A stretch of DNA of 64,000 nt from Agarivorans aestuarii (GTDB lineage: Bacteria; Pseudomonadota; Gammaproteobacteria; Enterobacterales; Celerinatantimonadaceae). The stretch is taken from positions 3,745,501 to 3,809,500 of the forward strand of contig NZ_AP023033.1 in the NCBI RefSeq assembly GCF_019670125.1, given 5' to 3'. The position numbers and the translations under genes are program-made. A model generated the notes under the pieces. The model did not search any database. It was not told the DNA's origin and saw nothing but the letters and a program-made list of their open reading frames with translations. Below are positions 1 through 64,000 of this stretch, piece after piece. The first letter of the stretch is position 1. Each line of letters opens with the position of its first letter.

Positions 1-16
1 TGAATCAACAACAAAA

Positions 17-1450
17 CTAGTCGATTTGATTTTGACGAATAGACTTAATGATTTCCGAAGTTGAACAACCATCTTCGAAATTAAGCACTCGCACTTCACC
101 GCCATTGGCAATCACTTCTTGCCCACCAGCAATCTCTTCTGGCTTGTAATCGCCGCCTTTCACCAATAAGTCTGGCAATAAGTTAGCAATTAACCGCTGT
201 GGCGTATCTTCACTAAAATCAACCACCCAATCAACCGCACCTAAACCAGCAAGCACCGCCATACGGCGATCGACACTATTTACTGGGCGCCCTTCACCTT
301 TTAGGCGCTTTACAGAATCATCATTGTTTACTGCAACAATTAAACGGTCACCCAAAGTACGTGCGTGATTAAGGTAAGACACATGACCGGCATGCAAAAT
401 ATCGAAACAACCGTTGGTCATCACCACCGTTTCGCCGCGACGCTTAGCAGCCTCCAAAGCAAACTTAAGCTGTTGTTCACTTAGCACGCCAAAGCCAGTT
501 TCCTGCGAACCATATACTGCGTTGGCAAGCTCAATGGTAGACACCGTAGACGTACCTAGTTTTCCAACCACAATGCCTGCAGCGGCATTGGCTAAGGCAC
601 AAGCATCGTCTAAGCTCGAGCCAGCCGCTAGAGAGCTAGCTAAAGTAGAAATCACCGTATCACCAGCACCGGTTACATCGTAAACCTCTTGTGCTAGCGC
701 GGCTAAATGCAACTCTGGTTGGCCCTTACGGATAAGCGTCATACCGTGTTCACTGCGTGTCACTAGTAAAGCTTCTAGGTCTAACTGCTCGATTAGAGCT
801 TCACCTTTGCTAATAATTTCGTCTTCATCTTTACAGTGACCAACCACCGCTTCAAACTCAGAAAAGTTAGGCGTGAGCAAAGTTGCACCGCGATACTTAT
901 CAAAGGCACTGCCTTTTGGGTCAACCAATACAGGAACACCGGCATCGCGTGCCAGAGCAATTAAATCGCCAACTTGGTTTAATGCGCCTTTGTTGTAGTC
1001 AGATAAAATAACCACTTGATGTTGCTTCACCTGCTCAGCAAAGCTAGCGCTCAAGTCTTTACTATCTACTTCATGAAAATTTTCTTCAAAATCTAAACGA
1101 ATTAATTGCTGGTGACGGCTTAGTACCCGTAGCTTGGTAATTGTTGGGTAATCAGCAAACTTAGTAAATTGGCACTCTACACCAACCGCTGCCAACTTGT
1201 TTTCTAAGGCTATGCCTGCTTCGTCTTCGCCGCTCATACCTAATAACGTAGAGCCTGCGCCTAAGGCCACGGCGTTTAAGGCTACGTTAGCCGCGCCGCC
1301 AGGGCGTTCTTCAATTTGTTCAACTTTAACCACTGGAACCGGGGCTTCAGGCGAGATGCGTCCGGTAGGTCCATGCCAATAGCGGTCTAACATTACATCG
1401 CCAACTACTAACACCTTAGCTTGGGCAAACTCAGGGAGGGTTATTCTCAT
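17..1450 (-). CDS. hldE: Bifunctional D-beta-heptose 7-phosphate kinase / heptose 1-phosphate adenylyltransferase
   Basis: Cytoplasmic enzyme that makes ADP-heptose for the LPS inner core, by phosphorylating heptose 7-phosphate at C1 and, after GmhB, adenylylating heptose 1-phosphate. The 477-aa length is that of full HldE. Residues 1 to about 320 form a ribokinase/PfkB-type kinase with the signature DVTGAGDTV; residues about 340-477 form a cytidylyltransferase-like domain with [11 protein letters not shown] (HxGH nucleotide-binding motif). The ATG at 1450 is the natural start. It is divergent from the lipid A acyltransferase gene, so two envelope-LPS genes share a 118-bp control region. In E. 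coli hldE lies next to glnE, as here with one gene between. Confidence 0.97.
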
Positions 1451-1568
1451 TGTTCACTCTCATCGAAAAATAATTATTAACAGTTTATCATAGTTAAACT
1501 TATGGTCTGCGGCATAATCTCTTGATATCCAGTAGACTTTACACATTATTACAGTGACAAAGTAAAAT

Positions 1569-2495
1569 ATGGCGAAAATTTCATCACCCAAGCTTAACGC
1601 ACAATCTTTTCACCCAAAGAACTGGGGGGCCTGGGTATTAATTGGCTTTATGTTCAGTATTAGTTTGCTGCCTTATCGCGTTCAGCATTACTTGGGTTTA
1701 GGCATTGGCCGCTTAGGCCGAGCATTGATGAAGTCACGTGTACATATTACCCGCCGCAATTTGGAAATTTGTTTTCCAGACAAAAGTGAAGCAGAGCGAG
1801 AGCAACTGGTTGAAGGCTGTTTTCGGCATTTAGGGCATTCGGTAGTGGATACCGCCAATGCTTGGTTTTGGCCACAATGGCGCTTTGAAAAACACTTTAA
1901 AGTAGAAGGCCTTGAACACCTTAAAAAAGCGCGTGAGCAACAAGGGGGGATTTTATTAGTAAGTGCCCACTTCTGGACCTTAGAAAGCCATGCTCGCGCT
2001 TATGGCACCTTGGATCCTGGTGTTGGGATCTACCGTCCTAACAAAAACTCGGTTTATGAGTACTATCAATATCACGGTCGCACTAAGTCTAATAAATACT
2101 TAGTAGATCGCACCGATGTGCGCGGCATGATTAAAGCGCTGCGCCAAGACAATGCGGTTTGGTATGCACCCGATCATGACTACGGTACCCATGCTGCGGT
2201 GTTTGTACCGTTTTTTGCTCAAGATAAAGCTGCCACTATTACCGGCACCGCCACCTTAGCTAAAGTGAAAAACGTGCAGGTATTGCCAACCTATGCACTA
2301 CGTAATGAAGATGGCTCAGGCTTTACCTTGGTTATTGAACCAGCCCTAGATAACTACCCGCAAGGTGATGATGAACAAGATGCCCACACCATAAACCAAG
2401 TGGTAGAAAAAGCCATTCTACGCGCGCCCGAGCAATATATGTGGATCCACCGCCGCTTTAAATCTCGCCCAGAAGGTGAACAAGGCATTTATTAA
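1569..2495 (+). CDS. Lipid A late acyltransferase (LpxL/LpxP/LpxM family)
   Basis: Inner-membrane acyltransferase of the HtrB/MsbB family that transfers a secondary acyl chain from acyl-ACP to Kdo2-lipid IVA. It has 308 aa, the usual length. A hydrophobic stretch at about residues 22-38 anchors it, and SAHFWTLE contains the H-x4-E catalytic motif, closer to the LpxL form (HFMSLE in E. coli) than to LpxM. The acyl chain and the exact paralogue (LpxL or LpxP) cannot be read from sequence, so no symbol is given. Its divergent neighbour hldE serves the same LPS pathway. A bidirectional hairpin follows the stop. Confidence 0.9.
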   Translation: MAKISSPKLNAQSFHPKNWGAWVLIGFMFSISLLPYRVQHYLGLGIGRLGRALMKSRVHITRRNLEICFPDKSEAEREQLVEGCFRHLGHSVVDTANAWFWPQWRFEKHFKVEGLEHLKKAREQQGGILLVSAHFWTLESHARAYGTLDPGVGIYRPNKNSVYEYYQYHGRTKSNKYLVDRTDVRGMIKALRQDNAVWYAPDHDYGTHAAVFVPFFAQDKAATITGTATLAKVKNVQVLPTYALRNEDGSGFTLVIEPALDNYPQGDDEQDAHTINQVVEKAILRAPEQYMWIHRRFKSRPEGEQGIY

Positions 2496-2500
2496 TAAAA

Positions 2501-2531
2501 AGGCGCTGACTTAAACTTAAAAGCAGCGCCT
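2501..2531. terminator. Bidirectional terminator between the acyltransferase gene and glnE
   Basis: The stem AGGCGCTG (2501-2508) pairs with CAGCGCCT (2524-2531). On the minus strand it is followed by a T-rich run (complement of 2494-2500), so it suits glnE best. On the plus strand only ATTCT follows. It lies between the convergent stops at 2495 and 2561. Confidence 0.7.
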
Positions 2532-2560
2532 ATTCTAAACCTTGAAACTGTTGTTTAGTA

Positions 2561-5422
2561 CTAAGTAAACAGCTGTTGCCAAGTATCGGTAACTACACTT
2601 AGATCTTGCTTAAACTCGGCTTTGTTGGCCAAACGTGGCAAACCTTGCAGACCACAGCGATGACACTCATCACGAATATCCAAATAGCTTTGGCTTAGCC
2701 CCTGCGCTTGTTCAGGCTTTAACAAATCAAGCTCGGCACAGCTTTCAAATATTCTTACGTTGTCAGTCCATTTACTTAACTGAGGGTACTCTTGGGTATG
2801 CAGTAATACTAAGTATTGAGCAATGAATTCAATGTCTACCATACCGCCAGGAGATTGCTTGAGATCCAGAACGTCTTCAGTTTCTCGGCTTAAATGCCCC
2901 TGCATTTTACTGCGCATCTCTTGTACTTGTTTGGCTAGCTCTGAAGCTTGGCGTGGTTGAGCTAAAATTTTATGGCGAACTTGGGCGAAACTCTCTGCGA
3001 GTTCTGCATCGCCATAAATCACTCTGGCACGCACAAGCGCTTGGTGCTCCCAGGTCCACGCTTCCTTCACTTGATATTGCTCAAAGGCTTCAATGGCGGA
3101 AACCAATAAACCAGAAGCACCAGAAGGGCGTAAGCGCATATCTAATTCATACAGTACACCTGAGGCGGTGCGTGTATTAAACAGATGCATAATTCGCTGT
3201 GCCAGCTTTAAATAAAACTGCTTACTGTCGATTTGCTTTGGGCCATTGGTATAGGTGCTACTATCGCTATTGTGCAAAAAGACTAAATCTAGATCGGAGC
3301 TATAACCAGTTTCGATGCCACCAATTTTGCCATAACCCACTACCGCAAAACCGCGTTGTTGTTCACCTAAATGCTCTGGGTAACCATGGCGCTCAACCAT
3401 CTGGCTCCAGGCTTGCTCAACCACCGCGTTTACTATTACTTCGGCTACCGCGGTTAGGTGATCGCTCACTTTCATTAGCGGCAATGCACCGGCAATATCG
3501 GCGGCAGTAATACGCAGCTGCTGAATTTGTTTGAACTGACGCAGCGCCTCCATTTGCTGTTCCATATCATCGGGCGGAATACGCAACATAAACTCACGGA
3601 GCTGCTGGGCGTAACTGTCTTCGCTGGCCGGGTTATACAGAAGCTTAGGATCAAGTAGTTCATCCAAAAGAATAGGAAAGCTCGCCAGCTTTTGCGCCAA
3701 CATGGCACTGCCTGCGCAAAGCCTTAATAGCTGCTGCAACGAAGCTGGGTTTTCGGCTAACAGCTCTAGGTAAGCGGTTCTTGATAGAATCCGCTCAAGC
3801 AATACCATTACCCGCGGCAATACCAAACTGGTTTGAGGATGCTCAAACAGCTGCTGTAATAAACTTGGCATCATCCGCTCTAGGGTTTGGCGACCGCGCT
3901 GACCAATTTGGCGCTTCTCTACGGCGTGCATAAAGTGATACATGGTCTCTACGCGAGCTTTTTGTTCTTCCTCGCTACAAACATGTTTGCTCATCAAGCT
4001 AGCGAGAGCTTCTCTATCGGCGCCGCAATGCCACAAATCATCATATTCTTGGCCTGCTTGATGCTCTTCTTGTTCCTCTTCACCAATGGCAGATTGGAAG
4101 CAGGCGTTTACCTGAGCAAGCCCTTGCTGCAATTGTTGGTAGAAGCTCTCCCAATTTTCATGACCCATTACCCAAGCAACGCGCTGTTGGTCACCGCTTG
4201 TATCTGGTAGGGTTTGAGTTTGCTGGTCGTCTATTTGCTGCAGAATGTTTTCCACTTGGCGTAGATACAAATAGTGTTCGCGCAGCATCTTGGTTTGAGC
4301 TTCACTCAACTCACCGTGCTCACTTAACTGCGACAAAGCCTGTAGTAGTGAACGGGTTTGTAGCACCGGCTCGCGCCCACCACGAATAAGCTGGAAGGTT
4401 TGTACAATAAACTCAATTTCACGAATGCCGCCTGAGCCCAGTTTGATATTATCGCGCAAGCCTTTGCGACGGATTTCAGAGTTAATCATAGCCTTCATCG
4501 AACGCAGTGCTTGAATAGCACTAAAGTCGATGTAGCGACGATAAACATAGGGCTTAAGCATGGCCTGAATATCTTGATCAAAGCGCAAGTCTTGGTTAAT
4601 AACTCGCGCCTTAACCATGGCGTAGCGCTCCCAATCTCGGCCATGATGCTGATAATAATCTTCAAAGGCCGCGTAACTAACGGCCAAGGGACCAGACTCA
4701 CCAAATGGTCGCAAGCGCATGTCTACCCGAAATACAAAGCCATCTACGGTGGTTTGATCAATCAGTTGAATAAGCCGCTGCCCCATGCGAATAAAGAACT
4801 GCTGATTGGCAACACTACGGCGGCCACCTTGGGTTTCTCCGTTCTCGGGAAAACAAAAAATCAAATCGATATCGGAAGAAAAGTTAAGCTCACGCCCGCC
4901 TAACTTGCCCATGCCAATCACCACTAAAGGCTGGGCATTACCCTCGGCATCACTGGGAGTACCAGACTCACTACAGCAACGCTTATACAACCATTGATTA
5001 GCACAATCTACGCTGCTATCAGCCACTGCTGAAACTTGCGCAAAGCTGTCAGTTACCGCTTGCTTAAGTAATAAATCGCGCCAAGCAATAAGCACCATTT
5101 GCATACGGCGAAACTGGCGCAATACCTTTTTAGCGCCGTCATCAGTAATTTGCTCAGCTAACTCGGCACTTAGCTGCTCACGCATTTGCTGTTCGTTTAA
5201 GGGCTGGGCTAATAGTTGTTGCTGCCAAATATCCGCTAATAAACTCGGCTGGCAAATGCAACTGCGAGCAATAAAATCGCTCAAAGCAAAAGCGGTTTTA
5301 CTCTGTAATTGTTGCTGTGGGTCTAGCTGTTCTAATAAATTAGGTGCTAACTCAATGAGGCGCTCCCAAGATTGCTCAGCAATAGTAGATAGCTCGCTAG
5401 GGACAGGAAGAGTACTTGGCAT
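2561..5422 (-). CDS. glnE: Bifunctional glutamine synthetase adenylyltransferase / deadenylase
   Basis: Nitrogen-control enzyme that adenylylates glutamine synthetase and removes the AMP, under control of PII and glutamine. It has 953 aa, the usual length. Two nucleotidyltransferase domains are visible. The N-terminal one has GRELNFSSDIDLIF (around residue 175) and acts as deadenylase in the family. The C-terminal one has GYSSDLDLVFLH (around residue 700) and acts as adenylylase. Both keep the D-x-D metal ligands, so both activities should be intact. It is a single gene with its own terminator. Confidence 0.97.
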   Translation of the reverse strand: MPSTLPVPSELSTIAEQSWERLIELAPNLLEQLDPQQQLQSKTAFALSDFIARSCICQPSLLADIWQQQLLAQPLNEQQMREQLSAELAEQITDDGAKKVLRQFRRMQMVLIAWRDLLLKQAVTDSFAQVSAVADSSVDCANQWLYKRCCSESGTPSDAEGNAQPLVVIGMGKLGGRELNFSSDIDLIFCFPENGETQGGRRSVANQQFFIRMGQRLIQLIDQTTVDGFVFRVDMRLRPFGESGPLAVSYAAFEDYYQHHGRDWERYAMVKARVINQDLRFDQDIQAMLKPYVYRRYIDFSAIQALRSMKAMINSEIRRKGLRDNIKLGSGGIREIEFIVQTFQLIRGGREPVLQTRSLLQALSQLSEHGELSEAQTKMLREHYLYLRQVENILQQIDDQQTQTLPDTSGDQQRVAWVMGHENWESFYQQLQQGLAQVNACFQSAIGEEEQEEHQAGQEYDDLWHCGADREALASLMSKHVCSEEEQKARVETMYHFMHAVEKRQIGQRGRQTLERMMPSLLQQLFEHPQTSLVLPRVMVLLERILSRTAYLELLAENPASLQQLLRLCAGSAMLAQKLASFPILLDELLDPKLLYNPASEDSYAQQLREFMLRIPPDDMEQQMEALRQFKQIQQLRITAADIAGALPLMKVSDHLTAVAEVIVNAVVEQAWSQMVERHGYPEHLGEQQRGFAVVGYGKIGGIETGYSSDLDLVFLHNSDSSTYTNGPKQIDSKQFYLKLAQRIMHLFNTRTASGVLYELDMRLRPSGASGLLVSAIEAFEQYQVKEAWTWEHQALVRARVIYGDAELAESFAQVRHKILAQPRQASELAKQVQEMRSKMQGHLSRETEDVLDLKQSPGGMVDIEFIAQYLVLLHTQEYPQLSKWTDNVRIFESCAELDLLKPEQAQGLSQSYLDIRDECHRCGLQGLPRLANKAEFKQDLSVVTDTWQQLFT

Positions 5423-5647
5423 GATGAAGAAAACCCGAATCCAAAATTTGGCTTAATATCATCATGATTCATGCTTGAGTACAAGCCAGATCGCAGGGAG
5501 TGTAAGCCATATCAAACTGCCACCTAAGCTTCGCCGCAGATCCAAGCAAAAATCTGATTCGACAGCCATTTTTAGTGATGCCCAGCGGTTGTTAGACAAA
5601 ACTGGCGTATAGTAAAATTAGCGCTAGTTACCATTCGGAATTCATCA

Positions 5648-6394
5648 ATGAAAACACACGTCAATGCCTTTGACCTAGTGATGCTTCTACTGTCACTAAT
5701 CGCCATTGTGATTGTAAGTAGCTTGCTGTTCTATCCTGCAGACTCTCAGCTCCGCGCCTTACTGATTAACCTTGATACGCTTATTTGCGTGGTGTTTATA
5801 GCACATTTCTTGGTAAGCGCTATACGCAGCAAATCCCCGCTCAGCTATTGCAAACACCATTGGATAGATTTAGTGGCGAGCATCCCCATGGTTGAGGCTT
5901 TACGTTTATTACGCTTCTTCCACGCGATAAAACTGATAAAAGCCATAAGTGAACAGCGCCACCTGTTAGCAAGCTTAAAACATCGGCGGGTAGAATCGGC
6001 CGCAGCCACTGTGTTGTTCACTCTACTAGTGATTATTTTATTGGGTTCCATTGGCATATTACTGGCCGAACAAGACCAAGCTGGCAGCCAAATAAGTAGT
6101 GCGGGTGAAGCGCTATGGTGGGCGGTTGTAACTATCTCTACTGTTGGTTACGGTGACTTTGTACCAGTCACCGATGCTGGTCGCATAATAGCCGGCGTCA
6201 TGATACTCACTGGCGTCGGTTTTTTTGGTGCCATATCCGGTTTAATGTCTACGGTGTTGCTGCGCGGAAAGTCTCAACCTGAACATCAAATAGAACAACT
6301 ATTGTTAGAGCAGCAGCAAGAACAACAACTTATAAAGCAGCAGCTTAATCAAATCCAACAACAACTGGATGAACTGGTAACTAAGAACAAATAA
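5648..6394 (+). CDS. Six-transmembrane (Kv-like) potassium channel
   Basis: Inner-membrane K+ channel of 248 aa. Helical segments occupy roughly residues 10-30, 38-58 and 70-90, followed by a charged stretch, then a pore domain with the selectivity filter TVGYGD at about residue 173 and a last helix. The S4-like segment (ALRLLRFFHAIKLIKAI) carries regularly spaced Arg/Lys, as in voltage-sensing channels. The tail, from about residue 210, is a Gln-rich coiled coil that probably tetramerises. The substrate is clear from the filter; gating is inferred. It stands alone between glnE and ydcF-like genes. Confidence 0.88.
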   Translation: MKTHVNAFDLVMLLLSLIAIVIVSSLLFYPADSQLRALLINLDTLICVVFIAHFLVSAIRSKSPLSYCKHHWIDLVASIPMVEALRLLRFFHAIKLIKAISEQRHLLASLKHRRVESAAATVLFTLLVIILLGSIGILLAEQDQAGSQISSAGEALWWAVVTISTVGYGDFVPVTDAGRIIAGVMILTGVGFFGAISGLMSTVLLRGKSQPEHQIEQLLLEQQQEQQLIKQQLNQIQQQLDELVTKNK

Positions 6395-6407
6395 CAAGGA
6401 GTATGGT

Positions 6408-7181
6408 TTAGTTACTACGTAACTTAAGCCAGGCCATGGCCAACGCTTCATAAGCAGCGGTATCGGCTTTACCAATATGGCTCAGCCGCGGTATAAAGCT
6501 TTGCCAAGTACTATCGGCATGCCAATTTTTCACCTGATAGTAGGTGGGTGCAGCGGTAGGGTGAAGCCCATTCATTGTAAACAGCAGCATCGCTCGTGGC
6601 ATATGAGAGGCTTGTGTGATTAGAGTGAGCTTGGTATTTGGGTAAAGCCTAGCAATGTTGGCCGCCTCTTCAGCGGTATCTTTAAGCTGATAGCTACGAA
6701 TCAGTCGCGATTCAGGCACTCCTAGAGATAATGCCAGCTTGGCAAGCATATCAGCATGTTGTACTCCGCTGCCTTCGTTGTCGCCACCAGACAATAAGAT
6801 CTTAGCCTGTGGTTGTTGACGCCATAAACGCACCGCTTCGGCAACTTTTATCGCACCACAAGGCAAAACTTGACTAGTAATTGGCTGATTCTCATCTTGA
6901 TAATGTAAGCAGCCTAGTACCACTATCATTTGGGTATCGGGGGGAAGAGTATGTAAGCCGTTGTATTGCTTCTCCCAATGGTAGATAAGTGCACCACTTA
7001 CCGGATATAAGCTTAAACAAAACGTCAACAACAAACTAATTATGGCGCAGCTGCGGGCTAGAAGTTTATGACCTCGCAGTCCAAAAAAGAGAGCCAGTAA
7101 CATAAGCAGCCAAAGTGAGGTACTGGGCATAGCCAATACGGTGAGCAGTTTTTTTAAGGCAAAACCGTCCACGTTTACCAA
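6408..7181 (-). CDS. YdcF/SanA/ElyC-like DUF218 membrane protein
   Basis: DUF218 protein of 257 aa with two N-terminal membrane helices (about residues 8-28 and 35-58) and a periplasmic domain with the family signatures MIVVLG, LLSGG and TLITQASHMPRAM. ElyC and SanA in E. coli affect envelope and peptidoglycan integrity; the enzymatic role is unknown. The first in-frame start is TTG at 7181, overlapping the stop of the upstream CYTH-CHAD gene by 7 bp, so translation is probably coupled. A GTG three codons later is the alternative start. Confidence 0.85.
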   Translation of the reverse strand: MVNVDGFALKKLLTVLAMPSTSLWLLMLLALFFGLRGHKLLARSCAIISLLLTFCLSLYPVSGALIYHWEKQYNGLHTLPPDTQMIVVLGCLHYQDENQPITSQVLPCGAIKVAEAVRLWRQQPQAKILLSGGDNEGSGVQHADMLAKLALSLGVPESRLIRSYQLKDTAEEAANIARLYPNTKLTLITQASHMPRAMLLFTMNGLHPTAAPTYYQVKNWHADSTWQSFIPRLSHIGKADTAAYEALAMAWLKLRSN

Positions 7182-8662
7182 TACACCGCTTGTTGTAAAG
7201 CTTGCTGGCGAGAAAACTCGAGGGCATCCAGTAAGGAACGCTCTTTACGACGCACCCACTTTTCAATGGCCTGCTGCAACTCAGCATCTTGCTCTGGCAT
7301 TAGCTCGCGCAGTGGTTTAAACAAACTCAGCTCTTCAATACCCGATAGAATATCAACCCAAGGCAACCTAAAGTCTTGACGAAGCTCCTGGTCAAACAGC
7401 TCGCCAACACACATACCCACCAGTAAATTACGACGTAGTTTAGTGGCTTGTTTCATGTAAGCATTACAATCGAGTTGCGGCTCGGCCAAGGGAGAACGCT
7501 GCAGATTATCCCAACTGGTTTGCAACATGATGGTGGCGATATCCTGAATATTCTCTTGCTGCAAAGATTGACGATGCTGCCACTTAGCCTGATATAACCA
7601 ACGGGTAATCTTTAGCATCAAGCTACAATAACGGGCACTGTGCATCAGTTGGTAAACATCGTCGGGTTGAGGCAAATCGAGCTGACGCTGTTGAAGGGTC
7701 TTCAGTAAAGAGCGCTGCTGCGGCAATTTTTTAATTAAGGCGCCACGTTCAGCGGTAAGTTTATTTAAGCTAGCGGCCTGGGTTAGCCAAGCAAACTGTT
7801 GGCGCAACCAGCGTAACTCATTAATCCATGAGCACTCCACTAAATCACGCTCACTAAACATTTTGCAAGCCTGATACAACATTTGCACAGCCAAAGATAC
7901 TTGTTCTAATGCGGCAAAACTGCGCTGCTCTACAAATAGCTGTTCATGATATTGCCAATGCTCTAAAGCACCTGCAAAGATACGGCTTAGGCACTCACTG
8001 CTACTCTCGGCGTCACTCAACTTAACCGCCGTTAAGCTTTTTACTTGCTGCGCATAAGCGGTGGCCAGCATATAGCCGCGCTGGGCCTTGCTAATGTTGG
8101 CCAGGCGCAAGCTTTCAATAGTGGCAATCTCGCTGGCTAATTCAAATAGTTGGCTAATGTCGCCTTTCACAAACTCAAGCTCAATTTCACAGATTGCTTC
8201 ATGCTCGCTGCCCGCCGTAAGCGAACCTTGGTCGAATGCTACTTCTATTAAGGTATCGTTAGGAAGGTCAACTAACCAAGTTTGCCTATCGAAGGTGGTG
8301 GTAAATAAAGGATTTAACTGATTATTGAGGCTGGCGAGATCGGCACCGGCTGGCCACTCAACCTCTTCAAACAAGGCTAAGTGAGGCTGACTAGATTGAA
8401 GTACACAATTGTATTCGGGCCGCTGATGCAAGCCGCCCACACTAAGGCCATCAGTTTTAATGGTTTGAACGTTATCACCATCGCCACTGCGAATACGTAG
8501 GCCCATGCCCCAACGCATCAGTTGGCGGTCATCAGTATCAAAATAAACACTGGTGAGGGTTTTCACTTCGGTTTGCAGCACACTATACTGATTGAGCCGA
8601 GCCAATAACACCGACGCGCATTGAGGTGTAGCTAAGAGCTTGATTTCAATTTCATTGTTCAT
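7175..8662 (-). CDS. CYTH-CHAD inorganic triphosphatase (YgiF-like)
   Basis: Cytoplasmic triphosphate hydrolase of 495 aa. The N-terminal CYTH domain (residues 2 to about 200) begins with EIEIK, the ExExK motif that binds triphosphate and metal, and continues with alternating charged strands of the triphosphate tunnel. The C-terminal half is a helical His-rich CHAD domain, which in other proteins binds polyphosphate. E. coli YgiF is the characterised relative and also neighbours glnE. The gene is divergent from the phosphate uptake pair, in keeping with phosphate metabolism. Confidence 0.9.
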   Translation of the reverse strand: MNNEIEIKLLATPQCASVLLARLNQYSVLQTEVKTLTSVYFDTDDRQLMRWGMGLRIRSGDGDNVQTIKTDGLSVGGLHQRPEYNCVLQSSQPHLALFEEVEWPAGADLASLNNQLNPLFTTTFDRQTWLVDLPNDTLIEVAFDQGSLTAGSEHEAICEIELEFVKGDISQLFELASEIATIESLRLANISKAQRGYMLATAYAQQVKSLTAVKLSDAESSSECLSRIFAGALEHWQYHEQLFVEQRSFAALEQVSLAVQMLYQACKMFSERDLVECSWINELRWLRQQFAWLTQAASLNKLTAERGALIKKLPQQRSLLKTLQQRQLDLPQPDDVYQLMHSARYCSLMLKITRWLYQAKWQHRQSLQQENIQDIATIMLQTSWDNLQRSPLAEPQLDCNAYMKQATKLRRNLLVGMCVGELFDQELRQDFRLPWVDILSGIEELSLFKPLRELMPEQDAELQQAIEKWVRRKERSLLDALEFSRQQALQQAVYW

Positions 8663-8845
8663 GGTTTATCCATGTAGGCTGATGCAGCGACCTGCTCCCT
8701 CTGTTCAGTTTTCATACAAAACCTTTGATTCAGCTCAAGTAAAAAGCAACAATTTGTAAGATAAATGCTTGCACTTAAGCTCCGCTACGTTACCATGCGC
8801 CTCGCAAAAAATATATCCTTTGCATAGCTAATTGGAACACAGATT

Positions 8846-9523
8846 ATGTCCGGAAATACAATTCTAGGTTTGTTCGCCAAGTCGCCAATTAAACCTCTAG
8901 AAGAGCATATAAACGTAGTACACGAATGCTGTGAAGGTCTTGTACCTTTTTTTGAAGCAGTACTAAGTAAAGATTGGAAAACTGCGGCAAAGCGTCGTAG
9001 AGACATTTCAAACTTAGAAAAAGAAGCTGATCGCATGAAGCGTGAAATTCGCTTGAATCTACCAGGTGGTATTTTCATGCCGGTTGAACGTTCAGACGTA
9101 CTCGAACTGCTTACTCACCAAGATAGAATTGCTAACAATGCAAAAGACATTTCAGGCCGCATGTTAGGGCGAAAGATGGAGTTACCTCCCAAGCTTGCAG
9201 AAATGTTTATGACTTACTTAGCTCGTTGTTTAGATGCAACAGGTAAGGCTAAAGAAGTTATCAACGAACTAGAAGATCTACTGGAAACTGGCTTTAAAGG
9301 CCGTGAAGTAGACCTAGTGAAAAAAATGGTACACGAACTCGACATCATCGAGGACGATACCGACGCACAGCAAATCAAAATTCGTCGAAAATTACAAAAG
9401 CTAGAGAAAAAACTAGATCCTATCGACGCAATGTTCCTTTATTTCATCATTGAAGCTATCGGCGAACTGGCCGACCAAGCGCAGCGTGTTGGCGCTCGCT
9501 TAGAACTGATGATCTATCGCTAA
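8846..9523 (+). CDS. DUF47 / PhoU-like phosphate transport accessory protein (TIGR00153 type)
   Basis: All-helical PhoU-like protein of 225 aa, cytoplasmic, with no membrane segment. The family is nearly always encoded next to a Pit phosphate transporter and is thought to regulate it; the mechanism is not settled. Sequence features are long amphipathic helices rich in Glu/Lys and the segment KSPIKPLEEHINVVHECCEG near the N-terminus. The gene ends 26 bp before pit, so the two form an operon. Confidence 0.9.
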   Translation: MSGNTILGLFAKSPIKPLEEHINVVHECCEGLVPFFEAVLSKDWKTAAKRRRDISNLEKEADRMKREIRLNLPGGIFMPVERSDVLELLTHQDRIANNAKDISGRMLGRKMELPPKLAEMFMTYLARCLDATGKAKEVINELEDLLETGFKGREVDLVKKMVHELDIIEDDTDAQQIKIRRKLQKLEKKLDPIDAMFLYFIIEAIGELADQAQRVGARLELMIYR

Positions 9524-9549
9524 ACAAAGAAAATACTTAGGTAACTCCA

Positions 9550-10815
9550 ATGGAAATTCTTGCAACTTACGGCACTACGCTGATTGTTATTGCGGCCGTT
9601 TTTGGCTTTGTTATGGCATGGGGTATTGGTGCCAACGACGTAGCCAACGCTATGGGTACGTCGGTAGGCTCTAACGCTATTACTATTAAACAAGCGATCA
9701 TTATCGCGATGATCTTTGAGTTCGCTGGTGCGTATTTGGCCGGTGGTGCAGTAACCAATACTGTACGTAAAGGCATCATTGATTCTGGCGCCTTTGTTAA
9801 TACTCCCGAGCTATTAGTATTCGGTATGATTGCCGCACTACTTGCTGCTGGTACTTGGCTATTAATTGCCTCTTACAACGGCTGGCCGGTATCTACTACT
9901 CACTCTATTATCGGCGCCATTGTTGGTTTTGCTGCAGTAGGCGTAGGCACCGAAGCAGTAGAGTGGGCTAAAGTGGGCGGCATTGTAGGTAGTTGGGTAA
10001 TTACCCCGGCTATTTCAGGTGTATTTGCTTACTTAATCTTTGTTAGTGCCCAAAAGCTCATCTTTGAACATGACAACCCACTAGAAGCTGCTAAGCGCTA
10101 CGTACCGGGTTATATGTTCCTCGCTGGCTTTATGATGGCACTGGTTACCATTAAGAAGGGCCTTAAGCACATTGGCTTAGAGTTAAGCAGTGTAGAAGGT
10201 TACGTTTGGGCTGTAGCTATTGGCGTACTGGTTGCGCTGGTAGGTAAAGTAATTATTAGCCGCTTGAAAATTGACCCTAAAGCTGACCGTCAAATGCACT
10301 ACACCAACGTAGAAAAAGTATTTGCGGTATTAATGGTAATCACTGCTTGTTGTATGGCCTTCGCCCACGGTTCAAACGACGTAGCTAACGCAATCGGTCC
10401 TTTGGCTGCGGTAGTTAGCGTAGTAAGCAACAACGGTGAAATTGGCGCTAAAGCGACCCTAGCTTGGTGGATTTTACCACTAGGTGGTTTAGGTATTGTG
10501 GCCGGTTTGGCATTGTTTGGTCACCGCGTTATTGCCACTATTGGTAAAGGTATTACTCACCTTACACCTAGCCGTGGTTTTGCCGCAGAACTTGCTGCAG
10601 CAACCACCGTAGTTGTAGCCTCTGGTACTGGCTTGCCAATCTCTACTACTCAAACCCTAGTGGGTGCGGTATTAGGTGTGGGTATGGCGCGTGGTATTGC
10701 CGCACTTAACCTCGGTGTAGTACGTAGTATTGTAGTATCTTGGGTAGTAACGCTACCGGCTGGTGCAGCACTATCTATCGTGTTCTACTACATTATGTTG
10801 GCTATTTTTAACTAG
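9550..10815 (+). CDS. pit: Low-affinity inorganic phosphate transporter, Pit family
   Basis: Inner-membrane permease of 421 aa with about ten to twelve helices, importing metal-phosphate with protons. The two inverted-repeat halves each carry the PiT signature: GANDVANAMGTSVGS near residue 27 and GSNDVANAIGPLAAV near residue 275. Later blocks PVSTTHSIIGA and PISTTQTLVGAVLG also repeat, which shows the internal duplication well. It is the second gene of the DUF47-pit operon. A hairpin follows the stop. Confidence 0.95.
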   Translation: MEILATYGTTLIVIAAVFGFVMAWGIGANDVANAMGTSVGSNAITIKQAIIIAMIFEFAGAYLAGGAVTNTVRKGIIDSGAFVNTPELLVFGMIAALLAAGTWLLIASYNGWPVSTTHSIIGAIVGFAAVGVGTEAVEWAKVGGIVGSWVITPAISGVFAYLIFVSAQKLIFEHDNPLEAAKRYVPGYMFLAGFMMALVTIKKGLKHIGLELSSVEGYVWAVAIGVLVALVGKVIISRLKIDPKADRQMHYTNVEKVFAVLMVITACCMAFAHGSNDVANAIGPLAAVVSVVSNNGEIGAKATLAWWILPLGGLGIVAGLALFGHRVIATIGKGITHLTPSRGFAAELAAATTVVVASGTGLPISTTQTLVGAVLGVGMARGIAALNLGVVRSIVVSWVVTLPAGAALSIVFYYIMLAIFN

Positions 10816-10850
10816 TACAGCGCTAAACTAGTTAACTTTACTCACATTAA

Positions 10851-10884
10851 CAACGTTGCTGGTTGAGACTAGCAACGTTGTTTC
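10851..10884 (+). terminator. Hairpin after pit
   Basis: CAACGTTGCT (10851-10860) pairs exactly with AGCAACGTTG (10871-10880), with a 10-nt loop, followed by TTTCG. The stem is perfect but the T-run is short, so it is a probable terminator of the phosphate operon. Confidence 0.6.
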
Positions 10885-10925
10885 GTACACTAACGGCGAA
10901 ACTATTCTAAATAAAGAGATACGCC

Positions 10926-11537
10926 GTGATTGTCAGAACCTTATCTGCTGCTTTTTTATCGCTTGCCCTCGCCTTTCCTGCTCTTGCTCAAACTCGTTAC
11001 ATCTCTGATGACTTATATGTCTTCATGCATTCAGGTCCTAGCAACCAATTTCGTATTGTGGGTAGTGTAAACGCGGGTACCAAAATCAATCAGGTTGAAT
11101 TCAACCAAGAAAATAAATACGCCAAAATTGTGCTAGAAGGCGGCCGTGAAGGTTGGGTTGAAGCTAAATACCTAAACCGTTCTCCGGGTTTAGCCACGCA
11201 ATTAGAGCAAGTAAAAAGCCAGTTAGAAAAAAGCCAAACGGCGCTTAAGCAACAACAGCAAGACAGTGGTACGGCCTCTGCTGAGCAAGCTGAAAAAATT
11301 AATGCCCAACAACAGCAAATAGAACAACTTCAGCTTACTAACGATCAGTTAAACGAACAGCTAACTCAAATCAGCCAGCAAAATAATGCTATTCAAAACG
11401 AATTAGACACCAAAGATGAAGCCGTGCAAATGCAATGGTTTATGCGTGGTGCTGGTGTAGCGGGTATTGGTTTAATTCTGGGTATCTTGCTGCCAATGAT
11501 CCCACGCCGCAAAAAACGTGATAATCAGTGGATGTAA
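10926..11537 (+). CDS. SH3-domain membrane protein (YgiM / TIGR04211 type)
   Basis: Envelope protein of 203 aa. It has a signal peptide (residues 1-21, ending ALAQ), an SH3b domain (about 24-90, with YISDDLYVFMHSGPSNQFRI), a Gln-rich coiled coil (about 95-165), one transmembrane helix (about 172-192) and a short basic tail. This is the YgiM architecture, and in E. coli ygiM also sits next to cca. Function is unknown. The start is GTG at 10926, which gives the full signal peptide. Confidence 0.87.
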   Translation: MIVRTLSAAFLSLALAFPALAQTRYISDDLYVFMHSGPSNQFRIVGSVNAGTKINQVEFNQENKYAKIVLEGGREGWVEAKYLNRSPGLATQLEQVKSQLEKSQTALKQQQQDSGTASAEQAEKINAQQQQIEQLQLTNDQLNEQLTQISQQNNAIQNELDTKDEAVQMQWFMRGAGVAGIGLILGILLPMIPRRKKRDNQWM

Positions 11538-11557
11538 TCATTGCTATTTTCCCCATT

Positions 11558-11584
11558 AAAAAAGGCGCTTAGTGCGCCTTTTTT
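11558..11584. terminator. Bidirectional terminator after the SH3 gene
   Basis: The stem AAAAAAGGCGC (11558-11568) pairs with GCGCCTTTTTT (11574-11584) around a 5-nt loop. It has T-runs in both directions and lies between convergent genes, so it can serve ygiM-like (+) and gspB (-). Confidence 0.85.
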
Positions 11585-11602
11585 GTTAGCCCCACTTTTT
11601 TG

Positions 11603-12409
11603 TTAACCCCAATCTGACAAAGCGTTGAGTCGACATAAGTTACCTGCTACCCGCAGCACAATGTCATCAAGACGAATCGCCACCAACTCAATGTTTTTGG
11701 TAACAAAGTCGCCCTCAACTAATTCTTTATCATTAAGGGTGACATAACGACGATTAGGATCTGAAGAGAATACATGTGAGTTAAAGGTTATAGCCGGTAC
11801 CAATTTTTGCACCTCTGGGTCGAGCGCCCCAACCATGGGTGCGTCGTCATAGTTACTAGGGTCAAGTTCCTCATCCCAACTTAAGGTATTGGTTGCTTGT
11901 ACAGCCGCAGCAAAACGCTGCTCTAAGCCCTTTTCTTCTGTTGAACTAGACTCAGCAGACGCTGACTGCGGCTCTGGCTTACTGGCTACTACAGAAGAAC
12001 TGGAGTTTGACCTAGCCACTGGCTCAGCCGCTTGATACTGCGGAATAGGCGCATTTAATAAAGTTTCAAACTGCTTTTGGCGCAGCGCTAGTAAATCAAC
12101 CTTTTCTAGCCCTTCTAATTGAGGCAAGGCTAAGATCTCTATTTCTAAGTCAGGTTCAACCACCCGAGAAACCCGCATTATTGGTTTGGTTTCTAGCTCT
12201 TTAGTCACTGGCTGAATCGCTGCCTCCACTTTAGGCGGCGCAGTATCCTTGGTTGATTGCTGCCACAGCCAAAAACCGCCAGCGCCTAAAGATAAAGTCA
12301 GTACCGAACTTAGCACTGCGGTTAATATCGGATTAACTGAAGAAGGCGCAACTAAAGCAACTGCTTCGTTTGGCTGACTACGGCGCTGTGCGTCTAAAAT
12401 ACTGGACAT
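11603..12409 (-). CDS. gspB: General secretion pathway protein GspB
   Basis: Inner-membrane partner of GspA, 268 aa. One N-terminal membrane helix (about residues 27-50) is followed by a Pro/Ser/Glu-rich periplasmic linker and a C-terminal T2SS GspB domain (about 205-268) containing ITFNSHVFSSDPNRRYVTLN. In Aeromonas and Vibrio, GspA-GspB helps to insert the type II secretin through peptidoglycan. Its start overlaps the gspA stop by one base (TAATG). T2SS substrates are plausible here because the window encodes a GlyGly-CTERM laminarinase. Confidence 0.88.
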   Translation of the reverse strand: MSSILDAQRRSQPNEAVALVAPSSVNPILTAVLSSVLTLSLGAGGFWLWQQSTKDTAPPKVEAAIQPVTKELETKPIMRVSRVVEPDLEIEILALPQLEGLEKVDLLALRQKQFETLLNAPIPQYQAAEPVARSNSSSSVVASKPEPQSASAESSSTEEKGLEQRFAAAVQATNTLSWDEELDPSNYDDAPMVGALDPEVQKLVPAITFNSHVFSSDPNRRYVTLNDKELVEGDFVTKNIELVAIRLDDIVLRVAGNLCRLNALSDWG

Positions 12410-14034
12410 TAGTTCAACTCCTGCAAGCGCGGTTGATCAACATAAATCTGTTGGTTAAGACGCAATAAAGTAAACACACCAGCTATACCATCGGCACTTA
12501 GACGATTTTGTTGCTGGAACTGCTGCACTTGGCGGCTTAACTGGGCATCAAAGCTAAAGGTTTTACGTGGACGCTGTCCTTGAATCAACGACAAACTTTG
12601 CTCTAGCCAATAAACCGCTTCGCCTTGGTTGCCTTGCTTAAGCACCCCAGTAAAGCCTGGGGGTTGCTTCCAGAGTACTTGAAACTCACCGCTCCAACGT
12701 TGCCCAAACCAAGATCGGCTAACCATAATTGCGCGGTCACCCATCCATAATTCTAATTTAGGCCCCCAATGGCGCACCACCGCATAAAAATAATGGCCAT
12801 CTTCTTCTAACTCAACCACCGCGGGAAGGTTTACTTCACGCAATGCCCGCTCGCCGCCAGTAAGGTTTAAACAATATAAGTTTAAGCTGGTCACCAAGTT
12901 ACAGTTTGCTTGCGCATTCGCCACATCGTAACCCCAAGTGCGTAGCAATAATTGCCAAGAGCGTGCTGGCAAACTGTTGTTCGCGCGCAGTTGCTGCCAC
13001 TCTTGTTTAATTGCTTGAATATCATCTTGGCTTGGTTCTACCAGCACTGGCTCAACAGCTACGATTTCCACTTCAGGTTCTTCAACGGTAGGAACAGCAG
13101 CGACTTCTGGGCTTGTTTCTGCAAGCTTGGCGGGTTGCTGCAAGATAAACCAGGCCATCACGATTAAACACCCTAACAAGGCACCACTTAGTACATAGTT
13201 AAGATTAATACCTTGTGCTTTCGGCTCGCCAAGGGCCACCTCTTCAATCGCTTGATTAAGCGCCTTTTTATCCACCTGCATTTGGTCACGACCATAGGCT
13301 GCTAACAAAGCACGATCGCATAGCAAGTTAATAACACGCGGAATACCATCAGCAGCTTTAAATAATTGTTTAATTACCGCAGGAGCAAATAATGGTCGCT
13401 CACACCCTGCCACCATTAAACGGTGGCGCACGTAAACTTCTACTTCATTTACCGTTAATGGTAACAAATGGTAACGGGCAGTAATTCGCTGCGCCAGCTG
13501 ACGCAAAATTGGCTGCTTTAGCTTTTGTTGTAGTTCGGGTTGGCCAATTAATACCACCCGCAATAACTTGCGTGTATCGGTTTCAAAATTGGTTAATAGT
13601 CGCAGTTGCTCGAGGACTTCTACCGACAAGTGCTGAGCTTCATCAATTAGCAGCATGGTATTGCCGCCTTGGAAATGGTTCTCTAACAAGCGCTTACGAA
13701 TCGCGTCACCAAAGTCTTTAACACTAAAGGAATCGCGGTCGTATTCAATGCTAAGCTCATCACACACAGTAGCTAATAACTCTAGCTCGGTAAGGCTAGG
13801 GTTTAATACCAAGGCAACTTGGGTGTTTTCTGGTACCTGTTTAAGTAAGGCGCGCGACACGGTGGTTTTACCGGTACCAACCTCACCGGTAAGCAGAACA
13901 AAGCCGCCAGTCTCACCCAAACCAAAAGTAAGGTGAGCTAAGGCTTCTTTATGCCGCTCGCTCATAAACAAGAAATCAGGGTTTGGCGCTATCGAAAAGG
14001 GACTTTCCGTTAAGCCAAAATAATCCAAATACAT
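12409..14034 (-). CDS. gspA: General secretion pathway ATPase GspA (ExeA-like)
   Basis: Membrane AAA ATPase of 541 aa. The cytoplasmic ATPase (about 1-265) has Walker A GEVGTGKTT and Walker B LLIDEAQ. A transmembrane helix lies at about residues 280-298. The periplasmic part ends in a peptidoglycan-binding domain (about 465-535, with GNQGEAVYWLEQSL). This is the ExeA/GspA architecture, which remodels or binds peptidoglycan so that the T2SS secretin can assemble. It is cotranscribed with gspB. The gsp core genes are not in this window, which is usual for gspAB. Confidence 0.92.
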   Translation of the reverse strand: MYLDYFGLTESPFSIAPNPDFLFMSERHKEALAHLTFGLGETGGFVLLTGEVGTGKTTVSRALLKQVPENTQVALVLNPSLTELELLATVCDELSIEYDRDSFSVKDFGDAIRKRLLENHFQGGNTMLLIDEAQHLSVEVLEQLRLLTNFETDTRKLLRVVLIGQPELQQKLKQPILRQLAQRITARYHLLPLTVNEVEVYVRHRLMVAGCERPLFAPAVIKQLFKAADGIPRVINLLCDRALLAAYGRDQMQVDKKALNQAIEEVALGEPKAQGINLNYVLSGALLGCLIVMAWFILQQPAKLAETSPEVAAVPTVEEPEVEIVAVEPVLVEPSQDDIQAIKQEWQQLRANNSLPARSWQLLLRTWGYDVANAQANCNLVTSLNLYCLNLTGGERALREVNLPAVVELEEDGHYFYAVVRHWGPKLELWMGDRAIMVSRSWFGQRWSGEFQVLWKQPPGFTGVLKQGNQGEAVYWLEQSLSLIQGQRPRKTFSFDAQLSRQVQQFQQQNRLSADGIAGVFTLLRLNQQIYVDQPRLQELN

Positions 14035-14168
14035 TAAACCGCTATCCTTTCACCGATTATGGCTGCTACTTAATCTACAAGTCGCAATCCAAGCCCTATT
14101 GAGCATTGATAGGTGTATAATACCCCCACGCAAAGCGTTTGTGGATATTAGTTAGCGAGGAGTGATAA

Positions 14169-15410
14169 GTGGAAACCTATTTAGTCGGCGGAGCAGTACG
14201 AGATCAACTACTAGGTTTGCCAGTAAAAGACCGCGATCACGTAGTAGTTGGCGCAACTCCCGAACAAATGCTGCAGCTTGGTTACAGCCAAGTTGGTAAA
14301 GATTTCCCGGTATTTTTGCATCCACACAGTCAAGAAGAATACGCTTTGGCCCGCACTGAGCGCAAACAAGGCATCGGTTACACCGGCTTTAGTTGTGATT
14401 TTTCCGATGATATTCGCTTAGAAGACGATCTACTGCGACGCGACCTTACAGTAAATGCCATTGCCCGCGCCGAAAATGGCGATCTCATTGACCCCTATGG
14501 CGGGCAACGCGACTTAGAAGCCAAACTGTTACGCCATGTATCACCAGCTTTTGTTGAAGATCCGTTGCGAGTATTGCGAGTAGCTCGCTTTGCCGCGCGC
14601 TTTCATCATCTAGGATTTAAAGTAGCTGATGAAACCATCGAGTTAATGCGAGAAATTGCTCAATCTGGCGAATTAGCCAGCTTAACCCCAGAGCGTATTT
14701 GGCGAGAGTTAGAAAAAGCGCTGAGTAGCCAATCACCACAAGTGTTTTTTGCGGTATTGCGAGAAGCCGGCGCACTGGCTGCCCTTATTCCTGAGCTAGA
14801 CGATTTATTTGGTGTACCTGCCAGCCCCAAATGGCACCCAGAGATTGATACCGGTATTCACACCTTAATGGTGATTGAGCAAAGCGCTAAGCATGAATAC
14901 CACGAAGTGGTGCGGTTTGCCGCTTTATGCCATGACTTTGGCAAGGCCCTCACTCCCGAAGAAAAGCTACCTTCTCATCCAGGCCACGGGCCCAAGGGCG
15001 TGAAACTCATCAAAGCCTTTTGCCAACGAATAAAGGTCCCTAACGAATACCGCGATCTGGCCCTGCTAGTTGCCGAGCATCATATTACTATTCACAGCGC
15101 TTTGGAGCTTCGCCCCGAAACAGTGCTAAAGCTGTTTAACCGCTGCGATGCTTGGCGCAAGCCGCAGCGTTTTACCCAAATACTAGAAGCTGGCGTGGCC
15201 GATATTCGTGGGCGCTTAGGCTTTGAGCAACACGATTACCCGCCCTATGACTATTTGCTAGCGCAACTTGAAGTGGCCAACAGCGTGAATATTCAAGCTA
15301 TTGTGCAACAAGGCTTTAAAGGTGAGGCAATTAGAGAACAAGTGCATCTAGCGAGGCTTAAGCTGATTAAACAAGAAAAACAGCGTTACTTGCAACAGCT
15401 TGAGCAATAA
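14169..15410 (+). CDS. cca: Multifunctional CCA tRNA nucleotidyltransferase
   Basis: Adds or repairs the 3' CCA of tRNAs. It has 413 aa, the length of the gammaproteobacterial multifunctional form. The N-terminal class II nucleotidyltransferase domain shows [13 protein letters not shown] and the metal-binding [17 protein letters not shown] and the RVARFAARF block follow. The C-terminal HD domain shows CHDFGKA (about residue 255), which gives the phosphatase and phosphodiesterase activities. The start codon is GTG at 14169, with a GAGGAG-type ribosome site upstream. Confidence 0.96.
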
Positions 15411-15434
15411 CTTAATCAGGCGCTAAGCAAAATA

Positions 15435-15460
15435 AAAAGCACGCCAATTAGCGTGCTTTT
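15435..15460. terminator. Bidirectional terminator between cca and uppP
   Basis: AAAAGCACGC (15435-15444) pairs with GCGTGCTTTT (15451-15460) around a 6-nt loop, with further Ts at 15461-15462. It lies between convergent genes and has a U-run on both strands. Confidence 0.88.
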
Positions 15461-15481
15461 TTGGTTCTAGCGCAAAGAGGT

Positions 15482-16282
15482 TTAACTTAAGGCCAAAAAG
15501 GCAAATAAAGTAATTCCCAACACCATGCGGTAGATAACAAATGGCTTCATGCCAACCTTGTTCACCCACTTAATAAACAGGTGGATACAAGAATAAGCAC
15601 TGATAAACGACACCAATATACCTAGCGACATAGCAGACCAATCAATATCAACCGGATTATCAGCCATGTCTTTGCCCATAAGTACACAAGCACCAACAAT
15701 TACCGGAATAGACATTAAGAAGGAAAAGCGAGCAGCTGCTTCACGGGTTAGACCCAGCATTAAGCCAGCGGTAATGGTTATACCGCTACGCGATGTTCCA
15801 GGAATAATGGCAATGGCTTGGGCAACACCCACAAACAGAGCTTGTTTCCAGCCAATTTTATACTCATCGTGCACGAGCTTCGCTTGAGAGTCGGCCCACC
15901 ATAACAAGCCACCAAACACGATGGTGGTGGTTGCAATCACGTAAGCCGAACGCAAGTACTCTTCAATCATCGATTTAAACAAACCGCCAAACAATACCGC
16001 AGGAATGGTGGCTAATATAATTAACCAAGCTAGCACTGCTTCGGGGCTGCGATTACCGGCAAAGGAGCCTAGCCAAGCCTTTAGCATTGCCCATACTTCT
16101 TTTCTAAAGTACCCCAGCACAGCAAACAAACTACCTACGTGCACGGCTACGTCAAAAGCGATGCCTTGATCATCCCAACCAAAGATTTGCGAAGGTAAGA
16201 TTAAATGGGCTGAACTGGAAATTGGTAAAAACTCGGTCAAACCTTGGATCAAAGCCAAAAAAATGGTCTCGAATGTACTCAT
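15482..16282 (-). CDS. uppP: Undecaprenyl-diphosphatase
   Basis: Integral membrane enzyme of 266 aa, about eight helices, that dephosphorylates C55-PP and so recycles the lipid carrier for peptidoglycan and LPS. Family motifs are intact: the [14 protein letters not shown] block near residue 14 (catalytic Glu region) and [10 protein letters not shown] near residue 160. Overexpression in other bacteria gives bacitracin tolerance (bacA). It is 24 bp downstream of the folK stop region and read in the same direction, so it may belong to a folB-folK-uppP transcript. Confidence 0.95.
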
Positions 16283-16306
16283 TCTTGGTTCCTTGCTGCT
16301 AAAAAA

Positions 16307-16795
16307 TTATAAATTGAAACTCTCTACAAGAGTGAGCGCTTGGCTACTATGATCAAAATCTTGCCATAGTTGCGTGTAAGTTTGATGAAGTGTTGGATGT
16401 ATCAATTCGCCAGCAATATCTGCCAGTGGCTTTAATACAAAGGCACTCTTACTTATCTCGGCTCTGGGTAATACACAGGGTGAATCTACCACTAAGTGGT
16501 TATATAAAAGGATATCGATATCTAGCGTTCGTGACGAGTACTTTTGTGCATCCATTGCTCGCCCATGTTCAAATTCAATCCGTTTGATCGCCTCAAACAC
16601 CGCTTGCAACGATAAGGGGCTAGTAAACTTAGCCACTAAATTGTAAAACGCAGGCCCATCAAATCCCAAGGCCGGGCTTTCGTAAACAGGGCTTAGGCTT
16701 AACTCGCCAAACTGCTCGCGTAAGGCCGCCACTCCCTGACGAATGTATTGCTCGCGCTCAATATTACTGCCAATACCTACAAAGATATCGGCCAT
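16307..16795 (-). CDS. folK: 2-amino-4-hydroxy-6-hydroxymethyldihydropteridine pyrophosphokinase
   Basis: Folate biosynthesis kinase of 162 aa that moves pyrophosphate from ATP to the pterin alcohol. The N-terminus (FVGIGSNIEREQYI) and the metal-binding segment SSRTLDIDILLYN with D-x-D are typical, as is LPRAEISKSAFVLKPLADIA. The start ATG at 16795 shares its A with the folB stop codon (TAATG), which implies translational coupling to the preceding enzyme of the same pathway. Confidence 0.95.
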   Translation of the reverse strand: MADIFVGIGSNIEREQYIRQGVAALREQFGELSLSPVYESPALGFDGPAFYNLVAKFTSPLSLQAVFEAIKRIEFEHGRAMDAQKYSSRTLDIDILLYNHLVVDSPCVLPRAEISKSAFVLKPLADIAGELIHPTLHQTYTQLWQDFDHSSQALTLVESFNL

Positions 16796-17160
16796 TACGA
16801 AAGGTAATCCTTTTGCTCGCGCTGGATTTGTACACCAACATTGCTGGCAAAAGGCACCGCACCGGGTTTATTAATGGTGACTTTTATCCACGGCACAGAA
16901 AACTGTTGAATCACCAAGCTCGCCACTTTTTCAGCTACCGTTTCAACTAATTCGTGGGCTTGCCCAGTCACTAAGTCGCTCACCGCTTGGCTTACCGAAG
17001 CATAATCCAAGGCAAGTGACAGATCGTCGCTTTGGGCGGCAGGCTTGTTATCCCACGCCATTTCTAGATCGATAAGCAACTTTTGCTTAATCTCTTTTTC
17101 CCACTCGTAAGCACCGATGGTGGCTAATACGGTGAGATCTTTAATAAATACTTTATCCAT
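16795..17160 (-). CDS. folB: Dihydroneopterin aldolase
   Basis: Folate pathway enzyme that cleaves dihydroneopterin to the substrate of FolK. I start it at the ATG at 17160 (MDKVFIKDLTVLATIGAYEW), giving 121 aa, the family length. A longer frame to 17253 adds 31 residues absent from the family. GAYEWEKEIKQ contains the usual substrate-binding region, and VKVTINKPGAV-like ending is present as IKVTINKPGAVPFASNVGV. folB and folK overlap by one base and act consecutively. Confidence 0.95.
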   Translation of the reverse strand: MDKVFIKDLTVLATIGAYEWEKEIKQKLLIDLEMAWDNKPAAQSDDLSLALDYASVSQAVSDLVTGQAHELVETVAEKVASLVIQQFSVPWIKVTINKPGAVPFASNVGVQIQREQKDYLS

Positions 17161-17283
17161 AATTCTGGCTGCTGTGCTGCAAACGTGCTTATTAGCCTTA
17201 GCTAAAAAAACAGCGTATGATTTGATCTTTGAGAGAGCGCGATAATACCGCAATTCAGCAATTGGTGGAATGCTTCTAAGCTA

Positions 17284-17877
17284 ATGGGTTTACTCGGTTT
17301 ATTTTTTATTACGGCGGCTTATTTGCTGGGTTCTATATCCAGCGCCGTACTAATATGCCGAATTTATCGCTTACCCGACCCTCGCCAACACGGCTCAAAC
17401 AACCCCGGCGCCACCAACGTTTACCGCATAGGCGGCAAAATTCCCGCAGCATTAGTACTGGTGTGTGACCTACTAAAAGGCATGGTGCCAGTTTGGCTGG
17501 GCTATTACGTTGGCCTAGCGCCTATTGTTTTAGGCTTTGTCGGCATAGCCGCATGTTTAGGCCACATGTACCCCATCTTTTTTCACTTTGAAGGCGGGAA
17601 AGGCGTAGCTACAGCCTTAGGCGGCGTACTACCCATTGGCTTAGACTTAGCCGCCTTGCTGATAGTCACCTGGATTATTACCTTAAAACTGCGTGGTTAT
17701 TCCTCTTTGGCGGCCATAGTGAGTGTAAGCCTCGCACCTTTATATACTTGGCTCATTAAACCAGAGTACACCTTGCCAGTCGCCATGCTGGCCTGCCTGA
17801 TTATTATCCGCCACCAAAGCAATATTAGTCGCCTACGCAACCACACCGAAAGCAAAGTAGTAAACAAAGACCAATAA
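17284..17877 (+). CDS. plsY: Glycerol-3-phosphate acyltransferase PlsY
   Basis: Inner-membrane enzyme of 197 aa that uses acyl-phosphate to acylate glycerol-3-phosphate, the first step of phospholipid synthesis. About five helices are visible. The three PlsY motifs are present: [11 protein letters not shown], the glycine-rich [13 protein letters not shown], and [13 protein letters not shown]. It is divergent from folB, the order also found in E. coli (ygiH next to folB and ygjD). Confidence 0.95.
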
Positions 17878-17879
17878 AA

Positions 17880-17900
17880 AAGCGCCTCATCTGGGCGCTT
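17880..17900 (-). terminator. Terminator of tsaD
   Basis: AAGCGCC (17880-17886) pairs with GGCGCTT (17894-17900). On the minus strand the stem is followed by a run of T (complement of 17875-17881), so it ends tsaD. It can also act against plsY transcription from the other side. Confidence 0.75.
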
Positions 17901-17908
17901 GAATCTAA

Positions 17909-18931
17909 CTACATCACTTTAGCCGGCGGCAGCTCATCAAGCGGCCAACGAGGCATCGCTTTTACTGATAAACCTTCGGTTTGCCCCGCCTTAAAACGCT
18001 GCATGCCAGCGTAGGCAATCATAGCGCCGTTATCGGTACAAAATTCTGGACGAGGATAAAACACCTTTCCGCCTCGCGACTCCAATAACTCACCCAACTG
18101 CTCACGTAGTGACTTATTGGCACTCACACCGCCAGCAATCACCAAGCGCTTCAAGCCAGTTTGCTTTAAAGCGCGACGGCACTTAATGATCAAGGTCTCG
18201 ACTAAAGCTTGTTGAAAAGCCAAAGCAATATCAGCCTGAGTTTGCTCATCTTTGCCTTCCGCATCAATGGTGTTTTTAGCAAAGGTTTTAAGGCCGGAAA
18301 AGCTCATATCTAAACCAGGACGATCAGTCATCGGCCTAGGAAAAGTAAAGCGGCCTGGTGTGCCCTTTTCAGCCAAACGGCTTAGAGCTGGGCCACCTGG
18401 GTAATCTAAACCTAATAGCTTGGCGGTTTTATCAAAGGCTTCACCGGCTGCATCATCAATAGACTCACCAAGAATTTGATATTCGCCAATGCCGTCCACT
18501 TCTACTAATAGAGTATGGCCACCGGAAACTAACAAGGCTAAAAATGGAAACTCCGGTGGATTGTCTTCCAACATTGGGGCTAGCAAGTGCCCTTCCATAT
18601 GGTGAACCGGCACAGCAGGCTTATTCCACGCCATCGCTATACTGCGCGCTGTAAGCGAGCCCACTAACAAGGCCCCAACTAAACCCGGACCAGCAGTGTA
18701 AGTAACTGCATCTATGTCTTCGGGGCTGCAATTGGCTTCAGCCATTGCCTCTTTTATTAGCGGAATGGTTTTACGAATATGGTCACGCGAGGCTAACTCG
18801 GGCACCACACCACCATAATCGGCATGCAGCTTAACCTGGCTGTAAAGAACATCGGCCAATAAACCTTGTTGGTCATCATAAATGGCCACGCCCGTTTCAT
18901 CACACGACGTTTCAATACCTAGTACACGCAT
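17909..18931 (-). CDS. tsaD: tRNA N6-threonylcarbamoyladenosine transferase subunit TsaD
   Basis: Catalytic subunit (340 aa) of the complex that makes t6A37 in ANN-decoding tRNAs, working with TsaB, TsaE and TsaC elsewhere. ASKHA fold: [12 protein letters not shown] at the N-terminus, [10 protein letters not shown] metal-binding histidines near residue 111, LVSGGHT, and [11 protein letters not shown] near residue 270. It is divergent from rpsU over 221 bp, the same arrangement as in E. coli. Confidence 0.97.
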
Positions 18932-19053
18932 AATCTTGCTTTTCCTGCTTAGTTACTGGCTTAAAAATAGGTGTTTTTAATGCTTAAGCCCGCTTAAAAT
19001 CGCAGCTATATTACTTGCTAGCGGCTTATTTCACCAGAGGATTACAAATAGGC

Positions 19054-19368
<315 letters not shown>

Positions 19369-19384
19369 GCGCTGTTAATAACCT

Positions 19385-19828
19385 ATGTCATTAAAAGCAA
19401 CCTTACAAGATGAGCAAAAAGCAGCAATGCGCGCCAAAGACAAGTTTCGTCTTGGCACACTGCGTATGTTGCTTGCGGCTGTTAAACAGGTAGAAATTGA
19501 CGAGCGCATTACTTTAGATGATGACCAGATCCTGAGCATCATTGTTAAACAAGTAAAACAGCGTAAAGACGCAGCTGAACAATTTACAGCAGCCGAACGT
19601 CAAGACTTAGCTGATAAAGAACTTGCCGAGATTGAAATCTTGGAAGCGTTCCTTCCTCAAGCGCTTAGCGAACAAGAAGTGGCTTCGTTAATCGAAGCAG
19701 CTATTGCTCAAACAGGCGCTGCAGGAATGCAAGATATGGGTAAAGTGATGGGCATCCTGAAACCTCAGGTACAAGGCCGTGCAGACATGGGTGCTATTAG
19801 CGCCGCTGTTCGCAGTAAACTAGCCTAA
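19385..19828 (+). CDS. GatB/YqeY domain protein
   Basis: Cytoplasmic protein of 147 aa related to the tail domain of the GatB amidotransferase subunit. The family may act in tRNA-linked amidation or Asn/Gln metabolism, but its role is not proven. Features are MLLAAVKQVEIDER and the C-terminal GMQDMGKVMGILKPQVQGRA (the GatB-like tRNA-binding helix region). It lies 16 bp after rpsU, an insertion in the rpsU-dnaG spacing shared by many gammaproteobacteria outside the enterics. Confidence 0.92.
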   Translation: MSLKATLQDEQKAAMRAKDKFRLGTLRMLLAAVKQVEIDERITLDDDQILSIIVKQVKQRKDAAEQFTAAERQDLADKELAEIEILEAFLPQALSEQEVASLIEAAIAQTGAAGMQDMGKVMGILKPQVQGRADMGAISAAVRSKLA

Positions 19829-19849
19829 GCTCGTCCCTTAGAATACTCG

Positions 19850-19892
19850 AACAAGCCGTGTTCTCATTGAGTTCACGGCTTGTTTGTTTTTA
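19850..19892 (+). terminator. Internal terminator between yqeY and dnaG
   Basis: ACAAGCCGTG (19851-19860) pairs with CACGGCTTGT (19874-19883), followed by TTGTTTTTAAA. E. coli also has a terminator between rpsU and dnaG that keeps primase low relative to S21. The hairpin here probably does the same by partial read-through. Confidence 0.75.
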
Positions 19893-19915
19893 AATTTCGC
19901 TGAAGATGGTAGTGA

Positions 19916-21676
19916 ATGGCTGGAAGAATACCGCAACAGTTTATCGATGATTTATTGGCTCGTACCGATATCGTAAGCCTTATCGATCAACGTGTGCGCT
20001 TAAAAAAAGCCGGCAAAAACTACTCAGCATGCTGCCCTTTTCATAATGAAAAATCTCCCTCTTTTACCGTAAGCCAAGACAAACAGTTTTATCACTGCTT
20101 TGGTTGTGGCGCGCATGGTAATGCCATTAGCTTTTTAATGGAGTACGACAAACTCGAGTTTGTAGATGCCATTGAAGACTTAGCCAGCCAAATGGGTGTT
20201 GAAGTAGAGCGAGAAAACAGCAACAACAGTAAATTTGATAAAGCCAAAAGCCAGCAACAGCGCCAAGCCAGTAAAGACTTATACGAGCTAATTGGTCATG
20301 CTAGCCGCTTTTTTCAACAGCAGTTACGGGTTAACCCAAACAAACAACAGGTTATCGACTACCTAAAAAGCCGCGGCTTAAGTGGCGAAATAGTACAGCG
20401 CTTCTCTATAGGTTACGCGCCCGATGAGTGGGACGCACTAGGCAAAGCCCTTGGCGGTTCTAAGCAAGCAAGCCAACAGCTAGTTGATGCCGGATTATCC
20501 ATAGAAAATGACAAAGGTCGCCGCTACGACCGCTTTCGTGACAGGGTCATGTTCCCTATTCGTGATAAACGTGGCCGCTATATTGGCTTTGGTGGGCGGG
20601 TATTTGGCGACGGCACACCTAAATACTTAAACTCTCCAGAGACTAGCGTATTCCATAAAGGACGCGAGCTTTACGGCCTTTACGAAGTGCGCCAAGCGCA
20701 CAAACAAGTACCTCAAATTTTGGTGGTTGAAGGCTATATGGATGTGGTGTCCTTAGCCCAGTTTGATATTGATTACGCGGTTGCCTCACTGGGTACTTCT
20801 ACTACCCCAGAGCACTTGCAAACGCTATTTAGAGCCAGTGAGCAAATTATTTGCTGTTATGATGGCGACCGAGCTGGCCGCGACGCCGCATGGCGCGCCC
20901 TAGAAAATGCCCTACCGCATTTACGCGACAACGTAGAACTTAAGTTTATGTTTTTGCCCGACGGTGAAGACCCTGACACCCTAGTTCGCCAAGAAGGTAA
21001 AGACGGCTTTGAACAGCGCATGCGCGACGCCATGCCGCTTTCGCGATTCCTGTTTGAACGCCTAAGCCAAGAAATAGACGTCACTACAGACGCAGGTAAA
21101 AGTCACTTGGCAGCCCGCGCTTCTGAGCTAATTAAACCGGTTCAGGCTGAATTTTATCGCGAAATGCTCAAGGGCGAATTGGCCAAATGGTTGCGCTGGG
21201 ATAGTAACCGCTTAAATAAGTTTTTTTCCGCAAGCGACCCCAAGCCCCAAAACAATCAGGCCAACACACTCAAAATCACCCCAATGCGTAAAGCCATTGC
21301 GATGATTTTGCAACGTCCTAACATTGCCAATGAATTACCGCCATCAGAGCAGCTTAAGCAAGTTAACATTAAAGGCATGCCACTGTTATTGGCACTGATT
21401 AGCGAAATACACAAGAAACCCGAGATTACCACCGGCCAGCTAATTGAACGCTGGCGCGAACAACCTGAGCAAAAGCACTTAAGTGCATTGGCAGGCTATA
21501 ATTTAGAAATTGACGAATCAGGCTACCCAGACGAGCTGCAAGATATTATTGCCAGTTTTGTGGAGCAACTGCTACTGCAGCGTTACGAGCAACTCAATGT
21601 TAAGTCACTGCAAGGCACACTTAGCGTAGAGGAGAAATATGAAATGCAGCAATTGGTAGTGGAATTAAAGCCTTAA
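19916..21676 (+). CDS. dnaG: DNA primase
   Basis: Makes RNA primers at the replication fork in complex with DnaB helicase. It has 586 aa. The N-terminal CHC2 zinc finger is complete (CCPFHNEKSPSF then FYHCFGCGAHG, residues about 40-65). The TOPRIM domain shows VVEGYMDVVSLAQ near residue 265 and DGDRAGRDAA near residue 315. The C-terminal helicase-binding domain follows from about residue 450. It starts 24 nt after the internal terminator. Confidence 0.97.
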   Translation: MAGRIPQQFIDDLLARTDIVSLIDQRVRLKKAGKNYSACCPFHNEKSPSFTVSQDKQFYHCFGCGAHGNAISFLMEYDKLEFVDAIEDLASQMGVEVERENSNNSKFDKAKSQQQRQASKDLYELIGHASRFFQQQLRVNPNKQQVIDYLKSRGLSGEIVQRFSIGYAPDEWDALGKALGGSKQASQQLVDAGLSIENDKGRRYDRFRDRVMFPIRDKRGRYIGFGGRVFGDGTPKYLNSPETSVFHKGRELYGLYEVRQAHKQVPQILVVEGYMDVVSLAQFDIDYAVASLGTSTTPEHLQTLFRASEQIICCYDGDRAGRDAAWRALENALPHLRDNVELKFMFLPDGEDPDTLVRQEGKDGFEQRMRDAMPLSRFLFERLSQEIDVTTDAGKSHLAARASELIKPVQAEFYREMLKGELAKWLRWDSNRLNKFFSASDPKPQNNQANTLKITPMRKAIAMILQRPNIANELPPSEQLKQVNIKGMPLLLALISEIHKKPEITTGQLIERWREQPEQKHLSALAGYNLEIDESGYPDELQDIIASFVEQLLLQRYEQLNVKSLQGTLSVEEKYEMQQLVVELKP

Positions 21677-21720
21677 ATGGCTTGTTTAAGGAATAAACAA
21701 AAAGTTTTTGGTTAAATGCC

Positions 21721-21756
21721 CTTGATATAGAAATTTTAACCCATACTTGATATAAT
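21721..21756 (+). promoter_or_regulatory. rpoD promoter region: extended -10 and a sigma-32-like element
   Basis: TGATATAAT at 21748-21756 is a perfect extended -10 box (TGnTATAAT), about 60 bp before the rpoD start. Overlapping it, CTTGATA (21721-21727) and CCCATAC (21740-21746) are separated by 12 bp and resemble a heat-shock sigma-32 promoter (CTTGAAA ... CCCCATnT). E. coli rpoD has a heat-shock promoter at the matching place inside dnaG. The -10 element is strong; the sigma-32 reading is tentative. Confidence 0.5.
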
Positions 21757-21823
21757 TCTTCGTTTGCGCTTGCAGCGCTTACGTTTATGGTTTTGCTAGC
21801 TTAATCTACTTCGGATGACATCT

Positions 21824-23647
21824 ATGGAACAAACCCCACAGTCTCAACTCAAACTCCTTCTCGCAAAAGGTAAAGAGCAAGGCTACTTAACTTATGCAGA
21901 GGTAAACGACCATTTACCTGCTGATATCGTAGATTCCGATCAAGTTGAAGATATCATTCAAATGATCAACGACATGGGTATTCAGGTACATGAAAATGCA
22001 CCCGATGCCGATGACTTATTGTTGGCCGAAAATACTACCGACGAAGACGCCGCCGAAGCGGCAGCCCAAGCACTTGCTACGGTAGAGTCAGAATTAGGCC
22101 GCACCACCGACCCAGTACGTATGTACATACGTGAAATGGGTACCGTTGAACTACTTACCCGCGAAGGCGAAATCGACATTGCCAAGCGCATTGAAGAAGG
22201 TATTAACGAAGTTCAACGCAGTGTTTCTGAGTATCCAGAAACCATTTCTATCTTGCTTGAAATGTACGACCAGTACCAAGCAGAAGAACTAAAAATTAGC
22301 GATATTGTAAACAGCTTCATCGACGAAGACGAAGTAGCCGAAGCCGCACCAACAGCGACTCACATCGGCTCAGAGCTTGAAGAAAAAGATCTTGAAGACG
22401 AAGACGAAGATGAAGACGAGGAAGAAGAAGACACTGGCCTTGATCCAGAGCTAGTAAAAGAGCGCTTCGACACCCTACGTGATCAATACGAAAAAACTCA
22501 CGCTGCGATTGAAAAGCACGGCCGTATGTCTGCCCGTGCAACCAAAGAGATTTTTGAACTAAGCGAAATTTTCCATACTTTCCGCCTAGTACCAAAACTG
22601 TTCGACAAGCTAGTAGCCAGCATGCGTACCATGATGGAACGTGTGCGTACTCAAGAGCGTCTAATTCTTAAGTTGTGCGTAGAGCAAGGCAAAATGCCCA
22701 AACAAGCATTTGTAAAAGCCTTCTCTAAAGACGAAACCAGTGAAGAATGGTTTAACGAGCACAAAACCTCTGCTAAAGACTACGCACCTGCGTTAATGGC
22801 CGTAGACGAAGAAGTTCGCCGTTGTATCTTCAAGCTGAAAAGTGTTGAAGAAGAAACTGGCCTAACCATTAACAACATTAAAGACATCAACCGTCGCATG
22901 AGCATTGGTGAAGCAAAAGCTCGCCGCGCCAAGAAAGAAATGGTTGAAGCTAACTTACGTTTGGTAATTTCTATTGCGAAGAAATACACCAACCGTGGTT
23001 TGCAGTTCTTAGACCTTATCCAAGAAGGTAACATTGGCCTAATGAAGGCCGTAGATAAGTTTGAATACCGTCGTGGTTACAAATTCTCTACTTACGCGAC
23101 TTGGTGGATCCGTCAGGCAATTACTCGTTCTATTGCAGACCAGGCGCGTACTATTCGTATTCCTGTGCACATGATCGAAACCATTAACAAGCTAAACCGT
23201 ATTAGCCGCCAAATGCTTCAGGAAATGGGTCGTGAGCCTACTCCAGAAGAACTGGCAGAGCGCATGTTAATGCCAGAAGACAAGATCCGTAAGGTGCTTA
23301 AAATTGCCAAAGAGCCAATCTCCATGGAAACACCAATTGGTGATGATGAAGATTCGCACTTAGGTGACTTTATTGAGGATACTACCCTGTCGATGCCAGT
23401 AGATGCAGCAACAGGCGAAAACCTCAAGTTTGCCACGCAAGAAGTACTAGCCGGCCTAACCCCGCGTGAAGCCAAAGTACTACGCATGCGTTTTGGTATT
23501 GGTATGAACACCGACCATACACTTGAAGAAGTAGGCAAACAGTTTGACGTAACCCGTGAGCGTATTCGTCAAATTGAAGCAAAAGCACTGCGTAAGCTTC
23601 GTCACCCTTCTCGTTCTGAGCAGCTACGTAGCTTCTTAGACGAATAG
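21824..23647 (+). CDS. rpoD: RNA polymerase primary sigma factor (sigma-70)
   Basis: Housekeeping sigma factor. I choose the ATG at 21824 ([20 protein letters not shown]), which matches the E. coli start; an upstream ATG at 21815 adds only three residues. Length is 607 aa. Region 1.1, an acidic non-conserved region (about 185-210, a long Asp/Glu run), region 2.4 ([17 protein letters not shown]) and region 4.2 HTH ([19 protein letters not shown]) are all present. It closes the macromolecular synthesis operon. Confidence 0.98.
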
Positions 23648-23690
23648 GTGAGCTAAACGGCGAATAAATAAGCGCTTAGTTTCAAACGCA

Positions 23691-23719
23691 TAGACAAGGC
23701 TGATATGATTTTTTATAAT
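23691..23719 (+). promoter_or_regulatory. Promoter of the tRNA-Ile2 gene
   Basis: TAGACA (23691-23696) and TATAAT (23714-23719) are spaced by exactly 17 bp. The tRNA begins 41 bp after the -10 box. This strong sigma-70 match explains how the tRNA is expressed separately from rpoD. Confidence 0.7.
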
Positions 23720-23759
23720 CCAGCCTCGTTGTTTGAGCTAAGCTCGCAACACCCAATTT

Positions 23760-23836
23760 GGCCCTTTAGCTCAGCTGGTTAGAGCACACGACTCATAATC
23801 GTTAGGTCCACAGTTCAAGTCTGTGAAGGGCCACCA
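23760..23836 (+). tRNA. tRNA-Ile2 (anticodon CAU, read as lysidine-AU)
   Basis: A 77-nt cloverleaf. The acceptor stem GGCCCTT pairs with AAGGGCC, CCA is encoded, the anticodon arm is CGACTCATAATCG and the T arm ends TTCAAGTC. The CAT anticodon could be Met, but the acceptor and anticodon arms closely match E. coli ileX/ileY, and ileX is also next to rpoD. It should therefore be the TilS-modified tRNA reading AUA. Its 3' half is the attachment site of the island that follows. Confidence 0.92.
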
Positions 23837-23858
23837 TATACAAAGGCGTAGAAGGTTA
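23790..23858 (+). repeat. attL: 69-bp direct repeat inside tRNA-Ile2
   Basis: It runs from the anticodon stem of the tRNA through the CCA end and the left arm of the terminator, and matches 36264-36332 base for base. Flanking bases differ on both sides (C against G before, G against A after). A site of this size in the 3' half of a tRNA is typical of tyrosine-recombinase islands. Confidence 0.95.
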
Positions 23859-23878
23859 GTAACCACTACGCCTTTTCT
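23842..23878 (+). terminator. tRNA terminator (left copy)
   Basis: AAAGGCGTAG (23842-23851) pairs with CTACGCCTTT (23866-23875), followed by TCTATTT. The left arm of the hairpin lies inside the 69-bp att repeat. The right arm lies just outside it, yet a second version exists beyond attR. Confidence 0.85.
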
Positions 23879-23889
23879 ATTTCCGCTCT

Positions 23890-23914
23890 CTGTGTAGCAA
23901 ATATGTAGCAGATT
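23890..23914. repeat. Left copy of a 25-bp direct repeat (candidate integrase arm site)
   Basis: The 25-bp sequence contains TGTAGCAAATATGTAGCA, in which TGTAGCA occurs twice. An exact second copy lies at 36103-36127, near the other end. Position just inside both att sites and the doubled heptamer suggest arm-type binding sites of the integrase. This is inferred from position. Confidence 0.55.
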
Positions 23915-24139
23915 TTTGTGACATAACGCTTTTTAAAGCTAGTTTAAACCCAATTACTCTTGATTTTGTATTTCTGTTCGCCACTAGCATTCACAACCCA
24001 ATCACAAAACTAGCTCAACGCTCACTGCATCAATTCTTGGGGTTAATTGTTGTTATTAGATTTGAAAGCTAATGCGATAGTTCAGAGTGAGGCTGAGAGG
24101 CGATTATCTAAAGATGCTTACTTTAGTAGACTCAATGGG

Positions 24140-25441
24140 CTACATTGCATGTCTGAGTTTTCGATATTCCTTAAACAATACAGGTAAAAGACTAGCTCTC
24201 GTATGTAAGCTTTTAGCCTGACGCTCTTTCTTTTTAGTTTCACTAAAAAAATAATCCGTACAATTTTTTAGTCCAGCGTCTTCAAAGTAATCGGCGGAGT
24301 TATATTCAGGAATAGACAAAAAAGCTCCACTGTTTTTCTCGTATGCAACAAGCTTAACTTGAAAAGACTCCAACATATGCTTTAAATCGTCGTCGAATGT
24401 CATAAAAATAGGGATGAAATAGTCAGTTCCCCCCCCTAAACCGGAAGACATTAGGCGCTCCATTAATCTAGGTGTGATCATGTCCCATGCAATGTTATCG
24501 AGCTTCTTTAAAAGTTTCCTTTTGTTTCCGCCTTTTTGTATTTTTTTTAATATCGGCAGGGACTTGGAGTCACAAAAATACTCATGTGCCAATATTGCTT
24601 CTCGCTCCATATAAATTCCCACTTTATTATGCATAAAGTCGAAAAATTCGAGCATTTTATTTCTACCATTTTTGTTAGATGAGAAATTTATCCGTAACAT
24701 TCCGATCAGACTCAACAAAACAACTCTTTGAAAATCAGCAAACTGCGATAAGTAACTTCTTCCTTCACTTGTCATATATAGGCCAAATGTAGCATCAATG
24801 GCACGCCGAGCACATTGTCTATAAGTAAGGAGAAAGTTAGGTCTTAAAGTTTTACGATATTCCTTGCTATCAATACTTGAAAAGTAATGTAAGCTAACGA
24901 GGTTTTTCCTGAAGTTAATATTTAGGCTCATCCAAAATTCTAGCTTACTATTTGCAGAAAAATTGGCTGACGGAAGAATATTTTTAATATTTTCAATCAT
25001 ATAGAAAAGAAAATCAAAATTAAGACCATCACGCAGAAGATCATCAATGATAGGCAACAACTTTGAACCAACAGTACCTAATGGCTTACCTCTAACAAGA
25101 CTATCGATATAAGAACAGATATTTGAATCCATCATTACTGAGTGATCAATTGGAAATACATTGGTTCCTTTTATGAACATATTTTTAACCATTTCATCAT
25201 CGATGAAATATAACTTATCTGACTTAAAGTAAGGGACTAAATAATTATCTGACTTCGTTGTGTATTTTTTAACACTTTGAGGCAGTACATTGCGGTCGTA
25301 GTCATCCAGCCGAATTACGCTACTCAAATTTGGGTATTGCCCTTTAAGATTCGCCCATGCCTTTCGAACATCATCAGGCTTATCTGCAATAGACAATCCC
25401 CTAATGCACATAGAAACGTCAGAATTATTAAAAATGTTCAA
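24140..25441 (-). CDS. AT-rich hypothetical protein, possible PIN-like nuclease fold
   Basis: A 433-aa soluble protein I do not recognise. It is markedly richer in A/T, Lys, Asn and Phe than its neighbours, a sign of transfer. Two segments resemble the acidic corners of PIN-type nucleases: HSVMMDSNICSYI (about residues 99-111) and IFMTFDDDLKHML (about 348-360), with an acidic helix (EREAILAHEYF) and DMITPRLMERL between them. The family assignment is only a suggestion. The first start is TTG at 25441 with AGAGAA upstream; ATG at 25411 lacks a ribosome site. It sits alone at the left end of the island, a usual place for defence cargo. Confidence 0.6.
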   Translation of the reverse strand: MNIFNNSDVSMCIRGLSIADKPDDVRKAWANLKGQYPNLSSVIRLDDYDRNVLPQSVKKYTTKSDNYLVPYFKSDKLYFIDDEMVKNMFIKGTNVFPIDHSVMMDSNICSYIDSLVRGKPLGTVGSKLLPIIDDLLRDGLNFDFLFYMIENIKNILPSANFSANSKLEFWMSLNINFRKNLVSLHYFSSIDSKEYRKTLRPNFLLTYRQCARRAIDATFGLYMTSEGRSYLSQFADFQRVVLLSLIGMLRINFSSNKNGRNKMLEFFDFMHNKVGIYMEREAILAHEYFCDSKSLPILKKIQKGGNKRKLLKKLDNIAWDMITPRLMERLMSSGLGGGTDYFIPIFMTFDDDLKHMLESFQVKLVAYEKNSGAFLSIPEYNSADYFEDAGLKNCTDYFFSETKKKERQAKSLHTRASLLPVLFKEYRKLRHAM

Positions 25442-25852
25442 TATATGTTCTCTATAACTCTAGCTGCTTGTTAAACTCATGATGTAAGTTAAATAATCAA
25501 TAAGTTACTTTTACCCTCATGAACAATGTAGCGACCTTTAACCACGATAAGTCTCATAGCAGTTAATAATGTACTTTCCAATATAAGTCTTAAGCACTCA
25601 CTTATGTTGGCTACCGCTAAAGGGTTAGTAATCGATTAGCCCACATTTCAAGATTATAAAGGAACTTCTCAAGTCCGATATCATGTGCTACCTAATTTGA
25701 GACAATAAAACACCTGAAATTACCACCATGACGTCATTATTGAAGATAAAATAAGTATTACAGATATTTAATCAAAGCACCCAAAGAAAAAATACAAATA
25801 CTAGGAGACATTATTGGGGAGAGTTAACCGCCCGAAGGCGGCTTAGGGAAAG
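25442..25852. other. 411-bp AT-rich gap with no gene
   Basis: No convincing reading frame on either strand. It must hold the promoter of the 433-aa gene. Near its left edge, 25828-25841 forms on the minus strand a CCGCC-TTCG-GGCGG hairpin with a UUCG tetraloop, just after the DUF3037 stop. The hairpin lacks a T-run, so it is an mRNA 3' end structure or a weak terminator. Confidence 0.5.
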
Positions 25853-26701
25853 TTAAACCAGCTGAAAGTCTTCTACGTTATTAACATTCGAAAAATCAGC
25901 AAAATCATAGATTTTCTGCTTATCACCGAACTGTAAAACATTAACACGAAGCTCCCTCATTCCATTTACGACAGTTTCAAAAGCTAGTGAACAATCTGCC
26001 CCTAGTTTTTCAGGCTTCTCAACCGTAAAGAGAAAGTTATCTTCAACTATAGAGTTAGCATTGAGTAAGTGCTTAACACGTGAAACCCATTTATCACCAT
26101 GCTCAACCATTTCCAATGGTGTTTTTTGATTGAACGCGAGAGGTTTGATAGCTTTTAATACCTTATGTTGAGAGCCAACCAAAGGCAATTTAAACCGACC
26201 ATAAGGAACATCTAAACGCTGCTCTTTATACTGAAAGTTTAAACGATTAAAGAGTTCTACTTTTAATGTTCGAGCCATTTGAGCTTCCCTATACTCTTTC
26301 GTATTTTTGAAACTACGACCAATTAGTTTGGAAAATAATTGCTCAACAACCAAACTAGGCTCTTCTTCGGTGAAAAGAGTTTTAGTTTCTCCAAAGGTCA
26401 TAACGCCTTCTCTAACTCTAGTAACTTCATCCATAAAACTAGCTAGCTCTCGTCCATGGAAGCTTTGAGAAAACTCCTGAACTCGATTTAGTTCATGCTC
26501 AAAATTATGTAAACTTGCGTTGTATAGCTTGTGATCAAATTCATCAAAGAACTGCGCCACACGCTTAAAGTTTTTTTCCGCTAACTTATAGCCAACGAAA
26601 CCAATATCCGGCGCATGAACTAGTACACCAACATTGGCGAACTCGCGAGTTTCAACAAATGGCATAAAACGTAATACTGCATAACGTATTATATGTCTCA
26701 T
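25853..26701 (-). CDS. DUF3037 protein, partner of the HipA-like kinase
   Basis: Soluble protein of 282 aa with the DUF3037 N-terminus (RHIIRYAVLRFMPFVETREFANVGVLV, residues 2-28, given here in part). Function is not known, but the family is commonly encoded directly after a small HipA-like kinase, as here. I place the start at the ATG at 26701, which overlaps the kinase stop as ATGA and implies coupling. A longer frame to 26716 would start inside the kinase gene. Together they look like a two-gene stress, toxin or defence module; that is inference from pairing. Confidence 0.85.
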   Translation of the reverse strand: MRHIIRYAVLRFMPFVETREFANVGVLVHAPDIGFVGYKLAEKNFKRVAQFFDEFDHKLYNASLHNFEHELNRVQEFSQSFHGRELASFMDEVTRVREGVMTFGETKTLFTEEEPSLVVEQLFSKLIGRSFKNTKEYREAQMARTLKVELFNRLNFQYKEQRLDVPYGRFKLPLVGSQHKVLKAIKPLAFNQKTPLEMVEHGDKWVSRVKHLLNANSIVEDNFLFTVEKPEKLGADCSLAFETVVNGMRELRVNVLQFGDKQKIYDFADFSNVNNVEDFQLV

Positions 26702-27408
26702 CTTATGTCCTCCCAAAAGTCTGCGTGTTCGTATCTATGCAATACTAGCGTGATCTCTTCTTCAATTCTATCTAATGGGTACAATTCTAACCATTCTTGA
26801 GGTAGTTGATCGACCACCGCAGGTAGCTTATCTAGAGCTCGTCGACACTTATCTCGGTACTGCACATTATCAATTAATTGTAGTCCACCCCAGGCATCTC
26901 TTCCGACGTGACTAAAAATGTGTTCATCAATACTAAAATCTACATCAAATGCTAAGTTGTGGTCGATAACTATAGGCTCACCTGTTTTTTGATGAATAAA
27001 AAAATTGGGGTTTCCCCCTAGTTCAGTTAAGCAGCGGTCGCCGTTTTTTATCCAGTAATCAAAAAAATAAAGGTCCCTCAGTATTTGAGGCTCTAATTGA
27101 GCTAATTGGTAATATTTTATGTCCTGTATATGTTGCTGATAGGAAGAAGCAAATCCATACTCGCATTCAGTATCAATAATTGAATATCTAGCAAAATTTT
27201 CATCAATATAAGCCAATCGGAATTTAGGAATTGGTAAGCCGAATTCAATTCCAAGCTCTGCAGCGATACACTCCTTAATTAACCCTTTATATGTCGCAGA
27301 AGTCCCCTTTAAAATATATTGGTTACCGTCTTCGGCTTCACAAAGGTAAGGTTGAGTTCTACCTTGCTCCATAGTTTTAATTACATGAATGATTTCAATT
27401 TCTTCCAT
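26698..27408 (-). CDS. Small HipA-family kinase
   Basis: HipA-like Ser/Thr kinase fold of 236 aa, without the N-terminal HipA subdomain 1 and without an adjacent HipB repressor. Visible motifs are the ATP-lysine in QYILKGTSA (K34), catalytic-loop NGDRCLTELGGNPN (D124, N133, N135) and metal-binding VIDHNLAF (D149), so it should be active. I start at ATG 27408, preceded by GGAATG at good spacing; ATG 27417 has GGA directly abutting it. HipA toxins phosphorylate glutamyl- or tryptophanyl-tRNA synthetase, but the target of this short clade is unknown. Coupled to DUF3037. Confidence 0.85.
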   Translation of the reverse strand: MEEIEIIHVIKTMEQGRTQPYLCEAEDGNQYILKGTSATYKGLIKECIAAELGIEFGLPIPKFRLAYIDENFARYSIIDTECEYGFASSYQQHIQDIKYYQLAQLEPQILRDLYFFDYWIKNGDRCLTELGGNPNFFIHQKTGEPIVIDHNLAFDVDFSIDEHIFSHVGRDAWGGLQLIDNVQYRDKCRRALDKLPAVVDQLPQEWLELYPLDRIEEEITLVLHRYEHADFWEDIR

Positions 27409-27568
27409 CAATAGCATTCCACTTACGAATCAACTAGCATACTCGATATACAGTACCAGAATGACCAATCCATAGCAGCCTTCTATAAACAGCTTCGCTA
27501 TATTAGTGATCTTTAGCTAGTTATTTGACGTAAGCACAAAAAATTTAAGCTCTATCGCGTACACTTAT

Positions 27569-29152
27569 TTACAGAACTCCAAGTAAAGCCGAAGAGCTAG
27601 AGCCTCTAAGCACCTGCCATTCAAAGTGACGGGTGACTATTTCCAAGCCTTGGTAAAGTACCCCTTTAAGCCGTTTCACAAATACATCGCCATAAGCGTT
27701 GGTTTTGCATTCGCCCGTTTCGCTATCTATGGTTTGCTGGTAGTACACCCTTAATGGCCTGTTGGCTAACTTGCACCAGACACCGCCCATGACCTTGTTA
27801 AACTCTTTCCAGTTGGCAGTATCAGCGGCTTTAAAGGCTTGCTGGATAGTTTCATCAAACTGGCAAACCTTCTTTAGTCTGCGTAGCTCTCGCCAAACGG
27901 TAACTGATGCCCCGCCCACTTGTTGAAACTGTCTTATGCGCCAACAAGCCGCCCACGCGTTAACCCTAGCGGCTGCCTCTATTGGCTCTTCACCATGTAT
28001 GCCACTCTCTAATGATTTACCGTTAATGTTCTTAGAGACATATTTAGCTAAGTAGCCTGCTGCGCTGCCTTTGTTTGGGTCTATTTCTAACGCTTTAAAG
28101 CGGTGTAAGTCTGCGCCTTTTTCATCACCATCCACTTCAAAGGCATAGTGGCGGTAAATCTCTAACATGCGTTGCTTTTGTTCGGGGGCAATAAACACCA
28201 GTAAGTGCCAATGCGGTGTCCCGTCATGATGGGGTTCAACCACTCTTATGCCATAGGGTTTGATATTGTCTCTATCGAGTTGGGCGCGGATTTTGGCGTA
28301 GATATCGCGTAAGTATTGTTGACCATCTTTAGGCAGCGAACCATCCCACTTGGAATTACGGTGGCCGGTAGTACCATAACTAGAGTGATACTTAGACGGG
28401 CATGTGAGTGTTAAGAACAAACCAACATGCTTATGCTCTTCGGCTAACTCTTGAAAGCCCCTCGCCCTTACCATTAATTCTTGCCTTCGAATTTCGGGAT
28501 TAGATACGTTTAAGTCTGACAGCTCTTTTAGGCTGTAGCGCTGCCCTGCATCGTTTATCACAAACGAGCTAGACATAAGTTTGTCTTGATAGGCCAGCTG
28601 CGCTGTTCGGCGGTTAAGGATGATGTTACTGCAATAGATTTGTTTCTTTTTGTTCACTAGCCCTAAGTGCTGCGCGGTAGCTTCAATATTTTGATTAAGC
28701 TTTTGGCGTAACTTTCTTAGCCACCAGCCTTTATCTTTAGCGCGAGCAATAGCGCCTTGATAGGCATGTAGCTGGGTAATAGGGGTATATACATCACCTT
28801 GTAATAAGGTAAGCGGAATAGGCGGCTCAAGGCCTTTACCTCGTATGTAATCGGCTATGTCTTCATAGGCAGATTTAGGTGAGCTACTTAAGCGTGTAAG
28901 CCTCGTGCAATTGTCGGCCTTTTCAGCGGCTTTTTTTCTTAAATCTTCTTCACATAAATCTAGGTTTAACGTAATCGGCTTAGCGCCAATGGCTTTGGCT
29001 ACATTATCGCGAGTAGTGCGGATGCCAATATTGGCATCTCGCTTGGTCGGCGCAGCATGATACTGCGCCATAAGTGGCTTTCTAAACTCTTTAGGGAAGC
29101 CCGATAGAATACCTGCTACATACGCCTTATCATCTTGCTCAGGTGCGGGCAT
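27569..29152 (-). CDS. Replication initiation endonuclease, phage P2 gpA-like (HUH)
   Basis: Rolling-circle initiator of 527 aa. The HUH motif is GTPHWHLLVF (H314, H316). The two-tyrosine motif is GYLAKYVSKN (Y367, Y371), spaced four residues as in P2 gpA, where paired tyrosines nick and rejoin the origin. FLTLTCPSKYH (about 246-256) is motif I. All key residues are present, so it should nick its own origin. Its presence means the excised island can probably replicate. It follows the winged-helix-like gene with a 14-bp overlap, in one operon with the AlpA-like gene. Confidence 0.9.
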   Translation of the reverse strand: MPAPEQDDKAYVAGILSGFPKEFRKPLMAQYHAAPTKRDANIGIRTTRDNVAKAIGAKPITLNLDLCEEDLRKKAAEKADNCTRLTRLSSSPKSAYEDIADYIRGKGLEPPIPLTLLQGDVYTPITQLHAYQGAIARAKDKGWWLRKLRQKLNQNIEATAQHLGLVNKKKQIYCSNIILNRRTAQLAYQDKLMSSSFVINDAGQRYSLKELSDLNVSNPEIRRQELMVRARGFQELAEEHKHVGLFLTLTCPSKYHSSYGTTGHRNSKWDGSLPKDGQQYLRDIYAKIRAQLDRDNIKPYGIRVVEPHHDGTPHWHLLVFIAPEQKQRMLEIYRHYAFEVDGDEKGADLHRFKALEIDPNKGSAAGYLAKYVSKNINGKSLESGIHGEEPIEAAARVNAWAACWRIRQFQQVGGASVTVWRELRRLKKVCQFDETIQQAFKAADTANWKEFNKVMGGVWCKLANRPLRVYYQQTIDSETGECKTNAYGDVFVKRLKGVLYQGLEIVTRHFEWQVLRGSSSSALLGVL

Positions 29153-29405
29153 TGAATATCTCCCAGCCTTTGGTGCTTATGCGATATTGCAGCCAAAGCA
29201 CACCATATTCGCGAAACCGTGAGCCATAGATAAGACCCAAGGCTTTTAAACGGTTAAAGGTTCGAGTATCAAAGCGTTTGCTCAACTCACCTTGCACCAA
29301 CATTCCATCTTCATTGCCTTCAGGTGTGACGTAAAATTCAATGCGTATACCGTTGGCAAAATCGCCCAGCATTCTTAAGGCTTCGTTGGTTATTAGTTTA
29401 GACAT
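29139..29405 (-). CDS. Small winged-helix-like protein in the replication operon
   Basis: An 88-aa protein. The start is the ATG at 29405 (MSKLITNEAL), preceded by GGAGG at 8-nt spacing; it overlaps the AlpA-like gene by 8 bp and the rep gene by 14 bp. The middle resembles a winged helix: LSKRFDTRTFNRLKALGLIY then a beta hairpin. It may help in origin control or in regulation of rep. No named family is recognised. Confidence 0.75.
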   Translation of the reverse strand: MSKLITNEALRMLGDFANGIRIEFYVTPEGNEDGMLVQGELSKRFDTRTFNRLKALGLIYGSRFREYGVLWLQYRISTKGWEIFNART

Positions 29406-29649
29406 GAGCCACACCTCCCAACTGCCCTAAATGCTCAAGGCGTTGAAAGCTGCAAAGCCATGCGTCTAAGTCTTCGCGTAAATAGCGAACTGCTCGGCCA
29501 ATTTTAATGAAAGGGGGGGCAGGGGTGTGGTTGTCACGATTACCGCTCATACGCGCTTGGCGTAAGTAAGAGCGACTCATGCCAATATAGATAGCGGTTT
29601 CTTGTTCGGTTAGTACCCGTTTATCGGTGTTGCGTGTAGTGTGTTCCAT
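29398..29649 (-). CDS. AlpA/excisionase-family DNA-binding regulator
   Basis: Small MerR-like HTH protein of 83 aa: VLTEQETAIYIGMSRSYLRQ is the helix-turn-helix and IKIGRAVRYLREDLDAWL the typical wing and last helix. AlpA proteins activate integrase or excision in P4-like islands, and related Xis proteins bend att DNA. It heads the operon AlpA - winged-helix - rep, and faces two inverted repeats upstream. Confidence 0.9.
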   Translation of the reverse strand: MEHTTRNTDKRVLTEQETAIYIGMSRSYLRQARMSGNRDNHTPAPPFIKIGRAVRYLREDLDAWLCSFQRLEHLGQLGGVAHV

Positions 29650-29652
29650 ACT

Positions 29653-29684
29653 ATGTACCTCGATTAATTAACTTCGAGGTACAT
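29653..29684. promoter_or_regulatory. 11-bp inverted repeat upstream of the AlpA-like gene
   Basis: ATGTACCTCGA (29653-29663) and TCGAGGTACAT (29674-29684) are exact complements around a 10-bp spacer. The repeat starts 4 bp upstream of the AlpA-like ATG and includes its leader. It could be an operator, an mRNA hairpin that limits translation, or part of a replication origin. Confidence 0.6.
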
Positions 29685-29696
29685 TGAAACTCTCAC

Positions 29697-29726
29697 TTTT
29701 CTCACGTGAGACTAACCGTGAGAAAA
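29697..29726. promoter_or_regulatory. Second inverted repeat (CTCAC/GTGAG cluster)
   Basis: TTTTCTCACG (29697-29706) and CGTGAGAAAA (29717-29726) are exact complements with a 10-bp spacer. Inside it CTCACGTGAG (29701-29710) is itself a palindrome, and a further CTCAC lies at 29692. Two different palindromes with 10-bp spacers within 75 bp in the head of the replication operon look like regulator sites. Confidence 0.6.
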
Positions 29727-29730
29727 ATGA

Positions 29731-30651
29731 TTAATATTTTTTTCTTAGTGCAGACATTTTGTTATCAAAACTACGCCTAGTTAGCTGTCGTTCATTCTCT
29801 GAGGCATCAGACCAAACTAAGAACTTATCACCGATCTCTTGAATAAATTCATTTTGGTCAAAGCTAAAAAGCTCTTCATTCACATCTGCTTTTAATAAGG
29901 CCCATAACTTAGTAGAACTTTTTCCTGAGTGCGCTTCAAAAAGTCGGGTCAATACCTCATCAATTGCATAAACACGCTGCTTGTCTTCTTCAGACTTAAC
30001 ATCAGTTAACAGTTCTGCAGGACCAAAGATCTCTGCCTCTAACTTAGCTAATGAAGATAAGCTAATGCCAAGGTCTTTGTACTCAAATTCGAAAGGGTGC
30101 TCTTTCAATACATGCTCTGGCGTATGCTCCGCTTTCTCTCTTAAGCTGTCACTTACAAAGGGCTCGGTTTCAAAACCTGCTGGAGCGTTTTTTTCAAGCA
30201 TGTTCTGAATCATATCCAAACCCTTAACCCAGTCATGTGTTTCTGATAAAACCTGCTCAAAAAAGGGGAAAATGTGAATAACGGGATGCTCGGTTAACTC
30301 TCGGGGGTATCCCCATTCGCGATAAAGCTCATTTGGAAAACTTGCGGTATATGGAATAGGAGCTGATAGTAACTCTGCCCCAGTAATATCAATGGCTCGT
30401 CCGAAACGTAATCGGACTTTTTTCTCGTCAACAATCGTTACTGCATGCTCAGCAGGAATACCCACCCAACCACGGTAATTGTAGGTTCCTAAACCTCGAA
30501 ACCCTTCTTCGAAAAACACACCTAAAATTGATTTAGTTTTTCCGATAAAACAAGCCCATTCAAGCTCAGCTAAATTAGCACTTCGGACAACTTCCGTTTC
30601 CGTTAACTTGGAATGATTACCAACTTCAGATAACGATATAAACTTTTCCAA
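29731..30651 (-). CDS. Hypothetical protein, 306 aa
   Basis: Soluble protein, no signal peptide or membrane helix, family not recognised. The N-terminal half (to about residue 115) looks like a beta-rich domain, with VFFEEGFRGLGTYNYRGWVG. The middle is acidic and helical. The C-terminus (ERQLTRRSFDNKMSALRKKY) is basic and could bind DNA. It reads in the same direction as the AlpA-like operon and lies upstream of it, separated by the two inverted repeats, so it could be the repressor or activator of that operon. That role is inferred from position only. Confidence 0.7.
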   Translation of the reverse strand: MEKFISLSEVGNHSKLTETEVVRSANLAELEWACFIGKTKSILGVFFEEGFRGLGTYNYRGWVGIPAEHAVTIVDEKKVRLRFGRAIDITGAELLSAPIPYTASFPNELYREWGYPRELTEHPVIHIFPFFEQVLSETHDWVKGLDMIQNMLEKNAPAGFETEPFVSDSLREKAEHTPEHVLKEHPFEFEYKDLGISLSSLAKLEAEIFGPAELLTDVKSEEDKQRVYAIDEVLTRLFEAHSGKSSTKLWALLKADVNEELFSFDQNEFIQEIGDKFLVWSDASENERQLTRRSFDNKMSALRKKY

Positions 30652-30711
30652 AACAACTCCCTTTATTCATCCACTATTTACATTACAGATAGGGGAAACA
30701 TGCCACTTTAC

Positions 30712-31152
30712 CTATTGCGTAATTCGTTTATACCCTCGCATCTTCACCAAGTTTTTCACCTTTCTTGATTCGACCAGCCAAAAATACTCCGCCACATATA
30801 TTGGTAATACACAGAACATTGCCAAAGTCGAATTGGCCTCGATTAAGCTAACTAGAGGCCCTAAAAACAAAAGAATAAGATAGAAGCCTATGGCCCCCCA
30901 GAAGAGAAGAAAATAGGTGTGCGCTTTCATCATTTGAAACATAACGGCATCATCATTGAATCTAATTTCCAAAATGCCTTTAAGCCTATTAAGCCTTCGC
31001 TTACGAAAAACGCCCTTTATACCAGTTGGAACATCCCTGACGAGAAAATTTGAGAGTTTCTTAACAAATGAGTCTATATAAGGAGCTAACTTAGGAACGA
31101 TGTAAGCCAATATGGCGCTACCCAATAAACCAATTACAACATTCTTATCCAT
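30712..31152 (-). CDS. Small inner-membrane protein
   Basis: A 146-aa protein with a start at ATG 31152 (MDKNVVIGLLGSAILAYIVP), chosen because GCAGGGAG precedes it; a longer frame begins at 31194. It has one N-terminal hydrophobic segment (about residues 5-22), a basic stretch (FRKRRLNRLKGILEI) and two central helices (about 78-98 and 104-125). No family is recognised. It lies 60 bp upstream of the 306-aa gene on the same strand. Confidence 0.7.
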   Translation of the reverse strand: MDKNVVIGLLGSAILAYIVPKLAPYIDSFVKKLSNFLVRDVPTGIKGVFRKRRLNRLKGILEIRFNDDAVMFQMMKAHTYFLLFWGAIGFYLILLFLGPLVSLIEANSTLAMFCVLPIYVAEYFWLVESRKVKNLVKMRGYKRITQ

Positions 31153-31337
31153 TATACGAACTCCCTGCCTTTCTTCAGAACAACTAAACCACAACTTCGC
31201 TGTTTACTTAAGACTCAATTAGATACACTAACAGCATGAAAATAAAGAACAAGCATCAAGCTAGTTGATATTCATCAAGATTATCACTTGGCAATTTTGT
31301 ATAACGTTAATCACGGTTCAGAAAAGCGGTAGCCAAA

Positions 31338-31922
31338 ATGGAAACAGGCGTATTAAAAAAATGGGATGATGCCAAAGGATTTGGCTTTATCTCGGTAACT
31401 GGAAAACCCAACGATGTGTTTATCCACATTTCATCTTTAAAATTAATGCCCAGAAAACCACAAGTTGGCGATACCATTTTATTTCAGATCGAGCACCAGC
31501 CGAATGGAAAAACCAAAGCCTACAATTGCAGTATTCAAGGGCTAACGCCTATAAGCTTTGCGAAGTCTTATAGCCATTCACCTCAAAGAGAAAGAGTTAG
31601 CCAAAAAAGGCCAAGTGTATTGGCTAAATTGATTCCAGTTCTTACGGTTATAGGTGCTGTTTTTCTGTATCAAACTTTTGCGCCTCAATACTTGAATACT
31701 GAGAGCGCATCACATATCCCCAATATAGAAAGTTCTGCATTGGATAGTTCTTCAAGCTTTTCTACCAGCAGCAACTTTAGCTGTGAAGGAAAAACGCATT
31801 GCAGCCAAATGGTTTCATGTGAAGAAGCCAAGTTTTACTTAGCAAACTGCCCTAATACTAAAATGGACGGTGATAGGGATGGTGTTCCATGCGAGCGGCA
31901 GCACTGTACCTCAAATTGGTAA
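31338..31922 (+). CDS. Cold-shock domain - membrane helix - excalibur fusion protein
   Basis: A 194-aa protein. The N-terminal cold-shock domain (residues 1-70) has RNA-binding motifs KGFGFISV and DVFIHISSL. One transmembrane helix follows (about 97-114). The C-terminal excalibur domain (about 150-194) has paired cysteines and the calcium loop DGDRDGVPCE. Topology would place the cold-shock part in the cytoplasm and the excalibur part in the periplasm. Similar fusions occur in other proteobacteria, but a role is not known. It is the only rightward gene in the island. Confidence 0.88.
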   Translation: METGVLKKWDDAKGFGFISVTGKPNDVFIHISSLKLMPRKPQVGDTILFQIEHQPNGKTKAYNCSIQGLTPISFAKSYSHSPQRERVSQKRPSVLAKLIPVLTVIGAVFLYQTFAPQYLNTESASHIPNIESSALDSSSSFSTSSNFSCEGKTHCSQMVSCEEAKFYLANCPNTKMDGDRDGVPCERQHCTSNW

Positions 31923-32026
31923 CATTGCAGTGAGATCCAGTCTTCGAGTTCATAAAGATTAAGTATGAAAAAGCTAGTTTAACCAGAGCTTAAGTATTTC
32001 TAAGTTTTGCTTCTTGTTATTTGAAC

Positions 32027-33157
32027 TCACTCAGATAACCCATTAGGAGAGCAATCATTGAATTGCTGAAGCTCTGAAACTCCTTCCCCTAGAACGTCAG
32101 GGCTATGGGATAACAGAGAAGAAATTTGTCTAATTCCATTTCCCTCAGCCCCTACTAAGTTTTGATATCCAAGTATACGTGGCGTAAGAATCGTACTGTC
32201 TTTATTAATATCAGCTTTTATAGAGGCCATTGATTGAATTGCGTTTTGTATAGTGGTGCCATCAATCTTAGATATGAACAAAAGACTTGAACGAATGCTC
32301 TCACCATTGATACCTAATGTTTGTACAGACATATTTCCTGAGATAGAACCTGCCTCAGCGGCTATAGAAAGAGCTGACAAACTACCTAGGTCTACCTGCC
32401 CTTTCAGTACATTAATATTTGCCGTCAACCTAACCCCAATACCTACATATATAGGGATATTAAATTGAGTCGGAGTAACTACATATTTAGACAAGGAGTC
32501 TGTTTCTTTAGGGTGAATAATTTCGGTGAAACCTTCGCCAGTCCAACTTAGTTTAGTTCCGCAATTATAGTCTGTGTGGGTTAGATTATCATTAGGGTAT
32601 TCTTCAATAAAAATGTTCTTCGTTTCCTTTTCCTTAGCAACAACAACCAGCAATGTCCATATTTCGCCTGCATCCACTAAGTGAGCATGACCAATTCTCC
32701 GCTGATAAGGATAGCAACGATTACGCGTATAGGTGGTTTCAGGAACATCAATAATCCATTTACCATAAAAGCCCACAGCCCCGGTCACAGAGTTCAAATA
32801 ATCAATAACAATTTGGTAAGAGTTTCCTTCTAACCCGATGCCCATCCCTACTGGTGCAATATTAGCATTTACACCTAATTTGTAATTCGTTTGCCGAGTG
32901 GATATTCGAATCGAATTATCAGGCAATAAAGCAAGAAACTGCTCATTACAACTTTTAGCTTGTAAGCCTTTACCACTAGCTGCATCATCACATTTAAATG
33001 AGTAATCTATAGGCAACGGTTCCAGAGGGACGTAACTGTAACTATTTATAGCTTCCGCTTGCGTATGAGGCATTTGTTGATTTTGTAAAGACTTGTTAAA
33101 TGCTGTGCAAGAAATGAGAAAAAAAGTAACCGCCATTAACAAAGGTGTTCTACTCAT
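32027..33157 (-). CDS. Hypothetical lipoprotein, 376 aa
   Basis: Signal peptide with lipobox FLISC (Cys17), so a predicted lipoprotein. The mature part begins with a disordered stretch, then a beta-rich domain (about 60-250) and a C-terminal segment with repeated Ser/Ile/Gly patterns (TIQNAIQSMASIKADINKDS). No family is recognised. It ends the left cargo block, just left of the integrase remnant. Asp24 is not at the +2 position (Thr-Ala follows the Cys), so outer-membrane sorting is likely. Confidence 0.75.
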   Translation of the reverse strand: MSRTPLLMAVTFFLISCTAFNKSLQNQQMPHTQAEAINSYSYVPLEPLPIDYSFKCDDAASGKGLQAKSCNEQFLALLPDNSIRISTRQTNYKLGVNANIAPVGMGIGLEGNSYQIVIDYLNSVTGAVGFYGKWIIDVPETTYTRNRCYPYQRRIGHAHLVDAGEIWTLLVVVAKEKETKNIFIEEYPNDNLTHTDYNCGTKLSWTGEGFTEIIHPKETDSLSKYVVTPTQFNIPIYVGIGVRLTANINVLKGQVDLGSLSALSIAAEAGSISGNMSVQTLGINGESIRSSLLFISKIDGTTIQNAIQSMASIKADINKDSTILTPRILGYQNLVGAEGNGIRQISSLLSHSPDVLGEGVSELQQFNDCSPNGLSE

Positions 33158-33292
33158 GATGCTGCGCTCTGTCCGTTAAGCTCTATAAAGTTATAGCTCA
33201 ATATAAGATAGTTTAAGTACGCATATGAGGTTTAAATGACCGAGATCAATATGACTTGCGGCATTCCTTATTTGTGCATCATTTCATTACAA

Positions 33293-33484
33293 TCAAAGCA
33301 AATTAACTGCCGCCGCTTTATGCTCTGGCGCTAAATGAGCATAGCGTAATGTCATGTTCATATCGGCATGACCTAGCAATTCTCGAACAGTGTTTAAATC
33401 GACACTTTTCATCACTAACTTACTGGCAAAATGGTGGAGTAAATCGTGAAAGGTAAAATCTTCTAGCTCGGCTAATCTAACCAC
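33293..33484 (-). pseudogene. Remnant of an integrase C-terminus
   Basis: Sixty-three codons aligning with the last 63 residues of the intact integrase at 34861, with only a few changes and clear DNA similarity that stops at an abrupt edge near 33485. The catalytic motif HDLRHHFAS reads HDLLHHFAS, so the second active-site arginine is lost. All upstream catalytic parts are missing. It is a dead copy of a close relative rather than of the present integrase, because its DNA differs at many silent sites. Confidence 0.9.
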
Positions 33485-33595
33485 CTAAGCTCAGCTTTTT
33501 TATGTCAAAAAACCACATCTCCAACTCTGGACACGGTTCGTTCTATATTTCTAAAGGTCACTCCAAGCCACTAGCCAAAGCAAACGACTCCGAAT

Positions 33596-34021
33596 CTAGT
33601 TACTAAGCGCTTTCACAATTAAAGATTTGGTTTCTTCTAACTCGTTAGAAAGATTTCCCATTGGATAGCCTTCTTTAGCCATTTCCTCGACTTCGAGAAC
33701 ATTCTTATCGAAGTAATTTATTGCAGCTGTATATTCCACATACCTAAAATCTTTTTCTAAAGCCTCATCAATTGGATAAGCGGCTTCTAACTCTTCTAAA
33801 GATGCATCCTTGTAAACAACCACTTTAATAGGGTATTCGCGAGGTCTTGAGTCACCATGCGATTGCCACTGAAACCACTCCACACCCAATAAATGGCCAC
33901 TCATAGAAGGTGGTCCAAAAGCCTTGTAAGGTAAAACGACAGTCTTATCTTCTATAGATGACTGGGTGCATCCCAAAGTGAGGAATACGCTAGCAATGAG
34001 AATGAGCAAGATTTGTTTCAT
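33596..34021 (-). CDS. Small lipoprotein, candidate immunity partner
   Basis: A 141-aa lipoprotein. I start at the ATG at 34021 (MKQILLILIASVFLTLGC), which has AAGGA in good register; the longer frame begins in the previous gene. Lipobox LTLGC. The mature domain is short and acidic and matches no family I know. Its start is 8 bp after the stop of the 241-aa gene, so the two are one operon. A periplasmic lipoprotein directly after a possible cell-wall hydrolase could be an immunity protein; unproven. Confidence 0.7.
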   Translation of the reverse strand: MKQILLILIASVFLTLGCTQSSIEDKTVVLPYKAFGPPSMSGHLLGVEWFQWQSHGDSRPREYPIKVVVYKDASLEELEAAYPIDEALEKDFRYVEYTAAINYFDKNVLEVEEMAKEGYPMGNLSNELEETKSLIVKALSN

Positions 34022-34029
34022 GTGAGTCC

Positions 34030-34755
34030 TTATGAAGCGCATTTTAACTTGGCTAAGTTGAGCTTTGTTGCAGTATCCTGAGGCACAAAGATAGCACTAG
34101 ACAACCAAGGGTAGTTTCTTAATGCTGTTTTCTCGTACAACCCTTTCCCTATAGCATCCCAGTGAACCTCATACACAAAACCTTCGACAAACAGCCATGT
34201 ATGCATGCCACCCCTAGATAAGCCGAAACCAAATGGTATCTTTGCTAGCTCTTTGTAATCAATATCATTAAGTTTTGTTTTGCCCAAATAAGGGTATAAA
34301 GCCTGAAAGTTAGGATTATCCTCTTTAGTTGGGTTGTAATTAACTACCCTGTGCTTGAGTGGAACATTATCCGTACTATAGATACATTGCTTTCTGGCAA
34401 CTACGCTGGCATAGGTATGTTCTTGGTCTCCGTCTGAAGGATGAATGCTATCAGGAGACACATAGATACCTGCCCAATTTTTTTGCGTCACTAAACGCTT
34501 AGCGAGAATTGTACCTCTGAAATCTGAACGAGAAGTCTCCCTTCCCATTGTCCAGACATCTTTTGCCATCTGGCCATTCCCCATTTCCTTATACGCATGA
34601 GACAAAACATTCAGTACATATGTAATACAGTCAGTAGACTCGTATTTTTCATATTTTTTAGGGTCACTTTGTTTAAGCACCGAGCCCACTTCGTGAGAAT
34701 GGTTTTCGTAGAGTTTTATGGTTTTGGCTTTAGCGATACCAGAAAAAGAAGTCAC
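34030..34755 (-). CDS. Hypothetical protein, possible papain-like (NlpC/P60-type) cysteine hydrolase
   Basis: A 241-aa protein with a GTG start at 34755 preceded by AAGGAA. It has no signal peptide. ESTDCITYVLNVL (Cys about residue 43) resembles the start of a papain-like catalytic helix, and GGMHTWLFVEGFVYEVHWD (about 187-205) provides a His on a following strand and a third polar residue, the order Cys-His-polar of NlpC/P60 amidases. Several T6SS amidases share this order and lack signal peptides. Family-level match is not certain. It is followed closely by a lipoprotein gene. It lies between the intact and the broken integrase. Confidence 0.55.
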   Translation of the reverse strand: MTSFSGIAKAKTIKLYENHSHEVGSVLKQSDPKKYEKYESTDCITYVLNVLSHAYKEMGNGQMAKDVWTMGRETSRSDFRGTILAKRLVTQKNWAGIYVSPDSIHPSDGDQEHTYASVVARKQCIYSTDNVPLKHRVVNYNPTKEDNPNFQALYPYLGKTKLNDIDYKELAKIPFGFGLSRGGMHTWLFVEGFVYEVHWDAIGKGLYEKTALRNYPWLSSAIFVPQDTATKLNLAKLKCAS

Positions 34756-34860
34756 TGAAGTTCCTTGAGAGACTTAAAATTACCGCTATTATTTCATTGG
34801 TCAATAACAATTTAAAGAGAAATGATAAATTAATTATTAAGTTACACGTATTCACTAAAT

Positions 34861-36093
34861 CTAAAGCAGATTAACCGCTGCTGCTTTGTGCTCTGGCGCC
34901 AAATGCGCATAACGCAATGTCATATTCATATCAGCATGGCCTAGTAGTTCGCGAACTGTGTTTAAATCGACGCTTTTCATCACTAGCTTACTGGCGAAGT
35001 GGTGGCGTAAATCGTGAAAGTTAAAATCTTCTAACTCGGCCAACTCAACCACCTTAGCCCACCCCTTTTTAATATCGGTTAGCGCTTTGCCCTCTTCACC
35101 CTCAAATACATAAAGCTTACTGGTAGTTTGTTTGCGCCAATCTTGAATGACTTGCTGCACCGTTGGGTTTAAAGGAATGTGGCGGGTTTTACCAGATTTT
35201 GCGGCTTCACCACGGATGGTTAGGCTGGGAATGTTTAAATCTATGTCTGTCCACTTTAACCCTAAGATCTCGCCTCTACGCATTCCTGTATTCATAGCGA
35301 TTAGCACTATCGGTTCGATATGGTCAGCAAACCGGCAGTTATCTAAGCTTGGTAGTAGCTCGTAGCCGCGTTGCTCTCTAAAGGCATTACCACTATTGCG
35401 TTTTGCTTTAATGGTTTTATCTCGCTGGCGCAAGGCTCCTAGCAACAGGACTTCTTCATCATCATTTAGATAACGCACCCTAGAGTTATCCAATTTGTAG
35501 GCTTTTACTTTGCTTAACTCGTGAGACTCAATTATCCCCCAATCAACTGCTCTACTTAATGCACCTTTTAAGGTGTTCACGTTGTAGTTAATGGTCGCCA
35601 TTGAAGCGCCCTGTTTCTTGCGCTCTGAACGCCACTTCTCTACATCCCATGCGCTAATATCAACTAACTGCTTATCAGCAAAGCTGGCAAAGTTCTTTAG
35701 CAATACATTCTTAATTTGGTTTGCAGTACGAGTATTGTTGGTAACCAGCCAAGGGTGATATTTGTTTTCTACATAGGTTGCAAAACGGGTGAACTTTTCA
35801 GCAGCTATTTTGCGTTTCAGCGCTTGTTTTTCCAGTTGCACATCTCTGCCAGCAGATACCTCCCCCACTTTTTGTTTGGCTAAATCACGAGCTTGAACAG
35901 GGCTAATGTGCCCTGCTTTGCCCAGTAAATAATTAACTTGTTTACCGTTAATTCGGTAATAAAGGTAGTAGTTTATTGCCCCAGAGGACGAAATCCGCGC
36001 ATGAAAGCCCTTTATTTCGGTGTCATTTATGCGTTTATCGGCAGGAGACAGAGCCTTAAGCGTTGATGTACCTATCTTTCCTGTAATAGCCAA
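34861..36093 (-). CDS. Tyrosine recombinase (integrase) of the island
   Basis: P4-type integrase of 410 aa. An N-terminal DUF4102-like arm-binding domain (about 1-85), a SAM-like core-binding domain (about 100-185) and a catalytic domain with R272 (MNTGMRRGEIL), H360-x-x-R363 (HDLRHHFAS), H386 (LLGHADMN) and Y395 (TLRYAHL) are all intact. No ATG exists upstream of the arm domain. I choose TTG at 36093, preceded by CAGGA at 7-nt spacing; the open frame extends to TTG 36150. It faces inward from attR, 171 bp away. Confidence 0.93.
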   Translation of the reverse strand: MAITGKIGTSTLKALSPADKRINDTEIKGFHARISSSGAINYYLYYRINGKQVNYLLGKAGHISPVQARDLAKQKVGEVSAGRDVQLEKQALKRKIAAEKFTRFATYVENKYHPWLVTNNTRTANQIKNVLLKNFASFADKQLVDISAWDVEKWRSERKKQGASMATINYNVNTLKGALSRAVDWGIIESHELSKVKAYKLDNSRVRYLNDDEEVLLLGALRQRDKTIKAKRNSGNAFREQRGYELLPSLDNCRFADHIEPIVLIAMNTGMRRGEILGLKWTDIDLNIPSLTIRGEAAKSGKTRHIPLNPTVQQVIQDWRKQTTSKLYVFEGEEGKALTDIKKGWAKVVELAELEDFNFHDLRHHFASKLVMKSVDLNTVRELLGHADMNMTLRYAHLAPEHKAAAVNLL

Positions 36094-36102
36094 GTGCAAA
36101 TC

Positions 36103-36127
36103 CTGTGTAGCAAATATGTAGCAGATT
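36103..36127. repeat. Right copy of the 25-bp repeat (candidate arm site)
   Basis: Identical to 23890-23914, same orientation, containing two TGTAGCA heptamers. It lies directly upstream of the chosen integrase start, where integrase binding could both assemble the recombination complex and repress its own promoter. Confidence 0.55.
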
Positions 36128-36263
36128 GGCAGTATAACAGTGTTTTTCAATATTATTCAGTGAACAAACAATAACAATATAAACCATTGATAAATAAATA
36201 CAAAATGACACTTTAATGTTCATTTTCGTACACTGCGATATACCCTAAAATACCCCCAAATCG

Positions 36264-36332
36264 GACTCATAATCGTTAGGTCCACAGTTCAAGTCTGTGA
36301 AGGGCCACCATATACAAAGGCGTAGAAGGTTA
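36264..36332 (+). repeat. attR: 69-bp direct repeat (tRNA-Ile2 3' fragment)
   Basis: Exact copy of 23790-23858 without the 5' half of the tRNA. It marks the right end of the island. Core-type chromosome resumes after it. Confidence 0.95.
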
Positions 36333-36353
36333 ATACCTACTACGCCTTTTTTA
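36316..36353 (+). terminator. Terminator hairpin at attR
   Basis: AAAGGCGTAG (36316-36325) pairs with CTACGCCTTT (36340-36349), then T-rich sequence. This is the ancestral right half of the tRNA terminator. The loop sequence differs from the left copy, which shows that the element carried its own version of the tRNA end and terminator. Confidence 0.8.
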
Positions 36354-36517
36354 TTGCTATTCCATTGCGCAATCAACTCGGTCCTGAATGTTGTTCATAC
36401 CCCCTTTGCACCAGTCCTTGAGGTATCGGTGACAAACTTGGCAAACTTCCAAAGGTAAAAAATATCAGATACCGCCCCTTCAGCCTGGTCCATTTATTTC
36501 TTATCAATAAGCTCCAT
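36354..36517. other. Short gap right of the island
   Basis: Nothing recognisable beyond the terminator tail and the 3' flank of the next leftward gene. No second att-like sequence is seen here. Confidence 0.4.
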
Positions 36518-37063
36518 CTATAATCGCAGTGCAGCCGTCACTTTCTGTTGCTCATTACACAAATAACTCACCCGATAATAAGATGCCTCAAAGCCTGCTA
36601 GCGAAATAATCTGATTAGCCGGAATAACCTCTCCAGCAGTATTGGTGATCTCTTGAGCGAAGCTGACTGAATTAGCCACTTTTAAATTAGCAATAACCGG
36701 TTCAGGCAAGCCGTGGCTTAAATCCACCGCTAAAGCCTTACCATCGAGGTACAAAGTTTTATGTTGAGCGCTTAAAATGTTGTGATCGACCCTTACTCCA
36801 CCCTCGGCAGCACAACTAAGTTTAAATATGCCGTAATGCTTAACTAAGCCAACTAAACCATGAATGTTCGATTTAAGCACTCCCGCACTAGTGAACAGTT
36901 CTTTATAGGTGATTTGCGCATTGTTACTAATGGTTTCGTTGGGTTGGTTTTTAACCTTAAAGCTGTTGTAGGCAAACAAGCTAGGAGACACAAGCATTGA
37001 GAACAAGCCCAGCCAAATAATCGATTTCAAAACCCACTCCTTGTGATGACCAATTTGTTGCAT
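36518..37063 (-). CDS. Hypothetical secreted protein, 181 aa
   Basis: Signal peptide (about residues 12-31, ending SLFA) followed by a soluble beta-rich domain of about 150 residues with two cysteines (FKLSCAAEGG and VSYLCNEQQ) that could form a disulfide. Ribosome site GGGAAG precedes the ATG. No family is recognised. It is 96 bp downstream of the chemoreceptor and in the same direction, so it may be cotranscribed and could be a periplasmic partner; that is only suggested by position. Confidence 0.7.
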   Translation of the reverse strand: MQQIGHHKEWVLKSIIWLGLFSMLVSPSLFAYNSFKVKNQPNETISNNAQITYKELFTSAGVLKSNIHGLVGLVKHYGIFKLSCAAEGGVRVDHNILSAQHKTLYLDGKALAVDLSHGLPEPVIANLKVANSVSFAQEITNTAGEVIPANQIISLAGFEASYYRVSYLCNEQQKVTAALRL

Positions 37064-37159
37064 GTTGCTTCCCTAGTTGACAATGCTTAGTTCAGGCTAT
37101 CAACCACTGAGCCTTGCTTTACTTAACGCAGCACATCCTTGTGCTTTATCTGACGCTCT

Positions 37160-39181
37160 TTACACTTTAAAGCCCAATACCAGCTCATTTTGCTGATGGG
37201 CTAATTCGTCGAGCTTATTACTCACTTTGGCTACAAGCTTCATTGAGTGAGTATTAGAATCGGCAACATTATTAATGTCCTCCAAACTACGAGCAATCAT
37301 ATTGGCGGTAGTCGTTTGCTCTTCAGCGGCATGAGCTATTTGATAGCTCATTTGGCTAATTTCGGCGATGCTAGTTTGAATATCATTCATGGCTTTATTG
37401 GCTTGCTCTGAATGCTCCACACTGTTTTGCATTTCACTCACACAGCGTTGAATCACCGCGTTAGCATCTTCAGATTTATCTTGTAGACCTTGGATCATTT
37501 CTTCAATTTCACTGGTTGCGTCTGTAGTGCGCTTTGCCAGTACTCGCACTTCGTCGGCCACTACCGAGAACCCGCGCCCTTGCTCACCTGCTCTGGCGGC
37601 TTCAATAGCAGCATTTAACGCTAGTAAGTTGGTTTGCATCGCTATTTGCTGAATCACGTCGAGAATAGAACCAATATCTACACTCATTTGTTGCACAGCC
37701 GACACCGCGTCTACTGACTCATTAAGTTGACCAGATAGGGTGTTGATAGTGTCGGTATTGTTGCTCATTACTAAGCTACCGGTGCGCACTGCCGACTCTA
37801 CATCGCCCACCTTTTGCATCGAGCTTCTCGCACTGGCCTCTACATCTTTAACTGAGTGCTCCATTTCGGTCATGGCAGTCGCAACAGTGGCAGTTTGATG
37901 GCGTTGCTCGCCAAGGCGAACACTTGATTCAGACATAGCAGACTGATTTTGCGCAGACACCTCGGCCAAGTTAGTAGACGTAACCCCAAGCTTTTGCAAA
38001 ATACTCTGCAAGTGGCTCGCTAAGGTATTAATGTGCGCGCCCAATTGTTCAAATTCGATAAAGCTATGATTGTCCACGCGCTGGCGCATATCACCAGCGG
38101 TAAGCGCTTCTAAAGTTTGCAGCATGCTGGCTAGTGGTTTGCGCACGTTACGTGACAAGATCCACGCCAAAAATAGTAAGAAGGCACTCACCACTCCACC
38201 AATAACAAAAGCGTGTTGGTAACTGTCGCGGTAAATAGTTTCGGCGCTATCTATGGCGCTATCTTTTAGTACGTTAGCCGCTTGTCTAAACTCGCCTAAA
38301 ATGGCTAGCGCGCTATCCACTTCTTCGGCCAGTACTGCAATGTTTTGATACAGCAAGTTGCGTGATTTCACTGAGCGGTGATGTAAATCTAATACCCCAC
38401 CCTTTTTGCCAACGTCTTGAATAAACTGCTTAGTTGCTTGATCAAAATGCTGGCTAAGTTCGGGCAGCTGGGTGGCCAAACCTTGGTAAGAAAAGTTAAG
38501 CCTAGTAACACTTCGCTTGTTATTTTTGATTGCCTCAGCAATGGCTTTAACATCATCGCTAGCCAAGGCATCTGAAGTAATAGTTTCGGTTTGTTTTAGT
38601 TTTTCAAAATAACTTTTAGCCATTAGTTTTACGGCGAGATCATCTTGGCTATTTACAAATTCGCTCATGCCTAGGCGCAATTCGGTTTGTAGTTTTTGAA
38701 AACGGCGAGCGGTTACCCTGCGCTCGCTTTGAGCAGAAAGCTGGTTACGGTAGTTAACCATAGCCAGTTTAGATTCGGCAAAATAGCGTTGCTCTAGTTC
38801 TTCTAATGCAAACAGTTGCTCAGTAAGTGAAGAATCTTTAGGCGTAGCTTGCTTAAGCTTTGCTAATGCAGCTAAAAAGGCTTGATGGTCTTGCTCGAAT
38901 TTGTCGGCAAACTCCTGCTGTTTAGCATTGTTTTCTGTGGTCAAAAAATCTTTAAAGGTTTTATCGGCAATTAGCAAATTTACGCTGGTGAGGTTGGAAT
39001 AGGTGACTAAAGGAAGGGCATCGGAGTTAACCATCAGCAGTTGCTGGTGAACCCGGCTGGTGCCATTTAGCATTAAAACCACAGTAACAATAAATAGCGA
39101 CACCATTACTGCAAAGCCTAGGTACATACGTCTTACCAAAGAGGTATTGCGGGCTTTTTTATTTGAGAACAATCTAATCAT
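37160..39181 (-). CDS. Methyl-accepting chemotaxis protein
   Basis: Transmembrane chemoreceptor of 673 aa. TM1 lies at about residues 20-40, followed by a long helical periplasmic sensor (about 42-320, bimodular by length), TM2 at about 322-342, a HAMP domain (about 343-395) and the signalling domain whose hairpin tip contains [20 protein letters not shown]. Pairs of Glu/Gln for methylation flank the tip. The ligand is unknown. Location beside a glucan-use locus makes a sugar or oligosaccharide ligand plausible but unproven. Confidence 0.93.
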
Positions 39182-39475
39182 ACATCACCAAGAGTTTACT
39201 ATATTGACAATATCCATAACAACGACATAACTAATTACCAGTAATATGAATACTCCTATCAAGACCATGATCTGACTCCTAAGTTGGCAAGTCGCTAAAA
39301 AAAGGGCGAAACAAAAACGCGACTAAACACAGTCCTACACAAACCAGTGTTAGTGGCTATTTAGGCAAGCAAGCTCTTGTTCAGCTCTCTAATGCTCACT
39401 ACCTAATTAACCGCGTAGTTGCCTCGCCTACCCCAATAAAAAGGTAAAGAACGAAAGGAAACGTTATGAACTAGC
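39182..39475. other. Gap upstream of the chemoreceptor
   Basis: About 300 bp with no reading frame. It should contain the leftward promoter of the chemoreceptor. No AAGCGCTT operator is present, so the chemoreceptor is probably outside the LacI regulon. Confidence 0.4.
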
Positions 39476-39503
39476 TAGAGCCTCTAGTTAAGTAGAGGCT
39501 CTA
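39476..39503 (-). terminator. Hairpin after the LamB-like gene
   Basis: TAGAGCCTCTA (39476-39486) pairs exactly with TAGAGGCTCTA (39493-39503) around 6 nt, 6 bp beyond the stop codon. The stem is strong but no T-run follows, so it is a weak terminator or a 3' stabiliser. Confidence 0.55.
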
Positions 39504-39509
39504 AAGGGC

Positions 39510-40862
39510 TTACCACCAAACGTCTGCTTGGAAGCCCAAGATGAAATCACTATCTGATTCACCAGATTCGTTAGTGTGGGTCCACGACTTAGGCAAGTAA
39601 GTGGCTAACAAACGAATTTCTGGTGCTGGTCCCATACCGGTAGGTAAGATAAAGGTTGGTGCAACAGTAATTTTAGACTGGTTAGACGTACTACCACTCC
39701 AGTTGTTGTGCACATACCCTAACTCACCCTGCACGTAGAAATGATCGCTAACTGGGAACGTTGGGCGAACCATTGCAGAAATCCAGTAGTCGTAACTACC
39801 TAAATCATTTTCGTGGTGATCGTTGTATTGGCCTTGAATAGATGGGAAGAAGCCAATGCCATTATCGAGGGTGTAACCGCCCCACAATAATAAACGCGCA
39901 GAGGTATCTTTCTCATCAACCATAGTTAGCAAGCGAGTAGCGTCACCTTGTCGAGAGGCTGAACTCCAACCCCAATCAGGGTGCTCACCTTGGAACTGCG
40001 AACCAGGGTGATAAGCATTGTAATCAGTAATAGTACCGGCTAGTAAATTACCCGAACCTAAACCTTTACCGGCTTGAGCAATAATTTTAGAGAAGCCGTT
40101 ACCAGGAATACCAAAGAAGCTGTTGAGGGTATAAATCGCAGTTAAATCGTAGCCCGTTTCAGCCCACTCTTTACCGTCCAAATCCCAGTTATCTGGCATG
40201 GTTTTATACATAGCCGACAATTCAAGCGCGCCGTAAGTCACAGCAAATTGAAAGGCATGCATGATGTTGTTAAGGTTTTCTAAATTGCCTGCATTGTCAG
40301 TAGCCCAGCGGTCAATATCGGGATCTACGCGGTCACTGGCAATATAAGCGAAATCAAGCAGGGCATCACCTACTTCATAACCGGTAATACCTAAACCAGT
40401 ACCCGACATATCACTGTAGAAAAAGTCGGTCATAAAGATGTAGTTATCTTTGCCGTATTCTCGTTTGCCGCCCCAGAATACGCCACTTGAAGACACACCA
40501 TCAAACTCTACAAACAGTTGACCAAACCCCATTTGGAAGGCATCAGCGCTTGCGCTTAGTGAGCTTTCTTGACCATAATCTCCCAAGCCAACATTTACCT
40601 TAACTGAGCGGCCGTCATCAAAGGCCCAAGTATTGGCAAAGTTAAGGCTAGCATCGTTATCAGCTTCCAAGCCTAGACGTCCTAGGGTTTCTTTTTGGCC
40701 AGCAAAGTTAGATTTTTTAAAATCATTTTCGGCACTTGTTAACAGTCCTGCGCGAAAGTAACCATGAAACTCAAAACCTTCGGTAGACGCATTAGCACCA
40801 CCAGAGAGAGACAAGCTAGACACTGCTGCTAAGCACGCGAGCGATAGTTTAGACAATTTCAT
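39510..40862 (-). CDS. LamB-type carbohydrate porin
   Basis: Outer-membrane beta-barrel of the maltoporin family, 450 aa. Start at ATG 40862 (MKLSKLSLACLAAVSSLSLS), which begins the signal peptide; the open frame extends to 41015. The mature N-terminus FEFHGYFRAGLL matches LamB, and the protein ends in an aromatic (DVWW), as barrels require for assembly. In this locus it should pass laminari-oligosaccharides rather than maltodextrins, judging from its neighbours and operator sites. Two LacI-type sites and a CRP-like site precede it. Confidence 0.9.
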   Translation of the reverse strand: MKLSKLSLACLAAVSSLSLSGGANASTEGFEFHGYFRAGLLTSAENDFKKSNFAGQKETLGRLGLEADNDASLNFANTWAFDDGRSVKVNVGLGDYGQESSLSASADAFQMGFGQLFVEFDGVSSSGVFWGGKREYGKDNYIFMTDFFYSDMSGTGLGITGYEVGDALLDFAYIASDRVDPDIDRWATDNAGNLENLNNIMHAFQFAVTYGALELSAMYKTMPDNWDLDGKEWAETGYDLTAIYTLNSFFGIPGNGFSKIIAQAGKGLGSGNLLAGTITDYNAYHPGSQFQGEHPDWGWSSASRQGDATRLLTMVDEKDTSARLLLWGGYTLDNGIGFFPSIQGQYNDHHENDLGSYDYWISAMVRPTFPVSDHFYVQGELGYVHNNWSGSTSNQSKITVAPTFILPTGMGPAPEIRLLATYLPKSWTHTNESGESDSDFILGFQADVWW

Positions 40863-40911
40863 TTTAACTCCATTAAAAGTCAGTATTTTCCATATAAAAC
40901 AACCGTCAAAA

Positions 40912-40925
40912 AGTAAGCGCTTTCT
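40912..40925. promoter_or_regulatory. LacI-type operator site A
   Basis: AGTAAGCGCTTTCT, centred on AAGCGCTT, 50 bp before the LamB-like ATG and downstream of the presumed promoter. Confidence 0.7.
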
Positions 40926-41083
40926 TTTCTTGGCTAAAAAAATGAAAATCTCTAATGCGCAAAGCTCACAAAACAGCCCTAAGTGGCTTAATGAGACAAA
41001 GACCAGTAAAAACACATTAAAAAACTTTCATTTTTAGTATAAATATTTAGTAAATAACATAATGTGACCGCCCCCACACAAAA

Positions 41084-41097
41084 AGAAAGCGCTTTCT
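41084..41097. promoter_or_regulatory. LacI-type operator site B
   Basis: AGAAAGCGCTTTCT, a perfect 14-bp palindrome, next to the CRP-like site of the LamB-like gene. Sites A and B are 172 bp apart and could be bridged by a tetrameric repressor. Confidence 0.75.
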
Positions 41098-41186
41098 AAT
41101 TGTTAAGATCGAAAAATAACCAATAAAAATCAAACACTTAATAAGTTATCGCTAGGAGCTTCTGGAGATTTATTTAGGATTTTGTA

Positions 41187-41235
41187 GCAAAATCACACTC
41201 TAAGCCTTTGGCGGGCGCCATTAACTAGAGTGTGA
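41187..41235 (-). terminator. Terminator of the MalM-like gene
   Basis: TCACACTCTA (41193-41202) pairs with TAGAGTGTGA (41226-41235). On the minus strand the second arm is followed by TTTTGC. It lies 20 bp after the stop at 41255. Confidence 0.65.
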
Positions 41236-41254
41236 AGAAGGTTATAACTAAACT

Positions 41255-42226
41255 TTACTGTGCTTTTACAGCTTTAACAAAAACCTCATTGGCATTCACT
41301 AAGCCTGCTTGCTCTGCGTCTTTAACTATTTTTAGAGCTTTGTCATAGTTCCCATCGGCAACTGCTTGCTGAATAAGTTGCTCAAACATGGCTGCCACTT
41401 CTGGTTCGATGCTAGATATTTGCGTATTGCTACTGGCTGAGTTAGCGGAAATACTATCGACACTAGATTGACTAGGTTCTACCTTTACTGCGCTAGCGCT
41501 GGTTGTTACTACTGCAGCTGCAGCAAGCGCGTCTGCATTTTGCTTCTCTGCCGGAACATAATCAAAAGCGAGACGAGCGGCACCAATGGCAGTATGAGGT
41601 ATTGGCTTGTTCATATGAATTTTCATGTTTACATCTATCCTGCCAGTCTCTGCGGCTTTACTGTCTGGCGGGTTCAGCTTAGTTTGCTGCTGCATTGCCT
41701 CTGCGGTTGTAAACACCAATAGATATTTCGCCTTCTGCTGGTCTCCATAGCGGCTTGGTAACAGAATATTGCCGTAATAGCGATCTACAGTAACAATTGA
41801 GCTGGGATCGTAGTTAATCGTGTTGTCGTCAAACAACTGCAATGGTTGATGATCTTCATCTAGCACCAATATCGATGGTACAAACACACTATTTACGATA
41901 GGCGCCGATACATCGATATTGGTTACCCCTTGCGCATTAGGCAGTTCAAAAGCCTTAACAAAGGAGCGTCCAGAGCTAAATTTGAACACAGGGTCACTAT
42001 CCGTAATGGTAAAGTCTAACTTGCCTGGTGCGGTAACCAACTGGTAATCAAGCTGCTTTAAAGAATCACAACATATTGCTGCTTGCTTTAAGGCTGCATA
42101 ACCCTCTTCTGGCGCAATTTTTTGAATATCTTTGGTATCGTCGGTTCCGTAATCAACAATCATGCTTTGATTATTACTACAGGCGGTCAAGGCTAACACT
42201 ATACTTGCGGCCAAAATTGTTTTCAT
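41255..42226 (-). CDS. MalM-like periplasmic lipoprotein
   Basis: Lipoprotein of 323 aa. Start at ATG 42226 with AAGGGAA upstream, giving MKTILAASIVLALTAC with a lipobox; the frame extends to 42340. The body matches MalM of the maltose operon: FVPSILVLDEDHQPLQLF, LLPSRYGDQQKAKYLLVFTT and a C-terminal helical pair (IQQAVADGNYDKALKIVKDA). MalM function is poorly known. In E. coli malM follows lamB; here it lies beside a LamB-like porin in the glucan locus and is preceded by operator C. Confidence 0.85.
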   Translation of the reverse strand: MKTILAASIVLALTACSNNQSMIVDYGTDDTKDIQKIAPEEGYAALKQAAICCDSLKQLDYQLVTAPGKLDFTITDSDPVFKFSSGRSFVKAFELPNAQGVTNIDVSAPIVNSVFVPSILVLDEDHQPLQLFDDNTINYDPSSIVTVDRYYGNILLPSRYGDQQKAKYLLVFTTAEAMQQQTKLNPPDSKAAETGRIDVNMKIHMNKPIPHTAIGAARLAFDYVPAEKQNADALAAAAVVTTSASAVKVEPSQSSVDSISANSASSNTQISSIEPEVAAMFEQLIQQAVADGNYDKALKIVKDAEQAGLVNANEVFVKAVKAQ

Positions 42227-42367
42227 AACAGTTCCCTTTATGTCTAGCAATGCACGCCATACCTTGTGCCACGGGCGATACAGCCATTGCCATTTAGTAC
42301 CTATAAATGTGTTCCGCTTAGCATTTTCTAGTAAAAACACCGACAGACTTCACGTTCAACACACCAA

Positions 42368-42381
42368 AGTAAGCGCTTTCT
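42368..42381. promoter_or_regulatory. LacI-type operator site C
   Basis: AGTAAGCGCTTTCT, identical to site A, located between the divergent MalM-like gene (ATG 42226) and the diguanylate cyclase gene (ATG 42501). It could control either or both. Confidence 0.7.
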
Positions 42382-42500
42382 TTTTAACAATGTAATAATT
42401 CTGTTGCCAAATACAAGGCAAATATTAATCAATAACGCGTTTTGTGAGATGCCTACCAGATAGCATTACTACGCCAAGCAATACCAGAGGTAACAGAGTA

Positions 42501-43790
42501 ATGAAGTATTGTCGACAAGAAATCTACTATCCTTTGTTGGTGGTATTCACCATAAGCCTTATGTTGTGGCAACAGTTTGGTATGAATATGTCGCTCAACT
42601 ACCCCATTAATCAGCATTTTAATGCGAAACCACTTAACGATGACATCAATGGGGGAGCATCCGTTGGCACTCTTGAGGTTAACGATGCCAATGTGACATT
42701 GCACTGTAAAACCGTAAACTCTCATACCTTCCCGTTTTGCAGTATGTTAATTCCACTCAAAGCCAAGCTAAAACAATATGCCGACTTATCTAAATTTGAC
42801 ACTTTAACGATAGACTTAACCACTGTTGATTTAAGGCGCGACACGGTGCTTATTTACCTGCTCAATAATGAGCAAGACTTACCTAATGGTAACGACAAAA
42901 TCAGCCATACTCGCGCCAATATTCAAGCCATCAACCCAACCATTGGGCGTGCTCAATATCAGCTAGCGCTAAATCAGTTTTATGTGCCTTCGTGGTGGGT
43001 GTTTGCCAAACCCTATGGCATAGACACTGGTGCTAGGTTAGACAATGTAGAGTATTTACAAATTGCCACTGGCGACAATCGTGCACTTAAAGATCTAGAG
43101 ATAACCCTGCATGCCTTTAGCTTTAGTGGAAAATGGATAAATGCTAGAGACCTATATTTTTTGCTGCTATCGCTATGGATAGCCAGCATAGTAGTACATG
43201 CTATTTTCCTTGCCGGAAAAATGCGAAACAAATACATCATGTCTAAAACACAAGCTGAAGAGCTTAATAAAATCAATAGCTTTTTGAGCATAGAACGCGA
43301 CAAGTACAAAACCATGGCTAAGCATGATCCGCTGACTAAATTGCTTAACCGAGCCGGCTTAAGTGGCACCCTTTCTACATTAATGAGTGAGTTTTCTCAT
43401 TCATCCAAAACGGCCAGCTTAATCATGTTTGATATTGACCACTTTAAACAGATCAATGACCAACATGGTCATGATGTGGGTGACCAAGTATTAGTCTCTA
43501 TCAGTCAGCGGGTCTCTGAGATAATTAGAGGCGAAGATGTATTTGCCCGCTGGGGCGGCGAAGAGTTTGTGATTGTGTGTCCTAATACCCAGTTAAAAGG
43601 CGCGTGTGTATTGGCCGAAAACATTAGAGCCCTTATCGCTAACAGCCCGCTAATAAAGCAACAGCAAGTAACTAGCTCCTTTGGCGTTGCTCAGCTAAAT
43701 TCAGCCAACATTGATACTTGGTTTAAGCGTGCAGACGAGGCGCTATATAAAGCCAAGATGGGTGGCCGAAACAAAATTGAGTTTAATTAA
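42501..43790 (+). CDS. Membrane diguanylate cyclase with periplasmic sensor
   Basis: Makes cyclic di-GMP. It has 429 aa from ATG 42501 (MKYCRQEIYYPLLVVFTISL); the open frame starts at 42444. TM1 at about 9-25, a periplasmic domain of about 190 residues, TM2 at about 222-243, a short coiled coil and a GGDEF domain. The active site is RWGGEEF and the inhibitory I-site RGED lies exactly five residues before it, so the enzyme should be active and product-inhibited. It is followed 5 bp later by a periplasmic binding-protein gene. Operator C lies upstream. Confidence 0.92.
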   Translation: MKYCRQEIYYPLLVVFTISLMLWQQFGMNMSLNYPINQHFNAKPLNDDINGGASVGTLEVNDANVTLHCKTVNSHTFPFCSMLIPLKAKLKQYADLSKFDTLTIDLTTVDLRRDTVLIYLLNNEQDLPNGNDKISHTRANIQAINPTIGRAQYQLALNQFYVPSWWVFAKPYGIDTGARLDNVEYLQIATGDNRALKDLEITLHAFSFSGKWINARDLYFLLLSLWIASIVVHAIFLAGKMRNKYIMSKTQAEELNKINSFLSIERDKYKTMAKHDPLTKLLNRAGLSGTLSTLMSEFSHSSKTASLIMFDIDHFKQINDQHGHDVGDQVLVSISQRVSEIIRGEDVFARWGGEEFVIVCPNTQLKGACVLAENIRALIANSPLIKQQQVTSSFGVAQLNSANIDTWFKRADEALYKAKMGGRNKIEFN

Positions 43791-43795
43791 AGACT

Positions 43796-44629
43796 ATGCG
43801 ATTACCACTACGGTCTTGGACACAACAAACACTGGCCGCGATGCTAATGCTAAGCCTATTACTGCCCTATGGCGCTAAAGCTGATAGCCCGCAAACTATT
43901 AGCTACCCCAAGTTCAGCCAACGCTCAGAGTATTTTGAAAAAGTTCTAGCACTCGCCTTAACCAAAACCGAAAACGAATATGGTGTAAGCAAGCTTCGGC
44001 CCTATGAGCGAGAATTGAGCAATGAGCGCTTACGCCGCTATCTACAAGACAAACAATACATAGACGTAATGTGGTCAACGGCCACTAAACAGCGTAATCA
44101 AACGCTGCGCCCGGTTAAGTTCGACTTATTACAAGGCCTTGGTCAGTATCGTTTTTTGTTAGTACAGGCAGGCGACAGTAAGCGATTTGAAGAGATAAAC
44201 AGCTTACGCCAACTTCGCCAGTTTAGCGCAGGCTCTGGAACCTACTGGAGCGATACCAAAGTAATGCGTTATAACGGCATCGAGCCAGTTACCTCGGTAA
44301 ACCATAGCTTATTACCTATGTTGGCTGCAGGTCGCTTTGATTACCTTTCACGTGGTGCTCATGAGGTATGGTCTGAGCTTGCCGCTCATGCCAATCAGTT
44401 TGAATTGCTGAACAACGTGATACTTAAATACTCTTGTCGTTATTTTTTCTACGTGAATAAAGACAATGTCGAGCTCGCCGAACGTCTAGAAAAAGGCTTG
44501 TATTTGGCGTTAAATGACGGCAGTTATAATCAGCTATTTTTTAGCGAAAGTGATTTTAAGCAAGGCTGGGACAAGCTCAATGAACTAACTCCAGCAAGCG
44601 TAATCACACTCAATCCACCCAAGGATTAA
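43796..44629 (+). CDS. Periplasmic solute-binding (family 3)-like protein
   Basis: Signal peptide (about 1-29, ending GAKA) and a two-lobed domain resembling family 3 solute-binding proteins, 277 aa. Recognisable pieces are DVMWSTATKQRNQTLRPVKF and RFDYLSRGAHEVWSEL. No ABC permease accompanies it. It is cotranscribed with the diguanylate cyclase (5-bp gap), so it may deliver a ligand signal to the cyclase periplasmic domain. That link is inferred from operon structure. Confidence 0.75.
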   Translation: MRLPLRSWTQQTLAAMLMLSLLLPYGAKADSPQTISYPKFSQRSEYFEKVLALALTKTENEYGVSKLRPYERELSNERLRRYLQDKQYIDVMWSTATKQRNQTLRPVKFDLLQGLGQYRFLLVQAGDSKRFEEINSLRQLRQFSAGSGTYWSDTKVMRYNGIEPVTSVNHSLLPMLAAGRFDYLSRGAHEVWSELAAHANQFELLNNVILKYSCRYFFYVNKDNVELAERLEKGLYLALNDGSYNQLFFSESDFKQGWDKLNELTPASVITLNPPKD

Positions 44630-44650
44630 ACCGGCAAACCATCAAACTAA

Positions 44651-44673
44651 AAAAGGAAGCAAGGCTTCCTTTT
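44651..44673. terminator. Bidirectional terminator
   Basis: AAAAGGAAGC (44651-44660) and GCTTCCTTTT (44664-44673) form a stem with a 3-nt loop and T-runs on both strands. It lies between the convergent binding-protein gene and the 694-aa lipoprotein gene. Confidence 0.85.
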
Positions 44674-44698
44674 TGTTAAGTTAAGTTAGCTTTTCTGG

Positions 44699-46783
44699 CT
44701 AGTAGAAGTAGATATTGTCTAGGTATACGCTATCACTGGTGGTTCCCCAAAGCTGCACGCCAAGTTGCGATAAACTGGCAGCGTCAAACGCACCGGGTTG
44801 AACCATATCTGCAAATACCAGCTCTACACTAATCCACTGCTCGGTTGCTACAGGCAGCATGGTATGGATAACCGGGCCACTGGCAGAAACAATCTGGAAC
44901 ACCGCTTGGCTAACACCACCGGTAGCATACATATCAAAGCGCAAGCCGGTCATGCCAGATGCATTCACAACCCCATCTTGAATGCCATATTGAATGCCCG
45001 TTACACCACCTTCTACACCATCTGGAATAATCTGCAAGCGAGCAACATTGTTCCCTGCTATTTGCAGCTCACTGTGGCTTGGCGCATTCCACCAATTATC
45101 CGACCAATAAGAAATCGGCTTATCTACCTGCAAACTATCACTGTATAAAACCAATACCTCGTCATCGCTCACACTAGGGGTATCGGCAGCCACACTTGGC
45201 CCAGGGTTTTCGGCCGCTAGCACAATCTCTAGGCTGGCATCACTTCCCAATAGCTGCTGATTTTGTTGCGCCGCACCGTAACCACTGGCATCGGCTTTAA
45301 CCTTATGCTCGCCTTCTGCAAGATTAAGGTAAGCCACACCACTGGCGTTAGTAGTTGCACTTTGCTCACCCACACTCACCTCTGCTCCTGCAATGGCTTG
45401 AGAGGATTGGTTTACAACACTTACTGCTAACTCGAAGGTATTTGACTGGCCAGAGAAGTACAGGTTATCTAGAAACACTGCTTTGCCCTGCTCTCCCCAC
45501 AACTTAATGCCGGCCATAGTTAACGTTGCTGGGTTTAATACGCCGTCACCGTCGCCATCAGCATCTTGCATTTCAGCAAAGGGAATTTGATAAGACACCC
45601 ATTGCTCAGTTTGAGGAGAGATAACGCTATACAAAGCTGAGCCATCACTGGAGACTAAGTGGATCTCCATTTGGCTAATGCCCGCCTCTAAATACAAATC
45701 TAGGTTCATATTCACGTGAGAAGATGCATCTACACTGCCATTTTCAATACCAAACTCGATACCAGTAACACCGCCTTCAACGCCCAATCCAGCGATCTCA
45801 TAACGGGCATAGGTGTTACCGTCGATAACACCTGGCGAGTAAAATGGCGCATTCCACCAGTTGGAGTTCCACACCGATATATATTGGTCTTCATTTAAGC
45901 TATCGCTAAAAATCACTACTGCTTCGTTGTCGGCTAAGGCAGGTGGCTGTGGTGCAGCGCTACTTGGTTGGCTAGTCACTAGCTCTTGGCTTAACATGTA
46001 AATATCTGTGAGCAACAAGCTATCACTGATGGTGCTATCAAAAATTAAACCCAGCCAAGTCAACTGGCTAAAGCCATAAGGCAGAGGAACTTCCATTTCT
46101 ACCCAACCATCATCTAATGGCGTTCCTGTGTCCAAAGCGTAAGCAACTTTAGATTCAGGATTGCTTGGCCCTTGCAATACCACCTCTACCGCTGTAAATG
46201 AATTGGCTTTTATCTTAAATCTAAGGTGGGTATAAGCATCAATCGCTACCGCATTCTCAGGCTCGTTCCCCCAAGCAATAGACGCTTTATTGCCCCAGGC
46301 GGTGCCACTGGTGATATTAACAACGCGACCCATACTTGCATCATCAAGGTCACTAATTACGCTGCCAGATCCCCAGTTATCTCCCCAGTGTTCAATGTTA
46401 TAGGAGCTATCATTGTCGGAGTGAAAAACATATAAAGGCCCGCTAACTGTTGGCAGCGCTTCCAAATTAATACTTACGCTTAAGCCTTGCTCGCCAAGCT
46501 CTATAGACTGTTGGTGAGTTTGATATCCAGCCAAACTCACGCTTAAGGAATAGCTACCAGCAGCTAGATCAAAGCTAGAGTAACCTTGCTGATCACTTGT
46601 TCGAGCCTGCTCTGCAATGCTTACCTGGGCATCTGCTAATGGTAATTGGCTATTTGCATCCACTACCGTGACAGCAACTTGATAAGCATTTTGTGGCTCT
46701 GGGTCTGTATCGCTGCTGCCTCCACACCCTAGCATTAAGGCACAACAAACAGCCAAAAAGTAAATTTTGAGCATTTCAATCAT
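44699..46783 (-). CDS. Modular surface lipoprotein with repeated glycan-binding-like domains
   Basis: Lipoprotein of 694 aa (lipobox LMLGC), start ATG 46783 with AGGATAAT upstream. An Ig-like/carboxypeptidase-regulatory-like domain (about 32-92), three related beta-sandwich modules (about 95-270, 285-445, 540-694) and another Ig-like domain (about 448-525) are visible. Modules two and three share the pattern SVWNSNWWNAP / SYWSDNWWNAP and EGGVTGIEFG / EGGVTGIQYG. Tryptophan-rich beta-sandwiches suggest carbohydrate binding. No catalytic domain is seen. It is probably a surface capture protein for glucan next to GH16/GH17. Confidence 0.75.
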   Translation of the reverse strand: MIEMLKIYFLAVCCALMLGCGGSSDTDPEPQNAYQVAVTVVDANSQLPLADAQVSIAEQARTSDQQGYSSFDLAAGSYSLSVSLAGYQTHQQSIELGEQGLSVSINLEALPTVSGPLYVFHSDNDSSYNIEHWGDNWGSGSVISDLDDASMGRVVNITSGTAWGNKASIAWGNEPENAVAIDAYTHLRFKIKANSFTAVEVVLQGPSNPESKVAYALDTGTPLDDGWVEMEVPLPYGFSQLTWLGLIFDSTISDSLLLTDIYMLSQELVTSQPSSAAPQPPALADNEAVVIFSDSLNEDQYISVWNSNWWNAPFYSPGVIDGNTYARYEIAGLGVEGGVTGIEFGIENGSVDASSHVNMNLDLYLEAGISQMEIHLVSSDGSALYSVISPQTEQWVSYQIPFAEMQDADGDGDGVLNPATLTMAGIKLWGEQGKAVFLDNLYFSGQSNTFELAVSVVNQSSQAIAGAEVSVGEQSATTNASGVAYLNLAEGEHKVKADASGYGAAQQNQQLLGSDASLEIVLAAENPGPSVAADTPSVSDDEVLVLYSDSLQVDKPISYWSDNWWNAPSHSELQIAGNNVARLQIIPDGVEGGVTGIQYGIQDGVVNASGMTGLRFDMYATGGVSQAVFQIVSASGPVIHTMLPVATEQWISVELVFADMVQPGAFDAASLSQLGVQLWGTTSDSVYLDNIYFY

Positions 46784-46864
46784 TACTATTATCCTTATTA
46801 ATTTTAATAAATTTCAGGTACAAAGTGCCTACCCGATTGGGACAGCAAGGCGAAAGGTAAAGGC

Positions 46865-46890
46865 TGGCTAAGCTCAAAAAAGCTTAGCCA
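46865..46890 (-). terminator. Hairpin after the GH16 gene
   Basis: TGGCTAAGCT (46865-46874) pairs exactly with AGCTTAGCCA (46881-46890) around 6 nt, 40 bp beyond the GH16 stop. T-rich sequence follows on the minus strand but is interrupted. Confidence 0.55.
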
Positions 46891-46929
46891 AAAATGAAAC
46901 AGCGCTTAAATCAGCTCTTAAATCAGCGC

Positions 46930-48261
46930 TTATTTGAAGTGTTTACGACGAAAAACCAGCAGACCAGCTAAACCAAGCAAAGTTACTAAGCCAAAGCTGC
47001 CACCACCCGAATCACCATCAGATTGATCATCAGCAGGCTCACTGCTTGCTTGAACAGTAAAATCTAAACCATCGCGGGTGCTAAGTTGGTTATCGGCGTT
47101 ATGCTCTAGGCTTACTTGTAGGGAGTAACTGCCATCAAGCATTGACGCAGGGTCAAATTGCAGAGTGGTTCCTTGCATAATTGGACTAGGTAATTCATCT
47201 GCTTGCCAATACAAACTGTAATTAGCAAGTGGCTCTTCACTCTGCTCAATGTTGGCAGTTACCGTAACCATACCGGCAGAAGGGTCGACTAAGCGAGTAT
47301 CATTACCTGCTTGAGTAAGGCTAAGTTCAACACTGGCTAAACTGTCGCTAGGCTCAGAATCATCGGCTCGGGGCGCATTCTCATCACAGTAGCTGGCGTC
47401 ACTGCTATCACTGGCTTGGCAATGGGCAATGTAATCAACTTCCATAGTGGCGAGTGCTAAATTAGGATCGATAAAACCACCCAAATTGCCGCCCATGGCC
47501 AGATTAAGCAATACAAACATAGGCTCTTTATACTGGTTGCAGCCGCTAATATCCTGGCTAACTACCAGCGTTTCATCTACGTAAAAGTCTATTTTGTCTT
47601 GGGTCCACTCCATGGCGTATTTGTGCCAATTTAGTACATCGCTACCACCGTTTGGATAGCTATAACGATGCTCTTCACCACAACCTGATACATTAAAGAA
47701 ATTAGTGATATAGGTGTTTGGTTCATTGGAAAACCACTCCCATACATCAATTTCTCCAGCCCCAACATTCGGCCAATTAACGTTGTCTCCATCACCTTTA
47801 ATTGGCTGCTCTGAAATGCGGTTTTCTAGCATCCAAAATGCTGGCCAAGTACCTGCTTCTAGGTTGTGAAAACGGATCCTCGATTCAACCCGACCATACA
47901 GAAACTCTCGTTTGTCTTTTGAATTTAAGCGCCCCGAGGTCCAGGTTTTTTGTTGACCGCCTAAAGTTGCGCAGTTTTGAGTTTGTTTGCGGGCAATAAT
48001 TTTTAAGCTACCTTCCGAAACCTCATAGTTGCGCTCATCAGAGTAATCGTCGTCGGTATAACATTGCACTTCATTGTTATAGTTTGCTTGAGTTTGGGCG
48101 GTCCAGTTGCTCCAATCTACCCGGCTACCATCAAAGGTGTCGATCCACTGTACTTCCCAGCCTGCTTGAGCCGACTGAGTAGCTGCAAAAAACAAACCGG
48201 CCAACAGCGTTGCTTTTTTCGCGACTGTAAAACGGCTTACTGCATCATCTTGAGAAAACAT
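46930..48261 (-). CDS. Secreted GH16 beta-1,3-glucanase (laminarinase) with GlyGly-CTERM
   Basis: Endo-acting laminarinase of 443 aa. Signal peptide to about residue 33 (QSAQA). The GH16 domain (about 34-285) has the catalytic motif GEIDVWEW with nucleophile E170, D172 and acid/base E175, in the laminarinase style. An Ig-like domain follows (about 300-405). The C-terminus is Gly-rich, then a hydrophobic helix and basic end (GGGSFGLVTLLGLAGLLVFR), the GlyGly-CTERM signal for rhombosortase processing of type II secreted proteins. The strain's gspAB genes are in this window. Confidence 0.92.
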   Translation of the reverse strand: MFSQDDAVSRFTVAKKATLLAGLFFAATQSAQAGWEVQWIDTFDGSRVDWSNWTAQTQANYNNEVQCYTDDDYSDERNYEVSEGSLKIIARKQTQNCATLGGQQKTWTSGRLNSKDKREFLYGRVESRIRFHNLEAGTWPAFWMLENRISEQPIKGDGDNVNWPNVGAGEIDVWEWFSNEPNTYITNFFNVSGCGEEHRYSYPNGGSDVLNWHKYAMEWTQDKIDFYVDETLVVSQDISGCNQYKEPMFVLLNLAMGGNLGGFIDPNLALATMEVDYIAHCQASDSSDASYCDENAPRADDSEPSDSLASVELSLTQAGNDTRLVDPSAGMVTVTANIEQSEEPLANYSLYWQADELPSPIMQGTTLQFDPASMLDGSYSLQVSLEHNADNQLSTRDGLDFTVQASSEPADDQSDGDSGGGSFGLVTLLGLAGLLVFRRKHFK

Positions 48262-48334
48262 TTTGCTTACTATCCTTGAGTTAAGCTGAGCCGTTTTGCT
48301 AACCGTGCAGATCGCAGCTTAGCAAAGGGCCAAA

Positions 48335-48370
48335 TAAAAAAGGCGATGATCAAACAGGTTTAATCATCGC
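48335..48370 (-). terminator. Terminator of the GH17 gene
   Basis: GGCGATGAT (48341-48349 as read on plus) pairs with ATCATCGCC (48362-48370). On the minus strand it is followed by TTTTTT. Textbook intrinsic terminator, so GH16 must have its own promoter in 48262-48334. Confidence 0.9.
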
Positions 48371-48421
48371 CTCTGGCTTACGCGCTAACGACTGGTACGC
48401 TAGCTAATGGTTAGAGGCGCT

Positions 48422-50308
48422 TTACTCCAACCAAGAAATGTTACGAATTTCTATGTTGCTTAAGGTTGGCGCACTGCCACCTGATTCAGCATAAAGATCC
48501 GCAATAGTGAACGGTGAATTAACCACGCTAAGATCAGCAGCAGCAAAGTTAGAGAAGCTGCTTAAGCTAATGGTGTGTTCAACCCACTGGTCAGTTAGGG
48601 TGTAACCTTGGCCTTCGTTAAAGCGAACCCAATGGTTAGTGCCGCCCGAGGCCGTTGTTTGGAAACCAAGGTAGAAGCCATAAGCTGCATCACCTTTAAT
48701 TTCGAAGGTAATCTGGGTAGAGCTTGAAAGGTTACTAGTTTGTCCAGGAATACCTACGCCAGCACCCCAGCCCCAATCTTTGGCGGTGGCAGGGTCTGAA
48801 GCAATGGTTAATACGCCAGTGGCATCATCTACGCCAGCCCAAGCGGTAGCTGGGCTATCCCAACCATAAGCAACAGCACCTTCGTATAAAGCAGTATTCA
48901 ATACTACAAACTCGCCCTCTTCAGGAGGAGTAACAACAGGAGCATACGGAGGTGGCAAAATAGTTGCCATTAAAGTATCAAAGTCACCGCCAAAGCTAGC
49001 TGTAAACGAAGATACATCACCACGGGTTAAACCAGCGCTGTTTAAAGCATCTACTTTATCCCAGGCTAGGTACTTAACGTTGCCGTCAATATCAATTAAG
49101 CCAAAGTGTTTTTCTGAGTGCCCAGGGTTGCTTTCATCGCCTTTCCACGGTTCGTCAAAGGCTTGGAAGAAAAACAACGACGCACCAAATTCGTTGGTAA
49201 ATGTACGCATTGCATCGTAAAACGCTTTTTGCTTGTACTCGTCGGCAGCTTGGGTACCACCCGCACCAAAGTTTTCATTTGAAACCGTAGACCAGCCCGT
49301 TTCACCGATGTGAATCTGCTTGCTTGAGTCAACAGTATTGATAAAGTCTTGCGCCACTTTAATTTGTGACACTGTATGCAGGTAGGCTTTATCCATTGCT
49401 GAATCAACTTGCTCTTGCACAGTCAATTCTTGCTCGCTGGCAGGTACTTTCCAATCAGCAGAAAAAGTAGGGTCGTAAAGGGTGTCGTGGTGAGCATAAG
49501 TATGCAAAGACACGTAATCTACCGCTTCAATTAATGCGATTAGATCTGCTTGTTCACCAGTATTAGCACTATCGTCTATACCTGCCCATACTGCATGGTT
49601 ATCAGAACTGGTAATCCAAATATTGGCTACCGATGGGTTCTCAGATTTCCATTGCTGTAAATCATTAACGTGGCCAAGAATAATGCCAGGTACTACGTGG
49701 TATTCGGCCCAATTAACCATTGCTTCATTACCTACCGCAATCACTTTGATGATTTCAGGGTAAGCTAAGGCAAGCTCTTTGGCCTTAGCCATTTCTAAAG
49801 CGTTTGCTGGGTTCTCTTGGTCATGAATCACTTGTTGATCAGTCCATGAGTTTAGAGCATCAATCCATACCCCTAACTGCACGTACATTTCAAAAGATTC
49901 ATCTTCGGCCATTAGCTCGGCAATGGCTTGTAATAGGTTCTCGGTATTGCTCTTACCATCAAGGCCAATGAAACCTTGAGTATTGTAGGTACGGAGCATT
50001 TTTATGCCCATGGCCGATAAAATTTGCATGTCTTCTTTATGCATATCAACGGTAGGTACATTAACGCCACTTTCTCTTACTGTTGAACGCCAAGCACCAT
50101 AAGAAATCGCCAAGTAATCGGGGTTGCCCAAGATTACATCGCCATTTAGAGCACTAGGATAATTGCTGCCAGGGCCAGGTTGAGGAGCAAGCTCGGTGCC
50201 TGTTCCTGGACCAGGATCGCCTAATTCCCCCATAGGCTCATCGGCACAAGCCACCATTAATACCGACATGGCGGCCAGCAAAATTGATTTTAAACTACAT
50301 ATTTTCAT
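48422..50308 (-). CDS. GH17-family beta-1,3-glucan hydrolase lipoprotein
   Basis: Lipoprotein of 628 aa from ATG 50308 (MKICSLKSILLAAMSVLMVAC, Cys21); the frame extends to 50407. The catalytic TIM barrel spans about 60-455, with acid/base E195 in VGNEAMVNW and nucleophile E336 in IHIGETGWS, as in GH17. A C-terminal beta-sandwich (about 485-628) is a likely binding module. GH17 enzymes in marine bacteria degrade laminarin. Anchoring at the cell surface (no Asp at +2, Ala follows Cys) would release oligosaccharides near the porin. Confidence 0.9.
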   Translation of the reverse strand: MKICSLKSILLAAMSVLMVACADEPMGELGDPGPGTGTELAPQPGPGSNYPSALNGDVILGNPDYLAISYGAWRSTVRESGVNVPTVDMHKEDMQILSAMGIKMLRTYNTQGFIGLDGKSNTENLLQAIAELMAEDESFEMYVQLGVWIDALNSWTDQQVIHDQENPANALEMAKAKELALAYPEIIKVIAVGNEAMVNWAEYHVVPGIILGHVNDLQQWKSENPSVANIWITSSDNHAVWAGIDDSANTGEQADLIALIEAVDYVSLHTYAHHDTLYDPTFSADWKVPASEQELTVQEQVDSAMDKAYLHTVSQIKVAQDFINTVDSSKQIHIGETGWSTVSNENFGAGGTQAADEYKQKAFYDAMRTFTNEFGASLFFFQAFDEPWKGDESNPGHSEKHFGLIDIDGNVKYLAWDKVDALNSAGLTRGDVSSFTASFGGDFDTLMATILPPPYAPVVTPPEEGEFVVLNTALYEGAVAYGWDSPATAWAGVDDATGVLTIASDPATAKDWGWGAGVGIPGQTSNLSSSTQITFEIKGDAAYGFYLGFQTTASGGTNHWVRFNEGQGYTLTDQWVEHTISLSSFSNFAAADLSVVNSPFTIADLYAESGGSAPTLSNIEIRNISWLE

Positions 50309-50368
50309 CTTTTTTCCACCAGTTAAATTGAAACAATTAACCTGATACTTCCTTGAAAATGAGAATAC

Positions 50369-50382
50369 TTTTAGCGCATTCT
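50369..50382. promoter_or_regulatory. Weak half-operator upstream of GH17
   Basis: The right half GCGCATTCT matches eight of nine bases of the operator half GCGCTTTCT, but the left half does not match. About 60 bp before the GH17 start. Listed as a doubtful site. Confidence 0.25.
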
Positions 50383-50396
50383 CGGTGACTAATAAA

Positions 50397-50426
50397 TGCA
50401 GGGGCACTTAGCAAAATGCCCCTGCA
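50397..50426 (-). terminator. Terminator of the 782-aa lipoprotein gene
   Basis: TGCAGGGGCA (50397-50406) pairs with TGCCCCTGCA (50417-50426). On the minus strand TTTATT follows. It lies 9 bp after the stop. Confidence 0.75.
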
Positions 50427-50434
50427 ATCTAAGC

Positions 50435-52783
50435 TTACGGTTGAGCGCTAAAGCTGATGTTGTCGAAATACATAACGGTATCAGCAGGGCGAACCTCTAC
50501 GATGGGGTCATCAAAGTCTGGGAATACTACGACTTCAATCATATCTCCTTGTGCAGCAGCTGCGGCAAACTCTGGATGCTGACTAAAATCAAAAGTCAGC
50601 TCTTCCCATTCACCCACCTTAGTATTGCTAGCAATAATCTCTGCTCCCCATTGGTTAGCCGCTGCCAACTTAAGGCGTACCGCGCTAATTTTGTCTTTAT
50701 AAACCATCATCTTCACGGTGCTATTGCTAGTGTTAAGCTCGAAACCTTCTACTGATCGAGTCACTGTACCAGCCCATGGTGCACCAGCTGCGCGAGCGGT
50801 AATTTTGGCGACCGTAGCAGAGCCGTTAATGCCAGAGGTATCGGGGTTAGCAACAAACTCAATAACTGGGTTGTCGTCGTTTTCAAATACTTCCCAACTC
50901 AGTGTTTTGTTTTCAAAGTCAATACCTTCATCAATGGTTACAGTGTTGTCATCACCAGCGATTGGCGCTTCTGTTCCGCCAGTGGAAGAGACTTGAACAT
51001 TGTCGACTAAGTATTTAGAACCAATGCCGGTTCCCCATGCTGGGAAAATCATCACCACGTCAATAGCACTTGGATCTAGACCTGCAGTTTGCAGATCGCG
51101 TAGATCAAAGCTGTAGTGCTTCCAAGTATCTAGCACCGGCAGTTCAGCTAGGCTCAGTTCCGCAAAACCAGTTCCACCGTTTGATTCAACTTTAAACTTC
51201 CAATCGGTTGCGCCACCTTCGGCGGTCAATTTCAAGTCAAAAGAGATAGATCCACCGTTTGCCCAAGCACTTGCATCAATAGGCGTTCCGTCGGTAGCTC
51301 CGTGGTCGGCACGACTACTAAAGCCATTAACCTGCTCACCAACTACTTCGAACTCTGTTGCTGCACCATAGGTATCATCGCTGTCGGTTACCACTGGAGG
51401 GGTGGTTCCGCCACAACAATCCCAGGCTATCCAGCTTGGATCTTCGGCATCGTTAAAGATAACAACAGACTCACCTGCAGGCGGGTCTACTGGGTCTACT
51501 GGGTCTACTGGGTCTACTGGGTCTACTGGGTCTACTGGGTCTACTGGGTCTACTGGGTCTACTGGGTCTACTGGGTCAGTAGTGTCTTCTTGTTCTACAA
51601 AGGTCACGTCATCCCAGTAAAAAACTTTGTCTTCACTGGCGTCGACTAAGAAATCGAAGAAAATTGATTTTTTGTTAAAGGTAAATTCTGGGTTAAGTTG
51701 CTGGGTACCATCTGCAACATTGGTAAAGTCGAAGCTAAGTTTTCCCCAAGCTTCTGCCACGGTAGTGTAAGCAAGCACCTCAGCGGTTTGCGTATCGTCA
51801 TCAGCGTTTTCTACTTTAAGTAGCACAGGTACGCCCGATTCAGGTGAATACACCCAAACACTAATGATGCTGCGATCTTGGGTAATTGCTAATGTTGTGG
51901 TATCGCCCAGAGTGGTGCCAGCCCAATCTTCTGCGGCAGCTGCTTTAGTAGTTTTAATTACCGTAGCGCTTGTGCTGTAAGCAGTAATGCCATTTAAGGC
52001 CGGATTAGCTGCGGATAACTCGGTTACTGCGCCGCCAAAATCCGTCATGGGTAAATCTAATGATAGTTTTGTTCCGGTGTCAGCATCTGGGTTAGTTGGT
52101 TCTACCGGATCAACAGGGTCGGTAGTGTTACCGTCTGCCACAAACTCTACATTGTCTACACGGTAAACTGCGCCTTCTCCTTCTCCCCAAGCTGGGTAGA
52201 TTAAGATGTTATCAATACTGCTTAGGTCTAAGCCTTGGGTCGCTAAGTCGGCAAGGTTCACACTAACGTGCTGCCAAGTATCTAACACCGGAGCGGTGAT
52301 CATTATTTCAACTTCTTCACCACCAGCGTCATTTTGTATGCCGCCATTACTTTCTAGTTTTACCGCCCAGTTCACATCGCCTGGGCTGGCTGTCATTTTA
52401 AGGTCAAATTCCAAAGTACCGGTGCTTTCCATCGCACTCGCATCTAGAGCACCACGTTCACTATCACGTACAAAACCTAAAACCGCAGGCTGAGCATTAA
52501 TCGCAAACTCGGTGACCATACCGTAGTCACTAAGCTCAATTGGATTCGTTGGCGTGGTACCACCACAACAATCCCACGCAGGCCAATAAGGGTTTACCGC
52601 ATCATTAAACACCAAAAGGTCGTTACCTACTGGATCAGTTGGCTCAACTGGATCGGTAGGCTCTACAGGATTTTGGGGGGTTTCGCCATTTACGACTTCG
52701 TCAGCACAACCACTTAACGCAAGAGCCAAAGCGGCAGCTAATACGGTATTGGCCAGTTTGAATTTGCTATTTGTCACTGTCAT
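50435..52783 (-). CDS. Large modular glycan-binding lipoprotein with A-B-A-B domain plan
   Basis: Lipoprotein of 782 aa (lipobox LALSGC). After a Pro/Glu/Asp linker come four beta-sandwich modules in the order A-B-A'-B'. The A modules (about 53-210 and 440-605) share FNDA, AWDCCGGTTP, VLDTW and the ending PAWG. The B modules (about 235-400 and 620-780) share AAAEDWAGT / AAGAPWAGT and FYWDDVTF / MYFDNISF. A (Val-Asp-Pro)n linker separates the two halves. No catalytic residues are seen. It is probably a surface capture protein for laminarin, first in line behind operator D. Confidence 0.82.
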   Translation of the reverse strand: MTVTNSKFKLANTVLAAALALALSGCADEVVNGETPQNPVEPTDPVEPTDPVGNDLLVFNDAVNPYWPAWDCCGGTTPTNPIELSDYGMVTEFAINAQPAVLGFVRDSERGALDASAMESTGTLEFDLKMTASPGDVNWAVKLESNGGIQNDAGGEEVEIMITAPVLDTWQHVSVNLADLATQGLDLSSIDNILIYPAWGEGEGAVYRVDNVEFVADGNTTDPVDPVEPTNPDADTGTKLSLDLPMTDFGGAVTELSAANPALNGITAYSTSATVIKTTKAAAAEDWAGTTLGDTTTLAITQDRSIISVWVYSPESGVPVLLKVENADDDTQTAEVLAYTTVAEAWGKLSFDFTNVADGTQQLNPEFTFNKKSIFFDFLVDASEDKVFYWDDVTFVEQEDTTDPVDPVDPVDPVDPVDPVDPVDPVDPVDPVDPPAGESVVIFNDAEDPSWIAWDCCGGTTPPVVTDSDDTYGAATEFEVVGEQVNGFSSRADHGATDGTPIDASAWANGGSISFDLKLTAEGGATDWKFKVESNGGTGFAELSLAELPVLDTWKHYSFDLRDLQTAGLDPSAIDVVMIFPAWGTGIGSKYLVDNVQVSSTGGTEAPIAGDDNTVTIDEGIDFENKTLSWEVFENDDNPVIEFVANPDTSGINGSATVAKITARAAGAPWAGTVTRSVEGFELNTSNSTVKMMVYKDKISAVRLKLAAANQWGAEIIASNTKVGEWEELTFDFSQHPEFAAAAAQGDMIEVVVFPDFDDPIVEVRPADTVMYFDNISFSAQP
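51483..51572. repeat. 9-bp minisatellite, ten perfect units
   Basis: GGGTCTACT repeated ten times without change, then a degenerate eleventh unit. On the coding strand it encodes Val-Asp-Pro repeats joining the two A-B halves of the 782-aa lipoprotein. The unit is three codons, so copy-number change alters linker length without breaking the frame. Confidence 0.97.
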
Positions 52784-52855
52784 TCCATGTGTCCTTGATA
52801 GTTATTAACATCATGTTTTAACTAAAAAACGGATTATTTTTGGCTCCCCTAAAAA

Positions 52856-52869
52856 AGAAAGCGCTTACT
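52856..52869. promoter_or_regulatory. LacI-type operator site D
   Basis: AGAAAGCGCTTACT, 73 bp upstream of the 782-aa lipoprotein start. Confidence 0.7.
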
Positions 52870-53032
52870 TTTTATTGCTAAAAAAATGACTTTTCAGCCA
52901 GTTTTTTTGTCCATGAATTTGTTTAGAGCGCAATGCTACATCGCCATTACACGTATAAATAAACAACAGCCACCGGAATCTGTACAGCGTTACTGCAAGG
53001 CTTAACTCAAAATATTGAGGCCCATCACGAAA

Positions 53033-53046
53033 AGTAAGCGTTTTCA
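53033..53046. promoter_or_regulatory. LacI-type operator-like site E (degenerate)
   Basis: AGTAAGCGTTTTCA, with one core change (AAGCGTTT). Midway between sites D and F, about 170-210 bp from each. Confidence 0.5.
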
Positions 53047-53239
53047 AAATATTCTTCATACAAATCCTATGAAAAGGCTACCAAGATCAAATCTGCATTA
53101 GCTAAAACCCAGCCAAAGTGTGTGTTATTCAACCGAAAGCACCCCTTAATAGGTAAAAAACGAGCTAAATGTGACCTAAGTAGAAAAACAACCGCCTTTA
53201 GATTGCCTACATTTCAATTCTCAAATAGAGTGCCACAAA

Positions 53240-53253
53240 AGAAAGCGCTTTCT
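53240..53253. promoter_or_regulatory. LacI-type operator site F
   Basis: AGAAAGCGCTTTCT, perfect palindrome identical to site B, 88 bp upstream of the importer binding-protein ATG and over the expected -35 region. Confidence 0.75.
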
Positions 53254-53340
53254 TTTTGGTTTTTAAGACTTATAGTAAGGGCCTTAAGCATTAATAGGAA
53301 AGCGTACCTAGCGAGAGTGCCGATAAAAAAGGATTATCTA

Positions 53341-54978
53341 ATGCAGAGTAAAACGGTTTTATCTTCAATTATTTGCGGTTTAATGTTGTCATCAGGAAGC
53401 GCAATAGCCAACGACGTTAAACAAGGCGGAACCCTTACCGTACCGATCATTGGTACTGGTTTTGTAGAAAACTACAACCCTTATACTTCTAAAGACTTAT
53501 TACACGGTGTGATGTTTGAACCATTAATGGTTTTCAACAATATGACCGGTAAAACTGAATGGCGTCTGGCTAAATCAGCTGAATATTCTGACGATCTTAA
53601 AACCATTAAACTCACCCTTCGTGATGGTTTAACGTGGTCAGATGGCAGTCCACTGACTGCTAAAGACGTTGCCTATAGCTTCACTATGACCAAAGAAAAT
53701 GGTGCATTTGACCAACGTGGTATTTGGACAGACGGCAACCTAATTAGCATTGAAGCAACTAATGACACAACGGTTGAATTCAAGTTGAACCAAGCCGATT
53801 CAACCTTTATCTGGAACTTAGAAAAATACCACATCATTCCAGAAAAGGTATGGAGCAAGGTAAGTGACTTAACCACTTTCACTAACCCTAACCCAATTGG
53901 TAGCGGTCCGATGACCGAAGTGAAGTATGTAAAAACTCAGCAAATGGAGTTGTGCCGCAACCCTAACTATTACTTAGAAGGGTTGCCTCACCTAGATTGT
54001 ATTACCTACCGCTCTTACAACGATAACTCGCAAATTCAACCCGCTTTAATGAAAGGCGAAATTGACTGGGGTTCAAACTTTATTGCTGACATCGACAACA
54101 CCTTTGTTGCCGCAAGCCCAGAAAATCACCACTACTGGTACCCAGCAAATGACGCGATTCATCTATACGTAAACACTAAAGAAGCGCCTTTTAGCGATTT
54201 AGAATTGCGTAAAGCTTTATCAATGTCACTTGACCGTGAATCTATCGTAGATATTGCGGCTTACGGTTATCCAACAGTTAATTTTAATGTTGGTGGTATT
54301 GGCGAATTGTACAGCACCCATATTGATGCTGATGTAACTGCTAAATACAAGGACATCACAACTTATAACCCAGAGAAAGCAAACCAGATGTTAGACGCAG
54401 CTGGTTACATAGACAAAAGCGGTGATGGCTTTCGTCAAACTAAAGATGGCAAGCGCATCGAGTTTGATATTGAAGTTGTAAATGGCTGGACCGATTGGAT
54501 CCAAGTAGTTCAAATGGTGACTGAATACTTCGAAGAAGTAGGCATTAAAGCCAATGTAAAAACCGTTGATTGGGCAGTATATGACTCGTCACTAAAAGAC
54601 AGTAAATACAAAATGTCGATTAACTGGTCGCTAGTAGCTACCCATCCAATCTTAGCCTTCCAAGATTACTACTCTACTTCACGTATTGGTAAAACATGGC
54701 ACGCTGGACATGGTGTACATACCCCTGAGATTGATGCGCTTATTGAAAGCTTCGGTCAGACTAACGATACTGCTGAGCAAGCAAGTATTATTAAGCAGTT
54801 ACAGGTGTTCACTGCAGAGAACTTGCCTTTTATTCCGCTATTTTCTAACCCAACTTGGTTCCAATATAACAGCTCTAAAATTGTTGGTTGGCCAAACGCA
54901 GAAAACCCATATGTACAGCCAGTATGGTACGACGGTGGTAAACGAGTGTTAATAATTAACAATCTTCACCTTAAGTAA
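53341..54978 (+). CDS. Oligosaccharide-binding protein of a peptide-type ABC importer
   Basis: Periplasmic family 5 solute-binding protein (SBP_bac_5) of 545 aa. Start at ATG 53341 (MQSKTVLSSIICGLMLSSGS), which begins the signal peptide ending IAND; the frame extends to 53122 through the operator and cannot be real there. Typical segments are LRDGLTWSDGSPLTAKDVAY and FNPNPIGSGPM-like TNPNPIGSGPM. Family members often bind peptides, but a branch binds cello-, laminari- or chito-oligosaccharides. The glucan context and downstream phosphorylase point to beta-1,3-oligoglucosides. Confidence 0.9.
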   Translation: MQSKTVLSSIICGLMLSSGSAIANDVKQGGTLTVPIIGTGFVENYNPYTSKDLLHGVMFEPLMVFNNMTGKTEWRLAKSAEYSDDLKTIKLTLRDGLTWSDGSPLTAKDVAYSFTMTKENGAFDQRGIWTDGNLISIEATNDTTVEFKLNQADSTFIWNLEKYHIIPEKVWSKVSDLTTFTNPNPIGSGPMTEVKYVKTQQMELCRNPNYYLEGLPHLDCITYRSYNDNSQIQPALMKGEIDWGSNFIADIDNTFVAASPENHHYWYPANDAIHLYVNTKEAPFSDLELRKALSMSLDRESIVDIAAYGYPTVNFNVGGIGELYSTHIDADVTAKYKDITTYNPEKANQMLDAAGYIDKSGDGFRQTKDGKRIEFDIEVVNGWTDWIQVVQMVTEYFEEVGIKANVKTVDWAVYDSSLKDSKYKMSINWSLVATHPILAFQDYYSTSRIGKTWHAGHGVHTPEIDALIESFGQTNDTAEQASIIKQLQVFTAENLPFIPLFSNPTWFQYNSSKIVGWPNAENPYVQPVWYDGGKRVLIINNLHLK

Positions 54979-54986
54979 CACAACTG

Positions 54987-55011
54987 AAGAGAGCCACTAG
55001 TTGGCTCTCTT
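54987..55011 (+). promoter_or_regulatory. Intercistronic hairpin between binding protein and first permease
   Basis: A 10-bp perfect stem (54987-54996 with 55002-55011) and 5-nt loop, 9 bp after the stop, followed only by ACTTT. Such hairpins stabilise the binding-protein message or partly terminate, so that the binding protein is made in excess over the membrane parts. Confidence 0.6.
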
Positions 55012-55026
55012 ACTTTGGAAAATATT

Positions 55027-56001
55027 ATGAGTTTTTTATTACGCCGACTGGGCTTTTACTTTACAGCCTTCTTGATAGCCATCTCCTTTAACTTTTTGTT
55101 ACCCCGGTTAATGCCAGGCGATCCAGTTGACGCATTATTTGCAGCAGCTCAAGGCAGAATGGACCCCGCGCAAATGGACGCGGTTAGAGAAATGTATGGT
55201 TTTATGGATGGCTCGGTTTTTGAGCAATACATTGCCTACATTAAAAGTGTATTTACCTTGGATTTAGGTCCTTCAGTATTAATGTTCCCGGTGGGAGTAA
55301 CTGAAGTGATAGGTATGGCCCTGCCATGGACCATGTTCCTAGCCCTAGGTTCACTGATTGTAGCGCTAATTATTGGGGTATCAATTGGCACCTACGCTTC
55401 TTATCGACGTGAAGGATTTTTTGGTCAGGTATTCCCTCCTGTACTCGCCTTTATTAGTAATTTCCCGTACATCGTTACCGCATTATTACTGTTCTACTTT
55501 TTTGGCTTGCAGTTAGAACTGCTGCCACTGGCTTATACCTATGACCCTACTTTAGACCCTGCCTTTAGTTGGGAGTTTATCGGTAGCGTACTTAAACACG
55601 CCATATTACCGATGGGCTCGATGGTTGTGGTAGGCATTGCCACCTGGGTATTTAACATGCGTAACGCCATGATTAATGTGCTGGGTGAAGACTATGTGAC
55701 GATGGCCGAAGCCAAAGGGCTTTCGAGTTTTCGGGTAATGTACCGCTACGCTGGGCGTAACGCGATCTTACCGGTAGCAACTGCTATTGCCATGGCCATT
55801 GGTTTCTCGTTTGCCGGTTCAATCATGACCGAAGTGGTATTTAACTACCAAGGCTTAGGCAACATCTTGCTTAAAGGTATTGTGGCGCGCGACTACCCGC
55901 TTATTCAGGCTATTTTGCTCATTCTTGTTACTGCGGTACTTACTGCAAACTTCATCGCCGACTTGTTGTATGTCTGGCTTGATCCCCGTATTTCGAAGTA
56001 G
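55027..56001 (+). CDS. ABC importer permease 1 (DppB-like)
   Basis: Inner-membrane permease of 324 aa, six helices. Start ATG 55027 (MSFLLRRLGFYF) with GGAA upstream; a TTG 12 bp earlier is less likely. The N-terminal DppB-type segment LPRLMPGDPVDALF and the EAA loop region (TMAEAKGLSSFRVMYRYAGRNAILPV) identify the family. It pairs with the following permease, 8 bp downstream. Confidence 0.93.
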   Translation: MSFLLRRLGFYFTAFLIAISFNFLLPRLMPGDPVDALFAAAQGRMDPAQMDAVREMYGFMDGSVFEQYIAYIKSVFTLDLGPSVLMFPVGVTEVIGMALPWTMFLALGSLIVALIIGVSIGTYASYRREGFFGQVFPPVLAFISNFPYIVTALLLFYFFGLQLELLPLAYTYDPTLDPAFSWEFIGSVLKHAILPMGSMVVVGIATWVFNMRNAMINVLGEDYVTMAEAKGLSSFRVMYRYAGRNAILPVATAIAMAIGFSFAGSIMTEVVFNYQGLGNILLKGIVARDYPLIQAILLILVTAVLTANFIADLLYVWLDPRISK

Positions 56002-56009
56002 GTTTTACT

Positions 56010-56948
56010 ATGGAACATCATCACAACTCCGCTAAGTGGCGCCAAGTATTAGCCAAGTGTTTAGCCTTTTTTCATGGTAATCCACCGGCAATTATTGGCG
56101 GATTACTAGCTACAATTATTTTGCTCGGTGCACTATTTGCTCCAGCAATTGCAACACACGATCCACAAAAACGTGTATCCAGACCTCACCAAGCGCCAAG
56201 TGCCGAATACATTATGGGCACAACCCGTAACGGCCGCGACGTTTTTAGCCAAGTGCTTTTTGGCGCCCGTAAATCACTAACGGTTGCGATTACTGCCGGT
56301 ATTATTGCCATGAGCATTGCGGTAGCCGTTGGCGTTAGTTCTGGTTACTTTGGTGGCAAAATTGATGAATGGTTAAACTTCATCACCAATGTGTTTTTGG
56401 TTTTTCCGCAACTGCCCTTATTGATTGTATTAGCCGCCTTTCTTGGGCAAGTGGGCTCCTTAGTGATAACCGTGCTGCTGGGGGTCACCTCCTGGCCATG
56501 GGGCGCTAGGGTTATCAGAGCCCAAACAATGGCAATACGAAACAAAGAGTTCATCATCTCGGCCGAGGTAATGGGCGAATCCAAGCTGCGCATCATCTTA
56601 GTGGAAATTCTTCCTAACTTAGTTTCTATCGTATTTGGTGGCTTTTTGGGTACGGTGATTTACGCCATGGGCTCTGAGGCCGGTTTAGGCATATTAGGTT
56701 TAGGCGACGCCACCGAAGTTAGCTGGGGCTCTATGCTCTACTGGGCGCAAGTTTCTTCTTCTCTCTACACCGGCGCATGGTGGGAGATGTTAGTACCAGC
56801 CTTAGCTCTAGCCTTTACCGGTGGTGCGCTAGCGCTAATTAACATGTCAATTGACCAAGTAAGTAATCCAAAACTTAAAACTGGTCCGCACCTAAAAGTA
56901 TGGAAAAAACTGCAAAAAGCAGCCAATCAACGTCGAGGTTTAGCATGA
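56010..56948 (+). CDS. ABC importer permease 2 (DppC-like)
   Basis: Inner-membrane permease of 312 aa. Typical DppC features are HDPQKRVSRPHQAPSAEYIMG-type lead-in (in part), GTTRNGRDVFSQVLFGARKS and the EAA loop (SAEVMGESKLRIILVEILPN). The stop overlaps the next start as ATGA, so the ATPase is translationally coupled. Confidence 0.93.
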   Translation: MEHHHNSAKWRQVLAKCLAFFHGNPPAIIGGLLATIILLGALFAPAIATHDPQKRVSRPHQAPSAEYIMGTTRNGRDVFSQVLFGARKSLTVAITAGIIAMSIAVAVGVSSGYFGGKIDEWLNFITNVFLVFPQLPLLIVLAAFLGQVGSLVITVLLGVTSWPWGARVIRAQTMAIRNKEFIISAEVMGESKLRIILVEILPNLVSIVFGGFLGTVIYAMGSEAGLGILGLGDATEVSWGSMLYWAQVSSSLYTGAWWEMLVPALALAFTGGALALINMSIDQVSNPKLKTGPHLKVWKKLQKAANQRRGLA

Positions 56949-57913
56949 GCCAAGCATTACTAGAGATTAACAACCTAAGCGTTGACTATGTTTCACCCAA
57001 TGGCATTGCTCGCGCGGTAAACAATGTAAGTTTAAGCATTGCCCCAGGCGAGACCCTTGGCCTAGCCGGTGAGTCGGGTTGCGGTAAAAGCACCCTCGCC
57101 TTCGCGATTTCTCGTTTACATAAAGCACCCGCGCTAATCCCTGAAGGAGAAATCCTTTATAAGGGCAAGGACGTGCTGAAAATGAACGATAAACAGCTAC
57201 GGGCATTTCGCTGGAATGACACCTCGGTAGTATTCCAAAGTGCCATGAACTCACTTAACCCAGTAATCACCATTGGTGAGCAGTTAATCGATGTTATTTT
57301 GGCTCACAAGCAAGTCAGTCTAAAACAGGCCAATGAGAAAGCCACTGAGTTGCTGTCGGTAGTGGGTATTCATGGCGATCGCTTAAAAAGCTTCCCTCAC
57401 CAATTAAGTGGTGGCATGCGCCAACGTGTCGTTATCGCTATCGCCTTAGCGCTAGAGCCAAAGCTAATCATTATGGATGAACCAACCACTGCACTAGACG
57501 TAGTGGTTGAACGAGAGATCCTTAATGAGCTTTACGATCTAAAAGAGAAGTTTGGCTTCTCGATTTTGTTCATTAGCCACGACTTAAGCTTAATGGGCGA
57601 AATAGCCGACCGTATTGGAGTTATGTACGCCGGTAACTTGATTGAAATTGGCGACGCCAAAACAGTATTTAACCAGCCTAGCCACCCTTATACCAAAGGT
57701 TTGGTTTCGTCGTTCCCAACCATTCATGGGCCAAAAGAGCGCTTATACGGGATCCCAGGCGACCCGGTAAACCTGCTCAAATTACCTAGCGGCTGTAACT
57801 TTCAAGCACGCTGTAACGATTGTGTAGAAAACTGTAAAAGCGATGAACCTATTTTGCGCGCACAAGCTAGCGGTGTTCATGCTGCTTGTCATATTTTGGA
57901 GGTTCAAAAATGA
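56945..57913 (+). CDS. ABC importer ATPase 1 (DppD-like)
   Basis: Cytoplasmic ATPase of 322 aa. Start ATG 56945 in the ATGA overlap. Walker A GESGCGKST, signature LSGGMRQR, Walker B LIIMDEPTTALD and the H-loop FISHDLSL are intact. The oligopeptide/dipeptide C-terminal domain (PSGCNFQARCNDCVENC) carries cysteines that bind an iron-sulfur cluster in some relatives. Coupled to the second ATPase by another ATGA overlap. Confidence 0.94.
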   Translation: MSQALLEINNLSVDYVSPNGIARAVNNVSLSIAPGETLGLAGESGCGKSTLAFAISRLHKAPALIPEGEILYKGKDVLKMNDKQLRAFRWNDTSVVFQSAMNSLNPVITIGEQLIDVILAHKQVSLKQANEKATELLSVVGIHGDRLKSFPHQLSGGMRQRVVIAIALALEPKLIIMDEPTTALDVVVEREILNELYDLKEKFGFSILFISHDLSLMGEIADRIGVMYAGNLIEIGDAKTVFNQPSHPYTKGLVSSFPTIHGPKERLYGIPGDPVNLLKLPSGCNFQARCNDCVENCKSDEPILRAQASGVHAACHILEVQK

Positions 57914-58893
57914 GCGTAGTAAGCGAAAATCAAACCGTACTTGCGGTAGAAAACTTAATTAAAGACTTTCCCATTGGTTTATCGTCTAACCCAAATAACC
58001 TAATGCGGGCAGTTAACGATGTATCTTTTGAGCTTAAAAAGGGCCAAGCCTTAGCGATTGTTGGAGAGTCTGGCTCCGGTAAAAGTACCGGTGCTCGGGT
58101 GCTAACACGCATCTATGAGAAAAATGGCGGTGACATCCTATTTAAGGGCCTGCCTTTGGATGAGTTTGTAAAACAACATGGTTCGCTAGAATATGCTCGC
58201 CAAGTACAAATGATCTTCCAAGACCCCTTTGGCTCACTTAACCCAGTGCATTCAATCTACCACCATATTGCTCGCCCCTTGCTAATTCACAAACGCGCCA
58301 GCAAAAAAGAACTACGCAACAAGGTTTACGAGTTGCTCGATTTAGTAGGCCTTTCGCCAGTAGTGGAAACCGCCGAGAAATACCCCCATGAGCTAAGTGG
58401 TGGTCAACGCCAGCGGGTTGCTATTGCCCGCGCACTAGCGGTTGACCCAGAAGTTATCTTAGCTGACGAGCCGATTTCAATGTTAGACGTATCGGTGCGC
58501 TTGGGCATTTTGAACCTTATGGCCGATTTAAAAGACAAACGTGGCATCAGTTTCATGTACATCACTCATGATATTGCTACCGCGCGCTACTTTGCAGAAA
58601 AGACTGCTGTTATGTACGTAGGCCACATGGTGGAATGGGGCAACAGTGACAAAGTAACCCAAACGCCCCAGCACCCTTACACCAAGCTATTACTGTCGGC
58701 GGTGCCAGAAGCAAGTAAAAGTGGCCGCCGTGAACTAGGTGCGAAAAAGGGAGACATACCTATGTGGCACCCTAACTCAGTGGGTTGCCCATTTGCTGCG
58801 CGTTGTCCAAATGCATTGGACAAGTGTAATCAAGCATTTCCAGAAGTGACTCAAATTGCCGACGATCACTTCATACGTTGTTTTAACGTTTAA
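57910..58893 (+). CDS. ABC importer ATPase 2 (DppF-like)
   Basis: Cytoplasmic ATPase of 327 aa. Start ATG 57910 in the ATGA overlap. Walker A GESGSGKST, signature LSGGQRQRVAIARAL, Walker B VILADEPISMLD and H-loop MYITHDIA. C-terminal oligopeptide domain CPFAARCPNALDKC. It forms a heterodimer with ATPase 1. The five-gene set SBP-permease-permease-ATPase-ATPase matches the peptide/oligosaccharide importer layout. Confidence 0.94.
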   Translation: MSVVSENQTVLAVENLIKDFPIGLSSNPNNLMRAVNDVSFELKKGQALAIVGESGSGKSTGARVLTRIYEKNGGDILFKGLPLDEFVKQHGSLEYARQVQMIFQDPFGSLNPVHSIYHHIARPLLIHKRASKKELRNKVYELLDLVGLSPVVETAEKYPHELSGGQRQRVAIARALAVDPEVILADEPISMLDVSVRLGILNLMADLKDKRGISFMYITHDIATARYFAEKTAVMYVGHMVEWGNSDKVTQTPQHPYTKLLLSAVPEASKSGRRELGAKKGDIPMWHPNSVGCPFAARCPNALDKCNQAFPEVTQIADDHFIRCFNV

Positions 58894-58915
58894 CAAGAAT
58901 TTTTTTGCGCTGCAA

Positions 58916-58929
58916 AGTAAGCGCTTACA
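58916..58929. promoter_or_regulatory. LacI-type operator site G, inside the operon
   Basis: AGTAAGCGCTTACA, containing the perfect palindrome GTAAGCGCTTAC. It lies between ATPase 2 and the phosphorylase, 30 bp before its start. An internal promoter may exist here, or the site may act as a roadblock to transcription from upstream. Confidence 0.7.
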
Positions 58930-58958
58930 TGGATTTTAAGCTAATGAAAGAAGAAAAC

Positions 58959-61900
58959 ATGGATACATTAACAAAAGACATCACCGGAGAGTTTGTCTCT
59001 ATTGATGGTGATAAATACTACCAAATCAAAAACGTCGATCAGATGGCCCCGTTTTTTATCAGTGTGGTTTCAGCCAGCGACCATTGGTTATTCATCTCTT
59101 CAACCGGTTGTTTATCGGCAGGGCGCATTCGCCCAGAGAACGCTTTGTTTCCCTACAAATCTGTAGATTACATCCATGAAAATGCGGAAAACACTGGCAG
59201 TAAAACCATTGTTAAAGTGACTAGCGAAGCCGGTATCCAGCAGTGGGAACCCTTCAACCAACATCACGACAGCTTGTACCAATTGCGCCGCAATATTTAC
59301 AAGAATATTGCCGGTGACAAAATCATCTTTGAAGAGCTTAACTTTGATTTAGGCTTAAGCTTTAAGTACCAGTGGAGCAGCAGCGAAAAGTTTGGTTTTG
59401 TTCGCCAAGCAACACTCACCAATACCACCCATAAAACCCGTGAAATAGAGCTAGTGGATGGTATTCAAAACTTGTTGCCGTCTAATACGCCGTTCTCGAT
59501 TATGCAAGGCAGCAGCGCCCTGCTTGATGCCTACAAATGGAATGAGCGCGAAGCCAACTCTAGCCTAGCCACCTACAGCTTATATGCCAAATTAAGCGAC
59601 CGCGCCGAGCCTGCAGAATCACTGTTAGCCACTAGCGTGTTCTCGCTGGCAGAAAACTGCCAATCAATTCTATTGTCTAGCCAACAGTTAGCGGCATTTC
59701 GCCGTGGCAGCTCAGTAGAAGACGAGCAACTAACCCGTGGAGTAAGAGGCTCGTACTTCATTCATAAGAAGTTAACACTTGCCGCGGCTGCACAGGACAG
59801 CTGGAGCATTGTCGCCGACGTAGACCAGTCACACGCCCAGTTAGCAGAGTTGCAGCAGCAAATCAGCAAGCCGCAACAACTTGAGCAAGCGGTTATGGCA
59901 TCGGTTGAACAAAACCATCAGGAACTTCTTAAGCTTATGGCTGGCAGCGATGCTTACCAAAAAACCGCAGAAGACGAGACCAGCGTACACCACTACGCCA
60001 ACGTATTGTTTAACAACATGCGCGGTGGTGTGGTTGTTGACCAGTACTGGGTTGAAAGTGCAGATTTTGTGAAAACCCTAAAAAATGCCAATACCCAAAT
60101 AGCGCTAGACCAAGCAAGCTTCTTAAATAGCTTGCCAGCTAAGATCAACTACGACGAGCTACTATCTCTAGCGGCTAAACAAAACAGCCCGCAATTATTG
60201 CGTTTGTGCCACGAGTACTTACCGCTTACTTTTGGCCGTCGCCACGGCGACCCAAGCCGCCCTTGGAATCATTTCGAGATCAAGCTAAAAGATAACCAAG
60301 GCAACCGTTTATTGTCTTACCAAGGTAACTGGCGGGACATTTTCCAAAACTGGGAAGCACTAGGCGTAAGTTACCCAAGCTTTATTAAGAGCTTTATTGC
60401 CAAGTTTGTGAATGCCTCGACCATTGACGGCTACAACCCTTACCGCATCACTAAAGCCGGGGTAGATTGGGAGCTATTGGAATCTGACGACCCATGGAGC
60501 AACATTGGTTACTGGGGCGATCACCAAATCATCTATTTGCTTAAGTTTTTGGAGCAGTCAGACAAATACCAACCTGCAGAGCTAAAAGCCCTGCTAGATA
60601 CAGAGATTTTTAGCTACGCCAATGTGCCTTACGAGATCTCTTCAGCAGAAGCGATTTTTGCCGACGCCAAAAACACCGTTGAATTTAACGAAAACAAACA
60701 GAAAATCATTGAAAGCCGCCAAAGCGTAATGGGCAGCGATGCTCGCCTATTGCTTGACCAAAACCAAGAAGTCTACTTGGCAAACTTGGCTGAAAAACTA
60801 TTGGTTCCGCTGCTCGCTAAGCTAGGAAACTTAGTGTTAGACGGCGGTATTTGGTTAAATACCCAACGCCCAGAATGGAACGATGCCAACAACGCGATTG
60901 TGGGTACTGGCTTGTCCATGGTAACCCTTTATTACATGCGTCGTTATGTGGCCTTTATGCAAAAACTATTTGCCGACAACAAGCAATACGCCATGTCTAA
61001 AGAGCTCGCCGAGTGGTTAAGCGCTAGCAGTAAAATTTTACAAGAGGCTAGCCAACTAGTCGCGGCTGCGCCAGTAAACGAAACTCAACGTAACCAAGTA
61101 TTACGTGACTTGGCCAAGGCCGCAGCAGATTACCGCCAACATGTTTACCAACATGGCTTCTCTGGCAAAGTAACCGTAGATGTAGCAGATATTCAAGCAC
61201 TACTTGCTCCAAGCCTAGAGATTATGGATAAGAGTATTGCCAGCAACTACCGTAACGACGGTTTGTACAACGCTTATAACATCATTAATTATAAACAAGA
61301 TGAAGTGGCTGTAGATTACCTCTACCCAATGTTAGAAGGCCAAGTTGCAGTATTGTCTGCTGGAGTACTCACACCAGACGAAGCGGTTCACTTACTCGAT
61401 AAGTTATACAACAGCAGTATGTACCGCGCGGATCAGCACACCTTTATGCTTTATCCCGATCGCGACTTAGCGGGCTTTGCCAATAAAAACCGAATTTTAG
61501 CAGCGCGTGTTGCGGCTAACCCTGCACTGCAAACCATGCTTGAGAAGCACGACCCACGTATTGTGGAGCAAGATAACCAAGGTCACTACCACTTTAATGC
61601 TGATTTTGAGAATGCAGGTGCGCTAACCGCTGCTATTGGCGTCGCCAAAGCAGATTACCCAGAAGTCGCCGACTCAGCCTGGCAAGAGATCTTTGCCGTT
61701 TACGAAGAAGTGTTTAACCACCAAGCCTTTACTGGTCGCTCTGGCACAATGTTTGGCTATGAAGGTCTAGGTTCAATCTACTGGCATATGGTGTCTAAGT
61801 TATTGTTAGCGGTGCAAGAGAACTATTTTGCCGCCTACAAACTTGACCCGCACTCCTTAGCTACTCAACAACTAGCTGAGTACTACTACAAAGTACGAGC

Positions 61901-62390
61901 GGGCATTGGCTTTAACAAGTCTCCAGAGGTGTACGGCGCCTTCCCTACCGACCCTTACTCACATACCCCTAAACAAGCCGGAGCTCAGCAGCCAGGCATG
62001 ACTGGGCAAGTGAAGGAAGAAATTCTAACCCGCTTTGGCGAGCTGGGTATTTTGGTAGAACAAGGCAAAATTAGCATCAAACCTTCACTGCTTAAAGGCA
62101 GCGAGTTCTTAAGTGCTGCCGATGATTACCAATACATTGACCCACAAGGCAATACCCAAAGCCTAGCGCTAGAGGCTAAGCAATTAGCCTTTACCTATTG
62201 CCAAGTGCCGTTTATTTACGCCAGCACTGAGCAAAGCCAAGGCCAGCTAGTGGTGAGTTATAAAAATGGTGAACAGTGGTCAAGCGAGTCCTTAGAGATG
62301 AGCGAAGAACTCAGTAAGCAAATCTTTGAACGTAGCGGACAAGTGGCCAAGGTGTTTGTTTCGGTGCCAAGCCAAATGTTACTGAGCTAA
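58959..62390 (+). CDS. Beta-1,3-glucan (laminari-oligosaccharide) phosphorylase, GH149/GH161 type
   Basis: Cytoplasmic inverting phosphorylase of 1143 aa, related to GH94 but far longer, as in GH149/GH161 beta-1,3-oligoglucan phosphorylases. Start at ATG 58959 (MDTLTKDITGEFVSIDGDK), with AAAGAAG upstream; longer frames run through operator G. Recognisable segments are LLSYQGNWRDIFQNWEAL, STIDGYNPYRITKAGVDWE and SDDPWSNIGYWGDHQ (about 508-522, probable catalytic Asp region), plus RPEWNDANNAIVG. It releases glucose-1-phosphate from imported beta-1,3-oligosaccharides, saving ATP. The family choice between GH149 and GH161 is not settled by reading alone. Confidence 0.82.
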   Translation: MDTLTKDITGEFVSIDGDKYYQIKNVDQMAPFFISVVSASDHWLFISSTGCLSAGRIRPENALFPYKSVDYIHENAENTGSKTIVKVTSEAGIQQWEPFNQHHDSLYQLRRNIYKNIAGDKIIFEELNFDLGLSFKYQWSSSEKFGFVRQATLTNTTHKTREIELVDGIQNLLPSNTPFSIMQGSSALLDAYKWNEREANSSLATYSLYAKLSDRAEPAESLLATSVFSLAENCQSILLSSQQLAAFRRGSSVEDEQLTRGVRGSYFIHKKLTLAAAAQDSWSIVADVDQSHAQLAELQQQISKPQQLEQAVMASVEQNHQELLKLMAGSDAYQKTAEDETSVHHYANVLFNNMRGGVVVDQYWVESADFVKTLKNANTQIALDQASFLNSLPAKINYDELLSLAAKQNSPQLLRLCHEYLPLTFGRRHGDPSRPWNHFEIKLKDNQGNRLLSYQGNWRDIFQNWEALGVSYPSFIKSFIAKFVNASTIDGYNPYRITKAGVDWELLESDDPWSNIGYWGDHQIIYLLKFLEQSDKYQPAELKALLDTEIFSYANVPYEISSAEAIFADAKNTVEFNENKQKIIESRQSVMGSDARLLLDQNQEVYLANLAEKLLVPLLAKLGNLVLDGGIWLNTQRPEWNDANNAIVGTGLSMVTLYYMRRYVAFMQKLFADNKQYAMSKELAEWLSASSKILQEASQLVAAAPVNETQRNQVLRDLAKAAADYRQHVYQHGFSGKVTVDVADIQALLAPSLEIMDKSIASNYRNDGLYNAYNIINYKQDEVAVDYLYPMLEGQVAVLSAGVLTPDEAVHLLDKLYNSSMYRADQHTFMLYPDRDLAGFANKNRILAARVAANPALQTMLEKHDPRIVEQDNQGHYHFNADFENAGALTAAIGVAKADYPEVADSAWQEIFAVYEEVFNHQAFTGRSGTMFGYEGLGSIYWHMVSKLLLAVQENYFAAYKLDPHSLATQQLAEYYYKVRAGIGFNKSPEVYGAFPTDPYSHTPKQAGAQQPGMTGQVKEEILTRFGELGILVEQGKISIKPSLLKGSEFLSAADDYQYIDPQGNTQSLALEAKQLAFTYCQVPFIYASTEQSQGQLVVSYKNGEQWSSESLEMSEELSKQIFERSGQVAKVFVSVPSQMLLS

Positions 62391-62405
62391 ACAAGAGGAA
62401 AAACA

Positions 62406-62831
62406 GTGAACAGCCACCTAGTAGAGGTGTCTGATTACAACGCGGCGGGATATGCTCCCGTCGTGGATTTTCAGACCTGGCGAGTCGCCATATTAAACTA
62501 CATTGATGAGCTCGAAACTGAGCTCATCGACAACTTTCAGTGTCACTTAGAAACCGATGAAGTATTTGTTTTACTTGAAGGAAAGTGCATTCTATTTTGC
62601 GCCGAAACAACTCAAGGAAAGCTCGGAGAGATTGTTGCAACCGACATGCAAGCCGGAAAGCTTTACAACATTAAGCAAGGGGTTTACCACACTCATACAC
62701 TAAGCCAAGACGCCAAAGTGCTGATTGTAGAAAACCAAGATACTAACGATAACAACTCACCTAAAATCACCGTTTCTGGTGATATTCAGCAACAACTTAG
62801 CCACCTAAAAGCCCAGCTTTGGGGCAACTAA
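62406..62831 (+). CDS. Small cupin-domain protein
   Basis: Single-domain cupin of 141 aa with a GTG start at 62406 and AAGAGGA upstream, 15 bp after the phosphorylase. Cupin elements are HLETDEVFVLLEGKCILF and NIKQGVYHTHTLS; a few His/Glu residues could bind a metal. The family includes sugar isomerases and sensors. In the operon it may act on glucan products or serve as a regulatory protein, but no reaction can be assigned. Confidence 0.8.
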   Translation: MNSHLVEVSDYNAAGYAPVVDFQTWRVAILNYIDELETELIDNFQCHLETDEVFVLLEGKCILFCAETTQGKLGEIVATDMQAGKLYNIKQGVYHTHTLSQDAKVLIVENQDTNDNNSPKITVSGDIQQQLSHLKAQLWGN

Positions 62832-62840
62832 AATCCTGTT

Positions 62841-62870
62841 TAATCACTTAGGCTATTGGCTAAGTGATTA
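62841..62870. terminator. Hairpin between the cupin gene and lacI-type gene
   Basis: TAATCACTTAG (62841-62851) pairs with CTAAGTGATTA (62860-62870). It lies between convergent genes and overlaps the regulator stop codon. No T-run, so termination is only possible. Confidence 0.45.
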
Positions 62871-63920
62871 CCCTGCTTTATCGCTATTCAACTGCTTAAC
62901 TGAGTTACGAATGATTAACTCTGGAGCTAGTTTCTCAGTTATCGTGTGCGCTCTGTCATTAATTAAGGCCACTACGCCTTGAGCCGCTTCGTAACTAAGC
63001 TGTTCGATGGGAAAGCTCACCGTAGTTAATCGAGGGCGAATGTGCTGGCTATAAGTGTCGTTATCAAAACCAACAATTGAAATATCTTCACCAATGGTTA
63101 GCTTGGCGTCACTGCATACGTTATACACAGCTAGAGCAATGTTGTCGTTTTGACAAAAAATAGCGGTAAAGCCTTTATTGCGAGACATTAAACGGTGCAC
63201 GGTTTCGTGGTTGCCTTCGTGATCAAAACGACCTTCAATTACCAAGTTTGCATCGTAAGCTATGCCCGCCTCGGCTAAAGCATTGCGATAGCCCTGCAAG
63301 CGGTCGCGACTTTCCACCTTACTCATTTGCCCAGTGATGCAGGCAACCTTGGTATGGCCGCTATCGATTAAGTGCTTGGTGGCTAAATAACCACCAAGCT
63401 CATTATCAATCCAGATACAGCGCCCTGATAACTCGGGAATATTCCGGTTCAAAATAATTGACGCTGGAGTGTCTTCGGCAATCTTAATCAGTTCGTTGTC
63501 TGACAACTTGTCTGAGTGGATGATTAAACCGTCCACCTTTTTCGAAGCCAAAAACTCTATCGAATCAACTTCTTTAGTTTTGGACTCCTGGCCACTGGCA
63601 ACAATAAGGTGCAGACGTTCTTCACGAATAATGTTTTCAGTATTGTGCATTAAAGGGCCAAAGTATGGGCCATCTAAACTGCCCACTAGCATGCCAATAC
63701 TGTTTGAGCGATTAGACGCTAAAGCCTGAGCGAAGGTATTAGGTTTATAACCGAGTTGTTCTATCGCATTAAACACTTTGATGCGATTTTTTTCCTTTAC
63801 TGAAGAGTGACCGTTAATCGCTCTTGATACAGTAGCCTGAGACACTTTGGCCAGCTCAGACACTTCCTTTATTGTTATCAACTCATTAACCCTACTGTTC
63901 AATACCCGTTCTTTACTCAT
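62868..63920 (-). CDS. LacI-family transcriptional regulator, probable repressor of the glucan locus
   Basis: Regulator of 350 aa. Start ATG 63920 (MSKERVLNSRVNELITIKEV) or 63926. The LacI HTH (ITIKEVSELAKVSQATVSRA) and hinge helix (NTFAQALASNRS) are followed by a periplasmic-binding-like effector domain. LacI proteins bind palindromes with a central CG and similar half sites, which suits the AAGCGCTT sites found at seven places in the locus. The inducer is probably a laminari-oligosaccharide or glucose phosphate. Its own promoter region (63927-64000) shows no such site. Confidence 0.92.
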   Translation of the reverse strand: MSKERVLNSRVNELITIKEVSELAKVSQATVSRAINGHSSVKEKNRIKVFNAIEQLGYKPNTFAQALASNRSNSIGMLVGSLDGPYFGPLMHNTENIIREERLHLIVASGQESKTKEVDSIEFLASKKVDGLIIHSDKLSDNELIKIAEDTPASIILNRNIPELSGRCIWIDNELGGYLATKHLIDSGHTKVACITGQMSKVESRDRLQGYRNALAEAGIAYDANLVIEGRFDHEGNHETVHRLMSRNKGFTAIFCQNDNIALAVYNVCSDAKLTIGEDISIVGFDNDTYSQHIRPRLTTVSFPIEQLSYEAAQGVVALINDRAHTITEKLAPELIIRNSVKQLNSDKAG

Positions 63921-63953
63921 GCGCATGGCGCAATGCTTGTTACTTTTTACTAA

Positions 63954-63997
63954 ATATCGCCGCAGCTTGCTAGTAATATGAGCGGAAACGGCGATAT
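63954..63997. promoter_or_regulatory. 9-bp inverted repeat upstream of the lacI-type gene
   Basis: ATATCGCCG (63954-63962) and CGGCGATAT (63989-63997) are exact complements 26 bp apart, reaching to the window end. It is different from the AAGCGCTT operator. It may be a hairpin or a site of another regulator. Confidence 0.4.
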
Positions 63998-64000
63998 AGT

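Follow-up and report, generated by a model that had tools for sequence, protein, structure and literature searches.

A laminarin-locus lipoprotein of Agarivorans aestuarii built from two kinds of carbohydrate-binding-type modules

Results

Gene content of the locus

The stretch of DNA analysed here (hereafter the window) comprises 64,000 nucleotides of the Agarivorans aestuarii genome and contains a group of genes for the use of beta-1,3-glucans (Table 1). According to the ORF listing, a single open reading frame of 782 amino acids on the minus strand spans positions 50435 to 52783 exactly, and frame 1 of the plus strand is full of stops across the same interval. About 28 bp downstream of this lipoprotein gene lies the GH17 gene, the product of which is 51% identical over 642 amino acids to the GH17 enzyme of Vibrio comitans. 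The genes for the importer and the GH149 phosphorylase are divergent from the lipoprotein gene, and beyond them are found a LacI regulator gene, situated just outside the window (L005:2369-3427), and genes for two more GH16 enzymes. The true start of the SBP_bac_5 gene is probably near 53335, and the four further importer genes were named by sequence as two permease-like and two ATPase-like genes. No SusC/SusD pair was present among the scanned neighbours (GH16, GH17, SBP5-type ABC importer, GH149 and LamB). One of the three beta-sandwich-type (CBM-like) modules in the second, 694-aa lipoprotein is distantly related to module A of the 782-aa protein, and kin of these modules occur in giant Enterovibrio proteins. 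Within the genus, a lipoprotein gene adjoins both GH17 and the importer in all five genomes that have GH17, the window's own included; in Vibrio comitans one adjoins LacI and GH17.

Several further observations were made around the locus. A methyl-accepting chemotaxis protein gene (window 37160-39181) adjoins the LamB gene, which may point to a link with the sensing of the same sugar. A GGDEF protein gene, followed by a gene for a 277-aa exported protein without a Pfam match (window 42444-44629), is kept beside the locus in two congeneric genomes (G002 and G003). In the GH17 match of the latter genome (L040) one TAA codon was observed, so that this GH17 may be broken or the match may overrun an end.

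Table 1. Features of the laminarin locus, in window coordinates
Feature	Position	Strand	Evidence
LamB-type porin	39510..41015	-	operator sites 40912, 41084 at or before start
MalM-like protein	41255..42340	-	operator site 42368
Second lipoprotein, 694 aa, no catalytic domain found: two CarboxypepD_reg and three beta-sandwich-type modules	44699..46783	-	Pfam, module comparison
GH16 glucanase, GlyGly-CTERM-like tail	46930..48261	-	Pfam, NCBIfam
GH17 beta-1,3-glucanase, C-terminal binding-type domain	48422..50407	-	Pfam GH17 26.8 bits, just under cut-off 28.2
Lipoprotein, A1-B1-linker-A2-B2, 782 aa, without recognised catalytic domain	50435..52783	-	ORF, Pfam/NCBIfam, module comparison
Module B2, residues 616-782, homologue of 8qx6	50438..50938	-	profile, sequence, fold
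Module A2, residues 437-602	50978..51475	-	AlphaFold2 mean pLDDT 93.9; CBM30/CBM11-type fold
Cys456-Cys457 of A2	51413..51418	-	Cys positions, A alignment
(Val-Asp-Pro)10 linker	51483..51577	-	perfect 9-bp DNA repeat, 10.6 copies
Module B1, residues 245-399 as aligned; start perhaps near 235	51587..52051	-	aligned modules
Module A1, residues 54-217	52133..52624	-	aligned modules; Exop_C and CBM30 sub-cut-off Pfam matches
Cys72-Cys73 of A1	52565..52570	-	Cys positions, A alignment
Signal peptide and lipobox, residues 1-26, LALSGC	52706..52783	-	translation, Cys positions
Operator-like palindrome AGAAAGCGCTTACT, upstream of lipoprotein gene	52856..52869		genome-wide site search
SBP_bac_5 binding protein and four further importer genes	53122..58893	+	Pfam (SBP_bac_5)
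Operator-like palindrome AGAAAGCGCTTTCT, before divergent importer genes	53240..53253		genome-wide site search
GH149 1,3-beta-D-glucan phosphorylase	58905..62390	+	NF058639, 1767 bits, cut-off 1150

Architecture of the lipoprotein

The initial annotation described the 782-aa protein as a non-catalytic surface lipoprotein without a SusD-like fold that consists of two related A modules and two related B modules joined by a Val-Asp-Pro linker, and our data agree with this description as regards the lipobox, the modules, the linker and the lack of catalytic and SusD matches. A signal peptide with a lipobox is present, and its Cys26 is followed by Ala and not by Asp, the residue that in this position causes a lipoprotein to be retained in the inner membrane. 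A similar leader is found on the G002, G003 and Vibrio comitans proteins. The A1 and A2 modules share 47% identity (E 3e-46) and the B1 and B2 modules 30% (E 5e-10), which is far beyond chance. The linker is likewise real, being encoded by a perfect repeat, and its repeat number differs by species, with (VDP)10 in the window and (VDP)6 and (VDP)3 in two close orthologues. Three copy numbers in three species of one genus indicate that the length of the linker is free to vary.

No catalytic family (Pfam, NCBIfam) and no SusD family (Pfam) was matched by the protein at E 1. Structure prediction, which had been proposed as a check, pointed in the same direction, since the AlphaFold2 models of A2 and B2 are both CBM-like beta-sandwiches, not the SusD fold, and match non-catalytic modules over their whole length. 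The Pfam matches of the whole protein to PhiKZ_gp35, WxL and Amelogenin fall wholly or partly on VDP/VEP linkers and were set aside. Two matches in the own genome, at 2134807 and 983768, fall mainly on the linker (query 354-449 and 399-510), and we did not treat them as relatives; a PDB search with the whole protein as a single sequence returned repeat-linker and chance matches only.

Module B belongs to a known family of laminarin-binding modules

An alignment of B modules (21 of the 22 listed rows, the near-duplicate L033 being omitted) was used as a profile against the PDB, which returned 8qx6_A with an E value of 1.7e-16, the next match being at 0.47. The B2 module alone also matched 8qx6 (E 1.6e-6), whereas 8qx6 did not surface with the whole-protein query. 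B1 on its own matched nothing in the PDB at E 1, and its membership in the 8qx6 family follows from its kinship with B2. The same relationship was evident at the level of the fold: for the AlphaFold2 model of B2 (mean pLDDT 84.8, 21 sequences), 8qx6 was ranked first by Foldseek and aligned with a VIA Z of 16.1 and an rmsd of 2.6 A over 149 of 167 residues, with 27% identity across the structural alignment, the next Z being 13.4. The 8qx6 entry is titled 'Novel laminarin-binding CBM X584' and its protein is listed as 'PKD domain-containing protein'; we take it to be CBM102 from a surface glycan-binding protein of Christiangramia forsetii, the protein from which Zuhlke et al. are said to have set up that family in 2024. 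Judged by sequence and fold, module B is a member of this solved laminarin-binding family, and laminarin binding by module B itself is predicted.

Module A has the fold of CBM30 and CBM11 and carries a pair of adjacent cysteines

For module A we compared 37 sequences, which are the listed matches minus 11 cross-hits that are B modules. The AlphaFold2 model of A2 built with these 37 sequences has a mean pLDDT of 93.9, and its best structural matches are CBM8, CBM30, agarase N-terminal domains, CBM11, CBM29 and the extra C-terminal domain of ExoP (VIA Z 12.8-15.2). With CBM30, a Foldseek E of 7e-8 and a VIA Z of 14.6 (rmsd 2.9 over 151 of 166 residues) were obtained. The A2 model thus matches the CBM30/CBM11 fold as a whole domain, but a shared fold does not fix the ligand: the CBM families that resemble A in this way are several, with differing ligands, and CBM11 among them was solved in complex with mixed-linkage glucan (beta-1,3-1,4-tetrasaccharides). 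By sequence, the window protein stays below the curated cut-offs of Exop_C (PF18559; 23.9 versus 26.1 bits) and CBM30 (PF21582; 19.4 versus 27 bits), and a Colwellia protein with A modules passes both Exop_C (56.3 versus 26.1 bits) and SGBP_B_XBD (33.7 versus 26.4 bits). In the PDB, the A modules reached none of the solved laminarin-binding structures by sequence. The A profile found nothing convincing there, with CBM30 chains at 0.007 and, as its best match, a trypanosome surface glycoprotein at E 0.0033 that we judged to be due to chance. The tail of the GH17 neighbour showed no significant pairwise match with A or B (E 0.26 or worse).

Five tryptophans (Trp451, Trp454, Trp528, Trp554 and Trp583 in A2 numbering) are invariant in all 37 A modules. 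The initial annotation had singled out a distinctive AWDCCGGTTP motif with two adjacent cysteines. The motif does occur twice in the window protein, AWDCCGG starting at residues 69 and 453, and it is not unique to this protein: CCGGTTP marks a module that GH16 enzymes of Colwellia and Pseudoalteromonas have as well. The only cysteines of the window protein are at residues 26, 72-73 and 456-457. A Cys-Cys pair occupies the motif in 34 of the 37 aligned A modules, where it represents the sole cysteines of the module, and the other three have no cysteine at all (SS, NA and SD in this position), so that one Cys alone was never seen. Outside these 37, inspection by eye revealed an A module in L045 with DCCGG plus two extra cysteines, and two A modules in L046 without cysteine. 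As the pair has no partner elsewhere in the module, the options for an exported module are limited to a vicinal disulfide, pairing with another molecule or module, a metal, or free thiols. The absence of the pair from three modules suggests that it is not needed for the fold.

The modules are attached to glucanases in other bacteria

One scan of genome contigs revealed 12 related loci. CysCys A modules are found two or three in tandem in large proteins of Colwellia and Pseudoalteromonas; in two relatives that were scanned with Pfam (L013 and L015) GH16 is located at the start with the A modules behind it, and seven more (L016-L019, L022, L023 and L029) are GH16-like as judged by similarity or by eye. 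In Grimontia (L012) a GH17 domain precedes both A and B, and in Enterovibrio (L010) the two modules and a GH17-like stretch are encoded by one ORF. The Vibrio comitans lipoprotein has the order A-A-A-B and is encoded directly before GH17. This very locus also has such a fusion: a GH16 enzyme encoded about 13 kb beyond the lipoprotein gene ends with an A'-B' pair (L005:5584-7635). In the window protein, modules of a kind that elsewhere accompany glucanases stand free on a lipid anchor. In a class-wide draw of 369 genomes, A modules were detected at E 1e-12 in four, the window's own genome among them, which indicates that module A is rare.

Two Enterovibrio ORFs of about 2500 aa (L010:5360-12949 and L011:4865-12355) encode long strings of A-, B- and Q-type binding modules. 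Outside the gammaproteobacteria, a Calditrichaeota contig (L014:2926-4362) encodes a protein of 478 aa in which a B module is combined with a Q-like module and a Por_Secre_tail domain.

Separate origins of the modules and their exchange within the genus

If the A-B pair had been duplicated in tandem within this lineage, as the initial annotation assumed, A1 and A2 should be sisters in a tree, and so should B1 and B2. This was not observed. A1 clusters with the A module that comes first in the Vibrio comitans lipoprotein (support 98/96), whereas A2 groups with modules from Enterovibrio, Grimontia and other Vibrio (support 100/98). Similarly, the nearest kin of B1 beyond its orthologues are the B modules of GH16 enzymes from the same genus (support 99/96), whereas B2 groups with modules of Enterovibrio and Vibrio (support 99/98). 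In AU tests, a single clade of the lineage's A1 and A2 was rejected (p-AU 9.7e-5) and so was one of B1 and B2 (p-AU 1.2e-4); these p-values are somewhat flattering, since the tested grouping, that of the initial annotation, was evaluated after inspection of the trees and some branches are long. Trees and tests together rule out a tandem duplication of the A-B pair and point to separate origins of the modules. The simplest story suggested by the sequences is that of an old A1 ... A2-B2 frame common to this lineage and Vibrio, which would have received a differing middle module in each.

Among the seven genomes of the genus, three have this protein (the window included), the other two copies being 94-96% identical to it. 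In two genomes, the position between the importer and GH17 is occupied by another lipoprotein, of 776 or 788 aa. Its leader is very similar, but it carries a Cys-less A-like module (identified by eye) together with three Bact_surface_Ig-like domains and CBM_4_9 modules. Neither lipoprotein nor GH17 was found in the remaining two, of which one (G006) has GH149. The same leader in the same place with other modules behind it implies a conserved anchor that carries different binding modules.

Operator-like palindromes shared across the locus

The divergent promoter region between the lipoprotein gene and the importer genes contains the palindrome AGAAAGCGCTTNCT at 52856 and at 53240. In the entire 4.69-Mb genome only eight distinct exact sites were found, and seven of these are located within 27 kb (between 3786412 and 3813839), from the LamB gene to the last GH16 gene. 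The clustered sites lie at or before the starts of the genes for the LamB porin, the MalM-like protein, the lipoprotein and importer, and the two far GH16 enzymes. When two mismatches were allowed, the window contained 18 matches compared to 3.1 expected, palindromes being counted on both strands in both figures, and none of 100 shuffles reached that number. The lipoprotein gene is thus apparently co-regulated with the laminarin locus, and since a LacI gene is near, the LacI protein probably binds these palindromes. The presence of the laminarin-locus operator at or before the LamB and MalM-like genes suggests that the 'maltoporin' encoded at 39510..41015 may serve beta-1,3-glucan oligosaccharides rather than maltose.

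Discussion

Laminarin is a main carbon store of marine algae, and in Bacteroidota its capture is the task of SusD and surface glycan-binding proteins. It is less clear how gammaproteobacteria with porin/ABC-type import hold laminarin at their surface, and the present locus provides a concrete candidate with a testable ligand. Because of the homology of its modules, their fusion partners, the gene neighbourhood and the shared operators, we consider it by far the likeliest reading, and one that we hold with good confidence, that the lipoprotein is a non-catalytic protein that captures laminarin at the cell surface. From the same observations we infer that it is located on the outer face, that laminarin is the ligand of all four modules and that capture is multivalent. 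In such a mechanism, the lipid at the N-terminus would anchor the protein, which would display two kinds of beta-sandwich carbohydrate-binding module, four modules in all, with a flexible (Val-Asp-Pro)n stretch between the halves. Aromatic residues of the modules would bind laminarin chains and keep them close to the GH17 and GH16 glucanases expressed alongside, which would raise the local supply of oligosaccharides; these would enter via the LamB-type porin and the ABC importer, and would then be phosphorolysed by GH149.

There is a modest chance that the ligand is not laminarin but a mixed-linkage or other beta-glucan, or a cell-wall beta-glucan of algae or fungi, bound via CBM30/CBM11-type A modules with B merely helping. 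CBM30 and CBM11 are among the nearest folds of A, CBM11 with its beta-1,3-1,4-tetrasaccharide complexes, and the C-terminal domain of a Vibrio vulnificus GH17 enzyme binds laminarin and barley beta-glucan alike in affinity gels, and mutants show that it requires three tryptophans (PMC9026390). Against a mixed-linkage ligand speak the GH17, GH16 and 1,3-beta-glucan phosphorylase genes of the locus and the kinship of B with a laminarin-binding module. It seems somewhat less probable still that the main role of the lipoprotein is that of a scaffold or adhesin by which cells attach to algal surfaces, and not that of feeding the importer. A multi-module lipoprotein with a long linker would suit such a function, as would the Ig-like domains between binding modules that congeners have in the same place, but the operators are common to importer, porin and enzymes, and GH17 directly adjoins the gene in the genus and in Vibrio comitans. 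That the protein is an enzyme of an unrecognised family, as one might suppose because both module types of the window protein score below the curated Pfam cut-offs, is highly improbable in view of the confident or fair beta-sandwich models that match non-catalytic modules whole-length and of the accessory role of kin modules next to GH16 and GH17 domains.

The cysteine pair of module A deserves consideration. Vicinal disulfides are rare, but there are known cases in which one packs against the undecorated face of a sugar ring, for example in arabinofuranosidase 1wd4 (PMC12102755). A sugar-stacking vicinal disulfide in module A is an attractive idea, and the pair may be one of these rare sugar-contacting structures. 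A more far-reaching proposal, which we put forward tentatively and consider rather doubtful as a whole, is that A represents an uncatalogued beta-1,3-glucan-binding family with a ring-stacking vicinal disulfide, and that the protein is the porin/ABC counterpart of SusD and SGBPs. The two cysteines of W-x-x-W-D-C-C-G-G would then be linked into an eight-membered vicinal disulfide ring, which would stack against the bare face of a glucose next to the invariant tryptophans, and a conserved lipid-anchored leader in a fixed place of the laminarin locus would be loaded by the lineages with differing binding modules. For studies along these lines the genus offers a natural module-swap series, with the same leader, the same place and different binding modules.

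Among known systems, the Vibrio vulnificus GH17 C-terminal domain is similar in being a non-catalytic beta-sandwich tied to a GH17 beta-1,3-glucanase (PMC9026390). The equivalent part in this locus would be the tail of the neighbouring GH17 enzyme, and neither module A nor module B. Module A shares its fold with CBM30, CBM11 and the ExoP C-terminal domain (Pfam CBM30, Exop_C), and is also akin to the xyloglucan-binding domain of SGBP-B (SGBP_B_XBD); unlike CBM30 and Exop_C, the A family has an invariant Trp-x-x-Trp and, in 34 of 37 modules, the Cys-Cys pair, and the window's A modules remain below the cut-offs of both models. Module B resembles 8qx6 in sequence (B2 and the B profile) and in fold. 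The protein of 8qx6 reportedly has four like modules and belongs to a Bacteroidota SusC/D locus, whereas in the window protein B alternates with the unlike module A in a gammaproteobacterial LamB/ABC locus. As in the SGBPs of Bacteroidota PULs, a multi-domain non-catalytic lipoprotein is encoded beside glucanases; unlike there, the import genes are those of a LamB porin and an ABC importer, with no SusC/SusD among the scanned neighbours. In the titles and abstract openings that we searched, which covered few subscription papers, we found no description of such a laminarin-capturing protein in gammaproteobacteria, Vibrio or Pseudoalteromonas. The suggestion of the initial annotation that this could be a distinct type of surface glycan-binding protein is thus correct in part: the A module with its CysCys pair and the LamB/ABC context do differ, but the family of B is known from 8qx6, and surface proteins with multiple CBMs are known in Bacteroidota. 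As a kind, the protein is close to the known CBM-built surface glycan-binding proteins; what is new is the bacterial group with its import system, the CysCys A module, and the exchange of modules on a fixed leader.
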